A stretch of DNA of 64,000 bases, from the NCBI RefSeq assembly GCF_030503875.2, contig NZ_CP129968.2, forward strand, positions 558,001-622,000, written 5' to 3'. Shown one piece after another: positions 1 to 64,000 of this stretch (position 1 is the stretch's first letter; every line of letters begins with the position of its first letter). The notes under the pieces are model-generated. The model was not told where the DNA came from. It searched no databases and was given only the letters and a program-made list of their open reading frames with translations. Origin of the DNA: Marivirga arenosa. Lineage in GTDB: Bacteria; Bacteroidota; Bacteroidia; Cytophagales; Cyclobacteriaceae. The position numbers and the translations under genes were made by a program.

Positions 1-1229
1 ATAAAATTAAAATGGCTGTTGTGAGAATTATGGGTAAAATTGGTGGAGATGAAGCCGAAGCTTTATTGTTGAAAAAAATTGATTACCCAGACAAAAGAGT
101 GGTTTATGAAATGCTTAATGGGTTTGGGTATGAGGATTTTAATGCGGAAGGAAATCAAGCCCAAATTATCATAACCCTAATAGAAGAAGAAATTGGGAAG
201 GCCATTTGGAATATGGCGGCTTTGCAAGAATTACCTAAGGAAGAAAAATTTGAAATATTAAGACAAGCTTTTAAAGAGGAAATTGGGCATAATTATGAAC
301 AGGTTTTTTTATTGCTCTCTTTAATCTATGATACTGAATCAGTATCGCTGGTAAAAGAAAATATCCTATCAGATACTTCAGAAGGAATTGCCTATGGAAT
401 TGAGCTTCTGGATATGTTCATTGATTCAGAATTAAAGTCAAAACTCTTTCCTTTGGTTGATGATATTAGCACTAGTGAAAAAATTAAATTGCTTGATAAC
501 TTTTTTCCTCGTGAAAAATTTGAACCACTCCAATTATTAAAAAACATCTTAAATAGAGACTATAATCAGATTTCTCGCTGGATAAAAGCTTGTGCTCTAT
601 ATTCTCTAGCCTATCACGAAGGTTATGAACCCAGTTACGCAGTAATTGCTCACATCTTTAACAAAGACAGACTATTACAGGAAGTTGCTGTTTGGTTGCT
701 GTATCATCGAAATAGAGAGCAATATGAAAAGGTAATTTCAAGATTAAATCAAGAAGATCAAGACCAACTGATCAAAATCATTTCAAGTAATCAATTGGAT
801 GATGGTTTAAATGATGGGTATTTCTTATTAGTAGAAATCGTGATGTTTCTAAAACAAATTGAAATATTCCATAAAATAAATGGTGATCAATTATGTGAAC
901 TGGCTGATAATACTCAAGTAATCAGACTAAAGACAGGGGATAAAATTGATTTAAAAAATCTCGAGAATAATGCCATTTATGTAGTAGCGTCTGGTAGTCT
1001 ACATCTACAGACTGAATTTGAAGCAGATGTGAAACTAGTAGAAAAGGATGTGTATGGAGAGTTATTTATCCCTGAAAAACATCTCAAAGCCGAAAGCCTA
1101 ATCGCAGATGAAAATGCAGTAGTATTTCAACTAAATATCAATAATTTCTACACATTAATGTCTAGAAGTCAAGAATTTACAAATCAGTTATTTACTGCCA
1201 TTACCCAACATTATCAATCAAAAATATGA
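1..1229 (+). CDS. HEAT-repeat protein with C-terminal cNMP-binding-like domain (5' partial)
   Basis: The reading frame is open to the left edge of the window (codons before the ATG at 12 are also sense), so the gene very probably begins upstream. About the first 280 visible residues are helical pairs typical of HEAT repeats. The last ~110 residues look like a cyclic-nucleotide-binding beta-roll, but the phosphate-binding cassette (normally GE...R.A) reads GELFIPEKHLKAESLIADE with no conserved Arg, so cNMP binding is doubtful. In Cytophagales, HEAT plus CNB tails occur on Npt-like MFS nucleotide transporters; whether a membrane part lies upstream cannot be seen. The stop overlaps the start of the next gene (ATGA), so the two are translationally coupled. 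Probably a regulatory or scaffold subunit of the following TIR/STAND operon (inference). Confidence 0.7.
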   Translation, partial: KIKMAVVRIMGKIGGDEAEALLLKKIDYPDKRVVYEMLNGFGYEDFNAEGNQAQIIITLIEEEIGKAIWNMAALQELPKEEKFEILRQAFKEEIGHNYEQVFLLLSLIYDTESVSLVKENILSDTSEGIAYGIELLDMFIDSELKSKLFPLVDDISTSEKIKLLDNFFPREKFEPLQLLKNILNRDYNQISRWIKACALYSLAYHEGYEPSYAVIAHIFNKDRLLQEVAVWLLYHRNREQYEKVISRLNQEDQDQLIKIISSNQLDDGLNDGYFLLVEIVMFLKQIEIFHKINGDQLCELADNTQVIRLKTGDKIDLKNLENNAIYVVASGSLHLQTEFEADVKLVEKDVYGELFIPEKHLKAESLIADENAVVFQLNINNFYTLMSRSQEFTNQLFTAITQHYQSKI

Positions 1230-2686
1230 ATGACAAGCTAGAAGTAAGTATTATATATTCTGAAAGAGATAATGAGCCAATTCTGGACGATAAGGGCTGG
1301 GTAAGCTATTTTGAAAAGTTTCTATTCATGATGCTAAAGCAGACTATGAATAGAGAGATTAAAATCAATTTAATTTCTGATGAAACTCCTCAATTTAAGT
1401 TCGGTAAGAATAGTTTATTTATTCCAATTTTATCTCCAGATTTTATACTATCCGGTGCTTGCCTTGATAGAATAGAAGAGTTATTTCAACCATCCAAAGC
1501 TGAAAAAGCAAACGAAACTACATTTCCCGTTTTCAAATCTCCATTAGCCTATGTGGATATGCCAGAAAAGCTTAAAGCGCTTAGGTCGTACATCTTTTAT
1601 TTAAATACTGAAAATGAGGAACAAGAACTTATGGAGTTCTTCTCAAAGGAAGCAGAAAAGGGCTATTGGATGAAGATGGTGGATTTATGTTTCGATATAT
1701 ATGAAACCATCCTTAAAATGAACCATAAAGAAAGTGAAAAAGAAAAGCATGGAAGAAGAGCTATATACCTAGCTGAAACTGGGCAGGATTTGGCAGGAGC
1801 CAGAAATATCATTAAAAGAGAATTGACTCGCCATGGATATGAAGTTTTTCCTAAGAGTTTATTACCTCATACTTCAGCAGCAATTAAAAAATCAATAAAA
1901 GCTGATTTAGAGAAATGTCATTTTTCCATTCATATGATTGGAGCCTCATATGGAACTATTCCTAACGGCTCTGAAAATTCAATTATGGATATTCAGAATA
2001 GTATGGCGGCTGATTTTGCGAAAAGTCATTCTTCTGATTTTAATCGCCTAATCTGGATTAGCCCTGCTTTAAAATATGCTAGTGAAAAGCAGCGCTCCTT
2101 TATACACAATATTAAGCGTGATGATAAAGTATCCTTTGGGGCAGAAGTACTACAAACCTCTTTGGAGGATTTCAAAAATACCCTTTGGGAAGAATTATTA
2201 GATAAAGGACTTAATAAGAAATTAAGGAGTCAGAAAGAATATAATGAGCAGAAAAAACCTATCATTTACCTTATTTATGATGAGATTGATTCCATTTCTG
2301 CCACTAAGTTAAAGCAAGATATTCAGCAGTTTGATGTGGAGTTGATCACTTTAGAAGCTCAGGGGGGCTTGATGGATTTAAGAAATAAGCATATTGACGC
2401 ACTCAAGAAAATGGATGCAGCAATAGTGTATCAAAGCGAAGTCAATAATCAGTGGGTTTATATGAAATTACTTGATTTGCTTAAGGCTCCTGGATTTGGA
2501 AGATCAAAGCCGGTATTAGGGAAGCTTTTGATATCTGAAAAGTCAAAAGGTACTGAGGATGAGTTTATTAGTAGATATGAAGTAGAGGTAGATACAACTA
2601 AAGATTCAAAAAATTTAAGTAAATTTATTAGTGATGTAAAAGTGGCTTTTGATGAAAGCCATGCTAATGTGGCAAGAGAAAGCTAA
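1226..2686 (+). CDS. Protein with three tandem TIR-like domains
   Basis: 486 residues, no signal peptide, cytosolic. Three Rossmann-like TIR-type segments can be read. Residues ~5-150 have VSIIYSERDN and the box SPDFILSGACL (70-80). Residues ~176-320 have IYLAETGQDLAGARNIIK, then HMIGASYG and RLIWISP, a layout seen in TIR/DUF4062-like proteins. Residues ~344-440 have IYLIYDEID and a grid of hydrophobic strands. In NAD-cleaving TIRs a Glu sits three residues after the Trp-Cys; here C79 is followed by LDRIEE, so the catalytic position is shifted or missing. The start overlaps the previous stop by 4 bp, and the next gene begins 2 bp after this stop. The context next to an nSTAND-WD40 protein suggests a signalling adaptor or an effector in a conflict-type system. 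Function is inferred from fold similarity only. Confidence 0.65.
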   Translation: MNDKLEVSIIYSERDNEPILDDKGWVSYFEKFLFMMLKQTMNREIKINLISDETPQFKFGKNSLFIPILSPDFILSGACLDRIEELFQPSKAEKANETTFPVFKSPLAYVDMPEKLKALRSYIFYLNTENEEQELMEFFSKEAEKGYWMKMVDLCFDIYETILKMNHKESEKEKHGRRAIYLAETGQDLAGARNIIKRELTRHGYEVFPKSLLPHTSAAIKKSIKADLEKCHFSIHMIGASYGTIPNGSENSIMDIQNSMAADFAKSHSSDFNRLIWISPALKYASEKQRSFIHNIKRDDKVSFGAEVLQTSLEDFKNTLWEELLDKGLNKKLRSQKEYNEQKKPIIYLIYDEIDSISATKLKQDIQQFDVELITLEAQGGLMDLRNKHIDALKKMDAAIVYQSEVNNQWVYMKLLDLLKAPGFGRSKPVLGKLLISEKSKGTEDEFISRYEVEVDTTKDSKNLSKFISDVKVAFDESHANVARES

Positions 2687-2688
2687 AA

Positions 2689-5600
2689 ATGCAAGACGAA
2701 AAAGTAAGCATATCGAATAATAAAAGCACACAATACGGGAAAAAGAATAATCCTTTCCCTGGCTTGCGTCCTTTTAAAATTGAGGAAAGTCATCTGTTTT
2801 TTGGAAGAGAAGGCCAAAGTGATGAAGTATTACTAAAACTTTCGAAACACAGATTTGTAGGAGTAATTGGTCCTTCAGGAAGTGGTAAATCTTCTTTTAT
2901 TTATTGTGGTGTTTTACCTATCCTTTATGGAGGCTTTTTAACTGGTCGTTCTACAAATTGGGAAGTTGTAGTTACTCGCCCAGGAGCAGCTCCTATTGAT
3001 AATCTAGCACAATCTATTTTTAAATCAGATTCCAAGGGCAAAAAAATATCTGAAGAGGATGCTAAAATTAAACAAACCATAATTTCATCACTTCTTAAGA
3101 GTTCATCGGTTGGTTTGGTAGAAACCATTATGCAAATCAAAGGAGATGAAGAAAAGAACTATTTAATACTAGTTGACCAATTTGAGGAGCTATTTCGCTT
3201 CAAGGATTCCTCAAATATGCAATCCGTTAATGAAACTTTAGCTTTCATAAACCTATTAATGGAAGCCGTGAATCATGCGGATGTGCCTATTTACGTGGCC
3301 ATCACTATGCGTTCAGACTTCATTGGTGAGTGTTCACAGTTTCCTGAGTTAACTCGTCAAATTAACGATAGCCAGTATCTAATTCCTCAAATGACAAGGG
3401 AGCAAAAAAGAAGAGCAATTACTGGTCCTGTTGCAGTAGGAAATGCTGAGATTGCTCCAAGATTAACGCAGCAATTACTAAATGATTTAGGAGATAATCC
3501 AGATCAACTCCCCATTTTGCAGCATGCTTTAATGCGTACCTGGGATTATTGGAGCCATTTTAGAGATTATGATCATGAGCCACTAGACATCAAGCATTAT
3601 GAAGCAATTGGTACTATGTCGGAAGCCTTATCCATGCATGCCAATGAGGCTTATGAAGAATTGAATGAGGAGCAACAAAGAAATTGCGAATTTTTATTTA
3701 AAGCAATCACTGAAAAAAGAGGGGGTGGAAGTTATGGAGTAAGAAGACCCACTCAGCTTCATGAAATTGCAGCAATTGCAAATTCTTCCGAAGAGAAAAT
3801 CATTCAAGTTATTGAGAAATTTAGAGACCCTAGTCGCTCTTTACTAACTCCACAATTTGGAATTCCATTGCATAGTAATTCCATCATTGATATTTCTCAT
3901 GAGAGTATTATGAGAATTTGGAGCCGCTTGAAAAACTGGGTGAATGATGAAGCCGATGCTGTGGCTATGTATAAAAGGCTAGCTCAAGCTGCTGATATGT
4001 TTCAACAGGGAAAAACCAGTTTGTGGCGACCGCCTGATTTGCAATTAGCCTTAAACTGGAAAGAAAAACATAACCCAACATTAGTTTGGGGGCAACGGTA
4101 TCACCCTGCTTATGAAAGAACGATTTCTTTTTTAGAGCATTCAGCAGAGGAATATGAAATAGAGCAAAGAGCGAAGGAACTACAACAAAAAAGAAGATTA
4201 AGGACTGCTCGATTAACAGCTCTCATTATGGCTGGAGCTACTGTGATATCAGTATTGTTCTTGATTTATGCTTTCTATCAGCAAACTGTTGCTGAACGTA
4301 ATGAAAGGCTCGCTATGGAGCAAAAGGATATTGCAGAACAACAGAAAGAGTTAGCAGAAGAACAAAGATTAATAGCAATTCAGAAAGAGGAAGAAGCCAC
4401 AGAAGCTAAAAATGATGCGGAAGAAAGTGCAGATCTAGCCGAGCAACGAAGAATTCAAGCAACACAATCCGCAGCCTTAGCAGAAGAGAGAAGAATAGCA
4501 GCCGTTAAAGCTGAAGGAGAAGCGAGTCAGGCTGCAATAGCAGCCAGAGAAGCTGAAAGGCAAGCTAATTTAGAAAAAGAAAGAGCAGAGCAGGAAAAAG
4601 CCAGAGCTGATCAATTGAGATATTTAGCGATTGCTAATGCTATTGCTGTAAAAGCGCCTCAGTTGAATGATCCACAACTGAAAGGCTTATTAGCTCAACA
4701 AGCCTACAGCTTTAGTAAGCGCTACAGTAATTATAATTATGACCCTGAAATTTATGATGGCTTGTATTATGCATTGAAAGAATTCAATCATCCGCTTACC
4801 CATAAAATTAAAGGGCATAATAAATCAGCGAAAGTAGTAATTGGAGGTAAAAATGATAATGAGTTTTATTCTGCAGGGGCCCAAGGAAGTATATTAAAAT
4901 GGACTGAAACTTCTAGTCAATGGGTAGCCGATACTATTGCCCCAATTAGAAATAGAAGGGTGGTAAAATCCATGATTTTTGATGAGGAAAATAACATCAT
5001 GTTTGCAGCAGGGCAATTCATTACTGAAAGTGGGGAATCCATTATTGAAAGTTATGATTTAACTCAAAACAGACCAGATCCTAAAATTATTAAAGGAGTA
5101 AGTGGTGCTTTTGTTAAAATGTATTTGGCAGATGATCATATTTGGGTTTTGGATGAAGGAGGTACTTCAATTAAGAAACTGGTAAATGGAAAAAGCCAAA
5201 AGATTTATCAATCCGATATAAAAATTAATGACTTTACAGTAGAAGAGAATAAGGATAATATCTGGTTAGCCACAGAAAATGGTGACTTAGTCAAAATTAA
5301 TAAAGCCGGTGAAGATGCCACGATTATGTTTACCAATTCAGCAGAATTAAGCACTATTACCTCTAAATTTAATTTTATCGTGATTGGTGATATAAATGGA
5401 ACTGTAAACCTATTCACTGACTATAATTTTTCTGCTCTAAACGCATTAACAGGACATATGGGAGGAATAGACGAACTGAAAGTAAGCGATAATGGAAGCG
5501 CATTATTATCGGCTGCTAAAGATAAAACTGTAAGAGTTTGGAATCTTTCTGAAATTACTCAACCCCCTATAGTATTATCTGATCATGATGACTGGGTTTG

Positions 5601-5820
5601 GTCAACTGATTTTAGTGCAAATAACAAATGGATTTTCTCAGCATCAGAAGATGGGCTTATAAAAGTATGGCCTTATTCAACAGAAATTATGGGAGATAAA
5701 CTTTGCAATGAGTTAAACAGAAATATGTCACAAACGGAATGGGCTACTTATATAGGCAGTGATTTAGATTATGAAAAAACGTGTGAAAACCTTGAAAAAT
5801 TAACGGATGCCAGTCAATAA
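2689..5820 (+). CDS. nSTAND1 NTPase - membrane helix - coiled coil - WD40 propeller protein
   Basis: 1043 residues. The N-terminus carries the nSTAND1 entry motif NPFPGLRPF (21-29) and FFGRE, Walker A GPSGSGKS (61-68) and a Walker B-like YLILVDQFEELF near residue 160. A winged-helix/helical region follows to ~500. A single hydrophobic helix at ~508-530 (LTALIMAGATVISVLFLIYA) precedes a ~110-residue Ala/Glu/Gln/Arg coiled coil and then a propeller (~690-1010) with WD40 units such as DKTVRVWNL and DGLIKVWPY. The C-terminus has the EW..Y....D..YE.TC motif common at the end of such proteins. With basic residues before the helix, the NTPase should be cytosolic and the propeller periplasmic (inference). 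STAND NTPases act as ligand-triggered switches. Its 3' end overlaps the next gene by 14 bp. Confidence 0.85.
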   Translation: MQDEKVSISNNKSTQYGKKNNPFPGLRPFKIEESHLFFGREGQSDEVLLKLSKHRFVGVIGPSGSGKSSFIYCGVLPILYGGFLTGRSTNWEVVVTRPGAAPIDNLAQSIFKSDSKGKKISEEDAKIKQTIISSLLKSSSVGLVETIMQIKGDEEKNYLILVDQFEELFRFKDSSNMQSVNETLAFINLLMEAVNHADVPIYVAITMRSDFIGECSQFPELTRQINDSQYLIPQMTREQKRRAITGPVAVGNAEIAPRLTQQLLNDLGDNPDQLPILQHALMRTWDYWSHFRDYDHEPLDIKHYEAIGTMSEALSMHANEAYEELNEEQQRNCEFLFKAITEKRGGGSYGVRRPTQLHEIAAIANSSEEKIIQVIEKFRDPSRSLLTPQFGIPLHSNSIIDISHESIMRIWSRLKNWVNDEADAVAMYKRLAQAADMFQQGKTSLWRPPDLQLALNWKEKHNPTLVWGQRYHPAYERTISFLEHSAEEYEIEQRAKELQQKRRLRTARLTALIMAGATVISVLFLIYAFYQQTVAERNERLAMEQKDIAEQQKELAEEQRLIAIQKEEEATEAKNDAEESADLAEQRRIQATQSAALAEERRIAAVKAEGEASQAAIAAREAERQANLEKERAEQEKARADQLRYLAIANAIAVKAPQLNDPQLKGLLAQQAYSFSKRYSNYNYDPEIYDGLYYALKEFNHPLTHKIKGHNKSAKVVIGGKNDNEFYSAGAQGSILKWTETSSQWVADTIAPIRNRRVVKSMIFDEENNIMFAAGQFITESGESIIESYDLTQNRPDPKIIKGVSGAFVKMYLADDHIWVLDEGGTSIKKLVNGKSQKIYQSDIKINDFTVEENKDNIWLATENGDLVKINKAGEDATIMFTNSAELSTITSKFNFIVIGDINGTVNLFTDYNFSALNALTGHMGGIDELKVSDNGSALLSAAKDKTVRVWNLSEITQPPIVLSDHDDWVWSTDFSANNKWIFSASEDGLIKVWPYSTEIMGDKLCNELNRNMSQTEWATYIGSDLDYEKTCENLEKLTDASQ

Positions 5821-6829
5821 AATAATCATATTAAGCTTCTGTATATTGGCATTTTCCTTTTTAGGTAATGCGCAGACTTCCTGCGTTCAAAATTTAAGAG
5901 ATGCTCGAAATGCATATGATGAAGGAAGGCTAAAAACTCTTTCGAACCTATTATCAAATTGTGTTGAAGATGGATTTACAAAGGAGGAAAAAGTTGAGGC
6001 GCTCAGGTTAATAACATTATCTCACTTATTTAATGAAGATCAAGCTGAAGCAGAAAAATCCTATTTAAAACTTCTTAAGATTAATCCTGAGTTTACACCA
6101 AATGAGGAATCTGACCCTATCGAATTGATAATTCTTGCGGAAAATTTTGATGCTGAACCAAAGTTTTTTTTCGGCTTTAAAGGGGGCGCTTCCTACAATA
6201 TCATGCAGATTCAGTATGAAAGTAATCATAATTTATTACTTCCAGGTACTTACGATTTTCCACTAGGAATATCAGGCGGCTTATTTTTTCAATATCCAAT
6301 TACCAAAGAAATTTCAGCGAATTTAGAAGCTATTTACAATTTCAGAAATACAATTCTTAACAGGCCAATAGAAAGTGCTGAAGGTAATAATTTTCAAATT
6401 ATTGAAGAAACACAGCAATGGTTAGAAATGCCAATTCTAGTTAATTATAAACTTCCTTGGGTCAAAAAATTCTTATTGGAAGCCACAGCTGGGCCATCTT
6501 TTCATTATTTATTGATGTCAGGTGTTAATCTTAATGGCTTAGGGGAAGAGTTGAATAATTATGACATGTTATCCTTCAGAAATCAATTTAATATGAGCGG
6601 AATTTTAGGGTTGAGAGCCAATTTTAAAGAATTGGGTGTGAATTTTATCACCACTGAACTGCTATTTCAATATAGAATTTTAGATGAAGTAAATAAGTCT
6701 GCGATGACAGAGCAACAAAGATTAGAATTGAATAGCGTTGCTTATTCCAATTTTGATTATAAAGGCCACGCGATTTGGTTAAGATTAGGCATTCGTTTTC
6801 CATATTTTAAACCAGAACTTAAAAAATGA
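5807..6829 (+). CDS. PorT-family outer-membrane beta-barrel protein with N-terminal helical repeat
   Basis: 340 residues. A signal peptide (IIILSFCILAFSFLGNAQ) is followed by a short TPR-like helical region (~25-110, with the pattern EAEKSYLKLLKINPEF) and then by alternating amphipathic strands from FFFGFKGGASYNI to the end (WLRLGIRFPYF), typical of PorT-like outer_membrane_beta-barrel proteins. The start lies inside the 3' end of the NTPase gene (14 bp overlap) and the end overlaps the next start, so all are expected on one transcript. TPR-plus-barrel proteins of this kind occur beside PKD/adhesin cargo in Cytophagales. A role in anchoring or exporting its neighbours is inference. Confidence 0.75.
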   Translation: MPVNKIIILSFCILAFSFLGNAQTSCVQNLRDARNAYDEGRLKTLSNLLSNCVEDGFTKEEKVEALRLITLSHLFNEDQAEAEKSYLKLLKINPEFTPNEESDPIELIILAENFDAEPKFFFGFKGGASYNIMQIQYESNHNLLLPGTYDFPLGISGGLFFQYPITKEISANLEAIYNFRNTILNRPIESAEGNNFQIIEETQQWLEMPILVNYKLPWVKKFLLEATAGPSFHYLLMSGVNLNGLGEELNNYDMLSFRNQFNMSGILGLRANFKELGVNFITTELLFQYRILDEVNKSAMTEQQRLELNSVAYSNFDYKGHAIWLRLGIRFPYFKPELKK

Positions 6830-7992
6830 GAAAGCTTTTAATTTACATACTAATTCTCAACATTGGATTATTGCAGCTAGCTTGTAATACCGAGGAAGGA
6901 CTTGAACCAGTAACTCCTAAAAATTATTTTAAGATTTTAGAAGGAAGAGGTACAGATAACCCAATCGCAATTAGGTCATTATCGGATGGAAATTTACTAA
7001 TTGTGTCTAACACCACTTCTTTTGAGCAAGGAGAGCAAATTAGAAAAATTCGCGTACTGAAAATTGATTTAAACGGTAATGTTTTAAATGAAAGATATTT
7101 ACCTGAAAATAATGAAAATTGGTCTGCTAAAGATGTTCTAAAATTAACAAATGATGAAATAGTAATTGCTTCAACCTCTATCAATAGTATAGCTGAAGAT
7201 AGTAGTTTAGTTTTTTATAAAATTAACAGTAATCTTGATTCGCTAAGTGCTACTACCCACCATAATTCTGCTACCTATAATTTGTACGGGGTGGCCGAAG
7301 ATCAAAATGAATTATTATTCATTGCTCAAGAATTTAAAGATCAAACATCCTATCCCATTATCGGAAGAATTGATTTAAGTAGTTCCAATATTATCGATAT
7401 TAAATCGGCAGAAAAATATGATGTTCCACCCGCTACAAAAGTCTATAGAAATGCAGTTGGAGAATATATATGGGCTTATAATAGAACCAGGTCTTATCTG
7501 GCAAAAGTACAACCCAATCTGTTGCAGGTTAATGATCAGGAAATTCACATCGGAAATAATTTATCTTCTTCTGTTAAGGCTGAAAAATTATTGATGATAA
7601 ATATGAATCCAATTGTGTTTGGAGAACTAACACAAAACGGCAATAATCAACTATTCTATTACAGCCAAGAAAGCGGAAGTTCTTTTGTTTTTGGTGAATC
7701 AGGTGATGTTTTTCTGAATAATGTACAGAAAACGGAATCTGGATATTTGGTAACAGGCTTTCAATCATTACAGATTGATGGCTCCGAAAATAGACAAACC
7801 AACTTCTATTTTTCCCGAAGAAATGCTAATGGAGGTGAAATATTCTCTAAGGCCTTTGGCACTAATGAAAATGAGGAATTAATGGATGCCCTTATGATAA
7901 ATGATGGTATTTATACTATAGGTAAAACCATTTTCGGAGGTGAAAACACATTAATTTTAATTAAAACAGATGCCTTTGGGCGATTACAATAA
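6826..7992 (+). CDS. Outer-membrane lipoprotein, probable beta-propeller
   Basis: 388 residues. The signal peptide ends in the lipobox LQLAC with Cys20, so the protein is lipid-anchored. The mature part has repeated strand patterns of the type DGNLLIVSNTTSF, IRVLKIDLNGNVLNE, GIYTIGKTIFGGENTLILI, with FG.-type loops seen in delta-60 or kelch-like propellers that lack enzyme motifs. It starts 4 bp inside the preceding gene (ATGA). It is followed after 24 bp by the giant exported protein, so it may be a surface partner of that protein. No known family name can be given with confidence. Confidence 0.7.
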   Translation: MRKLLIYILILNIGLLQLACNTEEGLEPVTPKNYFKILEGRGTDNPIAIRSLSDGNLLIVSNTTSFEQGEQIRKIRVLKIDLNGNVLNERYLPENNENWSAKDVLKLTNDEIVIASTSINSIAEDSSLVFYKINSNLDSLSATTHHNSATYNLYGVAEDQNELLFIAQEFKDQTSYPIIGRIDLSSSNIIDIKSAEKYDVPPATKVYRNAVGEYIWAYNRTRSYLAKVQPNLLQVNDQEIHIGNNLSSSVKAEKLLMINMNPIVFGELTQNGNNQLFYYSQESGSSFVFGESGDVFLNNVQKTESGYLVTGFQSLQIDGSENRQTNFYFSRRNANGGEIFSKAFGTNENEELMDALMINDGIYTIGKTIFGGENTLILIKTDAFGRLQ

Positions 7993-8016
7993 ATACATGC
8001 TTAAAGGCATATTTTT

Positions 8017-11000
8017 ATGAAAAAATCTTTATTCTTTATACTCTTTTTAATTGGCTCTATAGCATCAGCATTATCACAAAACCTTACTGATGTTAATGGA
8101 GATGCCGCTACAATTATTACCGATAATACTGCTACTGTATCTGGAGAATTGGTTTCTGATGGTGCAGTTGATGTAAAATATCAATTTCGGTATGGAACTA
8201 GTGCAGCTACTTACCCAAATTCAACTCCTTTTCAAGTAATTAATGTAAATACAAATGAAATTGTGAATAGTGGGTTGACGGGTTTAGATCCTGCTGAACA
8301 ATATTTTTATGTCTTATATGGAGAAGAAGATGCAAATGCTTCTGTAAATTTCACCTCTTCAGAGCAATCTTTTTTTACACTTGCTACCTTACCAACCACC
8401 TCTGTATCTAATTTTGTTTTAGATAGTAAATCAAGTAGTAATGCTACCTTTACTTACACGCCACACTCCTTTTCTATAAATGGGGGATATGTTTTGTATA
8501 AATCAACTGGAGCAGGCGCAATTGATTTAACAAGTTTAGAAAATGCAACGGATCCTGATGGTCAGGTAGCGGCTCTCTCTGGAAATGATGTTTGGGAGCC
8601 CGATGAAACCGTAGGGTCAATAAATTTCCCTTCACTTTCAGCAGCTACCCAATATACAATGACTTTGGTAAGTTACAATTCTGATGGTTCTAATGCACAA
8701 ACCTTAAACTATAGAAAATCAGACCCTCCTAGCGTAACCTTTTTCACACTTTCTAATCCTCCTGCTAACAAAGCTGATGGAGGAAGCTTTTCAGTTTCAA
8801 ACATAACAACTAATTCAGCTGATATCAATTGGAATGATGTTACCAATGCTGATAAATACCTTATTTTATATACTCAGAATTCTGCTGATTTAGATATAAA
8901 TGATGTGATAGATGGCAATGCACCAGCTGATTTAACATTTCCTGCTGGAGTAAGCTACACTACTTCTGCTACTAGTAATGTTTCTCTTTCTTCACTTGAT
9001 GCAAATAGCAACTATAGTTTTTATATTATTCCATATGCTGAAGGAGCTGATCCTTCAACGATAAATTATATCACACAAACAGGTCCTGATTTGGATAGTT
9101 TTACCACACTTTGTGCACCACCCGCTGCACAATCTACTTTTAATACTATTGATCCAGCAGATATTAACCCCTTAAACATTACAGTAAGTTGGAATACAGT
9201 TTCAGGTGCAGACCGATATTTAGTAGTTGTAAAAGAAGGGGCAGCTGTTTCATTTGAACCTGTAATAGGGGACTCCTATTCTGCAGATGCTAATTTTTCT
9301 GGAGGGTCTGATTTACCGAATGGATCAGGAACTAATAAAGCCGTTTATAATGGGATTGGAAATAGTATAACAGTTACAGGATTAGATTTATCAACCACCT
9401 ATCACTTTGCAGTATTTGCTTATAATTCAGATGGTAATTGTTATGTAACTCCTGCCTCACCCGGAACTATCTCAGCATCAACAACAGGAGCTGCTGCTAA
9501 TGGTACGATTTCTTTTAATTCTGCTTCCGTAAGCATCAATTCGGTAACTAATGATAATTCAGGGGCTAGAGTTGCTATTCTCGATTTCAATATTATCGAT
9601 AATGGTACTGATGGAATACCAACAGAATTAAATAGATTAGCATTTTCTATTGCGGCTGATGATGATTTTGAATTGGAAGGAATTGGCTGGGATGATATAA
9701 TTGCAGATGCAAGATTGGTCAATATTACTTCTGGTGGGAATGAAAGTGCAGTCAATATATTAGCAGACAGTATTATCATTGAGTACTCAGGGAATGAGAG
9801 TGATCAAGCAGGAGAAAAAGGATATATTGCCGATAATACTACCTCAAATTTTCAGCTTCAAATACGGTTAAAGGATAATATTTCGTCTGTAATTGATAAT
9901 AAAAATATAGTCGTTGAACTTTATCCTTCTAAAATGACAGTTCAATCAAATTCAAGTTTATTTGATGCCTCTTCTTCATCCATTTCATCAGGTACCACAA
10001 ATAACAAAGTTGAAGTTATTGCATCCGAGTTTAATTTTACTCAAGAGCCTTCTCCTACCACAATAAATGCAACTGAAAATTTTACCACGGCTCCACAAGT
10101 AGAGGTAACTGATGAAAATGGAAATTTAGATTTGGATTATGTAAATGGGTACTCACTGGGTACCGGTGGAATTTCTGTTCAAAACCCTCCTGCTAATTTC
10201 AATAATGGAGTTTTAGATTTTCCGGCAAATTTTAATTATCAAGGTAGTGGAGACGGTACCCTTTCGATAGAAGATGCTGGCAATTCAATTTCAATTGCCA
10301 CAAGTAATACGATAACCGTAAATCCAAAAATCACCCTTAGTGAAATCGGAGCAGTATATAATGATGGCGATTTAGTGAATGGTGCTACGGATGAAATATT
10401 AGTTGGCTTTGACATTACAGCTCTCAGCAGTGCAGAGATTAATGATATTGTTTTAGGGTCTGATCAGGAATTAATAGGCAAATTGAGTAATATAAGATTG
10501 TATGCATCAACTGATGATACATTTGATGGTGCAGATGTAAATATATCAACTGGATCCGTAAATGATAATGGTGTAAATACTGAAATTTCTTTTGCTTCTT
10601 TAACCGAGAGTATTGATAATAATTCCTCCTATTATTTTATTGTAGCAGCGGTTAGTGCAACGGTGCCAGCCTCTACACCTGATATTACTTTTAGTTTAAT
10701 AAGTTCTAATTTTAACTTTCAAGAAAGTTCATATTTATTTCCGGCAATCACTATTGATAAAACTTATAGTTTTCAAGATTTAACGCCACCAGAAATAGTT
10801 TCTATTAATGCTTCTCCAGCAAGTATATCGGATGATAATACAGGGGTTGAAGCTTTTCAAATTAGTATTGAGTTTGATGAAGAAATGATAACCGATGGAA
10901 CGGCAGACCCAGTTATTACTTTCCCAACAATAGGTGAAGATCCAACAACTAGTATTACATTTTCAGCAACTAGTAGTGGCTGGGATGTAGCAGGATTGGT

Positions 11001-14000
11001 ATACACTTCTTATTACAATGTTGTAGATGTTGGACAAACCATTAAAGATATTGATGTAAATATTGCATCTGCAAAGGATATCTCGGATAACAGTATGATA
11101 GCGGTTGATGAAAATGATTTATTCTCTATAGATACTGAAAATCCAACAGCTTCATTGTCTTTAAATCAATCTTTGGTGAATTTGCCTAATAATACAATAG
11201 AATTGACGGCAGATTTTGGAGAGTTGATGGATACAGGAACTGAACCAACGGTTACTATTTCAGCGCCTACTAACTTCAGTCTTGAAAGTGGGAGCTGGGT
11301 TAATTCGCAACGATATGTTTACTCTTTTACTCATGATGGTACTGAAGAAATTATAAATAATGCTTCTATTACTATTTCGGGGGCATTAGATGAGGCTGGA
11401 AATAGCATGAGCAGTACTGATTCTGATCCATTTAATATCAATACTATTCCGCCAAAAATTGAAGCCATAAGTTCAAGCAATACAACAGGATCATACAAAG
11501 AGGGAGATGGGCCGATCGAAATTACTATTGATTTTGATGAAATTGTAACTTTAGGAGGCACTCAGAGCCCACAGCTAATTTTAAATTCAAGTGGTTCAGC
11601 AATTGCCACTTATAGTAGCCATACTGATGATTTAATTGTATTCAGTTATACCATTACTGCAGGTGATAATGCTGATCCTTTAGAAGTGTTAAGCCTTGAT
11701 CTAAATGGTTCAACTATTGTAAGTAGCAGTTCTTTAAATCCAGCGGAATTAGGTTTACAAGGAAATGCCCTTTCTGATGATAAACAATTAAAAATTGATA
11801 CTCAATCACCTTTTATAACCGCTATAACTTCCAGTACAGTTGATGGGATTTACGGTCCTGGTGAAATTGTGAATATTAAAGTGATATTTAATGAAAATAT
11901 CCAGCAAACGGGTGTTCCTCCAACTTTAAATTTAAATACTGGTGTTTCTGCCATTTTTGATGATATAACAAATGGGAATGAATTAAATTTCACCTATACC
12001 ATCGGTGGAATCAGTCAGGGTGAAAATACTAACGATTTAGCGGTTTCCTCTATCTCCTTATCCCAAAATGAGATATTAGATTTAGTAGGAAATCCTTCCG
12101 ATTTAACATTAAACGGGGCGAATAATACCTTAGCTGCAAATAAAGCTATTATAATTGATACGGAACCACCGAGCTTAGATCCGAATCCATTTTCTCCAGC
12201 AAATGGAAGTTTAAATGTGTCTCAAACAGAAACCTTTGCGATTACTTTAAATGAACAAGTTACAGGTGCTGGAACAGCTAATATAAGACTTATTGATGTT
12301 GCAAGTGGGTCTACTTTGGCCACTCTCGATGGATCTACCGCCTTTGCAAACTCAAGTGCAACTACCCTAAATTTTAATTCTTTGGCAGCCTCTCTTCAAG
12401 ATTCAACGGAATATTATTTTGAATTTGATGCTGGAGCCATTACGGATATAGCAGGTAATCCATTGGCTGCTTTTAATGGGGTTTCAAATTGGTCATTTAC
12501 GACTTTTGGTCCAGCGAGAATTGATGATTTTTCTATTGCTGCATGTGTGGGCGAGGTATTTACAATTTCAGGGCAATACTTTACAGGTGTAAGTCAAATT
12601 CTTACGGATGTAGAAAGTGGTTCTCCTTTTGAAATTACTACTTTTTCAATTGATGATGATAATACTATTTCATTTACAGTGCCAGCAGGAACAGTACCAG
12701 GAAAAATCACTTTAAATAAAATTAACGGCCAAGATGGTAATACGGATGATGCTTCCACTACCTCTACAACGGCAATTAAAGTTGGACCAAGTAGCGGACA
12801 GATTGTATTGGTAAGTGTGGGAACGGATGTTGTTTGTGATGTACCAGGAACAGAGGCAGCACCTATAGAAACGGCTATTCAATTTGATATTGTCGGAGGT
12901 TCTGGAACCTATACAGTTCAGTATTCAGATGGAGTAAACATCTTTACTGAAAATAATTATTTGTCTGGAGAAACTGTTCAAGTTAACCCACCTGTTTCAG
13001 GTGCAAATACCTATTCAATCATATCCATTATCGATGAGGATCCTGATTTGAATACCTGTAGTGCTGCAGATAATGGAGTTGATTTAGTGATAACAGAATA
13101 TGAGCAATCAAATGTGGAAGCAGGAGGTATTTTCGACTCAGATTTAGGTGTCAGTACGGTTGCAGTTTGTTTAGCCCAAGATGACCAAGTTGATTTATCA
13201 GATGGAGCTTTAATGGGTGTGTTACCAAGCATAGTAGGAGATATTACATCTGGGGAATGGACTATTGTGGATGGACCAAGTTCTGGTGGAGGAGGTTTCT
13301 CAAGTAATTTTAGTGATAAAACGACTACAAGCTTAACTCCTACCTACTATCCTAGTCTGGCTGATGCGGCATATGGAAGTATCACCTTAAGATTAACTTC
13401 TGACGATCCAACCGCTCCGAATCCATGTTCTCAAGATTTTGATGAGATTACGATTGTATTCGTTAATACGATATCTGTAAATGTTGGGCCTGATTTAAAC
13501 GCTTGTATTCAAAATGATGGAAGTGGACCTTATGTGATTGAACCTCTTAGTGCTACTTTAGGTGGAGGAGCAACTTCTTTAGAATGGTCAAGAAATGATC
13601 AATACGGTGAAAACGGTGTACATGATGGGTCATGGGGTTTTGCGGCTTCTGCTAATGCCACAACATTTACTTTAACTTCTACTTTAGAGAATCCTTTTTA
13701 TAAAGCAAGTCCTCAAGAAATTGCAAATGGATTAGCAACCGTTGGTGCTATTCCAACAAGTGGCGGATGTGGAGGTACTCCACCACCAGAAGAATTGAAT
13801 ATTAATATCAATGATTTACCAGCCCCAACTATATCCTTAGCTCCTGCTAATGTATGTAGCGGTGAATTTGGCGTAAGATTTAGAATGTCTCCTAGCAGCA
13901 CCTCAAGTACATTTGAATGGACACTGTCTAATGAAGGTTCAGATACACCAGGGCAAAATGATAAAAACAGTATTGATGGTCCTAGAACTGGAAATATAAT

Positions 14001-17000
14001 TTTTGTTGATTTTAAGGAAGTAACCACTGAGACAGTTGAAACTATTACTGTAAAAGAAATTAATCCAATTACTACATGTGAAAGTGTTGTTCAAACCATA
14101 AATGTTACCATAAAACCAGCGCCAGTTGCTAATATTACCTACACAGGAAATACAACCGTTTCACAAGGTGATCCAAGGTTTTTATTAACTGGAGAAGGAG
14201 GACAAATAGGAAATATTCAGTCAGGTGGTGTTTTCTCTGGTCCTGGTGTCGTGCAAGATTCTGATGGGAATTATTATTTGGATCCTAGTATTTTAAATGT
14301 TACCGATATATTTGATCCTGCAGATGATCACATTATAACTTTTACCTATACAGATGAATTCGGTTGTTCCGCATCCGAAACCATAAGGTTTAATGTTTAT
14401 GCTGAAAACTCAAGTTTCCAGAATTTACTAGCTCAATATTGTGTTTCTGATGAAGAAGATATCATCTTCGTTCAGCCCAGTATACTTGGGGATGATTTTG
14501 AAGTCATTTCGATTCAGGGTCCTGGCATAACAGAATTAGGTTTACAAACTGAAATTATAGATGGTACCCCAACACAAGTTTTTAAAGCAGTGTTTAATCC
14601 ATTCATTGCATATGAAGAGAATCAAGCTGCTGCAGATCCTTCCGCAGTAGTAATATCCTTTTCTACTCGCGAAAAGTTAAATCCTGCAAATGTGATTTTG
14701 GAAGCGGGTTCTCAAACAGTTAGGGCTAATCCATTGCCAACATTAGAATACCAAGGACCTGAATATGACATGTGCACCTATGATGAACCAGCTGATTTAG
14801 AGGCCTTAGGTTCTAATAATCAAAATACCTATTCATTTGTTTTGAAAGACACCTTAAATCAAGCCTCATTTCCATATAGTTTGATAATTGGAGATGTAAA
14901 TGTGGGATTACAGTTTGACCCTGCTCCACTAGATGATTATTTGGATAGTATTGGAGAAGAATCTATAGAGGTTTGGATGGAATACAGTTATACCAATTTG
15001 AATTCATGTTCAGCTACAGAAACATTCAGTTTTATAGTGTATAAACAGCCGGAACAACCCTTGTTATCAAGTACTGATTTATGCAATATAAATGGTAACA
15101 TTGAAGAAGCTTCTGTTACTAATTATGATGGTACAAATCCAATCCAGGAATTGGAATGGTTTACCAATGTGGATTTAACGGGAGAACCTATAGGCAACGG
15201 TTTAACTTTCACTCCACCTTCCGAATTATTTGCGAATAGCAATGAAGTAAAATTTTATGTTGTACGTAAAAATGTAAATAGTTCAGGAGAAGATGATGAA
15301 TTGTGTAGCAGTAACGCTACAGAAATCACCTATAGATTATTAGGCGTTCCAACCTTAGAGTGGAATAAATCAAGTTATGGTAGTGCTCCTATAATTTTTA
15401 CAGCTAATCATAATGAAAACAATGTTGCCAGTTATGATTGGTTCATAAATAGAATTACTGATAACGGACTTGAATTAGTATATTCCGAGAATCAAACTAA
15501 TATAGATCTGAAACAATTAACTGTTGATTTTTCCCAATACGGAGCAGGTCAGTATCAAGTGGATTTCGTTATTAATACCTTATTCAACTGTAATACATCT
15601 GTAAGCCATCAAATTGTAGTGGTACCTGAATTAAGTAGCTCTTCTAATTTTTCTTTTGATTTTAATTCCTCTAATAATGAATGGGTAAGCTCCATTGATA
15701 CTAATAATTCTTGGGAGTGGAATCAACCTGGTGATTCTTCAAGCATAATTTCAGAAAGTAAATTATGGATCACAAATGCTAATGGATCTTACAATCCAGG
15801 AGAACAATCTTATGTATATTCTCCAGTAATGGATATTAGCCAAATCGAAAAACCTGCTGTTAATTTTGATTTATGGATAGATGTAATTGATAATGTGGAT
15901 GGACTGATTTTAGAATATTCTACGGATAATTTGAGAATTGAAGACCCCAATAAACAATGGAGCCTTTTAGGTAATTTTGATGATGGTATATCATCTGGAT
16001 TGAATTGGTATGAAAGCTCTGCAATTAGATCCAGACCAGGAACTGATAATATTACCGCTTCTGGTCTTGTCAATAATAACGTTTTTGGTCAAGGTTGGTC
16101 AGATGAAACAATTCAAGATGAATTGGTAAAAAGAATTCAGGCAAAACATGCTTTGGATGTATTATCACAAAGTGAAAGATCAAATGTGATGTTCCGTTTT
16201 CAATTTAAATCCAACAATACTGGCTTTCTACCTGATGGAGTGGCTTTCGATAATTTCGCAATTGGTAGTTTAAATAGAAATGTGCTGGTTGAATATTTTG
16301 GCAATGAAGAAGTCAATTCAGATGCGACCGAAATGGATTCACTAAATTCAAGGTTTGCTCGGTCCACAAGTTTTACTTGGATTAACTACAGATTGAATGA
16401 ATCTGATCCTTTATTTGTGCAAAATGCAAGTGCTATGCTATCTCGTATCTATCAATATGATGCATATGAAGCTGATAATGCTTTTTCAATAGATGGAGTG
16501 CTCAATAATGAATTTTCGTTTAGTTCTGATGCTGCTCAAAACCAATTAAATAACAGCTTATTAGTTTCAAGCGCAGTAAATCTTTCAATGGAAATATCAA
16601 AAGCAGCGGATGATCAATTGAATGTAAAAGTTAATTATAATTCGAATAGTGTTTTTAGTGAAAACGCCAGACTTTTCGTTACTGTTCTTTATAAAGAGGT
16701 TTCAGGAGGTGCATTGGAGACCAATTCTGCTAAAACCTATTACAACGTTTTAAGGGAGATATTACCCCAAGTGGAGGGAGTGGATGTATCGGGTAATGAA
16801 AGTGGACAATTGGAAACTTCCTTTTTAGCAACTAGTGCAAATGATGCTGAACCATTAATGGTGGTGTCCTTTATTCAGGATATTGAAACGGGAGAGGTTT
16901 TCCAAAGTGATTTTGTGACTGATGTACCTCTACTATCTTATTCCAATGTAACTTTTAATACAGCTCTGGAAGAAATGAATGTAAATTTATACCCTAATCC

Positions 17001-17223
17001 AGCCAGAGATTTCGTGAACCTTCAGTTCAATTCAACTTTAAATGAAGAGCTAAGCATAAGGGTTTATGATATGCGGGGAAGTGAATTAGAAGCCATTAAA
17101 TTACCAGCAGGAACCACTCAACATGAATTATCTACTCAGTCTTTTAAAACAGGGATGTATCATATTATCATCTCTAACGACAAAGGAGCATTCAAAAGGT
17201 TGAAATTTTCGGTGATGGATTGA
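8017..17223 (+). CDS. Giant T9SS-exported multidomain adhesin-like protein
   Basis: 3068 residues with signal peptide (FFILFLIGSIASALSQ). Readable modules in order: four fibronectin-III-like units (~20-490); Ig-like units (~490-900); repeated bacterial Ig/Bap-like units opening with D-x-x-x-P and having F-D-E/N-E (about 900-1385); a Big_5/SbsA-type Ig unit (about 1387-1500, ADIAGNP-like ending); an IPT/TIG-like unit (~1500-1590); a long beta-rich stretch with PKD/gliding-like segments; an Omp28-like segment near 2755 (NVLVEYFGNEEVN) without the usual cysteines; and a type A T9SS sorting domain (~2988-3068) with NLYPNPARD and a GMYHIIISN end. It should be secreted across the outer membrane by T9SS and attached to the surface, probably for adhesion or gliding. 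It ends the six-gene run. Confidence 0.85.
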   Translation: MKKSLFFILFLIGSIASALSQNLTDVNGDAATIITDNTATVSGELVSDGAVDVKYQFRYGTSAATYPNSTPFQVINVNTNEIVNSGLTGLDPAEQYFYVLYGEEDANASVNFTSSEQSFFTLATLPTTSVSNFVLDSKSSSNATFTYTPHSFSINGGYVLYKSTGAGAIDLTSLENATDPDGQVAALSGNDVWEPDETVGSINFPSLSAATQYTMTLVSYNSDGSNAQTLNYRKSDPPSVTFFTLSNPPANKADGGSFSVSNITTNSADINWNDVTNADKYLILYTQNSADLDINDVIDGNAPADLTFPAGVSYTTSATSNVSLSSLDANSNYSFYIIPYAEGADPSTINYITQTGPDLDSFTTLCAPPAAQSTFNTIDPADINPLNITVSWNTVSGADRYLVVVKEGAAVSFEPVIGDSYSADANFSGGSDLPNGSGTNKAVYNGIGNSITVTGLDLSTTYHFAVFAYNSDGNCYVTPASPGTISASTTGAAANGTISFNSASVSINSVTNDNSGARVAILDFNIIDNGTDGIPTELNRLAFSIAADDDFELEGIGWDDIIADARLVNITSGGNESAVNILADSIIIEYSGNESDQAGEKGYIADNTTSNFQLQIRLKDNISSVIDNKNIVVELYPSKMTVQSNSSLFDASSSSISSGTTNNKVEVIASEFNFTQEPSPTTINATENFTTAPQVEVTDENGNLDLDYVNGYSLGTGGISVQNPPANFNNGVLDFPANFNYQGSGDGTLSIEDAGNSISIATSNTITVNPKITLSEIGAVYNDGDLVNGATDEILVGFDITALSSAEINDIVLGSDQELIGKLSNIRLYASTDDTFDGADVNISTGSVNDNGVNTEISFASLTESIDNNSSYYFIVAAVSATVPASTPDITFSLISSNFNFQESSYLFPAITIDKTYSFQDLTPPEIVSINASPASISDDNTGVEAFQISIEFDEEMITDGTADPVITFPTIGEDPTTSITFSATSSGWDVAGLVYTSYYNVVDVGQTIKDIDVNIASAKDISDNSMIAVDENDLFSIDTENPTASLSLNQSLVNLPNNTIELTADFGELMDTGTEPTVTISAPTNFSLESGSWVNSQRYVYSFTHDGTEEIINNASITISGALDEAGNSMSSTDSDPFNINTIPPKIEAISSSNTTGSYKEGDGPIEITIDFDEIVTLGGTQSPQLILNSSGSAIATYSSHTDDLIVFSYTITAGDNADPLEVLSLDLNGSTIVSSSSLNPAELGLQGNALSDDKQLKIDTQSPFITAITSSTVDGIYGPGEIVNIKVIFNENIQQTGVPPTLNLNTGVSAIFDDITNGNELNFTYTIGGISQGENTNDLAVSSISLSQNEILDLVGNPSDLTLNGANNTLAANKAIIIDTEPPSLDPNPFSPANGSLNVSQTETFAITLNEQVTGAGTANIRLIDVASGSTLATLDGSTAFANSSATTLNFNSLAASLQDSTEYYFEFDAGAITDIAGNPLAAFNGVSNWSFTTFGPARIDDFSIAACVGEVFTISGQYFTGVSQILTDVESGSPFEITTFSIDDDNTISFTVPAGTVPGKITLNKINGQDGNTDDASTTSTTAIKVGPSSGQIVLVSVGTDVVCDVPGTEAAPIETAIQFDIVGGSGTYTVQYSDGVNIFTENNYLSGETVQVNPPVSGANTYSIISIIDEDPDLNTCSAADNGVDLVITEYEQSNVEAGGIFDSDLGVSTVAVCLAQDDQVDLSDGALMGVLPSIVGDITSGEWTIVDGPSSGGGGFSSNFSDKTTTSLTPTYYPSLADAAYGSITLRLTSDDPTAPNPCSQDFDEITIVFVNTISVNVGPDLNACIQNDGSGPYVIEPLSATLGGGATSLEWSRNDQYGENGVHDGSWGFAASANATTFTLTSTLENPFYKASPQEIANGLATVGAIPTSGGCGGTPPPEELNININDLPAPTISLAPANVCSGEFGVRFRMSPSSTSSTFEWTLSNEGSDTPGQNDKNSIDGPRTGNIIFVDFKEVTTETVETITVKEINPITTCESVVQTINVTIKPAPVANITYTGNTTVSQGDPRFLLTGEGGQIGNIQSGGVFSGPGVVQDSDGNYYLDPSILNVTDIFDPADDHIITFTYTDEFGCSASETIRFNVYAENSSFQNLLAQYCVSDEEDIIFVQPSILGDDFEVISIQGPGITELGLQTEIIDGTPTQVFKAVFNPFIAYEENQAAADPSAVVISFSTREKLNPANVILEAGSQTVRANPLPTLEYQGPEYDMCTYDEPADLEALGSNNQNTYSFVLKDTLNQASFPYSLIIGDVNVGLQFDPAPLDDYLDSIGEESIEVWMEYSYTNLNSCSATETFSFIVYKQPEQPLLSSTDLCNINGNIEEASVTNYDGTNPIQELEWFTNVDLTGEPIGNGLTFTPPSELFANSNEVKFYVVRKNVNSSGEDDELCSSNATEITYRLLGVPTLEWNKSSYGSAPIIFTANHNENNVASYDWFINRITDNGLELVYSENQTNIDLKQLTVDFSQYGAGQYQVDFVINTLFNCNTSVSHQIVVVPELSSSSNFSFDFNSSNNEWVSSIDTNNSWEWNQPGDSSSIISESKLWITNANGSYNPGEQSYVYSPVMDISQIEKPAVNFDLWIDVIDNVDGLILEYSTDNLRIEDPNKQWSLLGNFDDGISSGLNWYESSAIRSRPGTDNITASGLVNNNVFGQGWSDETIQDELVKRIQAKHALDVLSQSERSNVMFRFQFKSNNTGFLPDGVAFDNFAIGSLNRNVLVEYFGNEEVNSDATEMDSLNSRFARSTSFTWINYRLNESDPLFVQNASAMLSRIYQYDAYEADNAFSIDGVLNNEFSFSSDAAQNQLNNSLLVSSAVNLSMEISKAADDQLNVKVNYNSNSVFSENARLFVTVLYKEVSGGALETNSAKTYYNVLREILPQVEGVDVSGNESGQLETSFLATSANDAEPLMVVSFIQDIETGEVFQSDFVTDVPLLSYSNVTFNTALEEMNVNLYPNPARDFVNLQFNSTLNEELSIRVYDMRGSELEAIKLPAGTTQHELSTQSFKTGMYHIIISNDKGAFKRLKFSVMD

Positions 17224-17275
17224 TTTTAGAAGATGAGTTTCCATTTTTTATTCGATTAGCCTGAACTACTTTAGT

Positions 17276-17283
17276 TATATTTG
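17276..17283 (+). promoter_or_regulatory. Putative -7 box for the Wzm-like permease gene
   Basis: TATATTTG fits the Bacteroidota -7 consensus TAnnTTTG and lies 52 bp before the ATG at 17335. No good -33 TTTG is seen; TTCG at 17251 is the nearest. The 111 bp gap separates the giant-protein operon from the polysaccharide locus. Confidence 0.4.
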
Positions 17284-17334
17284 TATTTATTTTTAAAATC
17301 TGAGTATAAAGTTCAGAAAAGAATACATTTAATA

Positions 17335-18162
17335 ATGGAAAGACTAGTAGTTGATGCTTCTAAGCCCAAATGGCACATTAATTTCAAAGAATTGTGGGCC
17401 TACCGTGATTTATTCTACATTTTGGCTTATCGTGACCTCAGAGTACGTTACGCACAGACTTTTCTAGGCTTATTATGGGCATTTATTCAGCCACTAGCCA
17501 CCCTTACTATCTTCACTGTAGTTTTTGGAAAAGTGGCAGCAGTTGAAACCAACGGCATACCCTATCCACTTTTTGCAGTATGTGGAATGGCAACCTGGTC
17601 TTACTTTTCATTTGTCTTAAACCAATCGGGGAATTCTATTATAGGAGCGCAAGAAATGGTCAAAAAGATTTATTTCCCTCGTTTAGTTATTCCTTTATCA
17701 AAAGCCTTAGTAGGCTTTGTAGATTTTGCTATTGCTTTATTATTCGTAGTGATTCTGATGTTTTACTATGGTTATATCCCTTCTGCAAATATTATTTATG
17801 CTCCTATTTTTATAATCTTAACCATTATTTCGGCCCTGGCAGTGGGGGTGTGGTTAAGCGCTTTAACCATTCGTTATCGTGACTTTCAACATGTAGTTCC
17901 TTTTTTAGTACAGTTTGGATTGTACGCTACTCCCGTGGGTTATCAGGCTAAAGATGTAATTAAAAGATTACCTGAGTGGGGCTCTTTCCTTTATTATGCT
18001 AACCCAATGGCGGGTATAGTAGAAGGTTTTCGATGGAGTTTGTTAGGAGGAGCGCCTCCAAGTATTTATGCTTATTTCTCGTTTTCTATCGTGATTCTTT
18101 TATTTGTTAGCGGACTTCTATATTTCAAAAGAGTAGAGAAAGTGATGGCGGATATAGTATGA
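17335..18162 (+). CDS. Polysaccharide ABC exporter permease (Wzm/TagG-like)
   Basis: 275 residues from the ATG at 17335 (MERLVVDASKPKWHINFKELW). An in-frame TTG at 17281 would add 18 residues but coincides with the putative promoter. The protein has an amphipathic N-terminus, then YRDLRVRYAQTFLGLLWAFIQP, the hallmark of ABC-2 type O-antigen/teichoic-acid permeases, and six hydrophobic helices. It should pair with the Wzt-like ATPase at 20259 to flip a lipid-linked polysaccharide across the inner membrane. Unusually, it is separated from its ATPase by an antiterminator gene and a sulfotransferase gene. Confidence 0.88.
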   Translation: MERLVVDASKPKWHINFKELWAYRDLFYILAYRDLRVRYAQTFLGLLWAFIQPLATLTIFTVVFGKVAAVETNGIPYPLFAVCGMATWSYFSFVLNQSGNSIIGAQEMVKKIYFPRLVIPLSKALVGFVDFAIALLFVVILMFYYGYIPSANIIYAPIFIILTIISALAVGVWLSALTIRYRDFQHVVPFLVQFGLYATPVGYQAKDVIKRLPEWGSFLYYANPMAGIVEGFRWSLLGGAPPSIYAYFSFSIVILLFVSGLLYFKRVEKVMADIV

Positions 18163-18301
18163 TAGAGGCTAGATTCCAGAACCTAGAGTCTAGATTGCGA
18201 AATGCTCAATATATTTGACTTCTATCCACAGGCTTCCAACTCCCAACTTCCCTTCTTTATCGAAATCATATGATTTACTTCCATTAAACTATAGGATGAA
18301 T

Positions 18302-18309
18302 TATTTTTG
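18302..18309 (+). promoter_or_regulatory. Putative -7 box for the UpxY-like antiterminator gene
   Basis: TATTTTTG fits TAnnTTTG and lies 19 bp before the ATG at 18329. No clear -33 box is visible. Upstream (18165-18240) there are short repetitive strings of the kind found between Bacteroidota polysaccharide genes. Confidence 0.4.
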
Positions 18310-18328
18310 TATAATAAAATAGTAGATT

Positions 18329-18853
18329 ATGAATAATTGGTTCGCCATATACACAAAATCCAGAAATGAGAAGAAAGTGGCAGAAAGGCTGACCGAACAA
18401 AATATAGAGGTGTATTGCCCTACACAAACGGTATTAAGACAATGGTCGGATCGTAAGAAAAAAGTAAGGGTTCCAGTTTTTGTTTCTTATGTATTTGTGC
18501 GCTATAAAACAGAGGAGGAACGATTAAAAATCTTGCAAACTCCTGGAGTAGTGAGCTTCGTACGTTACTTGAAGGAAGATGCTAAAATTAGAGAGGAGGA
18601 AATTTTAGCTATTCAGAAATTGTTAGGTGAGTTTGAAGAAGTGACAGTGGAGCCTATTGAAAAAGGAGATAAAGTACAAATACAGTACGGAAGTATGAAG
18701 GGACAGGAAGGAAGAGTTGTAAATACTCAAAAAGATAGAGTAATTGTATATATAGAAAGTTTAGGCCTAGCTTTAAAAGCAGAAGTTAGTTCAGCTAAGT
18801 TGAAGAAATTAGGGAAAGATGAAGAAAATGAAGGAGGGAAGTATCATTTTTAG
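18329..18853 (+). CDS. UpxY/NusG-family transcription antiterminator
   Basis: 174 residues. An N-terminal NGN domain (NNWFAIYTKSRNEKKVAERL, then VPVFVSYVFVRY and LQTPGVVSFVRYL) and a C-terminal KOW segment (IEKGDKVQIQYGSMKGQEGRV, ~110-135) match specialised NusG paralogues (UpxY, RfaH-type). In Bacteroides, UpxY proteins let RNA polymerase read through the untranslated leader of their own capsule operon. Its place at the head of the sugar genes fits that role for 19394-35058. The gene has its own putative promoter, and its stop is followed by 540 bp with no intact gene, which could be the leader it acts on (inference). Confidence 0.85.
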   Translation: MNNWFAIYTKSRNEKKVAERLTEQNIEVYCPTQTVLRQWSDRKKKVRVPVFVSYVFVRYKTEEERLKILQTPGVVSFVRYLKEDAKIREEEILAIQKLLGEFEEVTVEPIEKGDKVQIQYGSMKGQEGRVVNTQKDRVIVYIESLGLALKAEVSSAKLKKLGKDEENEGGKYHF

Positions 18854-19027
18854 TCGAAGTGTAGCGCAGATCGGCAATAGCGCAAGCGTCCGCTTGGGTT
18901 TGTTGCAGATACTGAAAAGCTTATATGTGAAGATAGCTAGTCCAATCAGACGCTTGAACCATTGTGAGGGAATGGAAATCCCTTTATAATTGATCGGGAA
19001 GACCTGAACTTCAATATTTCATAATAA

Positions 19028-19062
19028 CCGTAATTGCGAATCCCCTTAGGGTGAAGCAATCT
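19028..19062. repeat. Fragment resembling the interspersed ATTGCGA...GAAGCAATCT repeat
   Basis: The two half-motifs CGTAATTGCGAA and GTGAAGCAATCT are separated by 10 bp containing CCCCTTAGG. Motifs of this shape (CATTGCGAG...GAAGCAATC) are widespread interspersed repeats in environmental bacterial genomes. Only one copy is present in this window, so this rests on recognition. Confidence 0.4.
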
Positions 19063-19180
19063 TAGTATATTTTAAATACCTGCTAAGTTCCAGAAATGGG
19101 ACTGAAAGGGCGAAGCTGTAAACAATTACGAATTAGTAATTTTATAATTAAGAATTAAATAACTAAAAGCCTATTGAAAC

Positions 19181-19210
19181 TATCCCCGTGAGGGGATCAT
19201 AGGGATGTTT
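19181..19210. repeat. Degraded terminus of the palindrome-ended element
   Basis: TATCCCCGTGAGGGGAT followed by CATAGGGATGTTT is a mutated version of the right ends at 35256-35282, 35611-35637 and 36314-36340 (CCCCCTTGAGG...AGGGGGTGTT). It marks an old insertion beside the rearranged wzt region. Confidence 0.5.
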
Positions 19211-19233
19211 CTAAAGATAAAACCAAAAATTAA

Positions 19234-19335
19234 ATGTCAGACATCGCGATTAGCGTACAAGACTTAGGTAAAAACTACATCATCGGCCATAAAAAAGAAG
19301 GTGACTTTCGACATGCCATTAGGAATAAACAGTGA
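19234..19335 (+). pseudogene. 5' remnant of a wzt-like ABC ATPase gene
   Basis: ATG at 19234 opens 33 codons reading MSDIAISVQDLGKNYIIGHK... up to FRHAIRNKQ and then TGA. This is the same N-terminus as the full ATPase at 20259 (MSNTAISVENLGKNYIIGHK...). Codons 11-27 differ at only three of 51 bases, all synonymous. After codon 32 the similarity stops and unrelated sequence leads to the sulfotransferase gene. It is a broken copy left when the sulfotransferase segment entered ahead of wzt. Confidence 0.8.
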
Positions 19336-19393
19336 AACAATTAATCCAATGCAAACTAGCTAGAAATTATGCAGTTTATGGATTAGTAATATA

Positions 19394-20266
19394 ATGAAAG
19401 ATTTAAAGGTAGATATAGCTATAGTAGGTTTTCAAAAAGCAGGAACCACCTCCATTTTGAAATACTTAGCGCAGCAAGATGAAATTCAGGCACACCCACA
19501 AAAAGAGATGACTTACTTTTCTTCTCAAGCTGAGTTTGATGAAGGGTGGGAACTGGCACAAAAAAGATATTTTTACTCTGTAGACCCAGAGAAAAAATTA
19601 CTCATAAAGCATGCTACTCTCATTCGACATGAAAGCAGTATAAAAAGATTGTATGAGCATAATCCTAAAGCCAAGATAATAGTTTCCTTAAGGGATCCTG
19701 CAGAACGTGCGTATTCTAGTTATTTGATGGAAAAGAGTAATGGGAACCAAACACAAAGCTTTAGCGAAGTGGTTAAAGAAGCTTTTGAAAATCATCAAAA
19801 AGGAGAGTCAGATTGGCGGTATAATGTATTTATCAAACTGGGAGAATATGTCAATTATATCGATATATTGGTAAGCTATTTTGGCAAAAAGTCCGTATAT
19901 ATTTTAAATATAGAAGACTTCCACAAAAATAAAGAAAAAGAATTTACTCGCTTATGCCAATGGCTGAAAATCGAAACCCCTAGAATATCCGTAGTGCAAA
20001 ACCAGCACAATGAATACAAAGAAGCAAGATCAGGCTTACTTGCAAAAACGATATCTTCATTATTAAGAGAGGGGAGCATTGTAAAGAGAACTTTTAAGAA
20101 AATAATACCCTTGGAAAGGCAAGCATTAATGGGTGAGCAAATCAGGAATTTTGTAAAAAGAAAAGCTGTAAAGGAACCCTTAGATAATGAAACAAGAGAA
20201 TTTTTGAATGCACATTATGTACCTTACCAGAAAAAGTTAAACGAAAAATATATTTCAATTGAGTAA
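19394..20266 (+). CDS. PAPS-dependent sulfotransferase (polysaccharide-type)
   Basis: 290 residues. The 5'-phosphosulfate-binding loop is GFQKAGTT (12-19), and the 3'-phosphate-binding segment is SLRDPAERAYSSYL (~98-111), both typical of sulfotransferase domain proteins that move sulfate from PAPS to a carbohydrate hydroxyl. K15 is the expected catalytic/PAPS-contact Lys. The C-terminal YKEARSG...L region also fits. The enzyme is cytosolic and should modify the glycan before export. The gene sits exactly between a wzt remnant and the intact wzt, and its stop codon overlaps the wzt start by 8 bp, so it appears to be an inserted cassette. Confidence 0.85.
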   Translation: MKDLKVDIAIVGFQKAGTTSILKYLAQQDEIQAHPQKEMTYFSSQAEFDEGWELAQKRYFYSVDPEKKLLIKHATLIRHESSIKRLYEHNPKAKIIVSLRDPAERAYSSYLMEKSNGNQTQSFSEVVKEAFENHQKGESDWRYNVFIKLGEYVNYIDILVSYFGKKSVYILNIEDFHKNKEKEFTRLCQWLKIETPRISVVQNQHNEYKEARSGLLAKTISSLLREGSIVKRTFKKIIPLERQALMGEQIRNFVKRKAVKEPLDNETREFLNAHYVPYQKKLNEKYISIE

Positions 20267-21464
20267 TACCGCAATATCTGTAGAAAATTTAGGCAAAAAC
20301 TACATCATCGGCCATAAAAAGGAAGGAGACTTTCGACATGCGGTGGGAAATAAGTTGAAAAACATTTTCAAACCCGATGCCAGTGAGAAAGAAGTTTTCT
20401 GGGCTCTAAAAGATATCAACTTTGAAATTAAGCATGGTGAGGCAGTAGGCATTATCGGCAGAAACGGAGCAGGTAAATCTACCTTGCTGAAAATATTGAG
20501 CCGAATCACCGATCCAAGCACAGGTCGCTTTGAAATCAATGGTAGAGTATCTTCTTTACTTGAAGTAGGCACTGGTTTTCATGCAGAGCTTTCTGGTAGG
20601 GAAAACATCTACCTCAACGGCACTATACTCGGTATGAAGCGTGCAGAAATTAGGCAAAAATTTGATGAAATAGTCGATTTCAGTGGAGTTGAAAAGTTTT
20701 TAGATACACCAGTAAAGCACTACAGCTCTGGGATGAAGGTACGTTTAGCCTTTTCGGTAGCCGCTCACCTAGAGCCTGAAATCCTGATAGTAGACGAAGT
20801 ATTAGCCGTAGGTGATGCTGAATTCCAAAAAAAGTGCCTAGGTAAAATGGATCAGGTTAGTAAGAATGAAGGGAGAACGGTGCTTTTTGTGAGTCATAAT
20901 ATGGTTGCAGTTAATCAATTATGCAGTAAGGGGATATTACTAAATTCTGGCAGATTGAATATGGTAGGTTCTATGAATGATATCATCAAGCAATATATAA
21001 ATAGCAATGATGAAGGGGGACTAACTATTTGGAAGAACCACAATTTTAACAAAGATATCCCAATTGATTTAAAATCGGCTGGAACCTCTCTCGAAGGAAA
21101 ACAACCAAATCTAAAGCTTGATATAAATCTTAGTGTACAATCTAATAAATATCATTCAAAATGTTTTCTTGCCTTTGATATTTTGAATGAAATGGATTCC
21201 GCTATTTTTCAATCGATTCCTATCGAAAAAGGCTTTATATCACCCTCGATGTCAGAAAAACATTTTACTTTTAGAGTACATTTGCCAGCTCTCATTCCTG
21301 GTAGATATTTTGTTTCAGTTTGGTTGGGTTCAAATTATACAGAAACAATTTTTTGGCATAAGAATATTCTTAGTTTTGATGTTAATGATAGCCCAATCGA
21401 GGGTAGAACAATGCAGCACTCAAAATCAAATGGTTCATTAATTTGTAATTCCGAAATGATTTAA
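20259..21464 (+). CDS. Polysaccharide ABC exporter ATPase with C-terminal glycan-binding domain (Wzt-like)
   Basis: 401 residues from a TTG start at 20259; the homologous remnant at 19234 has ATG at this point, which supports the choice. Walker A GRNGAGKS (~67-74), ABC signature YSSGM (~157), Walker B ILIVDEVLAVGD (~174-185) and the H-loop SHN are all present. Residues ~250-401 form a beta-sandwich-like tail (DINLSVQSNKYHSKCFLAFDI ... FTFRVHLPALIPGRYFVSVWL), as in Wzt proteins that recognise the capped O-polysaccharide end. It pairs with the permease at 17335. The C-terminal tail is more AT-rich than the ATPase part, in line with swapping of specificity domains. Confidence 0.88.
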   Translation: MSNTAISVENLGKNYIIGHKKEGDFRHAVGNKLKNIFKPDASEKEVFWALKDINFEIKHGEAVGIIGRNGAGKSTLLKILSRITDPSTGRFEINGRVSSLLEVGTGFHAELSGRENIYLNGTILGMKRAEIRQKFDEIVDFSGVEKFLDTPVKHYSSGMKVRLAFSVAAHLEPEILIVDEVLAVGDAEFQKKCLGKMDQVSKNEGRTVLFVSHNMVAVNQLCSKGILLNSGRLNMVGSMNDIIKQYINSNDEGGLTIWKNHNFNKDIPIDLKSAGTSLEGKQPNLKLDINLSVQSNKYHSKCFLAFDILNEMDSAIFQSIPIEKGFISPSMSEKHFTFRVHLPALIPGRYFVSVWLGSNYTETIFWHKNILSFDVNDSPIEGRTMQHSKSNGSLICNSEMI

Positions 21465-21466
21465 AA

Positions 21467-22159
21467 ATGAAAAATTTATTTCGAAAAATAATTAGAAAAA
21501 TTGGATATGATATTAAATCATTCGATAAGTTTCATTTCAGAGCAGCCGAAATACAAAGGAGATTTAGTGATTATACAATGATCCCTAAAATGATATATTT
21601 TGATAATCTAAGTTTAGTGAGTAAAATTAGAGATATTGATGGTGTTGTTGTAGAATGCGGTGTTTGGAGAGGTGGTATGATTGCAGGGATTGCAGAATTA
21701 ATGCCTGAGAGAGAATATTTTCTATTTGATAGTTTTGAAGGGTTACCAAAAGCCAAAGAAATAGATGGTCAAGCAGCTCAGGAATGGCAAAAAGATATAT
21801 CATCCCCAAAGTATTATGATAACTGTAAAGCTGAAATGAAGTTTGCAGATGAAGTAATGAAACAAGTGGGTGTAAAATACGAGTTAGTAAGAGGCTGGTT
21901 TAAAGATACTATTCCTAAGAATAATAATATCAAAGATATCGCTCTCCTAAGGTTAGATGCAGATTGGTATGATTCAACAATTGTATGTCTTGAACATTTA
22001 TATCCTCGCTTAAAAACTGGAGGGTTACTAATTATTGACGATTATTTTTCATGGGATGGATGTTCTAGAGCAATTCACGATTACTTAAGTAGTATAAAAT
22101 CTAAATCCAGAATAAATCGAACACAAAATGGCGTCTGCTATATATTGAAAAATGACTAA
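21467..22159 (+). CDS. TylF/MycF-family O-methyltransferase
   Basis: 230 residues. The SAM site VVVECGVWRGG (~60-71), the motif LFDSFEGLP, and the metal/acid segment LRLDADWYDST (~162-172) with LLIIDDYFSWDG mark the TylF (macrocin O-methyltransferase) family, which methylates sugar hydroxyls with SAM and a divalent metal. It starts 2 bp after wzt and overlaps the next gene by 8 bp. In ABC-type O-antigen systems a terminal methyl group can stop chain growth and be read by the Wzt tail. This gene, next to wzt, is a candidate for that step (inference). Confidence 0.8.
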   Translation: MKNLFRKIIRKIGYDIKSFDKFHFRAAEIQRRFSDYTMIPKMIYFDNLSLVSKIRDIDGVVVECGVWRGGMIAGIAELMPEREYFLFDSFEGLPKAKEIDGQAAQEWQKDISSPKYYDNCKAEMKFADEVMKQVGVKYELVRGWFKDTIPKNNNIKDIALLRLDADWYDSTIVCLEHLYPRLKTGGLLIIDDYFSWDGCSRAIHDYLSSIKSKSRINRTQNGVCYILKND

Positions 22160-22880
22160 TAATACCCCGTATATTCATACTGAAAAAATCCATAATTTTG
22201 TTTCTCCAAACATTATTATTCCTATTATTAATAATTATTTTCAACCCAAATCATTGTTAGACGTTGGTTGCGGAACTGGAACATGGTTAAGAGCTTTTGA
22301 AAACCTTTACGGTATTAAAAACTATATTGGAATAGATGGTGATTTTATAGACAAGTCCAAGCTAGTAATAGATCCTAAAAAATTTGAAGAAACAGATTTA
22401 AATGAAGGTTTTAAACTTAATAAAAAATTTGATGTAGTACTTTGCCTGGAGGTAGCTGAACATCTAGATAAGATATCTGCAGCAAGATTAATCGAAGATT
22501 TAACTTTACACAGTAATATAATAATATTTTCAGCAGCAATACCGGGACAAGGTGGTCAAAATCATGTCAATGAGCAATGGCCTGAATACTGGGAAAGGCT
22601 TTTTAATTCTAAAAATTTCAAGAAATATGATATTATTAGAGGAAAAATATGGAATCATCAAGATGTAGATGTTTGGTATAAGCAAAACATTTTTGTTTAC
22701 TCTAACTTAGATTTGACCTTTTCAGATGTTATAGTTCCTTCTTATATACACCCAGATTACTGGTTGAAAAAAACAAAACTTATAGAAGAGGTATCTAACT
22801 ACAAAAATGGAGAATTAGGAATCAGGATTTCATTTAATTCTTTTATTAAAGCGTTAAAGAGAAAGCTTATTAATGGATAA
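22152..22880 (+). CDS. Class I SAM-dependent methyltransferase
   Basis: 242 residues. Motif I LLDVGCGTGTW (~36-46), acidic motif NYIGIDGDF and post-motif FDVVLCLEVAEHL define a methyltransferase_23-type Rossmann fold. The substrate is unknown; the position within a sugar cluster points to a glycan or nucleotide sugar. Both ends overlap neighbours by 8 bp, so it is translationally coupled. Confidence 0.8.
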   Translation: MTNNTPYIHTEKIHNFVSPNIIIPIINNYFQPKSLLDVGCGTGTWLRAFENLYGIKNYIGIDGDFIDKSKLVIDPKKFEETDLNEGFKLNKKFDVVLCLEVAEHLDKISAARLIEDLTLHSNIIIFSAAIPGQGGQNHVNEQWPEYWERLFNSKNFKKYDIIRGKIWNHQDVDVWYKQNIFVYSNLDLTFSDVIVPSYIHPDYWLKKTKLIEEVSNYKNGELGIRISFNSFIKALKRKLING

Positions 22881-23838
22881 CCTTATAAGCGTAATTGTAC
22901 CAGTTTTTAATGCTTCACGGTTCATAAAAGAATCTATAAATTCAATTCAAAATCAAAGTTTTAAAAATTTAGAAATATTAATCTGTGATGATTGTTCTAT
23001 TGATAATTCTTGGGAAATCGTTAAAGATCTTTCAAATTTTGACCAAAGAATTAAGCTATATAAGAATCAAGAAAATATAGGGTATTTAAGAACAATAAAT
23101 TTTCTGGTATCAGTGGCTAGTGGTAAATATCTAGCTTTTCAAGATGCGGATGATGTTTCACACCCTGAAAGATTGAAGAAGCAAATTAACTTTTTTAAAA
23201 AAAATTTAGATTATGGAATTGTAGGTACTAATTACATTAGGATAAGTGAAAGAGGTAGAAATATTGGCGATACAGTTCAATTATCTTCTAGTGATATTCA
23301 ATTAAAAAATGAACTTAGAGAGCGTAATCCATTCATGAAACCTTCTATTATGTTCACGTCAGATGTTCTTGCATTTAGTGGGATGTATCGAGAAGAATTT
23401 TTGGAGATAGGAAATATTTCTGAAGACTTTGATTGGATCCTTAGAGTATCAGAAAAATTTAAAGTGGCAAATATTAATGATCATATACCACTTTACTACT
23501 ATAGATCTGTTCCTACTGCAATGACTAAAGTAGTAGAAAATGTTGATCGCTTTTTTGGAACTGAGATATGTTTGAGACTGGCAAAGGAAAGAAAATTGAA
23601 TGGAATTGATAGCATTGAAAGTAGTAATCTTCATATAATAGAAGAATGGAAAACTGAATTGAGAAAACCATTCCTTCAAAATAGAAATTTAATCTTTGAA
23701 AAGCTGTATGCAATCTATTTATATTCTAAGCTTAACAATCAGGCTATCTTAATATCATTAAAACTAATCATTAGAAAGCCATTCAATATCACTTATTGGA
23801 AGAAATTTATAGTCGCAGTCAAAGGTGCTATTACATGA
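22873..23838 (+). CDS. Family 2 glycosyltransferase
   Basis: 321 residues. The N-terminal GT-A fold shows ISVIVPVFNASRFIKESINSI, ICDDCSIDNSW and the metal-binding AFQDADD (~91-95), typical of GT2 inverting enzymes that use UDP- or dTDP-sugars on the cytosolic face. The C-terminal ~100 residues are less conserved. Overlaps the methyltransferase before it by 8 bp and the deacetylase after it by 4 bp. Confidence 0.87.
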   Translation: MDNLISVIVPVFNASRFIKESINSIQNQSFKNLEILICDDCSIDNSWEIVKDLSNFDQRIKLYKNQENIGYLRTINFLVSVASGKYLAFQDADDVSHPERLKKQINFFKKNLDYGIVGTNYIRISERGRNIGDTVQLSSSDIQLKNELRERNPFMKPSIMFTSDVLAFSGMYREEFLEIGNISEDFDWILRVSEKFKVANINDHIPLYYYRSVPTAMTKVVENVDRFFGTEICLRLAKERKLNGIDSIESSNLHIIEEWKTELRKPFLQNRNLIFEKLYAIYLYSKLNNQAILISLKLIIRKPFNITYWKKFIVAVKGAIT

Positions 23839-24809
23839 ATATAATAAACAGAATTGGTAATAAATTTATAAGAGTTAAAATGGATATATATTCGAAATTT
23901 CCTTTTTATTATCTTATAAAGTCAAATACTCCCTTAATATTAATGTACCATGGGATAGCTCCAAGATCTCCAATCTACCTTAATGAAAGGCATATTTATC
24001 CAGAAGTGTTTGAACAACATTTGAAATATTTAAGATCTTTTTGCAACCTAGTAAAGGTAGAAGATATCTTCAATAATAAAATTGATAAAAATAAAAAGAA
24101 TGTTGCGATAACATTTGACGATGGTTATTGGAATAATCTTGAGTACGCACTACCAATTCTTGAAAAATACAAAGTACCTGCTCATTTCTTTATCACTGGC
24201 TTAAATACAACTAATCAGAGTATTCTATGGTCCGATTATCATGATCTAATTGCCAGTTCAAAAGTAAGTGAGATCAAAACTAACTATGGTATTTTTACTA
24301 GGACTAATCAAAAATATATGCCGTTTTATTCTAAATCAGGTGAGAACCTTCATGCATATTTAAAAGGACTTTCGTTTGAAGAAAAGTATAAAATTTTAAA
24401 TAGTGGAGTTGATCAAGATATTTTATTGGATGAAAGAATGTTTCCTTATTGGAAATTATTAACCGATAGAGAAATTATTGAGCTAAGTTCCTCATCATTC
24501 GCATTTATAGGTTCGCATGGTTTCTATCATGACAACCTTGGGTATTTGGATAGAAATAATAATTATCTGGAATTGAATCGTTCGAAAACATATTTAGAAA
24601 ATATTGTAGGAAAGGAAATTGATACAGTTGCATTTCCTGATGGTTCATATAACAAAAACACCTTGGAGATAGCTATGGAATTAGGATATAAATATCTTCT
24701 TGGGGTAGATCCACATAAACAGGATATAGATAATTATCCTTTAAAGAAAAGGATAGGGCTTTATATGTACGAGACGCTATCAATGCAAAAGGTAAAAATG
24801 ATGAAATGA
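23835..24809 (+). CDS. Polysaccharide deacetylase (carbohydrate esterase 4, NodB-like)
   Basis: 324 residues from the ATG at 23835, which overlaps the preceding stop as ATGA. A longer in-frame start at 23796 would add 13 residues inside the previous gene. NodB motif 1 is ITFDDGYW (~91-98), then HFFITG, motif 2 SHGFYHD (~225-231) and VAFPDGSYN. These enzymes remove N-acetyl groups from amino sugars with a metal held by Asp-His-His. No signal peptide, so it should act on cytosolic intermediates. Confidence 0.83.
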   Translation: MNIINRIGNKFIRVKMDIYSKFPFYYLIKSNTPLILMYHGIAPRSPIYLNERHIYPEVFEQHLKYLRSFCNLVKVEDIFNNKIDKNKKNVAITFDDGYWNNLEYALPILEKYKVPAHFFITGLNTTNQSILWSDYHDLIASSKVSEIKTNYGIFTRTNQKYMPFYSKSGENLHAYLKGLSFEEKYKILNSGVDQDILLDERMFPYWKLLTDREIIELSSSSFAFIGSHGFYHDNLGYLDRNNNYLELNRSKTYLENIVGKEIDTVAFPDGSYNKNTLEIAMELGYKYLLGVDPHKQDIDNYPLKKRIGLYMYETLSMQKVKMMK

Positions 24810-25732
24810 ATTTTTCCTTTAAAATTGTTGATCTGTCAAATATTGAAGATTTTGAATACTTATTCTATACTGTTTTTAATAAGAATAAAGATATTGAAAC
24901 TATAAATATTAGAAAAAAACTTTTCCCTAATGGTGCTCAAGATTTTAATGTTGGATTACTTGCTTACGATGAGAATAATAAGTTGGCAGGTGGTGTTGGT
25001 TTGTATGCTTCTTATTTATTTCTAGGTGAAAAAAATAAAGCTATAGTTTCACAAATAGGAGACGCTATGGTTCTTGAGTCTTATAGGAAGAAAGGTCTTT
25101 TCAAATCATTGGTAAAAGCATTGATAAATGAGGCGAAGAACCGGAATCACAAGTTTATTTTTACATTTCCCTCAATTGAAAATTTGGGTTCTTATAATAC
25201 TTTCAAGAAAAATGGCTTTATTGAAATTGCTTCATTATATAAATACCATAAAAAAGTAAAACCCTTATTATTTTCAAGATTATTAAAAAAAATTAATTCT
25301 AGACTATTTGAAAAATATTCAAAACGCAAGAAGCTGATGCCGTTTGCGAAATTGGCGGAACAAAGATCTTCAATTAAGAGAAATGGGATCTTTTTCAATT
25401 CTAAATCATATAGTATAAATCATATGGTTCATCTTAATACTGTTAAAGCTTGGGTTAGTCTAAAAAGATTTAGTGTTTTAATTGGAGATTTTTCAGTTTT
25501 AGAGAAAAATAATATTGACAGTATGATTAATGATCTGAGTAATTATACAAAAAGTATTGGAAAAGAAGAGATTATTTTTTGCACTAATATAGACCTCGAA
25601 AAGGAATTTCTAGATCAGTATAAGTGGGATCATGTTGATTCTAGTCTTAGAGTTATGGTATGTCCTGTCAATATGGATGAGATATCAATTAATTCATTAA
25701 AATTCAATTATACTGATATCGATACTTTTTAG
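24806..25732 (+). CDS. GNAT-family N-acyltransferase
   Basis: 308 residues. The acyl-CoA-binding motif is in VSQIGDAMVLESYRKKGLFKSLVKALINEAK (about 91-120; R/Q-x-x-G/A variant RKKGLF), followed by FTFPSIENLGSYNTFKKNGF, usual for GNAT motif B. The C-terminal half (~160-308) has no recognisable domain. It directly follows a deacetylase (4 bp overlap), so deacetylation followed by re-acylation of an amino sugar is a sensible reading but unproven. Confidence 0.72.
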   Translation: MNFSFKIVDLSNIEDFEYLFYTVFNKNKDIETINIRKKLFPNGAQDFNVGLLAYDENNKLAGGVGLYASYLFLGEKNKAIVSQIGDAMVLESYRKKGLFKSLVKALINEAKNRNHKFIFTFPSIENLGSYNTFKKNGFIEIASLYKYHKKVKPLLFSRLLKKINSRLFEKYSKRKKLMPFAKLAEQRSSIKRNGIFFNSKSYSINHMVHLNTVKAWVSLKRFSVLIGDFSVLEKNNIDSMINDLSNYTKSIGKEEIIFCTNIDLEKEFLDQYKWDHVDSSLRVMVCPVNMDEISINSLKFNYTDIDTF

Positions 25733-25735
25733 CGC

Positions 25736-26824
25736 ATGAAGGTACTTCATATTACAGGTTGGTATCCAAACAAAATGAATACGAATGAGGGGATTTGGAT
25801 TAAGAACCAAATTGAATCACTTCCAAAAGAAGTAATAAATAAAGTATATCATTTTGAAATACAAAAAAGTGAAAAACCTGGTATTATAGTCAATACCGAC
25901 CATGTTCTCATTCAGAAAATAGTGTGTTTGCCATTTAGAAACTGGGTTATATATGAAATAATATATTTTTTTTGGTTGGTTAATTTGTTAATTATTAAGT
26001 CAGTTCATAAAGATTATGACATTATTAATTTTCATATAGCTTATCCAATGCTATCATATTTTCATAGAATAAAGAAATATATTAAAAAACCTGTAGTAAT
26101 AACTGAACATTGGAGTGCGTACCATTTTAATTTTGGGGTCCCTAAGCCATTACCTAGAATTCAAAGAATTTTTAAATATAAAATTCCTGTAATTACAGTC
26201 TCATATGCTTTAAAAAGAGATATTGAAACTTTCTCAAACAGTGAATTTCCTAGTTATATTCTCCCAAATACTGTTGATGAGAATGTTTTTAAACCACCGA
26301 TAGAATCACAGAAGAAATGCAAATTATTTATGATTAGTAATTGGTCTTATCCCAAAAGGCCTCTTTTAGCGTTTGAAGCATTTGTTAAAAGTGAGTTGTA
26401 TAGAAACCATGAATTAATAGTTGGTGGAAAAGGTTCTCTGTGGGGGGATATGAAGGAATGGATATTATCAAATGATTATTTACATAAAATCAAACTAGTT
26501 GGAAGATTAAGCCCAATAGAAATAGCGAATTATTTAAGAGATAGTAAAGCGCTACTTCATCCCACAGAGTATGAAACTTTTTCAGTTGTATGTGCAGAAG
26601 CAATTTCAATTGGTTGTTTAGTCATTACTCATAAAGTTGGTGGAATTTCAGAGGTTCTAGAAAACAACGCATTATTTGTAAAGTCAAATTCAATTAACAG
26701 TTGGGTTGAATCAATAAATCAAGTTGATAGTAAACGAGAGATATTGCCTACTAAAAGATATTCTAGAAAGAATATTGGACAGTCATATTTAAAAATATTA
26801 AATGACGTGATTAGATCATATTAA
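25736..26824 (+). CDS. Family 4 glycosyltransferase
   Basis: 362 residues. GT-B fold: N-terminal VLHITGWYPNKMNTNEGIWI; C-terminal donor-site EX7E motif in PTEYETFSVVCAEA (~274-287) followed by GISEVL. These retaining enzymes add one sugar to a lipid-linked acceptor at the inner membrane. It starts 3 bp after the GNAT gene and shares one base with the next gene. Confidence 0.85.
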   Translation: MKVLHITGWYPNKMNTNEGIWIKNQIESLPKEVINKVYHFEIQKSEKPGIIVNTDHVLIQKIVCLPFRNWVIYEIIYFFWLVNLLIIKSVHKDYDIINFHIAYPMLSYFHRIKKYIKKPVVITEHWSAYHFNFGVPKPLPRIQRIFKYKIPVITVSYALKRDIETFSNSEFPSYILPNTVDENVFKPPIESQKKCKLFMISNWSYPKRPLLAFEAFVKSELYRNHELIVGGKGSLWGDMKEWILSNDYLHKIKLVGRLSPIEIANYLRDSKALLHPTEYETFSVVCAEAISIGCLVITHKVGGISEVLENNALFVKSNSINSWVESINQVDSKREILPTKRYSRKNIGQSYLKILNDVIRSY

Positions 26825-28122
26825 TGGAAGTATTCAAGAATATTTTAATTATTTCTTATCAGTTTCCGCCAGAAAATTCGGGTGGAAGTTTAAGGCCTTA
26901 CAGGTTTGCACAGAATTTGTATAAGTATGGCTTAAAACCTATCGTTGTAGCTCGTTCTATTGGAAATGAAAAATTCGAAAGAATAGATAATGATAATTTC
27001 ATTGAATATCGAATTCCTACAAAAAAGAAAAATTATTTATACAAGCTTAGAACGAGCTATTATTTTAATATTTATGATCCTGATTTTTATATCTGGAAAA
27101 CTAATCTATATACTTATCTTGATAGAATTATAATAGAAAACCAGATTGATATTGTACTTATTACTATGCCTCCTTTTAGCATGTCTAGAATAGGTTATCG
27201 GTTAAAAAATAAGTACAAAATGAAGCTAATTTTTGATTGGAGGGATCATTGGTCACAATGGAATACAACTCCCTATGCTACTTATTTTCATTATATTGCT
27301 AATTTATGGTTAGAAAGAAAATGTCTCAAAATTGCAGATGTTAATATAGTAGTTACACCGCAAATGAGAAAGGATTTACTTAATCTGCATAAAAAAATAT
27401 CCAACAAAAAGATAAAAGTAATAACTAATAGTTTTGAAGGTGGTATTGATTCATACAAATTGAAGCCAAAAAATTCGACCATTAAAATTGGTTATGTTGG
27501 TTCATTTTATTTTAATCCAAAATCAGAATTTCTAATGAAAGCCAAATGGTATTCTAAAAAACCTTATCAATGGTTTCAATACATACCTTTTGAAGAAGAC
27601 TGGAAATACAGATCCCCCTATTATTTCCTAAAAATTATAAAATATCTAAAAGATCAGAATCAAATTAAACCTGATGATTTTAAATTAATATTTGCTGGTA
27701 AAAAGGAAGATTGGTTAGAAAAAATGATTTTAAGTATGGAGCTTACAGAATTTGTAGAATTTAAAGGTTTTTTAACCTATAAAGAATCTATGGATTTTCA
27801 AAGTGATTGTGATTATTTGCTTATTACCTCTTCCAAAGTGATTGGAGGTAGGGCATATACAATTGCAGGTAAGACATTTGAATATTTTCAAAAATCAAAG
27901 CCTATTATTGCAGTTGTTCCAGAAGGGGATCAAAAAGAAATAATATTACATACAAAAACAGGATTTATCCTTGATCCTGATGAAGTTGAAAAATCTTCTG
28001 ATTATTTATTACAAATTGTCTCAGGGGCAGCATCCGTAGTGCCAGATACTGAAAGCATTTTACAATACAGTGCCGAAAATACTACCAAAAAAATTGCAAA
28101 TATAATTAACAAATTTAATTGA
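26824..28122 (+). CDS. Family 4-like glycosyltransferase
   Basis: 432 residues. N-terminus ILIISYQFPPENSGGSLRPYRFAQ is typical of WcaI/WbuB-like GT4 enzymes; the middle has KLIFDWRDHWSQW and KIADVNIVVTPQMRKDL; the C-terminus has GRAYTIAGKTFEYFQKSKPIIAVVPEGD, the donor-site region. Overlaps the previous stop by 1 bp (TAATG). It ends the first tightly coupled run of sugar genes. Confidence 0.83.
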   Translation: MEVFKNILIISYQFPPENSGGSLRPYRFAQNLYKYGLKPIVVARSIGNEKFERIDNDNFIEYRIPTKKKNYLYKLRTSYYFNIYDPDFYIWKTNLYTYLDRIIIENQIDIVLITMPPFSMSRIGYRLKNKYKMKLIFDWRDHWSQWNTTPYATYFHYIANLWLERKCLKIADVNIVVTPQMRKDLLNLHKKISNKKIKVITNSFEGGIDSYKLKPKNSTIKIGYVGSFYFNPKSEFLMKAKWYSKKPYQWFQYIPFEEDWKYRSPYYFLKIIKYLKDQNQIKPDDFKLIFAGKKEDWLEKMILSMELTEFVEFKGFLTYKESMDFQSDCDYLLITSSKVIGGRAYTIAGKTFEYFQKSKPIIAVVPEGDQKEIILHTKTGFILDPDEVEKSSDYLLQIVSGAASVVPDTESILQYSAENTTKKIANIINKFN

Positions 28123-28413
28123 TTCTATTCGTATTGGAAGGCTAAGCTTTTTATAAATTAAAATTGAAAAATTTACAATAGATAGATTTAAAAATCATAA
28201 TTATAAAATTATTCAAGGTTTAATTGACTTCAGATAACAAAATGTAAATTAACATATGGACAAAATTTAATTGTAAAAAAATATCAGTTGTATGGATTAA
28301 ATCAATATCTAAATGTTATAATAAAGTCCAGAAAATATCTTAAAAAAAATTAAAATAGTGATTATAATTGGTGCTAAACGGATTCTAAAGATTATTTAAA
28401 TTATTTTATAAAA
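28123..28413. other. AT-rich gap within the polysaccharide locus
   Basis: 291 bp of very AT-rich DNA with no reading frame, no clear terminator hairpin and no convincing promoter consensus. It separates the first block of sugar genes from the second sulfotransferase and may be a cassette junction. Confidence 0.4.
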
Positions 28414-29382
28414 ATGGTAGAAATTATAAAATCTTTCCCACTACTAGTAAATAAAAAAGGTGAAGATTTAATTTGGAATCTCTTGCAATTTTTAATTAAG
28501 AAAAAAAGCACTTATAAAACAATCATCATTTCAGGTGATCCAAGAGGTGGAACAACATGGCTTTCAGATATAGTTTCTGAAATAAACAATAGTTCTTTAA
28601 TTTGGGAGCCCTTAATGTTGGGTTATAATAATGAATTTAAAAGAATAGATTTTGATTATAGACAATATATACCCGAAAATAAAAATTGGGAAGAGGCTAA
28701 ACTATTATTTAGAAAAACTTTTGAAGGTAAATCATTAAGTTCCAATTTATGTAATCGAAACACTTTTAATGAATTAATTAAAGCTGATAGAATAATTGTT
28801 AAATTTTGCAGGGCAAATCAATTATTACCTTGGCTTAGAAAAAACTTTCAATTTGAATATGATCCTATTTACATAGTTAGACATCCCTGCGCAGTAGTAG
28901 CCAGTCAGCTTAGGCAGGGTGGATGGGATAGAATATCACCTGATTTTAAAATTCCAGATTGCAAATTCCAAGAATTTTACAGTACACATTCTAAGTTTCT
29001 TCAAAATATTAATTCAAAGGAAAAAAGATTGGCGGCATACTGGTGCCTAGTAAATAGGATACCATTGAGTCATCCTAAAAATAATAAGGATTGGATTACC
29101 ATTACTTATGAAGATCTTTTATTGGATGGGGAAAACCAATTAAGCAGAATAGAAAAACGTTGGAATTTAAAGCTTCCTGCTTCTTCTTATGAAAAACTAA
29201 ATAAAGTCAGTACAACAACCTTAAAAAGCAGCCCGATCAATGAATTAGAAAAAACAGATCAGTTAAATCAATGGAAAAATTATTTGTCAGAAAAACAAAT
29301 TCAGGATATTTTGAGTGTACTGAAATATTTTAATATCAATGTCTATGACTATGACTCAATGCCAAAAGTTAGGTTCTTATGA
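28414..29382 (+). CDS. Second sulfotransferase, different subfamily
   Basis: 322 residues. PAPS loop IIISGDPRGGTTWLSDIV (~44-61) with the Gly-Gly-Thr-Thr signature, and 3'-phosphate segment YIVRHPCAVVASQL (~156-169). ITYEDLL and the basic C-terminus also fit a Sulfotransfer_1/3 fold. It shares little sequence with the one at 19394, so it probably modifies another position or sugar. Overlaps the next gene by 4 bp. Strongly AT-rich like its neighbours. Confidence 0.8.
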   Translation: MVEIIKSFPLLVNKKGEDLIWNLLQFLIKKKSTYKTIIISGDPRGGTTWLSDIVSEINNSSLIWEPLMLGYNNEFKRIDFDYRQYIPENKNWEEAKLLFRKTFEGKSLSSNLCNRNTFNELIKADRIIVKFCRANQLLPWLRKNFQFEYDPIYIVRHPCAVVASQLRQGGWDRISPDFKIPDCKFQEFYSTHSKFLQNINSKEKRLAAYWCLVNRIPLSHPKNNKDWITITYEDLLLDGENQLSRIEKRWNLKLPASSYEKLNKVSTTTLKSSPINELEKTDQLNQWKNYLSEKQIQDILSVLKYFNINVYDYDSMPKVRFL

Positions 29383-30161
29383 AAGTTTCAATTATTTGTG
29401 CTTTATATAATGAAGAGGAATATTTGGTTAAAGCAATTAATTCTGTTTTAACTCAAAATTATACAAATTGGGAATTGATATTAGTAAATGATGGTAGTAC
29501 AGACTGTTCTAGTCAAATAATTAGGTCATATTCTGATCCTCGAATAAAGTATTTCTATCAATCAAATAATGGGGTTGCATCAGCCAGAAACTTAGGCCTT
29601 AAAAAGATGTCAGGTGATTTTTTTTGTTTTTTAGATGCCGATGATGAATTAACTCCAAATAGTCTATCTTCCAGACTTAGAGTTTTTCATAAAGATCAAA
29701 ATATTGAATTTGTAGATGGAATAGTTATTTCCATTGAAAAGGAAAAAGAATTATACAGACCAAGATTTATTGGAAACCCATTCAATGACTTGATTAGTCT
29801 TTCAGGTAAAACATTTTTTGGCCCCACATGGATGATAAGAAATACAGGGAAAGTATATAAATTCAAAGATGGATTATCTCATGGTGAAGATTTACTTTTT
29901 TATATTTCAATTTCCAATTCGGGTAAGTTTGGATTTGTTGATGAAATAACATACAAGTATCGTCAACAAAATCAATCAGCAATGTCAAATCTTAAAGGGT
30001 TAGAAAAAGGCTATTTAGATATTTATAATGAGCTTAAAATTAACCCATTAGTAACAAGTGATCAATTGATTACATTTCATAGGAAATTTAAATCAATAAT
30101 GGTAAAATGTTACTTTGCCAATTACAGATTTATAGATGCACTTGAAATTTTATTTAGATGA
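29379..30161 (+). CDS. Family 2 glycosyltransferase
   Basis: 260 residues. KVSIICALYNEEEYLVKAI, LILVNDGSTDCSS, and the metal-binding CFLDADDELTP (~86-91) identify a GT2 enzyme. NNGVASARNLGL is the usual acceptor-side motif. Shorter than average GT2 proteins because it lacks a C-terminal extension. The start overlaps the sulfotransferase stop (ATGA). Confidence 0.87.
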   Translation: MKVSIICALYNEEEYLVKAINSVLTQNYTNWELILVNDGSTDCSSQIIRSYSDPRIKYFYQSNNGVASARNLGLKKMSGDFFCFLDADDELTPNSLSSRLRVFHKDQNIEFVDGIVISIEKEKELYRPRFIGNPFNDLISLSGKTFFGPTWMIRNTGKVYKFKDGLSHGEDLLFYISISNSGKFGFVDEITYKYRQQNQSAMSNLKGLEKGYLDIYNELKINPLVTSDQLITFHRKFKSIMVKCYFANYRFIDALEILFR

Positions 30162-30325
30162 AAATTATATAGAATTTTAAAAGGTAGTCTTTATAATGAA
30201 TTCAATAGTATTTTTATTAATTAGTCCAATGTATACTAAATACCTTGTCAAAGTAAAGAATATAATCTATCCTTAATTAATTCTTATATAGAATTTAATT
30301 ATAGGGTTTATTGTATTAAGTTTTT

Positions 30326-31498
30326 ATGAAAAACAAGTACAGAATTTTGTTTGTAGGTTATTGGAATGTAGATGATGGTTTGACCCATGCTACCATTTTC
30401 CCTCATTTAGAAATTTTGAAAAAAATGGACTCAGTCGAATATCTACATTTCTGTAATACGCAACGAGAGGGTTTAAAAGAAGTAAGCCGTAAGAAGGTTA
30501 TAATCTTATCAGATGATTATACCCCTTTGTACTCAAAAAACCTACCATTAAATCATCTCAACAAAGTTTATGATTTTATTCAATTTCCTAAGTTGATAAA
30601 AGATTTATGTATAAAACATCAAATCAACTTTATTATTAGTAGAGGAGCTCCAGCAGGAGCTTTGGCATATTTGGCAACTAAAAAATTAAAAATTCCTTTT
30701 ATTGTTGAATCCTTTGAGCCTCATGCAGAATACATGAAAGCTGGAGGAACATGGAATGAGTATGATCCTCGCTATATTTTTCAGAAGAGATGGGAAAGAA
30801 GACAAATAAAGAAAGCAAAAGCTCTAATAACAGTAACTCAGAATTATCGTGAAGCTTTAATTCATAAAGGAGTCTCTAAAGAACGAGTGTTTGTTGTGCC
30901 TTGTGCTATTAATCATAATCAATTTTTTCAAGATAATTACATAAGAAACAAAATAAGAGATGAGTTAAAGGTTACACCAAGTTCAATATTAGGAGTCTAT
31001 GCTGGGAAATTTGGAGGACTTTATCTGGAGGAAGAAGCATTTGAAATTTTCCAGCAAGTCTTCAAATCAATTGAGAACTTCGAACTATTGTTACTTACAA
31101 ATACTGACAAAGACTGGATTAAAAAAATGATTGAGTTATATCAACTACCTTCCAACCGAATCCATACGAGGTTTGTCGGTTACCAAAAAGTAAATGATTA
31201 CTTGAATGCCGCAGATTTTGCCTTTGCTTTGTATAAATCAAATGAAGTGAGTTCCTTTCTAAGTCCTGTCAAACTTGCCGAATATTGGGCAGTTGGATTA
31301 CCAGTGCTTTTAACACCAAAAGTAGGCGATGAACAGGATTGGTTGGAGGAGAAGGGATTAGGTGTTATCTGGGATAATAAGTCTAAAAAAATATTTGATC
31401 ATATTTTAAGTTATGATTCGGAAAAAATAAGCAAAGTAGGACGAAATATAAGAAGTATTGAAATTGTTAAGTCAACATATAAAGACATATTAATTTGA
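30326..31498 (+). CDS. Family 4 glycosyltransferase
   Basis: 390 residues. GT-B layout: N-terminal ILFVGYWNVDDGLTHAT, middle KALITVTQNYREALIHKGV and VFVVPCAINHNQF, C-terminal VYAGKFGG and LAEYWAVGLPVLLTPKVGD. It lies 164 bp after the previous gene, so it may have its own promoter (TAnnTTTG not convincing). The stop overlaps the TTG start of the PKD protein gene. Confidence 0.82.
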   Translation: MKNKYRILFVGYWNVDDGLTHATIFPHLEILKKMDSVEYLHFCNTQREGLKEVSRKKVIILSDDYTPLYSKNLPLNHLNKVYDFIQFPKLIKDLCIKHQINFIISRGAPAGALAYLATKKLKIPFIVESFEPHAEYMKAGGTWNEYDPRYIFQKRWERRQIKKAKALITVTQNYREALIHKGVSKERVFVVPCAINHNQFFQDNYIRNKIRDELKVTPSSILGVYAGKFGGLYLEEEAFEIFQQVFKSIENFELLLLTNTDKDWIKKMIELYQLPSNRIHTRFVGYQKVNDYLNAADFAFALYKSNEVSSFLSPVKLAEYWAVGLPVLLTPKVGDEQDWLEEKGLGVIWDNKSKKIFDHILSYDSEKISKVGRNIRSIEIVKSTYKDILI

Positions 31499-34400
31499 AG
31501 CAGTTATTTATTTTAGTGGTTTTTCTCTTTTGCTATGAGAATATTTTTGGACAAATAGTAAATGCGGATTTTGACCTTCCGAATTCAGTTTGTCTCGAGG
31601 AAAACATATCATTAACTAATAATTCTATTAATTTTGACAGTTTAGAATGGGATTTTTGCTTTACTTCAATTACAGATGAAACAACGGTCTCGGAATTAAC
31701 CAGTTTAACTGATGCAAGACGTCCACTTTCAGCTGATTATATTAGGCTTGATAATATTTGGTATGGATTAGCTGTAAATTGGGCTTCAAATACAATTACA
31801 AGAATGACCTTTAGAAATGGTATTGATTCTGCTCCCACTTTAATTGAGGATTTGGGAAATGTTGGAAATCAGCTAAGCCAGCCAGCATCTATAAGGATGA
31901 TAATTCAAGAAGACACAGTTTACGCTTTAGTTCATAACTGGTCTGGTCAAAAGTTGGTAAGTTTGAAGTTTGCAAATGGTATATCGAACGTTCCAATTGC
32001 AAAAGAGGTATATTCAGGTGTTGGGCAATCGTTTCCCAAAATGGAAATAATTAACAGTCCAACAGAGCTTATTGCAGGAATCATAAATCCAAATGGAACA
32101 TTGCAATTAGTCGATTTCCGAAATAATATTCAAAATAATATTACTGCCACAAATATTTACACTTCTTCAACAATTTCTGGAATGAATGATACACGCTCAA
32201 TTAAGTTCATTGAAGAAGGTGGTAATTGGTATGGATTTGTTGGATCATTCGCGAATGGAAATATAGGTAGGTTAGATTTTGGATCGAACTTAATGGATGG
32301 TTTTGAGAATAGTGTTTCTAATGTCACATCGAATTTATACGAAGGTGGGAGTATAAATAATATTGAAATTATAAAAGAAGGCCTTGAATACAGATTACAT
32401 ATTTTGACGTTTCAAGGTAGGATATTCAAGGTAAACCTGGGAGTGAATATAGATACAGTTGGTATCATAAGTGGTTCTACAAGATATGGAAATGAAAGCA
32501 GTTATGCAGAAGGGTATAATATAAGATTTATCAAGGATTCTGGCGAACACAAGGGAATTTTAATAAATGATAGAAACAGGAGAGTTTATATAATTAATAC
32601 CTATTCAAATTGTTCTTCGAATGTTACATTTAGTGTTGAAATGGAACCATCTCCATTTTATTTGAATAATGGTGTGAAAGTAATTGAACTGACTGCCTTC
32701 GACTCCAACGGAAACTCCTCCACCATCACCAAAGAAATAACAGTCACCAACAACCAAGCCCCTAATATCACCTACACCACTGGTGATAATTTATGTATTT
32801 CAAACCCGATTCAATTTAGCAGTCAAAGTACAGCCAATATCAGTAGTTATAACTGGGATTTTGGAGATGGCAATACCAGTACAGCTGAGAATCCAGCATA
32901 CAATTACAGTACTCCAGGGGATTATGAAGTGCGTTTAAATGTAACCGATGCAAATGGTTGTAATAACCTTTTTGTCGATACGGTGAGCGTTTATGCAGAA
33001 CCCGTAGCGGACTTTCAAGCAACAGCTCAGGGAAGTATTTGCTCTCAAAAACCTATCATGTTTGAGAATTTAGCTTCTTTACCAACTGAAGCCACCTTTG
33101 AATGGGATTTAGGAGATGGAACTACTTCAACGGAAGAAAACCCCGTTCATGAATATGCAGCAGCTGGAGATTATACCATTACTCAAATTATTAATATGGC
33201 AGGGTGTGTTGTGGAAAAAACCAAAACCATTACGGTAAATCCTGGGCCATTAGTTTCTTTTGAAACCAATAATAATTGTTTAGGTGAACTCATTCAATTT
33301 GCTAATACTTCAGAAGGGGAGTTTTTGGATAATTACACTTGGGATTTGGGGGATGGAACTCAAACTACTCAGGCAAATCCAAGTCATCAATATGATACAG
33401 CGGGAGTGTATCAAGTGCAACTAACCGCTTTTACGACCAATGGCTGTGACTTTACCATTACGCAAGAAGTGGAGATCTCACCTTTAGCCAATGTGGCTTT
33501 TGAAGCTGATGTGGCATGTGCCAATCAGGATACTCAATTTACGCAATTGGTCACTGTCGATCAATCAAATATTACAGATTACTTATGGGATTTTGGTGTG
33601 GCTGGCGTTCAAACGGATATTTCCTCAGAAGCTGATCCCGAATTTATTTTTCCAGAAGCAGGAACCTATGAAGTAGGCTTGCAAGTGACGACTTCCGATG
33701 GCTGTACCTCCTTTTCATCACAAAGCATTACAGTAAACGAAGTACCTAATGCTGAATTTGATGCCGAGAATAACTGTATAGGTCAATTAAGAAAATTCAC
33801 TCCACAAGATACTATCAATAGTATTTCTCATTTTTGGGAATTGAGAGATAATGTTGGCAGTATAGTTCAGACTAGTCAGGAGACTGTATTTGAATACCAA
33901 TTTGATGTTGAAGGAACTTACGAACTGACTTATAGACAAGAAAATGAGAATTTATGCAGTTCAACTAATAGTCAGCTTATTGAGATTTATGAAGAACCTC
34001 TCCCTGATTTCAGCTGGGATAAAGCCTGTGTTGGAACTGCCATTCAAATCGAAAATCTGAGTGATTTAAAAGGCAATTCATTAAAAAGTTATAACTGGAG
34101 TATTGATGGAGAAATTAGATCCAATGCTTTAAATCCAGAGTTTATTTTTGAAGATACTGGCTCTTATGAAATTAATTTGATCTTGGAAACGCAATCCGGT
34201 TGTTCTCAAAATATTAGCAAAATCATTGATATTAAACCTTCGCCAGAGTCCTTCTTCCAGCTTAATCAAAAGGTAGGAGCTTATCCATTTGATATCGCTA
34301 CTACTGCCGATAATGCTGATATCATTTCATCAGTTCTCTGGACATTAGATGGGGATAGTATTTCTAGCGATCAAGAATTAACCTATACTATTAATGAAGT

Positions 34401-35058
34401 GGGTACTTATTTGCTAGGCCTAAGATTAGTCAATGCTGAAGGCTGTGTGGATGAGTATTTTGAGCAGATAAAGGTTAGAGAACCAAGCCTTGATGTGGCC
34501 CTGAATAATTTAACTGTGAATGAAGATTGTGAGTTTACCTCTTTTATTCTTAATATCAGAAATAGGGGATCATTGGTTCCAGAAAGAATTGATCTTAGAA
34601 TAGATTTAGGTTCCTATGAAGTAACAGAAACAGTTAATGCCCCGATCTATCCAGAAGACAATAGAAATTATTCTTTAAGCCTAAAATTAACGGAGGAACA
34701 ACGTAAAGGCTTGAAGAAGATCTGCATAGAAGCTAGCGCCAAATCTTCTATTATTGATGAGGACAATCTTGTAAACAATAAAGTTTGCACGAATCTGGAA
34801 AGTGGTTTTCAGGTATTGGAAATCTATCCTAATCCAGCTATTAGTCAAATTACTATTCCAATTATCACCCCAGAAAGTGATGTTTTAAGTTTTAGATTAG
34901 AAGACAGTAATGGTAAAAATATTAATAACTTCAATTATTCTCTAGAAGCGGGTTATAATGAAATCTCTTTCCAAAGAGATAACATTAGTTCTGGCGTTTA
35001 CTTCTTGAGATTCCGTTTCCAAGGCGAAGAAGTCATCAAGAAGTTGATTTTCCAATAA
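31495..35058 (+). CDS. PKD-repeat protein with T9SS sorting domain
   Basis: 1187 residues from a TTG at 31495 that overlaps the glycosyltransferase stop as TTGA; this start gives a good signal peptide (QLFILVVFLFCYENIFGQ). Residues ~45-390 look like a beta-propeller with repeated units such as NNWYGF/IWYGLAVN followed by RLDFG/RMTFRNG. Seven PKD-like units follow (~419-990), several with WDFGDG or WDLGDG and a closing GDY/GTY strand. A CARDB-like unit (~995-1100) and a type A T9SS sorting domain (~1106-1187; LEIYPNPA ... GVYFLRFRF) end the protein. Expected to be a surface protein, possibly binding or displaying the glycan made by this locus (inference). Confidence 0.85.
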   Translation: MKQLFILVVFLFCYENIFGQIVNADFDLPNSVCLEENISLTNNSINFDSLEWDFCFTSITDETTVSELTSLTDARRPLSADYIRLDNIWYGLAVNWASNTITRMTFRNGIDSAPTLIEDLGNVGNQLSQPASIRMIIQEDTVYALVHNWSGQKLVSLKFANGISNVPIAKEVYSGVGQSFPKMEIINSPTELIAGIINPNGTLQLVDFRNNIQNNITATNIYTSSTISGMNDTRSIKFIEEGGNWYGFVGSFANGNIGRLDFGSNLMDGFENSVSNVTSNLYEGGSINNIEIIKEGLEYRLHILTFQGRIFKVNLGVNIDTVGIISGSTRYGNESSYAEGYNIRFIKDSGEHKGILINDRNRRVYIINTYSNCSSNVTFSVEMEPSPFYLNNGVKVIELTAFDSNGNSSTITKEITVTNNQAPNITYTTGDNLCISNPIQFSSQSTANISSYNWDFGDGNTSTAENPAYNYSTPGDYEVRLNVTDANGCNNLFVDTVSVYAEPVADFQATAQGSICSQKPIMFENLASLPTEATFEWDLGDGTTSTEENPVHEYAAAGDYTITQIINMAGCVVEKTKTITVNPGPLVSFETNNNCLGELIQFANTSEGEFLDNYTWDLGDGTQTTQANPSHQYDTAGVYQVQLTAFTTNGCDFTITQEVEISPLANVAFEADVACANQDTQFTQLVTVDQSNITDYLWDFGVAGVQTDISSEADPEFIFPEAGTYEVGLQVTTSDGCTSFSSQSITVNEVPNAEFDAENNCIGQLRKFTPQDTINSISHFWELRDNVGSIVQTSQETVFEYQFDVEGTYELTYRQENENLCSSTNSQLIEIYEEPLPDFSWDKACVGTAIQIENLSDLKGNSLKSYNWSIDGEIRSNALNPEFIFEDTGSYEINLILETQSGCSQNISKIIDIKPSPESFFQLNQKVGAYPFDIATTADNADIISSVLWTLDGDSISSDQELTYTINEVGTYLLGLRLVNAEGCVDEYFEQIKVREPSLDVALNNLTVNEDCEFTSFILNIRNRGSLVPERIDLRIDLGSYEVTETVNAPIYPEDNRNYSLSLKLTEEQRKGLKKICIEASAKSSIIDEDNLVNNKVCTNLESGFQVLEIYPNPAISQITIPIITPESDVLSFRLEDSNGKNINNFNYSLEAGYNEISFQRDNISSGVYFLRFRFQGEEVIKKLIFQ

Positions 35059-35088
35059 TTCCCCACTATTCCCTCCCTTTTAAAATTT

Positions 35089-35115
35089 CTCTCGCAAAGA
35101 CGCTAAGGCGCAAAA
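35089..35115. repeat. Left arm of an inverted interspersed repeat
   Basis: CTCGCAAAGACGCTAAGG is the core. Its reverse complement, with one unit duplicated, lies at 36345-36379. Strings of this type (TTAGCGTCTTTGCG) are common interspersed repeats in Bacteroidota genomes. Confidence 0.7.
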
Positions 35116-35126
35116 TTCCATTTGGC

Positions 35127-35282
35127 ACACCCCTATAATCCCCTCAAGGGGATAGCTTCTCGAAAAAACTTCAATTATGAATTTAAGTATAAATCAAAAA
35201 TTGCAATTAGTGGTATATAGTTTCATTATTTGAAAAGTATTCTCATGGCAGGTTTCCCCCTTGAGGGCGATAAGGGGGTGTT
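35127..35282. repeat. Palindrome-ended element A (156 bp, MITE-like)
   Basis: Left end ACACCCCTATAATCCCCT followed by CAAGGGGAT; right end CCCCCTTGAGGGCGATAAGG followed by GGGTGTT. The ends are inverted relative to each other. The interior is unlike elements B and C, so only the ends are shared. Confidence 0.65.
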
Positions 35283-35376
35283 AGTTTTAATAACCCTTCT
35301 AATTTTCAAATAAAATCTTAGCCACAAGTACTTTCACCCTTTTGTTTTTCTAATAAATAGCTGTAGCACAAGCTTT

Positions 35377-35637
35377 ACACCCCTATAATCCCCTCGAGGG
35401 GATATCACCTCGGAATTTCTTTCAGATTCAATTGGTATTTTTACCACATTGATTTAACTATCGAGATTTCTAATTATAAGTCTCAAATAAATCCTAAGAA
35501 CAACTTTCCCCATTATGGACCTAACATGGCTTAACTTTATTATCGGTTAAAGAATATACACTTATACTGTAAAAGTAATGAACTAAAAAAATATGTTCAT
35601 AGCATAGCTTCCCCCTTGAGGGGGGTAAGGGGGTGTT
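35377..35637. repeat. Palindrome-ended element B (about 261 bp, direct repeat of C)
   Basis: Same ends as element A, with a different interior that is nearly identical to element C at 36081-36340 (e.g. TTATCGGTTAAAGAATATAC and CACATTGATTTAACTATCGA in both). It carries no reading frame. Its right end touches the TAA that would close the ancestral DUF559 frame. Confidence 0.8.
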
Positions 35638-36060
35638 TTAATGGCTAAGACCTTCTACATTCTTGATGTATTCAAAAATAGAGTTTACTACTCATTCAGT
35701 CTGGGTTTTCACATCTTCATCATCGAATCTTAAAAACTTTACTCCCAAGCTTTCTAATTTTGATTGTCTCTTTTGGTCTAACTTAATTGCCGACTCATTA
35801 TCATGTGAGCCCCCATCGACTTCAATGGCTAACATCAATTCATGACAATAAAAATTAACTATAAAACAATCTAATGGGACTTGTCTGTGAAATTGATAGC
35901 CTAGTCTTTTGCCCTTAATTTCTTCCCACAATAGGATTTCAGCTAATGTGCTATTCTTTCTGAGTTCTCTAGCTAGCTTTTTAAGATAGGGTTTGTAGGG
36001 AATAATTCTATTTCTGGTCAAAATTCTGCAGTTTGGTAGAACGTATTTCAAATTAATCAA
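35638..36060 (-). pseudogene. Decayed DUF559 (Vsr-like) endonuclease-domain gene
   Basis: The frame from ATG 36060 gives 122 residues and stops at TGA 35692-35694. Past that TGA the same frame continues VVNSIFEYIKNVEGLSH to a TAA at 35638, which fits the missing C-terminal helix of DUF559 proteins, so the TGA looks like a nonsense change (one base from GGA). The core GYQFHRQVPL, VNFYCHE, LAIEVDGGSH is intact except that the usual catalytic Asp of VDFYC is Asn69. Both changes suggest loss of nuclease activity. It could also be annotated as a 122-residue CDS. It is the only gene inside the repeat island and is flanked by direct repeats B and C. Confidence 0.7.
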
Positions 36061-36080
36061 AATTTTAAAATACTACTAGA

Positions 36081-36340
36081 ACACCCCTATAATCCCCTCA
36101 AGGGGATATCACCTTGGAATTATTTTCAGATTCAATTGGTATTTTCATCACATTGATTTAACTATCGAGATTTCTAATTATAAGTCTCAAATATATCCTA
36201 AGAACAACTTCCCCCTCACGGGCCTAACATGTCTTAACTTTATTATCGGTTAAAGAATATACACTTATACTGTAAAAGTAATAAACTAAAAAAATATGTT
36301 CATAGCATAGCTTCCCCCTTGAGGGGGATTAGGGGGTGTT
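36081..36340. repeat. Palindrome-ended element C (260 bp, direct repeat of B)
   Basis: Starts with ACACCCCTATAATCCCCT and ends with AGGGGGTGTT. It is nearly identical to element B over its full length, with scattered substitutions (e.g. CCATTATGGACC in B against CCCTCACGGGCC in C), so the duplication is not very recent. Confidence 0.8.
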
Positions 36341-36344
36341 TTAC

Positions 36345-36379
36345 TTTTGCGTCTTAGCGTCTTAGCGTCTTTGCGAGAG
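36345..36379. repeat. Right arm of an inverted interspersed repeat
   Basis: TTTTGCGTCTTAGCG then TCTTAGCGTCTTTGCGAGAG is the reverse complement of the arm at 35089-35115 with an extra CTTAGCGT unit. It ends at the -33 box of the next gene. Confidence 0.7.
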
Positions 36380-36410
36380 TTTGTAATATCCTCTTAAATC
36401 CCTACATTTG
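36380..36410 (+). promoter_or_regulatory. Consensus Bacteroidota promoter for the PLP decarboxylase gene
   Basis: TTTG at 36380-36383, 19 bp spacer, TACATTTG at 36403-36410: an exact TTTG-N19-TAnnTTTG match. The ATG follows 65 bp later, at 36476. The -33 box directly adjoins the interspersed repeat. Confidence 0.6.
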
Positions 36411-36475
36411 TATCACCTATCCAAGATCTCCGCACGAGGAATCTGCCCCTAATTCAAAACATTAAATTTCTTATT

Positions 36476-37693
36476 ATGCAAAAGTGGAAAAAGCTATCTC
36501 AAAATGAGATAAGACAAAGGATATTTTCTGCACTTTCAGAAAATGTAGATTACTATAATGAAAATATTATTGGGTTGCCAGCTTCTCATTTAGATGATAA
36601 GGTGTTTTATCAAAATGCACCTTTTCTTGAGGATGCTCCTTATTTATCAACGCTAATTCACAATCCCAATCATATTGGGTGTCATACATTAGGAGAGTCT
36701 GAAAGCTTTTTTAGAGGCACACAGGAATTAGAAAAAGAGGTGATCAAAGTTTGTGCTGAAGATATACTGCATTGTGATTCTGAATATGATGGCTATGTAG
36801 CTTCGGGAGGTACAGAAGCAAATATGCAAGCAGTGTGGATTTACAGGAATTACTTTTTACAAGAGAAGAAAGCGAAGCTAAATGAAATAGCGCTACTCAG
36901 TTCCAGCGATGCTCATTATTCTTCAGCAAAGGCTTCTAATGTACTTCAAATTGATTTTTTTAAAGTAAAGGTTGATGAGAATGATAGATCTATCAGCAAA
37001 GAGACTGTTCATGAAACTATAGAAGAAGCTCAATCTCAAGGCAAGAAGTATTTTATAATAGTTGCCAATATGATGACCACTATGTTTGGCTCGGTGGATG
37101 ATGTAAGTGTTTATACAGATACTTTTCAAGAGAAAGGTCTAGATTTTAAACTGCATGTTGATGGAGCTTATGGTGGATTTTATTATCCATTTGCTAAATC
37201 GGATAATGATTTGAATTTTAGTAATCCTCATGTAAACTCTATTACCTTAGATGCGCATAAGATGCTACAGGCACCCTATGGAACTGGAATTTTCCTGATT
37301 CGAAAAAACTGGATGCATTATGCTAATACACAAGAAGCAAGCTATGTTGAAGGTCAAGATTTTACCTTAATTGGATCTCGATCTGGAGCAAATGCAATAG
37401 CAATTTGGATGATTTTGATGACTTATGGACCGAACGGATGGTTCGAAAAAACATTGGTATTAAACCATAGAACTAAATGGCTTTGCGATCAATTAGCAGA
37501 GCAGGAGATTGAATTCTATCGATATCCCGATGCCAATATAGTCACCATTAAAGCCGAATATTTGAATCCGTTAATTTGTAAAAAATATGGACTAATACCA
37601 GACAATCATAAAGATCCAAAATGGTACAAAATTGTGGTAATGGATCATGTTACTATTGAAAAGCTTGAGTTATTTTTAAATGAAATAGACTAA
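36476..37693 (+). CDS. Pyridoxal-phosphate-dependent group II decarboxylase
   Basis: 405 residues. SGGTEANMQA (~103-112) binds the PLP phosphate, HVDGAYGGF (~227-235) holds the Asp that pairs with the pyridine nitrogen, and LDAHKMLQAPYGTG (~259-272) carries the Schiff-base Lys. This is the layout of group II amino-acid decarboxylases (glutamate, tyrosine/aromatic and histidine types). The substrate cannot be told from sequence alone. It has its own consensus promoter and a strong terminator, so it is a single-gene unit. Confidence 0.82.
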   Translation: MQKWKKLSQNEIRQRIFSALSENVDYYNENIIGLPASHLDDKVFYQNAPFLEDAPYLSTLIHNPNHIGCHTLGESESFFRGTQELEKEVIKVCAEDILHCDSEYDGYVASGGTEANMQAVWIYRNYFLQEKKAKLNEIALLSSSDAHYSSAKASNVLQIDFFKVKVDENDRSISKETVHETIEEAQSQGKKYFIIVANMMTTMFGSVDDVSVYTDTFQEKGLDFKLHVDGAYGGFYYPFAKSDNDLNFSNPHVNSITLDAHKMLQAPYGTGIFLIRKNWMHYANTQEASYVEGQDFTLIGSRSGANAIAIWMILMTYGPNGWFEKTLVLNHRTKWLCDQLAEQEIEFYRYPDANIVTIKAEYLNPLICKKYGLIPDNHKDPKWYKIVVMDHVTIEKLELFLNEID

Positions 37694-37698
37694 AAAAA

Positions 37699-37737
37699 AG
37701 CGGTTAGAGAAATTAATTTCCCTAACCGCTTTTTTTA
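37699..37737. terminator. Bidirectional intrinsic terminator
   Basis: Stem AGCGGTTAG (37699-37707) pairs with CTAACCGCT (37722-37730), with an A-run before and a T-run after, so it can end both the decarboxylase gene and the convergent SiaC-like gene. Confidence 0.85.
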
Positions 37738-37759
37738 AATTTATTATTTAAATTTTTAC

Positions 37760-38134
37760 TTATTCATATGGAATAATTTCGATAGGTAATCTGCAAAGAT
37801 TTGCAAAATCTTCACCAATCTCCATCATATCATCATCAGATTCTCTATAGAACCATTTAATTTTAACTTCTTTCCCATCTTTATCCGTTAATGTTTCCAT
37901 TTTATGGATCATATCTAACATTAATTTTGAAGTACTAGTATTAAAATAATCTAGTCTGAAATGCAATTCAGTTACCGGTAAAGGGTTTTCTAAATAACGG
38001 TTTAGATGGTCAAATATGGGAGTGAAAACATCCATTGGATTCTCAGGAATTGAAGAACCGGATATTTCAAAAAACCCCTTTTCAATATCTATTACTACAG
38101 TGGGGCGCTGGTGTGTGCCTGACATTCTAAACAT
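37760..38134 (-). CDS. SiaC-family (DUF1987) regulatory phosphoprotein
   Basis: 124 residues. GFFEISGSSIPENPMDVFTP and the segment HFRLDYFNTSTSKLMLDMI (~59-77) are typical of DUF1987/SiaC. In Pseudomonas, SiaC is phosphorylated on a Thr in that segment by SiaB, is dephosphorylated by the PP2C phosphatase SiaA, and binds the diguanylate cyclase SiaD. None of these partners is next to it here. An internal ATG (M4) is an alternative start. Cytosolic, single-gene unit. Confidence 0.78.
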   Translation of the reverse strand: MFRMSGTHQRPTVVIDIEKGFFEISGSSIPENPMDVFTPIFDHLNRYLENPLPVTELHFRLDYFNTSTSKLMLDMIHKMETLTDKDGKEVKIKWFYRESDDDMMEIGEDFANLCRLPIEIIPYE

Positions 38135-38351
38135 ATGGTATCAAATATGATAACAAAATACGTTAACTTCAAAATCTTGTTTTAAATTTCGACAGTTATT
38201 GGTTTTTTTACTGTTAATTTTTAAAAAGCTTACGAATTTAGTGATTTACTTTTAAGGTAGCGCTTTTTCTTGAGCAAATTTAACAATTATCTTAATTTTC
38301 ATAAATAATAGAACAATAACAAGAAAATTGAAAATAATCTATCCAAATAGA

Positions 38352-40235
38352 ATGTATAAATTAACAGTATTGTCGTGTTTATTAATGGCATTATTTTCTT
38401 GTAATGAGAAAAAAGATATGGAAAATAATAGAGTAAGTGTAATTGATTATAAGGGAAAAGATATGCATACCTTTTCGAATTCTGAAGAGGCAAAAATTAA
38501 GCATTTGAATTGGGAGGCATTTGTAGATTTTGAAAACAAAATTATTAATGCCATTGCTCAATTTGATATTGAAAAATATCCAAATGCAGAAAAAATAATC
38601 TTAGATACTAAAGGACTTGATATTGAAAAGGTATGGAGTAATGATCAAGTATCTATTGATTATGAATTAAAAAGTAAAGATGATTTATTGGGTACAGCCC
38701 TTCTTATTCCGATTAATAAATCAACTCATACAATCAGCATTGCTTATAAAACAAAACCAAATGCAGAAGCTTTACAATGGCTAAATCCTAATCAAACCTC
38801 AGGAAATCAACCCTTTTTATTTTCACAATCTCAAGCCATTTTGTGCCGATCATGGATTCCTATACAGGATTCACCAGGTATTCGATTCACCTTTAATGCA
38901 AAGGTGGAAGTACCTAAAGGATTTTTAGCTTTAATGAGCGCATCAAATCCTCAGGAAGTAGATACTACAGGGGTTTATGAGTTTCAAATGGAACAACCCA
39001 TTCCTGCTTACTTAATGTCGTTGGCGGTAGGTGATTTGCAATATCAAAAAACTGGAAAAAACACAGGCTTTTATGCTGAACCCGCTACCATTGATAAAGC
39101 TAATCAAGACTTAGAAGATTTACAGTCCTTTTTGGAAACTGCTGAAAACCTTTATGGTAAATATAGATGGGAACAATTTGATGTTTTGGTTTTGCCGCCT
39201 AGTTTTCCTTTTGGTGGAATGGAAAACCCTCGTTTAACTTTTGCAACTCCAACAATTTTGGCAGGAGATAAGTCGCTGGTTTCATTAATTGCACATGAAT
39301 TAGCTCACAGCTGGTCAGGCAATTTGGTAACTAATGCTACTTGGAATGATTTCTGGCTTAATGAGGGCTTTACTGTTTATTTCGAATATCGAATTATGGA
39401 AGCTATGTACGGAAGGGATTATTCTGAAATGTTGGCTTCTATTTCTTACAAGGAATTAAAAGAAGAGGTTAAGGAATTAATTGATGAAGGAAATGAAAAG
39501 GATACTCAACTTAAATTAAATTTAGAGGGCAGAAATCCTGATGTTGGGATGACAGCTATAGCTTACGACAAAGGATATTTCTTTTTAAGAAGGTTGGAAG
39601 AACTAGTAGGTAGAGAAAAATTCGACATCTTTTTAAATCAATACTTTGGTGAGTTTGCGTTTCAATCCATTAATACGGAGAAGTTTTTATATTATTTGGA
39701 ACAAAATTTATTTGGAAAAAATGACATAAAAATGCCAGAGGATTTACTGCAAAACTGGGTTTATGAATCCGGAATTCCACAGGATATCCCAGCTCCCAAT
39801 TCCCAAAGATTCTTAGCTGTTAATAATGCAATTCAAAATTGGTTATCTACTGAAAATATAGATACTCTTCAAACTTCTAATTGGAGTACGCATGAGTTTT
39901 TACATTTTTTTCATCAGCTGCCGGATAGCATAACGTATCTACAGGTACAAGAATTAGATCAAAAATTTAATTTCACTAATAGCGGGAATGCGGAAATACT
40001 AAGCGAATGGTTTTTACTTGCTATTAAAGCAGACTATAGACCTGCCTTTGGTAAAATGGAGGAGTTTTTAATAAACACGGGAAGAAAAAAGTTTTTAATG
40101 CCAATTTATACTAAGCTTTATAAATCAGATAATTATAGGGCGCTAGCGTTACGTATATACAGAAAAGCAAGAGAAAATTACCACTTTGTCAGCTACAATT
40201 CGTTAGATAAATTACTAAATTACAGTATCAACTGA
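38352..40235 (+). CDS. M1-family aminopeptidase, lipoprotein (LTA4 hydrolase-like)
   Basis: 627 residues from the ATG at 38352; this start gives a lipoprotein signal MYKLTVLSCLLMALFSC, while an upstream TTG (38328) would spoil it. The substrate motif GGMEN (~288-292), zinc site HELAH (314-318) and second Glu in LNEGF (337, 18 residues later) are all present. The length and C-terminal helical domain fit the aminopeptidase B/LTA4H branch. It should cleave N-terminal residues from peptides at the cell envelope. It lies 23 bp before the universal stress gene. Confidence 0.88.
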   Translation: MYKLTVLSCLLMALFSCNEKKDMENNRVSVIDYKGKDMHTFSNSEEAKIKHLNWEAFVDFENKIINAIAQFDIEKYPNAEKIILDTKGLDIEKVWSNDQVSIDYELKSKDDLLGTALLIPINKSTHTISIAYKTKPNAEALQWLNPNQTSGNQPFLFSQSQAILCRSWIPIQDSPGIRFTFNAKVEVPKGFLALMSASNPQEVDTTGVYEFQMEQPIPAYLMSLAVGDLQYQKTGKNTGFYAEPATIDKANQDLEDLQSFLETAENLYGKYRWEQFDVLVLPPSFPFGGMENPRLTFATPTILAGDKSLVSLIAHELAHSWSGNLVTNATWNDFWLNEGFTVYFEYRIMEAMYGRDYSEMLASISYKELKEEVKELIDEGNEKDTQLKLNLEGRNPDVGMTAIAYDKGYFFLRRLEELVGREKFDIFLNQYFGEFAFQSINTEKFLYYLEQNLFGKNDIKMPEDLLQNWVYESGIPQDIPAPNSQRFLAVNNAIQNWLSTENIDTLQTSNWSTHEFLHFFHQLPDSITYLQVQELDQKFNFTNSGNAEILSEWFLLAIKADYRPAFGKMEEFLINTGRKKFLMPIYTKLYKSDNYRALALRIYRKARENYHFVSYNSLDKLLNYSIN

Positions 40236-40258
40236 TTTTTAATCAAAAATAACTGGAC

Positions 40259-41173
40259 ATGTATAAAATTGAAAGACTTTTAGTTGCTCTTGATCTTACT
40301 AAAATGGATGAAGTACTTGTGAAATATACTTCTCATTTAGCTCAATTTCTAAAGAGTGAAAAAGTTTACTTTATTCATATTGCAAAGGATTTAGAACTAC
40401 CAGAAGAGTTAAAAAAGAATTACCCTGATCTACTAGCCCCAACTGATGAGTCTATGATGGAGTCAATGAGGAAAGTGGTAGATAAATATTGGGAGACAGA
40501 CCGCAAATGTGAAATCTCAATTGAGGTTAAGGAAGGAGATCCATCAGAGCAAATTTTGAAGTGGGTTGATATTAAGAACGTGGATATGATGGTGATGGGA
40601 AGAAAAAAGGAACTAAAGGGAGGCGGAATCATGCCGCACAAGGTTGCAAAAGTTGCTCATACTTCTTTAATGATGGTTCCCGAAGATTCTAGTTTTAAAC
40701 TTAATAAAGTAGTAGTACCTGTTGATTTCTCAAAGCATTCTAAATTAGTGGTAGAACAAGCATTAGAAATTACTAAAGATAGAGATGTTTCTTTATCACT
40801 ATTAAACATATTTAGAGTACCAATCGGTTACAACAAAACTGGTAAGTCTTATTCTGAATTTGCAAAAATTATGGAATCTCATGCTCAGCATGATTTTCAG
40901 GAGTTTGTTAAAAAGAATGATTTTCCAGATGACCTTATCTGTCATTATGGTTTAGATGATGATGATTTGCCAGCGGATAAGATTTTTGATTTTGCCTCAG
41001 AGCAAAATGCAGATATGATCATTATGGGATCAAAAGGAAGAACAGGGCTGGCCTCTCTTTTCTTAGGAAGTGTGGCTGAAAAAGTAATTAGCTATGATAG
41101 CCATATCCCTCTCATGATAATTAAAGAAAAAGGTGAGAACATGGGGTTTATTAAAGCCTTATTGAAATTATAA
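40259..41173 (+). CDS. Tandem universal stress protein (two UspA domains)
   Basis: 304 residues. Two UspA folds: residues ~1-145 and ~155-300. The second holds the ATP-binding pattern G-2x-G-9x-G-S (MGSKGRTGLASLFLGSVAEK). In the first the pattern is broken (MGRKKELKGGGIMPHKVAK), so only one domain is likely to bind ATP. Cytosolic. Could share a transcript with the aminopeptidase gene just before it. Confidence 0.88.
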   Translation: MYKIERLLVALDLTKMDEVLVKYTSHLAQFLKSEKVYFIHIAKDLELPEELKKNYPDLLAPTDESMMESMRKVVDKYWETDRKCEISIEVKEGDPSEQILKWVDIKNVDMMVMGRKKELKGGGIMPHKVAKVAHTSLMMVPEDSSFKLNKVVVPVDFSKHSKLVVEQALEITKDRDVSLSLLNIFRVPIGYNKTGKSYSEFAKIMESHAQHDFQEFVKKNDFPDDLICHYGLDDDDLPADKIFDFASEQNADMIIMGSKGRTGLASLFLGSVAEKVISYDSHIPLMIIKEKGENMGFIKALLKL

Positions 41174-41191
41174 ATTTAATCTTTTGAGTAT

Positions 41192-41230
41192 AAAAAAGCC
41201 GAAGCAATTTAAATTACTTCGGCTTTTTTG
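41192..41230. terminator. Bidirectional intrinsic terminator
   Basis: AAAAAAGCCGAAG (41192-41204) pairs with CTTCGGCTTTTTT (41218-41230). It lies between the convergent universal stress and cysteine desulfurase genes. Confidence 0.85.
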
Positions 41231-41289
41231 TGAGTTTTGTCTAGTGCTGAAATAGCGTTACATGAACGCAATATCTTGAAATAATCAGA

Positions 41290-42435
41290 TTATACTGTTT
41301 TTTGTTCATATAGTTCAGCAACTGCAGCAACTGCTTTATCAATATCATCAGCAGTATTAAACTTACTAAATGAAAAGCGCACATTAGGTCTTTCTGATGC
41401 GTTTCCTAATTCAGCAATTACATGTGAGCCAACATCACTTCCACTGCTACAGGCAGAACCACCACTAGCGGATATTCCTTTTATATCTAAGTTGAATAAA
41501 AGCATATCGCTCATGTTAGTTGGCGGTAAGCTAACGTTTAATACGGTGTATAAGCTATTATCTGAGTCTTCGCTTAATCCATTAAAAGCAACACCTTCTA
41601 CTTTAGCTTTTAATTTTTGGATCATTCTGTCCTTTAAGCCTTGAATGTGATTATGGTGTTCCTCCATATCTCGGTAAGCAATTTCCATTGCTTTGGCTAG
41701 CCCAACAATTCCATATACATTTTCAGTACCCCCGCGCATATTTCGTTCTTGCGCACCACCATGAATAAAAGGATGAATTTTATGATCGTTGTTGATATAT
41801 AAAAAACCAACACCTTTTGGGCCGTGAAATTTATGTGCGGCACCCACAATATGTTGAGCTTTTATCTCCTGAAGATCATGTGTGTAATGAGCCATGGTTT
41901 GAACAGTGTCGGAATGAAAAATGGCTTTATGTTCTTTGCATATCCAACTCACCTCTTCAATATCCAGAATATTGCCAATTTCATTGTTGCCATGCATTAA
42001 TGAAACTAAACTTTCAGGGTGTTTCTTTAACCAATCTTTCAAAGCAGATAAATCTATTACTCCTTTATCATCAAGTGGAACGTAATCTAATTTGATTTGA
42101 CCTGTTTTTTCAAGATGCTGTAAAGTATGTAAAACAGCATGATGTTCAATTTTTGAAGTGATCACATGTGTTATCCCTCTTTGCTCAATGCTGCATCTTA
42201 AGGCTGTATTATCAGCTTCAGTACCACCTGAAGTGAAGAATATTTCAGAAGGAGATGTATTCAATAATTCAGCAATAGTACGCCTTGATTTCTCAATTGC
42301 AGAACGAACTTCTCTTCCATGTGAATGGATTGAAGATGGGTTACCAAAATGATTGAGCATGTAGGGCTTCATCGCTTCGAAAACCTCAGGATCCAATGCG
42401 GTGGTAGCTGCATTATCTAAATAAATCCCTGCCAT
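41290..42435 (-). CDS. Cysteine desulfurase (NifS/IscS-type)
   Basis: 381 residues. YLDNAATT at the N-terminus, SGGTEADN (~70-77), the PLP-Lys in AAHKFHGPKG (~197-206) and the catalytic Cys loop SGGSACSSGS (~323-332) are diagnostic. It moves sulfur from cysteine to Fe-S scaffold proteins or thiolation enzymes as a persulfide. No isc/suf genes are near. It follows the phosphoglucosamine mutase gene by 3 bp and is probably transcribed with it. Confidence 0.9.
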   Translation of the reverse strand: MAGIYLDNAATTALDPEVFEAMKPYMLNHFGNPSSIHSHGREVRSAIEKSRRTIAELLNTSPSEIFFTSGGTEADNTALRCSIEQRGITHVITSKIEHHAVLHTLQHLEKTGQIKLDYVPLDDKGVIDLSALKDWLKKHPESLVSLMHGNNEIGNILDIEEVSWICKEHKAIFHSDTVQTMAHYTHDLQEIKAQHIVGAAHKFHGPKGVGFLYINNDHKIHPFIHGGAQERNMRGGTENVYGIVGLAKAMEIAYRDMEEHHNHIQGLKDRMIQKLKAKVEGVAFNGLSEDSDNSLYTVLNVSLPPTNMSDMLLFNLDIKGISASGGSACSSGSDVGSHVIAELGNASERPNVRFSFSKFNTADDIDKAVAAVAELYEQKTV

Positions 42436-42438
42436 TGT

Positions 42439-43833
42439 TTAATTTTCTTTATTTGAAATAATTTCTTTTATATCAGATATCATTTTCTGTGCTAAATGCT
42501 CAGCTTTTGATTCTGAATCTGATTCTGAATAAATTCTGATAATAGGCTCTGTATTAGATTTTCTTAAATGAACCCATTCCTTATCAAATTCTACTTTAAC
42601 TCCATCAATAGTGTTGATTGGTTGCTTTTTATATCGCTCTTGAATTGCTTTAAGAATTGCGTCAACATCAATTTCAGGTGTTAATTCAATTTTATTTTTA
42701 GAAATATGATAATTAGGGAATGAGGCTCTTAATTGAGAACATGATTTACCTGTTTTCGCCAAATGCGTTAAGAATAAAGCAATTCCTACCAAGGCATCTC
42801 TACCGTAATGAAGTTCAGGATAAATAATTCCACCATTACCTTCGCCTCCGATTATAGCATCGGTTTCTTTCATTTTGGTGACTACATTTACCTCTCCTAC
42901 TGCTGAAGCTTCATATTTACCCCCTCTTTTTTCAGTAACATCACGTAATGCTCTAGTACTAGAAAGGTTTGAAACGGTATTCCCTTTTTGTTGACTTAAA
43001 ACATAATCAGCAACTGCCACCAAGGTATATTCTTCTCCAAATGGCGTTCCGTCTTCATTTACTATAGCCAACCTATCAACATCTGGGTCCAACACAAAGC
43101 CTAGGTCGTATTGACCATTTGCTAATTCATTACTAATATGAGTTATATTCTCGGGTAATGGTTCAGGATTATGTGGGAAATTCCCATCCGGATAGCAATA
43201 TAATTCTCTTACTTCAGCTACACCTAGTGATTTTAATAGTTTTGGGATAGCAATTCCTCCAGTACTATTTACTGCATCCACTACTACTTTGAATTTTCTT
43301 TCACGTATTGCAGCTACATCTACTAAAGGCAAATCGATTACCATGTCAATGTGCTTTTGAATGTAGTGATCTTGAGTAGTGTATTTGCCTATTTTCTTTA
43401 CTTCGCTAAAATCATAATCAGCGTTTTCAGCTAAATCTAAAATAGCCTGACCATCTTCTCCTGAAATAAATTCACCTCTATCGTTTAATAATTTTAAGGC
43501 ATTCCACTGCACAGGATTATGGCTTGCCGTTAGAATGATTCCACCAGCAGCTTTTTCTAAGGTAACGGCCATCTCTACTGTAGGAGTAGTAGAAAGACCT
43601 AAATCAACCACATTCATTCCCATACCTTGTAAAGTTGCAGAAACCAATTTCGAAACCATTTCTCCTGTTGGTCTTGCATCTCTACCAATAACAATTTTCT
43701 TGTTGTCGCTCTTGCTCTTAATCCAGGCTGCATATGCACTGCTGAACTTTACGATATCAACAGGCGTTAAACCTTCTCCCGTCTTTCCTCCTATGGTTCC
43801 TCTTATGCCAGATATTGATTTTATTAAGGTCAC
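42439..43833 (-). CDS. glmM: Phosphoglucosamine mutase (GlmM-type)
   Basis: 464 residues from GTG at 43833; an in-frame TAA lies directly upstream, so no longer start is possible. ISGIRG at the N-terminus, phosphoserine loop TASHNP (~102-107), metal loop DPDVDRLA (~248-255), sugar loop GEGNGG and phosphate loop RKSNTEPIIRIY define an alpha-D-phosphohexomutase; the form matches Bacteroidota GlmM, which makes glucosamine-1-phosphate for peptidoglycan and LPS. A dual phosphomannomutase role is possible. Confidence 0.85.
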   Translation of the reverse strand: MTLIKSISGIRGTIGGKTGEGLTPVDIVKFSSAYAAWIKSKSDNKKIVIGRDARPTGEMVSKLVSATLQGMGMNVVDLGLSTTPTVEMAVTLEKAAGGIILTASHNPVQWNALKLLNDRGEFISGEDGQAILDLAENADYDFSEVKKIGKYTTQDHYIQKHIDMVIDLPLVDVAAIRERKFKVVVDAVNSTGGIAIPKLLKSLGVAEVRELYCYPDGNFPHNPEPLPENITHISNELANGQYDLGFVLDPDVDRLAIVNEDGTPFGEEYTLVAVADYVLSQQKGNTVSNLSSTRALRDVTEKRGGKYEASAVGEVNVVTKMKETDAIIGGEGNGGIIYPELHYGRDALVGIALFLTHLAKTGKSCSQLRASFPNYHISKNKIELTPEIDVDAILKAIQERYKKQPINTIDGVKVEFDKEWVHLRKSNTEPIIRIYSESDSESKAEHLAQKMISDIKEIISNKEN

Positions 43834-43858
43834 TTATATTTTTTTTTGATTCGAACGG

Positions 43859-43866
43859 CAAATGTA
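43859..43866 (-). promoter_or_regulatory. Putative -7 box for the glmM transcript
   Basis: On the minus strand TACATTTG fits TAnnTTTG, 25 bp before the GTG start. A TTG with 16 bp spacing is the only -33 candidate. Confidence 0.45.
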
Positions 43867-44036
43867 CTAAAAAATGGAAAGCCAATGAATAAATTTCCTG
43901 TTTGATAGAAATATTAATGAGGTTAATCGTTTTTTATGGTACAGGTCATATTTTATTTTTTTACATTTAATTGAACTATAAATTATAATCAACCTTGTCA
44001 TTAAGTTTAAAAAAATGGACTCATTCAGGTATCACA

Positions 44037-44936
44037 ATGGATATGGATGATACTGCTAAACGCAAGTTATTTCTTGCAAATGTAATGGCTTTATCATTAG
44101 CGCTAGTGATGATTGTAGTGGGCTTAAATGATATAAGCAATGAGAATTACTTTGCTTCCTATCGAAGAATGGGAGTTTTAATAATTATGCTTTTTATCCC
44201 CATATTAAACTTCTATCGTTATTACAGATTATCAAAAAGTATATTATTGTTACTACCTAGTTTGATTTTATTAGGGGTTCCAATATTAATAGGTGATTTT
44301 TTTCCTGGTCAATTCATTTGGTTTCAATATGCAGCGGCCATTTTTTGTTCTGTTCCATTTATAATTTTTGAACATCAAAATGATAGATTATTCATTATCT
44401 TATTTTTAGTTTATTTCTTAACTATTACTCTCTTTATAGATAAGGTGTTATTGTATTATAGTAATCCACCTGAAGCTATGAAGGAATTAGTATCTAATTT
44501 TACAGATTTTAAAATCCCACCTCTTTTTATTGCTCTATTTTCTACCACTACATTTTTATGGTATAATAGGACCAATGCAGAATATGAAAGAAAGTTAAAA
44601 CAAGCCAATATTGAATTAGAGGAAACGCATGAAGAATTAATTGCTAAGAATGAGGAATATGAAGCGATAAATCGCAATCTTGAAAATTTAGTAAAAGAAA
44701 GATCACGTTTAATTGAAACTAAAAACCGACAAATTATTGATTATGCTAATATAAACGCCCATAAAGTAAGAGGTCCATTGGCACGGATCATGGGTTTAAT
44801 CAATATTTCCGAATACTCACAAGAACCTGAAGAATTGAAAAAGCTTTTCTTAAAACTAAAAAAACCATCTCAAGAGCTAAATGAGATTATTCAAGAGATA
44901 AATAAAACACTTGACCAATCAGAAGAGGGGAATTAA
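44037..44936 (+). CDS. Six-helix membrane protein ending in a lone DHp (HisKA-like) domain
   Basis: 299 residues from the ATG at 44037; a TTG at 43995 would add 14 residues. Six hydrophobic helices (~10-175) are followed by a Glu/Asn-rich coiled coil (~185-230) and a histidine-kinase dimerisation segment, YANINAHKVRGPLARIMGLI, with the H-box His. The protein ends about 50 residues later, with no N, G1, F or G2 box of an ATPase domain. The DHp segment resembles that of the full kinase at 50623 (AFMTAHNLRAPVARLLGLT). It may be a phospho-relay or heterodimer partner for another kinase (inference). The flavoprotein gene begins 4 bp later. Confidence 0.75.
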   Translation: MDMDDTAKRKLFLANVMALSLALVMIVVGLNDISNENYFASYRRMGVLIIMLFIPILNFYRYYRLSKSILLLLPSLILLGVPILIGDFFPGQFIWFQYAAAIFCSVPFIIFEHQNDRLFIILFLVYFLTITLFIDKVLLYYSNPPEAMKELVSNFTDFKIPPLFIALFSTTTFLWYNRTNAEYERKLKQANIELEETHEELIAKNEEYEAINRNLENLVKERSRLIETKNRQIIDYANINAHKVRGPLARIMGLINISEYSQEPEELKKLFLKLKKPSQELNEIIQEINKTLDQSEEGN

Positions 44937-44940
44937 TTGA

Positions 44941-46020
44941 ATGGATGATTTGCATAACTATTCCGACTCTACTTATGATGTTATTGTGATAGGTGGCGGC
45001 CAAAGCGGCTTAGCTTGTGGCTATTATTTAAGAAGAACAGATTTAAGGTATTTAATTATTGATGATCAGCCAAAGTGTGGAGGGGCTTGGCAAAACGCAT
45101 GGGATTCTTTAACCTTATTTTCCCCTTCAGAGCACAGTTCATTACCAGGTTGGTTAATGCCAAAATCTGAAAATGAGTTTCCTGTTAAAAATGAAGTTAT
45201 CCAATATTTATGTCAGTATGAAGAGCGATATAAGCTCAATATAAAAAGACCAATTAAGGTCCTAAATGTAGCTAAAAAAGGAAATATTTATACAATAATC
45301 ACAAATAAGGGAATTATAGAAAGCAGGGCTATAATATCCGCTACAGGACAATGGTCTAAACCCTTTATTCCAGAAATTGAAGGGTTACATAGATTTAATG
45401 GGCAGCAAATCCATTCTGCACACTACAAAACTCCAAAAGATTTTAAAAATAAAAAGGTTTTAGTAGTTGGAGAAGGAAATTCGGGAGCTCAAATATTATC
45501 TGAAGTTTCCAAATTAGCCAGAGTGAAATGGGCGACCAATAAAGAACCTTCCTTCTTACCAGATGATGTAGACGGTAGGGTTTTATTTGACCAAGCAACT
45601 GCCAAATATTATGCTGAGAAGAAGGGTATAAAATGGTCAAATGAAAAGTACAATTTAGGAAATATTGTAATGCTTCCATCAGTGAAGGAAGGAAGGAATA
45701 GAGGTGTATTACAATCTGCGGGAACGATTAGTTACTTTAATCAAAATGGGGTAGTATGGAAATCAGGAAAGGAAGAAAGTTTTGATGTTATAATTTGGTG
45801 TACTGGATTTAAATATGCTACTGATTTTCTCAGAAATGTAATTGATCTTGATGAAAAAGGTCAGGTAAAAACAAAAACAACACCTTCCGTTGATGAAAAA
45901 TCAATATGGTTTGTAGGTTACGGTTCATGGACTGGATTTGCTTCAGCTACTTTGATTGGGGTAGGTCGTTCGGCTCGATCCACAATAAAAGAAATCCAAT
46001 CATATATCGGTAATTTATAA
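44941..46020 (+). CDS. Flavin-containing monooxygenase, ArsO-like
   Basis: 359 residues. FAD site VIVIGGGQSG (~14-23), the segment GGAWQNAWDSLTLFSP followed by SLPGWLMP, an ATGQWSKP motif, and NAD(P) site VVGEGNSGA (~174-182) match ArsO-family and related small flavoprotein monooxygenases. ArsO-type genes usually sit in arsenic operons; no ars gene is present here. Other substrates such as sulfides or amines are possible. It follows the DHp membrane protein by 4 bp, an odd pairing. Confidence 0.78.
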   Translation: MDDLHNYSDSTYDVIVIGGGQSGLACGYYLRRTDLRYLIIDDQPKCGGAWQNAWDSLTLFSPSEHSSLPGWLMPKSENEFPVKNEVIQYLCQYEERYKLNIKRPIKVLNVAKKGNIYTIITNKGIIESRAIISATGQWSKPFIPEIEGLHRFNGQQIHSAHYKTPKDFKNKKVLVVGEGNSGAQILSEVSKLARVKWATNKEPSFLPDDVDGRVLFDQATAKYYAEKKGIKWSNEKYNLGNIVMLPSVKEGRNRGVLQSAGTISYFNQNGVVWKSGKEESFDVIIWCTGFKYATDFLRNVIDLDEKGQVKTKTTPSVDEKSIWFVGYGSWTGFASATLIGVGRSARSTIKEIQSYIGNL

Positions 46021-46130
46021 TAAAGTTACTGTATAAATATCACAATTCTAAGCTAACAAGCATTCGTTCGTTATAATACAGTTGTTTTCTTTTACATAGA
46101 AAATGTTTTACTATTCCAACAAAAAAACAA

Positions 46131-46138
46131 TATATTTG
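46131..46138 (+). promoter_or_regulatory. Putative -7 box for the susC-susD transcript
   Basis: TATATTTG fits TAnnTTTG, 63 bp before the ATG at 46202. A T-rich string at 46106-46110 may serve as a weak -33 box. Confidence 0.45.
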
Positions 46139-46201
46139 GTATAGTACCTATATATATCAATAAAATTTCTCATATTAAGTTTAAACCAAAATTTAAAATC
46201 T

Positions 46202-49126
46202 ATGAAAAAACAGTATCTATTAATGATCATTCTCTTCCTGATCGGGACATTTTCCTACGGGCAGGATCGGGTAATTGAGGGAACAGTAGTCAGCGCCAGT
46301 GATGGTCTTCCGTTAATTGGAGCTACAGTTGTGAAAAAAGGATCTACTTCAGGAGTAACTACTGATTTAGATGGAAAATTTAAATTATCTATTTCACAAC
46401 CAGAAATTTTGGTAGTTTCTTTTATCGGCTTTGCTGAGAAAGAAGTTGCAGTTAATCTAGGTCAATCTGGCCCATTAACAATTAGTTTAGAAGAAGACAT
46501 TACAAAATTGAATGAGGTTGTGGTGTCAGGTTTGGCATCAAGTGTCAAGCGTTCGAACTTAGGTAATGCGGTAGCAACGGTTTCAGCTGAGGAATTGACC
46601 GGTACAACAAATCAGCCAACTATGGATAATGCATTGTATGGTAAAGTAACTGGAGTGAATATTACTTCAAGTTCAGGTGCTCCAGGTGGAGGTATTGCCA
46701 TGCGATTGAGGGGGGTAACTTCTATTACGGGTAATAACCAACCATTATTCATTATTGATGGAGTATATGTGAGTAATGCAGAAATTCCAAGTGGATTAAG
46801 AAATGCATCCGGTGCAAATGCAGGTAATGAGGAAAATGCATCTAACAGGATTGCAGATTTAGCACCAAGTGATATTGAGAATATAGAGGTTTTAAAAGGT
46901 CCTTCAGCTGCAGCAATTTATGGTGCTAGAGCAAACGCTGGGGTGGTAATCATTACAACCAAAAGGGGTAAAAGAGGTGAAACTAGAGTAAAAGTTTCTC
47001 AGGATTTGGGTTTCAATACTATTCAGAGATATGTTGGAATTGGTGACCGTCCTTGGACAGCGAGCTTAGTAGAAGAGACATTTGGACCAGGAGAAGTAGC
47101 AGCCTATAATGCAGCAGTGAATGGTGGAGGTCTTTATGATTATGAAGAAGAATTATATGGTGAAACAGGTTTAATTTCTGACACTCGTGTTAGCGTAACA
47201 GGTGGTGATGAAAAAACTAAATTTTTTGTGGGTGGATCTTTAAGAGATGAAAATGGTATAATAAAAAATACTGGCTATCAACGAGCAAGTGTTAGAGCCA
47301 ATATTGATCATAAGTTAAGCGATAGAATTTCATTTACTACCTCAAGTAATTTTGTGAATTCGCTTACTCAGAGAGGCTTCACTGGAAATGAAAATGAGGG
47401 TGGTTTAAGTTTAGGTTATAACTTAGCTTTTACAAGACCATGGGCTAATCTATATCCTGATGAATTCGGCAATTATCCTGACAACCCGAATACTGCTGGT
47501 AATATGTTGTTAGTAAGGGATCAGGCAATTAATGATGAAAATATAAATCGTTTCATTCAAGGTGCCAGTATTGATGTGAACCTTTATGAAACTGATCAAT
47601 CTTTCTTAAAGTTTAAATGGAATGGTGGTTTCGATTCTTATAATTTAGAAACTTATGTATACGTTCCTGAATATCATCAGGCGCAGAGAGGATTGCAAAA
47701 CGGATTTATTGGAGTGGGTAAGAATAGTATTTTCAATACCAATAATCAAGGGTTCTTGGTATGGGATAACTATTTAAGTGGTGGTTCCTTACAATTAACT
47801 TCTCAAGTAGGATATACTTATATCACTTTCTCAAGAGATTTAGTGTATAACCAGGCAACTCAATTAATTCCAGGACAAACCACTTTAGGTCAGTCGGGTA
47901 CACAAGAATTAGATCAAACTCTTCAGGATGTTAGAGAATTCGGGTATTTTGCTCAACAAGAAATGAATTTTGAAGATAAAATCATTGCAACTTTAGGTGT
48001 TAGAGCAGATAAATCTACTTTGAATGCCGAGCAAAATAAGTTTTATTATTTCCCTAAAGCATCATTAGCACTAAACATTGCAAACTACCCATTCTGGTCA
48101 GTAGATGCAATTAACCAATTGAAGGTTAGAGCGGCATATGGTGAAACAGGTTCTAGTGCAGGGTTTGGATCGCTTTTCACAAGTTTTGGTCCTGTAAATA
48201 TTGGAGGTTCACCAGGAGTTTCAATTGGTGGCTTAAGAGGAAGTGATAATTTGATACCTGAAACAGCTGCTGAATTTGAAACTGGTTTTGACATGAGCTT
48301 ACTGGATAATAAATTATCATTTACTGCAACATATTACAATAGGACTATTAACGATTTAATTCTTCAGAGAGCTTTACAGCCATCTACAGGGTTTAGCTTA
48401 GAAGTAACTAATCTGGCTGATTTAGTAAATAGAGGTCTGGAACTTTCTATGAATGCTCAGCCAGTTCAAAATGAGAACTTCACTTGGAATTCTACTACTA
48501 ATTTCTGGTTTAACAGATCTGAAATAACAAGACTTGATGTAGCTCCTTTTGCGCCAGCGGGTGCAGGGTTTGGATTAGGTTTAGGAACCGCTTTTATCGA
48601 AGAAGGGGAACCTGTAACTCAAATTAAAGGTAGAGTTGATGGTGAGGTAGTGACTGTTGGAGATGCAGAACCAGATTTTCAAATGTCGTTCTTTAATAAT
48701 ATGACCATTTTTAAAAATTTCGACTTTAGTTTCTTAGTTCACATCAGACAAGGAAGTGAAAACGTTAACTTAACGACTTTCTTAACTGATTTAGCAGCTT
48801 TGACTGGAGATTTAGATGAAGCTTCTGGACAGGAAAGAACATCAAATCCGAATACTGACAGATTTGTAGAAGATGCATCTTATATGAGATTAAGAGAGAT
48901 AGCGCTTTATTATAGAATGCCTGAAAATATATTAAGTGCCTTTAATGGTACTATTAATAAAATTAGAATTGGTGCTTCAGGTAGAAACTTATGGACGGTT
49001 ACTCCTTATTCTGGATATGACCCAGAGGTTTCTACAAAAGGGGGTACAGGACTTTCTACAGGTTTAGATGTAAATCCATTCCCATCATCTAAGCAAGTGT
49101 ATTTTCATGTAGAATTAGAATTTTAA
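46202..49126 (+). CDS. SusC/RagA-family TonB-linked outer-membrane transporter
   Basis: 974 residues with signal peptide (LLMIILFLIGTFSYGQ). A carboxypeptidase-regulatory-like domain (~25-105, IEGTVVSASDGLPLIGATV) precedes the plug (~110-235, with the SusC signature around PLFIIDGVYV) and a 22-strand barrel ending in YFHVELEF. It imports a substrate bound by the SusD partner, with energy from TonB-ExbBD. No anti-sigma/ECF pair or glycoside hydrolase is nearby, so the ligand is unknown. Confidence 0.92.
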   Translation: MKKQYLLMIILFLIGTFSYGQDRVIEGTVVSASDGLPLIGATVVKKGSTSGVTTDLDGKFKLSISQPEILVVSFIGFAEKEVAVNLGQSGPLTISLEEDITKLNEVVVSGLASSVKRSNLGNAVATVSAEELTGTTNQPTMDNALYGKVTGVNITSSSGAPGGGIAMRLRGVTSITGNNQPLFIIDGVYVSNAEIPSGLRNASGANAGNEENASNRIADLAPSDIENIEVLKGPSAAAIYGARANAGVVIITTKRGKRGETRVKVSQDLGFNTIQRYVGIGDRPWTASLVEETFGPGEVAAYNAAVNGGGLYDYEEELYGETGLISDTRVSVTGGDEKTKFFVGGSLRDENGIIKNTGYQRASVRANIDHKLSDRISFTTSSNFVNSLTQRGFTGNENEGGLSLGYNLAFTRPWANLYPDEFGNYPDNPNTAGNMLLVRDQAINDENINRFIQGASIDVNLYETDQSFLKFKWNGGFDSYNLETYVYVPEYHQAQRGLQNGFIGVGKNSIFNTNNQGFLVWDNYLSGGSLQLTSQVGYTYITFSRDLVYNQATQLIPGQTTLGQSGTQELDQTLQDVREFGYFAQQEMNFEDKIIATLGVRADKSTLNAEQNKFYYFPKASLALNIANYPFWSVDAINQLKVRAAYGETGSSAGFGSLFTSFGPVNIGGSPGVSIGGLRGSDNLIPETAAEFETGFDMSLLDNKLSFTATYYNRTINDLILQRALQPSTGFSLEVTNLADLVNRGLELSMNAQPVQNENFTWNSTTNFWFNRSEITRLDVAPFAPAGAGFGLGLGTAFIEEGEPVTQIKGRVDGEVVTVGDAEPDFQMSFFNNMTIFKNFDFSFLVHIRQGSENVNLTTFLTDLAALTGDLDEASGQERTSNPNTDRFVEDASYMRLREIALYYRMPENILSAFNGTINKIRIGASGRNLWTVTPYSGYDPEVSTKGGTGLSTGLDVNPFPSSKQVYFHVELEF

Positions 49127-49138
49127 ATCAGAAGAATC

Positions 49139-50467
49139 ATGAAAAAATTTAATATAAATAACTTAAAATACATTTTGATATTAGGCTTATCTTTTGGTAT
49201 GCTTTCATGTGAATTTGAAGATCAGGTTGATCCTAATAATCCAAGTTTACAGCAATATGATCAAGATGCGACTGTTAATGAGCTTAATAACTTAGTAGTA
49301 GGGATTGAGTCTGAGATGCGCTCTGGTTACCCGCTATATGTTACAGCTACAGGTACAATAGCAAGAGAGCTTTATTTATTTGATGCAGATCCAAGAAATA
49401 CTGAGGATTTATTAGGGAAAAATGGAGCTGTGTTAGATAATAATACTTTTTATTTAACTAGCCCTTATAATAATAGCTATCAAAATGTAAAGAATACTAA
49501 TATCTTATTGGATGCTTTAGACAATACAGCATTAGTATCTGAGGCTGAAAAAAGTGGCTATAGAGGTTTTGCAAATACTATTCAGGCTTTACAATTATTA
49601 AGAGTCTTGAATATGTTAGACGAAAATGGAATTCGAGTTGATGTTTCAAATGTTGATAATTTAGGTCCATTTGTTTCTAAATCAGCAGCTCTAGAATTTA
49701 TTTCTGGTTTATTAAATACTGGTTTTACTCAATTAGGAAATGCAGGTTCAGCTTTCCCTTTCGAATTATCTTCGGGTTTTGAAGGATTTAATACGCCATC
49801 TACTTTTGCTCAATTTAATAGAGCATTGGCTGCAAGAGTTGCCATATATAGAGAGCAATGGGGTACGGTTGCAGGTTTATTATCTGACTCATTTTTCGAT
49901 CCAAATGGTGATCTTTCTGTAGGGCCAAAGCATAGCTTTTCAAATGCTTCAGGGGATCAATTAAACGGATTATTTAAAATTCCTGGTAATAATGGAGATA
50001 TGATCGTGGTTCATAATAGAATTACCGATAACGCTGAAGAGGGAGATTTGAGAATAGACCGAAAAATGAGTCTTCGTGAAAATCCTTCTACTCAAGATGG
50101 ATTAACAGGTGATTATGAAACCGCTTTATATCCAACCCCTACTTCTCCTATCGATATTATTAGAAATGAGGAGTTAGTATTAATTTCTGCAGAGGCTAAA
50201 TTACAAACGGGTGATATTACAGGTGCTATTTCTGACTTAAATATCATTAGAGATTATGCTGGACTTGATCCATATAGTGGAGCTCAAACTGCTGATGCGG
50301 TTACAGATGAATTATTGACGCAAAGACAATACTCATTATGGTGTGAAGGTCATACTATGGTTGATTTAAGAAGATACGGTAGACTAAATGCAAACAATCT
50401 TCCGATCGACAGAGAAGGTGATCAAGTTTTTAGTCAATTCCCAATTCCATTGACCGAAGCAGAGTAA
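49139..50467 (+). CDS. SusD/RagB-family surface lipoprotein
   Basis: 442 residues. The lipobox is GMLSC (Cys29). DPNNPS, YQNVKNTNILLDAL, and the C-terminal pattern ELVLISAEAKLQTGD followed by LLTQRQYSLWCEGHTMVDLRRYGRL are typical of the helical TPR core of SusD proteins. It is 12 bp after susC and ends in a strong terminator, so the pair is one unit. It is shorter than typical SusD proteins (about 500-600), so the ligand-binding insertions are small. Confidence 0.9.
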   Translation: MKKFNINNLKYILILGLSFGMLSCEFEDQVDPNNPSLQQYDQDATVNELNNLVVGIESEMRSGYPLYVTATGTIARELYLFDADPRNTEDLLGKNGAVLDNNTFYLTSPYNNSYQNVKNTNILLDALDNTALVSEAEKSGYRGFANTIQALQLLRVLNMLDENGIRVDVSNVDNLGPFVSKSAALEFISGLLNTGFTQLGNAGSAFPFELSSGFEGFNTPSTFAQFNRALAARVAIYREQWGTVAGLLSDSFFDPNGDLSVGPKHSFSNASGDQLNGLFKIPGNNGDMIVVHNRITDNAEEGDLRIDRKMSLRENPSTQDGLTGDYETALYPTPTSPIDIIRNEELVLISAEAKLQTGDITGAISDLNIIRDYAGLDPYSGAQTADAVTDELLTQRQYSLWCEGHTMVDLRRYGRLNANNLPIDREGDQVFSQFPIPLTEAE

Positions 50468-50493
50468 ATCATAAAAAAATCTATTTTTTAAAG

Positions 50494-50537
50494 AAATCTC
50501 CAATTTGCTTTTTGTAGTGATTTGGAGATTTTTTTTA
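50494..50537 (+). terminator. Intrinsic terminator after susD
   Basis: AAATCTCCAA (50494-50503) pairs with TTGGAGATTT (50522-50531) and is followed by a T-run. Confidence 0.85.
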
Positions 50538-50622
50538 TCCACAAAAAAAGGTGTTTAATCTATATTTTCACAAGCTAATTCTAAAAATCCTTAGATTAGC
50601 TAAAAAATATATTTTTTGCCTA

Positions 50623-52785
50623 ATGAAAAGCACATATATATACTTCTTTATATGTATTAATTTATTTCTTTTTGAAGAAAGTAAGGCAAGTGATTTCATT
50701 GAATTGTTTTCAGGTAAATCATATGAAAATATTGGAAAGAGAGTTAAGTTTTTAGAAGACCCAACAAACAGCTTAACTTATCAAGATATAAAATCATCAA
50801 AATACCAAAGTCTCTTTAAGGCTGGCGACAGTCAAGTACCTACATATGGTTTAAAAGACATTTCTCTTTGGGTGAAGGTAGAGCTAAAGCATTCATCTAA
50901 TTTTGAAGTGCCGTATGTTTTAGAAATCGCATACCCTACTTTTGATTCAATTCAATACTTCATCGAAAAAGAAGGAGGAATTTCAGCAAGTGGCTATTTA
51001 GGTGATCAACAAGAATTTAATAATCGCTTAATTAATCATAAGAACTTCATAATTCCACTAGATTTAAATTCTTCTGATAGTTCTATAGTTTATTTAAGAA
51101 TTAAGAATAAGGGATCATTAGTAGTTCCTTTGAATATCATTTCTAGGCAGATGCTTTATTCTGATGATATTATTGAGGAGTTATTATATGGAATCTTTTA
51201 TGGAATCATGTTAGTAATGCTGCTTTATAATTTATTTTTAGCAGTTTCAGCACGGTCTATAAATTATCTGTACTATGTAGGCATTATAACTGGTAACCTT
51301 TTAGCCCTATCAGCATTAAACGGACATGCTTTTATGTATATATGGAGTTCGTTTCCCTGGATTGCTAATCATGTAGTTATTTTTGGTATTGGCTTATGGA
51401 TTTCTTCAAGTAATTTATTTGCATCAGCCTTCTTTGAAACCCAATATCAATTTAAAAAATATCATAATTATTTTCGAGCTTTAGTGGTAGTAGGGATAGT
51501 AATTATTATTTTATCCTTAACAATCGATTATTCAGTAGCTTTAAGAATTTCAAATTATTCATTGATTATTAACTGCTTTGGATTGCTCTATAGCGGTATT
51601 TACTTTTGGACAAGGAAGGTAAAGGTGGCTAGTGTTTTTACTCTGGCTTGGACTGGGTATTTGCTTGGGGTTTTACTTATTACTTTCAGAAATCTTGGTA
51701 TTGTACCGGTTAATTTCATAACAACTCATTTTTTAGAATTTGGAGCAATATTAGAGGTAATATTGCTTTCAATTTCATTAGGCTATAAGTATCGACTGCT
51801 TGAAATAGAAAAAAAAGAAGCACAATTGAATTCTTTAGATTTAATGACTCAAAGCCAAAAATTGGTGCAAGAGCAAAATGAAGAATTAGAACGTAAAGTA
51901 GTTCTTAGAACTCATGAATTAGAAGAAAAGCAAGAAGAGATTCTGCAACAAAATGAAGAATTAAACGCCAAAAATGAAAAGTTAACTGAAGCACAACAGA
52001 TTATTGAAGCACAAAATGCCAAATTAAAACTTTATACTGATGATCTTGAGTCTCAAGTAGAAAAGAGAACAGAGGATTTAAGAAATACTAATACGGAATT
52101 GGCACAGAATGTTCAGAAATTAGAGCAATACGCCTTTATGACGGCTCATAATTTGAGAGCACCAGTAGCTAGATTATTAGGCTTAACGCACTTAATAGAA
52201 ATAACACCGAATCCTGATTTATCAGAATGGACTAATATAGTATCTAAAATAAAGGAAGAGGGGGATAGTCTGGATGCTGTAATTAAAGATTTAAACGCCA
52301 TTTTAGAATTAAAAAAAGAAGCTGAACAAAATCAAAGCATTATTAATCTTACAGAAACGCTTAATCAGACTAAGCGAATTTTAAAAAATTCAATTGAAGT
52401 GAGTAAAGGTAAAATCATTTTTGATAATCATGATTTTAATGAAATAAAATGTAATCCTACCTATATCGATAGCATTTTTTATAATTTACTATCGAATGCA
52501 ATAAAATATAGATCAGAAGATAGAGAATTAGAAGTTTTAATTCAGACTAAAATTGAAGAAGGTAAAAAGCTTTTAATATTTTCTGATAACGGAGTAGGAA
52601 TAGATTTAAGCAAAAATGCGGATAAAATCTTTGGCATGTACAGAAGATTTCATACCCACGTTGAAGGAAAAGGTTTAGGCTTGTATTTAGTAAAAAGCCA
52701 AATTGAGATTTTAGGAGGTGAAATAAAGGTGGAAAGCGAATTAGATAAAGGAACTACTTTTACTTTGTCATTCCCCGTTGCGTAA
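50623..52785 (+). CDS. 7TMR-DISM sensor histidine kinase
   Basis: 720 residues from the ATG at 50623, which gives a signal peptide (IYFFICINLFLFEESKAS); a GTG at 50551 would add 24 residues before it. Domains: periplasmic 7TMR-DISMED2 beta-domain (~25-175), seven membrane helices (~185-390), a Gln/Glu-rich coiled coil (~400-500), DHp with AFMTAHNLRAPVARLLGL (His ~509) and a HATPase domain with LLSNAIKY, DNGVGID, FGMYRRF and GKGLGLYL. All kinase boxes are intact. No response regulator is adjacent. The periplasmic domain is carbohydrate-binding-like in this family, and the SusCD pair sits just upstream. Confidence 0.88.
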   Translation: MKSTYIYFFICINLFLFEESKASDFIELFSGKSYENIGKRVKFLEDPTNSLTYQDIKSSKYQSLFKAGDSQVPTYGLKDISLWVKVELKHSSNFEVPYVLEIAYPTFDSIQYFIEKEGGISASGYLGDQQEFNNRLINHKNFIIPLDLNSSDSSIVYLRIKNKGSLVVPLNIISRQMLYSDDIIEELLYGIFYGIMLVMLLYNLFLAVSARSINYLYYVGIITGNLLALSALNGHAFMYIWSSFPWIANHVVIFGIGLWISSSNLFASAFFETQYQFKKYHNYFRALVVVGIVIIILSLTIDYSVALRISNYSLIINCFGLLYSGIYFWTRKVKVASVFTLAWTGYLLGVLLITFRNLGIVPVNFITTHFLEFGAILEVILLSISLGYKYRLLEIEKKEAQLNSLDLMTQSQKLVQEQNEELERKVVLRTHELEEKQEEILQQNEELNAKNEKLTEAQQIIEAQNAKLKLYTDDLESQVEKRTEDLRNTNTELAQNVQKLEQYAFMTAHNLRAPVARLLGLTHLIEITPNPDLSEWTNIVSKIKEEGDSLDAVIKDLNAILELKKEAEQNQSIINLTETLNQTKRILKNSIEVSKGKIIFDNHDFNEIKCNPTYIDSIFYNLLSNAIKYRSEDRELEVLIQTKIEEGKKLLIFSDNGVGIDLSKNADKIFGMYRRFHTHVEGKGLGLYLVKSQIEILGGEIKVESELDKGTTFTLSFPVA

Positions 52786-53376
52786 TTTCATTCTATATTC
52801 AACTGCACCTATGAAAAAATTATGCTGTATGCATTCGCCTTCATTATTATATTTAATTATCGTTTTTTCCCCTTCTTCATTCACCATCATATACCGACTT
52901 TCTTCAGGTAACTTAGCAATTCTGTTATATTTATGAGTCGCTTCTGAAAATATTGAATCCCTTGATTTTGGCTTTTTAAAATAAAGCTTTAACTCACTTT
53001 TTATTATAGGTTTTTCATGCCAACCTTTAGTAGTATCCATTAAAGTGTGGTAATAATTCTTCGATAGAAGTTTCTCAATTTTAGATTCTGCTATTTTGCT
53101 ATCATTTCTTTTATCTACAAAATAGGCTTGAATTAAGGTGTCATTTTGATAAATGGCTTCTCGTAGTTGAACCATTTTTGTAGGTGTAAAAAGCTTGTAT
53201 TCTAAGTTTAACAAGGCTGAATAATATACTTTCCCACTATCTAGATCTTTTTGAGTAACCAGTAAATTTCCTACAGGTTTTTCTTCCACGAAGACATCAT
53301 AAATCAATTCTTGCGAATATAGATTAGTGCTAAAATGAATAAATAATAAAATGATTAATACTTTTAACCTGCCCAT
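52768..53376 (-). CDS. Conserved exported protein of unknown function
   Basis: 202 residues with signal peptide ([19 protein letters not shown]). The mature part begins ELIYDVFVEEKPVGNLLVTQKD and is beta-rich, resembling the DUF6134-type family found in Bacteroidota (assignment from memory, moderate). The start overlaps the end of the YifB gene by 13 bp, and the 3' end overlaps the convergent histidine kinase gene by 18 bp, so there is no room for a terminator between them. Confidence 0.65.
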   Translation of the reverse strand: MGRLKVLIILLFIHFSTNLYSQELIYDVFVEEKPVGNLLVTQKDLDSGKVYYSALLNLEYKLFTPTKMVQLREAIYQNDTLIQAYFVDKRNDSKIAESKIEKLLSKNYYHTLMDTTKGWHEKPIIKSELKLYFKKPKSRDSIFSEATHKYNRIAKLPEESRYMMVNEEGEKTIIKYNNEGECIQHNFFIGAVEYRMKLRNGE

Positions 53377-54902
53377 TCTTCTCTATCTAAACTTCTATAT
53401 TGAATTGCTTCTGCTAAATGTTCAATTTTGATGTCTTCACTTCCTGCCAGATCAGCTATTGTTCTGGAAACTTTCATGATTCTGTCATAAGCTCGAGCAG
53501 AAAGTCCTAACTTTTCCATCGCATTTTTCAATAACGCTTTGCCTGCTGTATTTATTTCACATACTTCTTTCACTATTTGTGAGGGCATTAAAGCATTCGA
53601 ATGAACCTCATTTAATCCCTCAAAACGTTTTTTCTGTATTTCTCTGGCAGCTATTACTCGTTTTCGGATTGTTTCACTGTTTTCTGCTTTCCTGTTTTCG
53701 GTCATCTGGTCAAATGAAACGGGAGTCACTTCTACATGCAAGTCTATTCTATCCAATAAAGGACCGCTTACCTTATTCAAGTACCTTTTTACTGCTCCCG
53801 GAGGGCAAACACATTCCTTTTCAGGGTGATTGTAATAACCGCAAGGACATGGATTCATGCTCGCAAGCAACATGAAATTAGCTGGAAAATCGACTGATAC
53901 TTTTGCTCTTGATATAGTTACTCTTCTTTCTTCTAAGGGTTGCCGCATCACTTCCAAAACCGTTCTCTTAAACTCAGGCAGTTCATCTAAAAAAAGCACC
54001 CCATTATTAGCAAGGGAAATTTCTCCTGGTTGAGGGATTCCTCCCCCACCCACTAAGGCTACATCAGAAATAGTATGGTGAGGGGCTCTATAAGGTCTTG
54101 TCGCAATGAGTGAAGCGTTTGAACCTAACCTTCCAGCTACAGAATGAATTTTAGTAGTCTCCAAAGCTTCGGTTAAACTAAGCGGAGGTAAGATAGAAGG
54201 AAATCGCTTAGCTAACATGGTTTTACCTGCTCCTGGAGGACCTACCATGATAACGTTATGACCACCAGCTGCAGCAATTTCTAATGCTCGCTTTATATTT
54301 TCTTGACCTTGTACATCAGCAAAATCTGCTTCATAATCATTTAGATTGGTAAAGAAAATATCACGAGTGTCCATCTCAATGGGCTTAATATTGGAGCTAC
54401 CTTCTAATACTTCTATCGCTTCTTTTAGATTTTCGACTCCTATAACATCCAGGTTATTTACAATAGCAGCCTCTGCTGCATTTTCTTTTGGAAGGATAAA
54501 GCCTTTAAACCCATTTTTTCTGGCTTCGATAGCAATGGGTAATACTCCTTTTATGGGTCTTAAAGTGCCATCTAAAGCTAGTTCTCCCATTATCATAAAA
54601 TCTGCTAGCTTATCAGTGAATATTTGTTCGGATCCACTTAAAATTCCTAAGGCAATAGGTAAGTCGTATGCAGAGCCTTCTTTCTTAACGTCAGCGGGCG
54701 CTAAATTAACTACCACTTTTTGTCGAGGCATTCTATAGCCGCTGTATTTAATGGCTGCATCTATTCTATGCTCACTTTCTTTAATGGCATTATCGGGTAA
54801 GCCAACCATATGGAATTTTGTGCCTTGGCTTACATTAACTTCTATAGTGATGATATTTGCATCAACCCCATATACAGAACTTCCAAAAGTTTTAGCTAGC
54901 AT
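53364..54902 (-). CDS. YifB/ComM-family Mg-chelatase-like AAA+ ATPase
   Basis: 512 residues. N-terminal Lon-like fold ([25 protein letters not shown] ... [25 protein letters not shown]), central AAA+ with Walker A GPPGAGKT (~219-226), Walker B-like [11 protein letters not shown], a Cys4 patch ([20 protein letters not shown]) and the C-terminal AAA helical domain. ComM is a DNA helicase that helps branch migration during natural transformation; a similar DNA role is likely. It overlaps gmhA by 11 bp. Confidence 0.88.
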
Positions 54903-55473
54903 AACCTAATCTTTTTTCGATTAGTAATATCATGATATGGATGATCTTGATATGCATTTCTTGTATTCTGTCTGCATATCCATGGTGCGGAACTCTAATT
55001 TCAACATCACATTCAGATGCTAAATTTCCACCATCTTTACCTGTGAGGCCAATAATTTTCATGCCTTTGGCTTTTGCAGCTTTACAAGCTTCTAAAATGT
55101 TTTTTGAATTTCCACTTGTACTGATGGCTAATAAAATATCTTCTTTTCTTCCTAAGGCCTCAATTGATCTGCTAAATATAAACTCAAAGCCATAATCATT
55201 ACCCACACATGTGGTATGGCTAATGTCTGATAATGACATGGCAGCAATAGCGGGTCTGTTTTCTCTGAACTTGCCACTTAATTCTTCTGCAAAATGCATG
55301 GCATCACAATGAGAACCTCCATTACCACAACTCATTACTTTTCCGTCTTGCTGAAGTGAATTGGTAATGAGTTCAACGGCAGCTTCAATATTGGCTAATT
55401 GATCAGCTTGGGTTAAAAAGTTATTCAGCGTTTCTTGAGCTGAATTCAATTCGTCTTTAATCAGATTAATCAT
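54892..55473 (-). CDS. gmhA: Sedoheptulose-7-phosphate isomerase
   Basis: 193 residues, close to the usual 192. SIS fold with [20 protein letters not shown] (~48-67), [28 protein letters not shown] and [19 protein letters not shown], matching E. coli GmhA nearly motif for motif, including the catalytic Glu and His positions. It makes D-glycero-D-manno-heptose 7-phosphate, the first step to ADP-heptose for the LPS inner core. It is between a small membrane protein gene (7 bp) and yifB (11 bp overlap). Confidence 0.92.
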
Positions 55474-55480
55474 TCATTAA

Positions 55481-55873
55481 TTATGATTGGGAATTTAAAT
55501 CATCAGTTTTGGTCGAGTCTGAATCTGAGTCTTCCTTTTTATTATCTTTTGCTTTTTCAACATCTTCAGTTGTAGAAGTTGAAGCACTTTTGACTTCAGA
55601 TTCTCTTTTATCATAAAGTTTAGCTTTAATTTGATTGATTTCATTTTCATGATTTTCAATCAGTTTAGCTTTAGATTTTTCTTGTTGCTGGAAAAGGAAA
55701 ATAACTATTAAAAACAAAATAAGGCCACCGATAGAGCTATACTGTACCAAATCCATTTGTTTGAATAAATCAAAAAGGAAGTTCAAATCATTTTTACCTA
55801 TTGAAATAATAACAACTGTGGCAATGTGAAAAATTAATAGAGCCACAAATAGTACAGTTTTAAAAGTCTTCAT
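55481..55873 (-). CDS. Small two-helix membrane protein of unknown function
   Basis: 130 residues from the ATG at 55873 (MKTFKTVLFVALL); an upstream in-frame start at 55912 would add 13 polar residues and seems less likely. Two hydrophobic helices (~5-27 and ~45-65) lead into a charged tail with a short coiled coil and a Ser/Asp/Lys-rich disordered end. No family recognised. First gene of the gmhA-yifB run. Confidence 0.6.
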   Translation of the reverse strand: MKTFKTVLFVALLIFHIATVVIISIGKNDLNFLFDLFKQMDLVQYSSIGGLILFLIVIFLFQQQEKSKAKLIENHENEINQIKAKLYDKRESEVKSASTSTTEDVEKAKDNKKEDSDSDSTKTDDLNSQS

Positions 55874-55977
55874 AAAAGTGGTGTTGTCTGTTTTACTTAT
55901 GAATATAAACAAATATAGAAATTATTTAATAACTAGCAGTATATACATCTGCTAAAGCCTTTTTTAAAGATACTAGG

Positions 55978-57804
55978 CTAAGAAACTGACTGTATTTCAA
56001 TTAGCTTTTTATAAACCCCATTCTTCTTTAATAAATCATCGTGCTTACCTTTTTCAATGATCTCACCTTCTTGCATTACGTAAATCTGGTCAGCCTCCTG
56101 AATAGTACTAAGCCTATGGGCAATAACAATTGAGGTTCTGTTTTTCATTAAATTAGTTAAGGCATCTTGTACTAATTTTTCAGATTCAGAATCCAAGGCT
56201 GAAGTAGCTTCATCCAATATTAAAATGTCAGGATTCTTTAATATGGCCCTCGCAATACTAATTCTTTGTCTTTGTCCCCCTGAAAGTTTTGTACCCCTTT
56301 CTCCAATCATGGCCTGGTAGCCACCATCCATTTGACTGATAAAATCATGGGCATTAGCTACTTTTGCTGCTTGAATTACCTCTTCAAGTGTGCATTCAGG
56401 TTTCCCGAAAGCAATATTATTAAAGATGCTATCATTAAATAAAATGGATTCCTGACTTACAACTCCCATTTTTGATCTGATGGATTCCACAGTAAAATTT
56501 TGTAAAGGTTGACCATCAATTTGAACTTCCCCAGAATTAGGATCGTAAAACCTTGGAATTAAATCAGCTAATGTAGATTTACCACCACCTGAAGGACCAA
56601 CCAATGCAATGGTTTGACCTTTTTCAATAGTAATATTTATATTCTTCAATACGGGTTCTTCGCCATATGCAAATGAAACATTATTGATTTTTATCTCTTT
56701 TTTAAATTCAGTTAAGTTCTTCGCTGAAGGCTTATCTTTAATAGCAGGCTCTAAATCAATAATTCCAAATATTCTTTCTGCTGAAGCTAATCCTCTTTGA
56801 ACATTGCTAAAAGCAGTTGATATTTGTTTTGCAGGTACCAGTAATTGTGAATAAATCGCAATAAATGTAATGAAGCTACTAGCGCTCAATTCTGAATTTC
56901 CATCTAAAATCATAGAGCCACCGATAAGCAAAACGCCAACCACAACAAATACTCCTAAAAATTCTGAAATGGGGCCAGCAAGAGATTGACGTTTTTGCAT
57001 GCTTACATTATAGTGAGCATAATTTTTAACTTCTTTTTGGAATCTGTTTTTTGAGAATGTAATAGCATTGAATGCTTTGATGATTCTCATCCCACTTAAT
57101 GTTTCTTCTAATATTTCAGAGATCTTCCCTATTGATTCCTGACTTTTTCGGGCTTTCTTTTTTAATGAAATTGCTATGTAGGAAATAATAAAGCCTGAAA
57201 TTGGTAAAATTATAATAGAGATCAATGTTAGCCTTGCTGATATAAAGAACAGCGCAACAAAATAACCAATCAATAAGAAAGGCTCTTTGATAATAACCTT
57301 TAAGCTATTTACAACTGTTTGTTCTACTTCCTGCACATCAGCCATTACTTTAGACATGATGTTTCCTTTACGCTCTTCTGTATAATAACCAATGTGCATA
57401 TTAACTAGCCGGTTATATAGAGCGTTCCTAAGGTTTGAAATTGCATTTGCTCTAACAATGGCAGATATAACAGCTAAAAGGTATTTGAAAATATTGGCTA
57501 ATAGAATACAAATTATCAGGATCACACAAACAAATTGCAAGGCCTCAAATTTGTCTTCTTGCATAATGGAAAGAAAGTAATAGTCGAAAGCATTTTTCAG
57601 ATAATCAATGCTTAAACTGAAATCAGGAATGCTTTCAGGTATATTTTTTGCCTCTTCAACCTCGAATAATACGTTTAAAACTGGAGCTAATATCCCTAAA
57701 GTGATAACACTAAAGGCAGCCTGAAGTACTGCATATATGAAATATTGAGGAGCTAGCCAGCCTAGAGGCTTGGCATAAGCAAGTATCCTAAAATATGTTT
57801 TCAT
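55978..57804 (-). CDS. ABC exporter with fused membrane and ATPase domains (MsbA-like)
   Basis: 608 residues. Six membrane helices (~15-325) with the coupling-helix region around MSKVMADVQEVEQ, then an ATPase with Walker A GPSGGGKS (~396-403), Q-loop VSQESILFN, signature LSGGQRQR, Walker B ILILDEATSALDSES and H-loop AHRLST. Half-transporters of this size form homodimers. MsbA flips lipid A-core across the inner membrane; Bacteroidota have several such paralogues, so lipid export is probable, not certain. GmhA (LPS heptose) lies downstream on the same strand. Confidence 0.85.
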   Translation of the reverse strand: MKTYFRILAYAKPLGWLAPQYFIYAVLQAAFSVITLGILAPVLNVLFEVEEAKNIPESIPDFSLSIDYLKNAFDYYFLSIMQEDKFEALQFVCVILIICILLANIFKYLLAVISAIVRANAISNLRNALYNRLVNMHIGYYTEERKGNIMSKVMADVQEVEQTVVNSLKVIIKEPFLLIGYFVALFFISARLTLISIIILPISGFIISYIAISLKKKARKSQESIGKISEILEETLSGMRIIKAFNAITFSKNRFQKEVKNYAHYNVSMQKRQSLAGPISEFLGVFVVVGVLLIGGSMILDGNSELSASSFITFIAIYSQLLVPAKQISTAFSNVQRGLASAERIFGIIDLEPAIKDKPSAKNLTEFKKEIKINNVSFAYGEEPVLKNINITIEKGQTIALVGPSGGGKSTLADLIPRFYDPNSGEVQIDGQPLQNFTVESIRSKMGVVSQESILFNDSIFNNIAFGKPECTLEEVIQAAKVANAHDFISQMDGGYQAMIGERGTKLSGGQRQRISIARAILKNPDILILDEATSALDSESEKLVQDALTNLMKNRTSIVIAHRLSTIQEADQIYVMQEGEIIEKGKHDDLLKKNGVYKKLIEIQSVS

Positions 57805-57884
57805 TAATACTTTATATTTAAATGCAATTTAAGAGAATAATGCTCTTTATTAGAATGTAGGAAAAGATATGATATACTATTGAA

Positions 57885-57920
57885 AAGAAAAAAGCCGACT
57901 CATATTGTACGAGTCGGCTT
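57885..57920 (-). terminator. Intrinsic terminator after atpC
   Basis: On the minus strand AAGCCGACTC (57920-57911) pairs with GAGTCGGCTT (57901-57892) and is followed by a T-run, 26 bp after the atpC stop. Confidence 0.88.
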
Positions 57921-57945
57921 ATCATTTTATAAATATTTAACTAAA

Positions 57946-58194
57946 CTATTCTTCAATAACCTTTTCAGCTAGAACAGTAATGTTGTTATTTAATACTTCA
58001 ACTACACCTCCTTCAACTACAATAGTTGTATCGTTCTTTCCATCAGAGTATTTTAAATCTCCTTTGTCCAAAGAACTGATTAATGGTGCGTGATTATTCA
58101 AAACCTGAAAAGAACCATTGCTTCCCGGAAAAGTAGCAGAATCTACATTTCCTTTAAACACATTTTTTTCCGGTGTAATGATTTCTAAAAGCAT
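57946..58194 (-). CDS. atpC: ATP synthase F1 subunit epsilon (short form)
   Basis: 82 residues. LLEIITPEKNVFKGNVDSATFPGSNGSFQVL and NHAPLISSLDKG form the N-terminal beta-sandwich. The C-terminal two-helix arm found in E. coli epsilon (about 139 residues) is absent, as is usual in Bacteroidota, so the arm-based self-inhibition is not expected. It follows atpD by 10 bp. Confidence 0.93.
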   Translation of the reverse strand: MLLEIITPEKNVFKGNVDSATFPGSNGSFQVLNNHAPLISSLDKGDLKYSDGKNDTTIVVEGGVVEVLNNNITVLAEKVIEE

Positions 58195-58204
58195 AATTTT
58201 AATT

Positions 58205-59716
<1,512 letters not shown>

Positions 59717-59761
59717 TTAATAATTATAATAAAATAAAGTTGCTCTTATTCTTTCAGGGTG

Positions 59762-59792
59762 CAAAGCTAAGGTTTAATTCAATTATAACAAA
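59762..59792 (-). promoter_or_regulatory. Consensus Bacteroidota promoter for atpD-atpC
   Basis: On the minus strand TTTG (59792-59789), 19 bp spacer, TAGCTTTG (59769-59762): an exact TTTG-N19-TAnnTTTG match, 48 bp before the atpD ATG. Confidence 0.65.
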
Positions 59793-59890
59793 GCATTTTT
59801 AGCTTTCGCTTATCAACTCGTAAGAATTTTAATCTTAATCGCTTAGTAAAAATTAATAGCCTTAAGCTTTTTAAATTTTAACTGTGAAAT

Positions 59891-61147
59891 TTACAGGCCA
59901 AAAGCTGCTTTTACTTTGTCAACGTAATCTAATTTTTCCCATGTAAATAGTTCTACCTCTTTCGAAAAAACTTCTCCATTGCTTGCGGTGAAAGTCTTCT
60001 GGATTGTACGAGGCTCTCTTCCCATATGGCCATAAGCAGCTGACTCGCTGTACATTGGGTTTCTAAGTTTTAATCGGGTTTCGATAGCATATGGACGCAT
60101 ATCGAAAATTTCTGATACTTTTTTAGCAATTTCACCATCAGTCATATCAACATTAGCACTGCCATAAGTACTGATGTAAATACCCATAGGTTCTACTACA
60201 CCAATGGCGTATGAAACCTGAACTAATATTTCATCTGCAACTCCGGCAGCCACCAAATTTTTAGCGATATGTCTTGTAGCATAGGCAGCTGACCTATCTA
60301 CTTTTGAAGGATCCTTCCCTGAAAAAGCGCCACCACCATGAGCCCCTTTTCCACCGTAAGTATCTACAATGATTTTTCTACCTGTTAGACCAGCATCACC
60401 ATGTGGTCCTCCTATTACAAATTTTCCAGTTGGATTAATATGATATTTGATGTCATCATTAAATAACTTTTGTAATTCTGGTTTAAGCTGAGCCTTAACC
60501 CTAGGGATTAAAGTATTGATGATATCACTCTTGATTTTAGCTAGCATTTTAGCATCATCCTGATCAAAAGCATCATGCTGAGTAGATACAACTATTGTAT
60601 CTATTCTTTGAGGCATATTGTCATCAGAATATTCAATCGTAACCTGTGATTTTGAATCAGGTCTTAAATATTGAATTTCGTTATTCTCTCTTCTGAGGTT
60701 CGCCAATTCCATCAAGATCTTATGAGAAAGATCTAATGCTAGGGGCATATAGTTTTCAGTTTCTTTGGAGGCATATCCAAACATCATACCCTGATCTCCT
60801 GCTCCTTGTTCTTCAGGATTACCTCTATCAACTCCTTGATTAATGTCCTGTGATTGCTCATGTATAGTTGAAATCACACCACAAGAATTGCCATCAAACA
60901 TATATTCTCCTTTGGTATAGCCAATTTTGTTGATCACATTTCTTGCCACTTGCTGAACATCAACATAAGAATTACTTTTAACCTCACCGCTTAAAACAGT
61001 TAGGCCAGTAGTAACTAATGTTTCGCAAGCTACTTTAGAGTCTGGATCAAAAGCTAAGAAATTATCTAATAAGGCATCAGATATTTGATCTGCTACTTTA
61101 TCTGGATGTCCTTCTGATACTGATTCGGAGGTAAATAAATAAGGCAT
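59891..61147 (-). CDS. metK: S-adenosylmethionine synthetase
   Basis: 418 residues. [20 protein letters not shown] (N-terminal Mg/ATP site), [10 protein letters not shown] and the P-loop-like [19 protein letters not shown] are the family signatures. It joins ATP and methionine to make SAM, which the methyltransferases of this window need. A single gene with a 177 bp gap before atpD. Confidence 0.95.
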
Positions 61148-61169
61148 AATGTTTTTAATTTTCGAGCCG

Positions 61170-61177
61170 CAAATTTA
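61170..61177 (-). promoter_or_regulatory. Putative -7 box for metK
   Basis: On the minus strand TAAATTTG fits TAnnTTTG, 22 bp before the metK ATG. No TTTG or TTG is found at the -33 distance. Confidence 0.4.
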
Positions 61178-61229
61178 ACAGACTATTTATAATTATTTTA
61201 ATTAATTGTTGATTAATGTCGGTAAGTTG

Positions 61230-61940
61230 TCAATCCCTACCAAAAAGAAAGATACACGGAACTTTATGTAGTTCGGGTTTATTCTTTTTCCAGTTTTGAA
61301 CAGTATCCGTCATAATCATCTCATCTTCCCCATTAATGTTTTTAGCAATACATAATTTAAGTTGCGGGGCACAAGTTTTTGTAATATCCGCTATTAACTG
61401 ATTATTGCGGTAAGGTGTTTCCATAAATATTTGAGTTTGCCCTGTTTTGAAAACGGCTTGCTCAAGCGTTCTTATGGCTTGTGTTTTTGCTTTCTTTTCG
61501 ATGGGTAAATAACCGGAAAAAGCAAATGATTGTCCACTAAAGCCTGATCCCATTAAAGCTAAAAATATTGAAGATGGGCCAACCCAAGGTTCTACCCTTA
61601 TATCGTTTTCATGCGCATAGGCTACTGCTCTTGCACCTGGATCTGCTATTCCTGGGCAACCTGCTTCTGACATGATTCCAATTGATTTCCCTTCGAGTAT
61701 AGGCGCCATTAATTTAGGAATATCAACACATTCCGTATTCTTGCTAAGCTCGTGAAAAGTGATTTCCTGAATAGCTTTGTCAATATTCATGGCACTTAAA
61801 CACCTTCTGGCAGTACGGATATTCTCCACTAAATAATAATCTAATTGACTACAAAGCTTTATTAAATCAGGCGGTAATGCTTTTGATTCAGTCTGTGGAG
61901 CAATAACTGTCGGTATCAAATAAAGTACTCCTTTTTCCAT
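61230..61940 (-). CDS. RsmI-like tetrapyrrole-methylase-fold SAM methyltransferase
   Basis: 236 residues. VLYLIPTVIA, YYLVENIRTARRCL, IGIMSEAGCPGIADPGA and PWVGPSSIFLALMGSGFSGQSFAFSGYLP match the RsmI (16S rRNA C1402 ribose 2'-O-methyltransferase) family. It is ~50 residues shorter than E. coli RsmI and lacks its C-terminal domain; Bacteroidota often carry this short paralogue next to a full RsmI, so the target is uncertain. It lies 36 bp after corA and is likely in the rho-corA transcript. Confidence 0.8.
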   Translation of the reverse strand: MEKGVLYLIPTVIAPQTESKALPPDLIKLCSQLDYYLVENIRTARRCLSAMNIDKAIQEITFHELSKNTECVDIPKLMAPILEGKSIGIMSEAGCPGIADPGARAVAYAHENDIRVEPWVGPSSIFLALMGSGFSGQSFAFSGYLPIEKKAKTQAIRTLEQAVFKTGQTQIFMETPYRNNQLIADITKTCAPQLKLCIAKNINGEDEMIMTDTVQNWKKNKPELHKVPCIFLFGRD

Positions 61941-61976
61941 ACTTTAATACGTTATATAATTGAAGCGATTAGGATA

Positions 61977-63119
61977 TTAAATCCATTTTTTGAATTTGAA
62001 AACAGCTAAGGTAAGGATAGCAATTCCAGTAATTAGTGACCAGAAATAAGCATAACCGTATTCCCATCCAAATTCTGGAACATTTTCAAAATTGATTCCA
62101 TAAACACCCGCAATAAAAGTCATGGGTATGAAAATAACAGAAAATATTGTGAGGGTTTTCATTACCTGATTTAGTTTATTACTAATCACGGATTGGTATA
62201 AATCACCCAAACTCGAGATAAAATCTCGATAGGTTTCTACAGAATCAATTGCTTGAATGGTATGATCATAAACATCACGAATATAAAAGCGTGTTTGCTT
62301 ACGAATTAGTTTTATTTCATCTCTTTCAAGTTTGCTGATAACCTCACGAAGAGGCCAAACAGACCGCCTAATATGGATAAGTTCACGCTTCAAGGTGTAG
62401 AGCAAATCAAAATCTTTCTTTTGACCTGAAAACATGATGCGTTCTTCAATTTCTTCCAGTATATCTCCGAATTTCTCTAGTACTATAAAATAATGGTCAA
62501 CGACTGTATCTACGAGCGCATATAGCAAATAGTCAAGACCTTCTTTTCTGATTCTACCTTTACCTGCCCTCAGTCTATTACGAACTGCTTCAAAAGTATC
62601 TCCTTTTCTTTCTTGAAAAGTAATTAACAGATTATCGGTTAGAACAAAGCTGACTTGCTCATTGATAGTTTTGTTTTTCTCCTCATCGAACTGGAGCATT
62701 TTCAAGGCAATGAAAAGATAATTTTCGGTATCATCAATCTGCGGTCTTTGTCCTACAGATAAAATATCTTCCATGGTTAGTGGATGGATTCCTAAAGCTT
62801 CACAAATAGACCTTACATTATCTACATGATGTAGACCTTCAATATTCAACCAATGAAAATTTCCATCTTTAGGCATATTGATAGCCTCTTCAAGGCTAAG
62901 GTTTGTTCTTTCTTCGAGATGTTTTTCGTTGTAGGTGAACAGGTCAATGTTGAATGGGGTGTCTTTCCTAGTTCCTGTATATACAGCACTTCCGGGGGGT
63001 AAACCGGCAATTTTTGAACTTCCGTGGAACATTCCACGAAGGCCGGAATATAAATTAAGCGGCTCCTCAACAAGAAGCCGCTTAGGTAAGTTTATTATTT
63101 TCTTTGCTATCTTATCCAT
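61977..63119 (-). CDS. CorA-family divalent-metal channel with GIN in place of GMN
   Basis: 380 residues. Long cytosolic alpha/beta domain, a stalk helix, then two C-terminal membrane helices (about 318-336 and 352-372) and a basic tail FKFKKWI. The pore-entrance signature of CorA, YGMN, reads [17 protein letters not shown] here (G341-I342-N343). GxN variants occur in the superfamily and may change ion choice, so Mg2+, Co2+ or Zn2+ transport cannot be settled. The start overlaps the rho stop by 8 bp. Confidence 0.87.
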
Positions 63120-64000
63120 TCATGGAAATCAAGAACTCATTATTATCAACAGTACCTTTCATTTTCGTTAATAAAAGTTCCATTGCTTCACCTGAGTTCA
63201 TGTCTGCCATGAATTTACGTAATATCCATACTCTTTGCAATTCTTCTTTGCTCATCAATAGATCTTCTCTTCTTGTACCAGAAGCAGGAACATCAATAGC
63301 AGGATAAATTCGTTTGTTCGCTAATTTTCTATCTAATACTAATTCCATATTACCAGTACCTTTGAATTCTTCAAAGATCACCTCATCCATTTTGGAACCT
63401 GTTTCAATTAATGCTGTTGCTAAAATGGTTAATGAACCACCATTTTCTAAGTTACGAGCAGCACCAAAGAATCTTTTTGGTTTGTGTAAAGCATTCGCAT
63501 CCACACCACCGGATAATATTTTACCTGATGATGGAACAACAGTATTATAAGCTCTAGCTAAACGCGTGATAGAATCTAATAAGATCACCACATCATGACC
63601 GCATTCCACCATTCTCTTTGCTTTTTCCAATACCATGCTGGCAACCTTTACATGGCGATCAGCTTGCTCATCAAAAGTTGAACTTACAACTTCTGCTTTT
63701 ACAGAACGCGCCATGTCAGTAACCTCTTCCGGACGCTCATCAATTAATAAAATTAATAAGTAAGCTTCAGGGTGGTTTTCTGCCATTGCATTTGCAACCT
63801 CTTTTAGTAATTCAGTTTTACCTGTTTTTGGTTGTGCTACAATCATACCTCTTTGACCTTTACCAATTGGTGCAAATAGGTCAAGGATACGAGTAGAATA
63901 TTTGTTAGGCTTAGTACTTAAGTTGAATTTCTCTTCAGGGAAAAGTGGAGTTAGGTATTCAAAAGGAACCCTATCTCTAATTTCTTCAGTGGTTTTACCG
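63112..64000 (-). CDS. rho: Transcription termination factor Rho (5' end beyond window)
   Basis: 295 residues are visible and the frame stays open to the right edge; the internal Met at 63844 is not the start because [15 protein letters not shown] and [12 protein letters not shown] precede it. The P-loop is [11 protein letters not shown], Walker B is [16 protein letters not shown], followed by the Q/R-loop region [22 protein letters not shown] and the C-terminal [12 protein letters not shown]. Rho is the hexameric RNA helicase that ends transcription. The last codons overlap the corA start. Confidence 0.95.

Follow-up and report, generated by a model that had tools for sequence, protein, structure and literature searches.

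The analysed window comprises 64,000 nt of the forward strand of Marivirga arenosa contig NZ_CP129968.2 (positions 558,001 to 622,000). It opens on six consecutive plus-strand open reading frames, and all the overlaps and short gaps between them that an earlier note on this DNA had claimed were found (Table 1). Gene 1 starts upstream of the window, 1.9 kb before its edge (C1:556089; L001:16089-19229).

Table 1. The six genes, their junctions and selected domains. Positions refer to the window, except for the domains of gene 2, which are given in residues.
Feature	Position	Strand	Description
Gene 1, 3' part	1..1229	+	NTT-HEAT-CNB protein, full product 1046 aa
Gene 1/gene 2 junction	1229/1226		overlap 4
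Gene 2	1226..2686	+	three TIR/deoxyribosyltransferase-like Rossmann domains, 486 aa
Gene 2 domain D1	1-167 (residues)		
Gene 2 domain D2	177-326 (residues)		
Gene 2 domain D3	343-481 (residues)		
Gene 2/gene 3 junction	2686/2689		gap 2
Gene 3	2689..5820	+	nSTAND1 NTPase-TM-charged helical linker-WD40, 1043 aa
Gene 3/gene 4 junction	5820/5807		overlap 14
Gene 4	5807..6829	+	outer-membrane beta-barrel (OMP_b-brl_2), 340 aa
Gene 4/gene 5 junction	6829/6826		overlap 4
Gene 5	6826..7992	+	beta-propeller-like lipoprotein, 388 aa
Gene 5/gene 6 junction	7992/8017		gap 24
Gene 6	8017..17223	+	giant surface protein, 3068 aa, fn3 + T9SS type A sorting domain
Adhesin C-terminal module	15541..16995	+	conserved, upstream of sorting domain

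The earlier domain calls for genes 3, 4 and 6 hold. The gene 3 product matched the nSTAND1 profile (5.8e-97) and contains WD40 repeats, the gene 4 product matched OMP_b-brl_2 (4.9e-10), and the gene 6 product matched Por_Secre_tail (1.6e-13) and carries fn3 domains. Walker A and Walker B motifs were each intact in 76 of 76 STAND proteins. A single transmembrane (TM) segment is predicted at about residues 511-529 of the gene 3 product, and lysines and arginines are more numerous before this segment than after it in 75 of the 76 proteins. The NTPase half is predicted to be cytosolic and the WD40 half periplasmic.

For gene 4, OMP_b-brl_2 was the sole barrel family among Pfam matches up to E 1; the PorP/SprF family was not among them, and a PDB sequence search with the barrel profile returned nothing. 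The N-terminus of the protein carries a signal-like segment, and weak TPR and TssQ-family matches point to a TPR-like region. This region is combined with a barrel only at two operons of the M. arenosa genome; six further matches cover the barrel part only. The gene 5 product has its lipobox cysteine at residue 20, and a profile of 39 such lipoproteins matched the CylK propeller (1.2e-17). In a split-half profile test, all 71 slots tested yielded the lipoprotein, with 0 matches elsewhere in those loci.

The window adhesin encoded by gene 6 carries the type A sorting domain (TIGR04183/PF18962) of T9SS type A cargo. A type B CTD was absent, with TIGR04183 alone among NCBIfam matches up to E 0.1. 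The C-terminal region was matched in all 26 complete adhesins and in the adhesin of a second operon copy, and within the M. arenosa genome the module upstream of the sorting domain had matches only in the adhesins of the two operons. SprF binds SprB, and PorE, PorP and PG1035 form a complex (PMC9143113). There, too, a T9SS surface protein is encoded with a cognate outer-membrane barrel, which is a precedent for reading the six genes as a dedicated biogenesis set: barrel and lipoprotein would collect and anchor the exported adhesin, and NTT, TIR and STAND would regulate its expression or assembly from inside, with no outside-in sensing. The adhesin being the last gene, the C-terminal module common to adhesins and a PorE-like gene (TPR-PD40-OmpA) that lies divergently beside NTT in 34 of 63 evaluable loci favour this reading as well. 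However, the window adhesin is of type A rather than type B, the barrel falls outside the PorP/SprF Pfam family, and the known scheme lacks counterparts of the propeller-like lipoprotein and of the STAND and NTT module in the inner membrane. Since a pure anchor has no need of an NTPase in the inner membrane that carries a propeller in the periplasm, we consider a set of this kind rather unlikely.

Twelve TM segments were predicted in the N-terminal part of the gene 1 product, and in a PDB sequence search the profile of this part matched ATP/ADP carriers (1.8e-17, 9j3j); a single-sequence search with the NTT part of one protein gave no match. Because of the TM segments and the carrier match, we place the gene 1 product in the inner membrane, and the cytosolic HEAT-CNB-like protein of the earlier note has to be given up. 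By homology to ATP/ADP carriers it is nucleotide-transporter-like, with putative transport. A placement of AtNTT1 essential residues on the NTT part was dropped owing to a numbering mismatch. The CNB domain is supported by the family profile (PKG, PKA and HCN matches); the single-sequence Pfam match was below cut-off. We take residues 989-1006 to be the region of the cyclic-nucleotide phosphate-binding cassette with its arginine; no column there had arginine as common residue (31 sequences).

NTT-HEAT-cNBD fusions occur in free-living bacteria, and their function and domain interplay are called unknown in PMC5381601 (Major et al. 2017). The three-domain architecture described there is identical to that of gene 1, which differs in sitting in a conserved operon, the sole such context that we found. 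NTT relatives outside the family were present in 14 genomes, from which 12 loci were retrieved. Within the stretch examined, STAND was not adjacent to NTT in ten of the 12; one locus (L127) has the order NTT-SpoIIE-TIR-STAND, and the sequence of L128 breaks off within the gene that follows NTT. That is, NTT relatives from other families mostly have no STAND neighbour, which speaks against a joint machine.

The gene 2 product, called a triple TIR in the earlier note, has a TIR fold and three Rossmann-like domains, but only D1 was matched mainly by TIR chains in a second-look structure alignment. D2 aligned best with DNPH1 and next with TIR, and D3 with several Rossmann-like folds at tied Z. The structure model had a low pTM (0.56), and Foldseek gave no strong full-length match with it. 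PF13676 had no match anywhere in the M. arenosa genome, and a PDB sequence search with the TIR profile returned one designed protein only (0.041). We take residue 82 to be the position of the plant-TIR catalytic glutamate, and the equivalent position in domain 2 was likewise assumed from the motif. With the position set by the motif rather than by residue-level superposition, glutamate stood at residue 82 in 1 of 61 sequences; E84, kept in 59 of 61, might substitute for it. At the corresponding position of domain 2, 60 of 61 sequences have glutamine. Three tandem domains and a mostly missing expected glutamate set gene 2 apart from the TIR, DNPH1 and nucleoside deoxyribosyltransferase fold. 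Since glutamate at the assumed catalytic position is not conserved, an effector role of the TIR is doubtful.

Two peptide patterns led to 512 STAND-related loci, and conservation of the operon was analysed in the best 80 of them, a sample that therefore favours close relatives. The neighbourhood count proposed in the earlier note came out in favour of a shared order: all six families stood together, in the same order, in 63 of these best 80 loci when shorter adhesin frames running off the contig were counted, and in 51 with adhesin frames of at least 1000 aa. TIR and barrel were each present in 78 of the 80, NTT in 76 (misses at contig ends) and the lipoprotein in 71 (misses at 6 contig ends and 3 broken barrels). 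Two loci had no normal adhesin frame: L052 has a minus-strand frame at the expected adhesin start, and in L072 there is a frame of 415 aa with a run of N. After row removal, the alignments comprised 30 to 61 sequences out of a maximum of 78. Promoter and terminator scans gave no usable excess, and TAnnTTTG was not enriched upstream of NTT (8 of 69 loci versus 16.1 in shuffles). GldJ (TIGR03524) was rejected as a gliding marker; it matched in 243 of 245 family genomes, none above cut-off, probably through GldK-type paralogues.

The case named as refuting a single system, namely that barrel, lipoprotein and adhesin usually lie away from the TIR/STAND pair, was looked for in ten loci, from strong barrel matches only, in which the barrel stands away from TIR. 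STAND adjoined the barrel in all ten, and the order NTT-STAND-barrel-lipoprotein-adhesin was kept in seven. Thus, TIR is accessory, and the existence of a supported TIR-less clade contradicts its being a necessary member. Among the TIR-less operons, L089 lacks the adhesin downstream, L091 has no NTT, and L086 has a 2.4-kb repetitive gap in place of the lipoprotein. TIR-containing and TIR-less operons also coexist within one genome, and a SpoIIE-type phosphatase accompanies some copies.

The M. arenosa genome itself holds a second, diverged operon with identical gene order. Profiles made without its rows matched its NTT-type protein (7.3e-36), TIR (1.4e-47) and barrel (1.1e-56). In its NTT-type protein the match falls mostly on the HEAT-CNB part, and 5 TM segments are predicted with the threshold that gives 12 in the gene 1 product. 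Its lipoprotein, in the expected slot, was not matched at all by the profile made without it, and matches only one of the best 80 of 512 loci. The genes could also be co-transcribed neighbours without a joint machine, their order kept by chance or shared regulation: order can persist through vertical inheritance, and a QueA-like gene recurs in the upstream flank of 46 of 63 evaluable loci. Yet the core set is retained in paralogous operons that lie at different chromosomal sites among different flanking genes, and the order exceeds chance because it recurs in a second locus of the genome and in related loci. We therefore hold mere neighbourhood to be very improbable.

Identity was compared in pairs whose STAND NTPase halves share at least 85% identity, with proteins within set length limits. 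On the inner side, median identities were 87% for the NTPase half (selected on), 69% for TIR and 61% for NTT; on the outer side they were 52% for the WD40 half, 40% for the barrel, 34% for the adhesin C-module, 29% for the lipoprotein and 18.5% for the adhesin N-part. Divergence thus broadly climbs from cytosol to surface, but not strictly: in a comparison of three Marivirga species, TIR identity (53-56%) does not exceed that of the WD40 half (55-64%) and roughly equals that of the barrel (48-54%).

A fast-evolving outer half would also suit a STAND-TIR-class system for conflict or phage defence whose sensor reaches the envelope. CNB modules are characteristic of conflict systems. So are nSTAND1 and TIR modules (PMC8195603, PMC10907252), and gene 3 resembles conflict-system STAND NTPases in its nSTAND1 domain, Walker motifs, C-terminal WD40 repeats and TIR-like partner. 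In contrast to them, it has no visible effector domain, its TIR-like partner is dispensable and mostly without the expected glutamate (although E84 lies nearby), and it has outer-membrane and surface partners and a genus-coherent distribution. With PADLOC (2023 library), TIR, barrel and lipoprotein had no match up to E 0.01, and the matches of STAND (P-loop-level) and NTT (CNB-level) were all weak. TIR presence was all-or-none in 24 of the 28 genera (out of 84) with at least 3 genomes, with all 245 family genomes as denominators (shuffled mean 2.5, maximum 8). Judged from this TIR tally, the vertical pattern does not look like an accessory defence system. Taken as a whole, a defence role appears improbable, and the best reading of the operon is an adhesin machine rather than an NADase defence system.

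These comparisons support the view that the six genes have evolved together as one unit. The single trans-envelope system of the earlier note survives to that extent, and topology, domains and divergence gradient fit it; TIR has become optional and gene 1 has changed its role. With a probability of about one half, judged from sequence, the operon encodes one trans-envelope complex in which a giant T9SS adhesin is coupled to an ATP-dependent STAND switch in the cytosol. STAND would sit in the inner membrane with its NTPase facing the cytosol, and its helical stalk and WD40 propeller would reach through the periplasm as far as the barrel's TPR-like region. The secreted adhesin would be held at its C-terminal module by barrel and lipoprotein. 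Binding, pull or a similar change at the adhesin could then shift the contact between barrel and WD40 and flip STAND between ADP and ATP states; alternatively, STAND may license adhesin display or release. NTT-HEAT-CNB, the usual inner-membrane partner, would most likely be a nucleotide-state sensor, a scaffold or a nucleotide-moving output, and the TIR-like protein an optional scaffold or ligand-binding subunit, with the SpoIIE-type phosphatase perhaps joining in some copies. Tentatively, such a complex might be an integrin-like adhesion receptor, inside-out or outside-in, in which STAND reads or sets the adhesin state via barrel and lipoprotein and the NTT-type protein serves as nucleotide sensor or output.

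A published description of the six-gene operon was not found in the literature outside preprints and most subscription journals, and the operon looks like a machine not described before, in which an ATP-binding switch inside the cell is linked to a protein on its surface. If this is true, it would represent a signalling or control path of a new class, crossing both membranes of Bacteroidota, with an apoptosis-type STAND switch tied to a secreted adhesin. The operon offers a concrete, testable context for the NTT-HEAT-cNBD fusions, whose function is given as unknown in PMC5381601, and an integrin-like receptor, if real, would provide a first function for these proteins of free-living bacteria.

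The earlier note had proposed that six consecutive genes form one system, which calls for all six families to recur together and in the same order. We scanned the genome_contigs collection with both STAND proteins, that of the window operon and that of its diverged second copy in the same M. arenosa genome, using two peptide patterns, which gave 512 relatives. In the best 80 of these 512 loci the co-occurrence was borne out: the TIR-like gene was present in 78, the barrel in 78 and the NTT-HEAT-CNB gene in 76, every miss falling at a contig end. The lipoprotein was found in 71 of the 80 loci; the other nine comprise six contig ends and three genes behind a broken barrel frame (L034, L070 and L074). 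Adhesin frames of 1000 aa or longer were seen in 51/80 loci, and in another 13/80 a shorter frame ran off the contig. The remaining adhesin slots are 13 scored as contig ends and three behind the broken barrels; in those three loci, open frames about as long as a lipoprotein and an adhesin can be seen. Two of the 13 contig-end slots are not clean: L072 holds a 415-aa frame containing an N run, and in L052 a minus-strand frame lies within 1.9 kb after the lipoprotein. The latter has adhesin-like composition and faces the lipoprotein gene; inversion and misassembly are both possible. A split-half test of the lipoprotein profile recovered the slot gene in 71/71 loci, with no other match in them. 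Judged by gene content and order, the operon is a real, conserved multi-gene system.

A barrel separate from STAND was looked for in ten strong barrel matches with no TIR listed nearby, picked by eye among the matches listed and then fetched. STAND adjoined the barrel in all ten, and a lipoprotein match came next in nine. Seven of these loci (L087, L088, L090 and L092-L095) read NTT-STAND-barrel-lipoprotein, and a long frame of 775 to 2205 aa, each time incomplete at the edge of the examined stretch, occupies the adhesin slot. L091 is without NTT. L089 has NTT, STAND, barrel and lipoprotein, with an opposite-strand gene at the adhesin place and no adhesin downstream, and L086 carries direct repeats of ~840 bp, without long frames, over 2.4 kb at the lipoprotein place. 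Eight TIR-less loci form one clade of the STAND tree (support 1.0), and the other two, L086 and L089, cluster with the M. arenosa second copy (support 0.958). The comparison thus marks TIR as an accessory part. Because a locus from another family (L127) reads NTT-SpoIIE-TIR-STAND and the second copy also holds a SpoIIE-type phosphatase gene (1.2e-13), the phosphatase is recurrent as well.

Among 76 STAND sequences, 73 have one transmembrane segment and three have two; lysine plus arginine is more frequent before the segment than after it in 75/76. From this bias the NTPase is predicted to be cytosolic and the WD40 half periplasmic. Both Walker motifs, A and B, are intact in 76/76. The NTT-HEAT-CNB gene is retained in 9/10 TIR-less loci, which makes its product a better candidate than TIR for the constant inner partner. 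Because the transmembrane part is reduced in the second copy, and an arginine at what we take to be the CNB cassette position is not conserved, sensing or scaffolding would be as likely a role as transport. For the TIR-like domains, catalytic positions were assigned from motifs that we presume to apply: the plant-TIR position holds glutamate in 1/61 proteins and its domain 2 counterpart Q in 60/61. Catalysis by this protein seems doubtful, although the nearby E84 persists in 59/61.

The second copy lies on one strand, in the order NTT-type, SpoIIE-type phosphatase, TIR, STAND, barrel, lipoprotein and giant adhesin. Identity to the window operon is 28% for TIR, 40% for STAND and 28% for the barrel, and the NTT-type protein matches mainly over its HEAT-CNB part. 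Profiles without second-copy rows still detect its NTT (7.3e-36), barrel (1.1e-56) and TIR (1.4e-47). The lipoprotein profile built in the same way gave no match to the second-copy lipoprotein, which as a single-sequence query matches 1/80 loci; it is thus ranked only as a slot equivalent of the window lipoprotein. The second-copy adhesin is an open frame of 5750 aa with many near-identical repeats, presumably SprB-repeat-like. Within the M. arenosa genome, the TPR-like region with its barrel occurs only at the two operons (six more matches cover the barrel part only), and the adhesin segment that precedes the sorting domain finds matches only in the adhesins of these two operons. Complete adhesins from other loci (n=26) measure 1331 to 2470 aa; the window adhesin C-terminal region is matched by every one of them and by the second-copy adhesin, mostly over at least 500 residues, with weak matches in L061 and L062.

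Identity was compared over locus pairs that share at least 85% of residues in the STAND NTPase half (131 to 964 pairs, not independent). The median was 87% in that half, on which pairs were selected, 69% in TIR, 61% in NTT and 52% in the WD40 half, then 40% in the barrel, 34% in the adhesin C-module, 29% in the lipoprotein and 18.5% in the adhesin N-part. Divergence broadly tracks the predicted place of each part, from inner to outer. The gradient is not strict: three Marivirga show 53-56% for TIR, 55-64% for the WD40 half and 48-54% for the barrel.

At E 1e-20, the TIR profile matched 139/245 family genomes; at E 1e-5, it matched 11/295 genomes sampled from the whole class, several of these only partially. 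Among 28 genera with at least three sampled genomes, TIR was present in all genomes of 14, in none of 10 and mixed in 4; with shuffled labels, the mean number of all-or-none genera was 2.5 and the maximum 8 (observed 24/28). By these profile matches, TIR presence is coherent within genera, the pattern of a trait passed on vertically. At E 1e-20, 18/295 class genomes matched the NTT profile, but no STAND neighbour was seen in 10/12 NTT regions outside the family. One locus from another family, L125, places NTT upstream of a 4627-aa giant frame on the same strand, without STAND or barrel between.

Directly 3' of the window adhesin a surface-polysaccharide cluster begins; the probable ATG of its ABC-2 permease is separated from the adhesin stop by 111 bp, and GC drops to 28-29% from 22 kb onward. 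An octamer between the two matches what we take to be the Bacteroidota -7 promoter element, and no matching -33 element was found.

Coordinates of features at the window operon and at related loci
Locus	Coordinates	Feature	Remark
Window	17276-17283	TATATTTG	putative -7 element
Window	17281-24809	ABC-2 permease, NusG-like factor, sulfotransferase, Wzt-like ATPase	first cluster genes
Window	17281-24809, after Wzt-like ATPase	methyltransferase- and glycosyltransferase-like frames	by eye
L003/L004	C1:1929646 region	second-copy adhesin	M. arenosa
L011	2777-5101	PorE-like gene	
L052	12176-13879	minus-strand frame	
L086	9327-11731	direct-repeat stretch	TIR-less
L125	1286-18764	NTT and giant frame	

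The name nSTAND1 was given in conflict systems (PMC8195603), and NTT-HEAT-cNBD fusions are described as widespread in bacteria and of unknown function (PMC5381601). The closest functional precedent is a PorP-like barrel holding a type B adhesin (SprF-SprB; PorE-PorP-PG1035; PMC9143113). However, the sorting domain of the window adhesin is type A, not type B, and the operon barrel matches OMP_b-brl_2 only. A PorE-like gene (TPR-PD40-OmpA) adjoins NTT divergently in 34/63 evaluable loci and is absent from the Marivirga loci; this neighbour may tie the operon to T9SS components. A literature search of partial coverage found no description of the operon, which, within the literature and databases searched, is without a match to any known kind. 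Sequence comparison establishes that the gene set is conserved, along with its motifs and predicted topology, and a joint machine is the likeliest reading of the operon. In such a machine, the STAND stalk and propeller would contact the barrel's periplasmic TPR-like region, the barrel and lipoprotein would hold the adhesin C-module, and the adhesin would be coupled to the nucleotide state of STAND.
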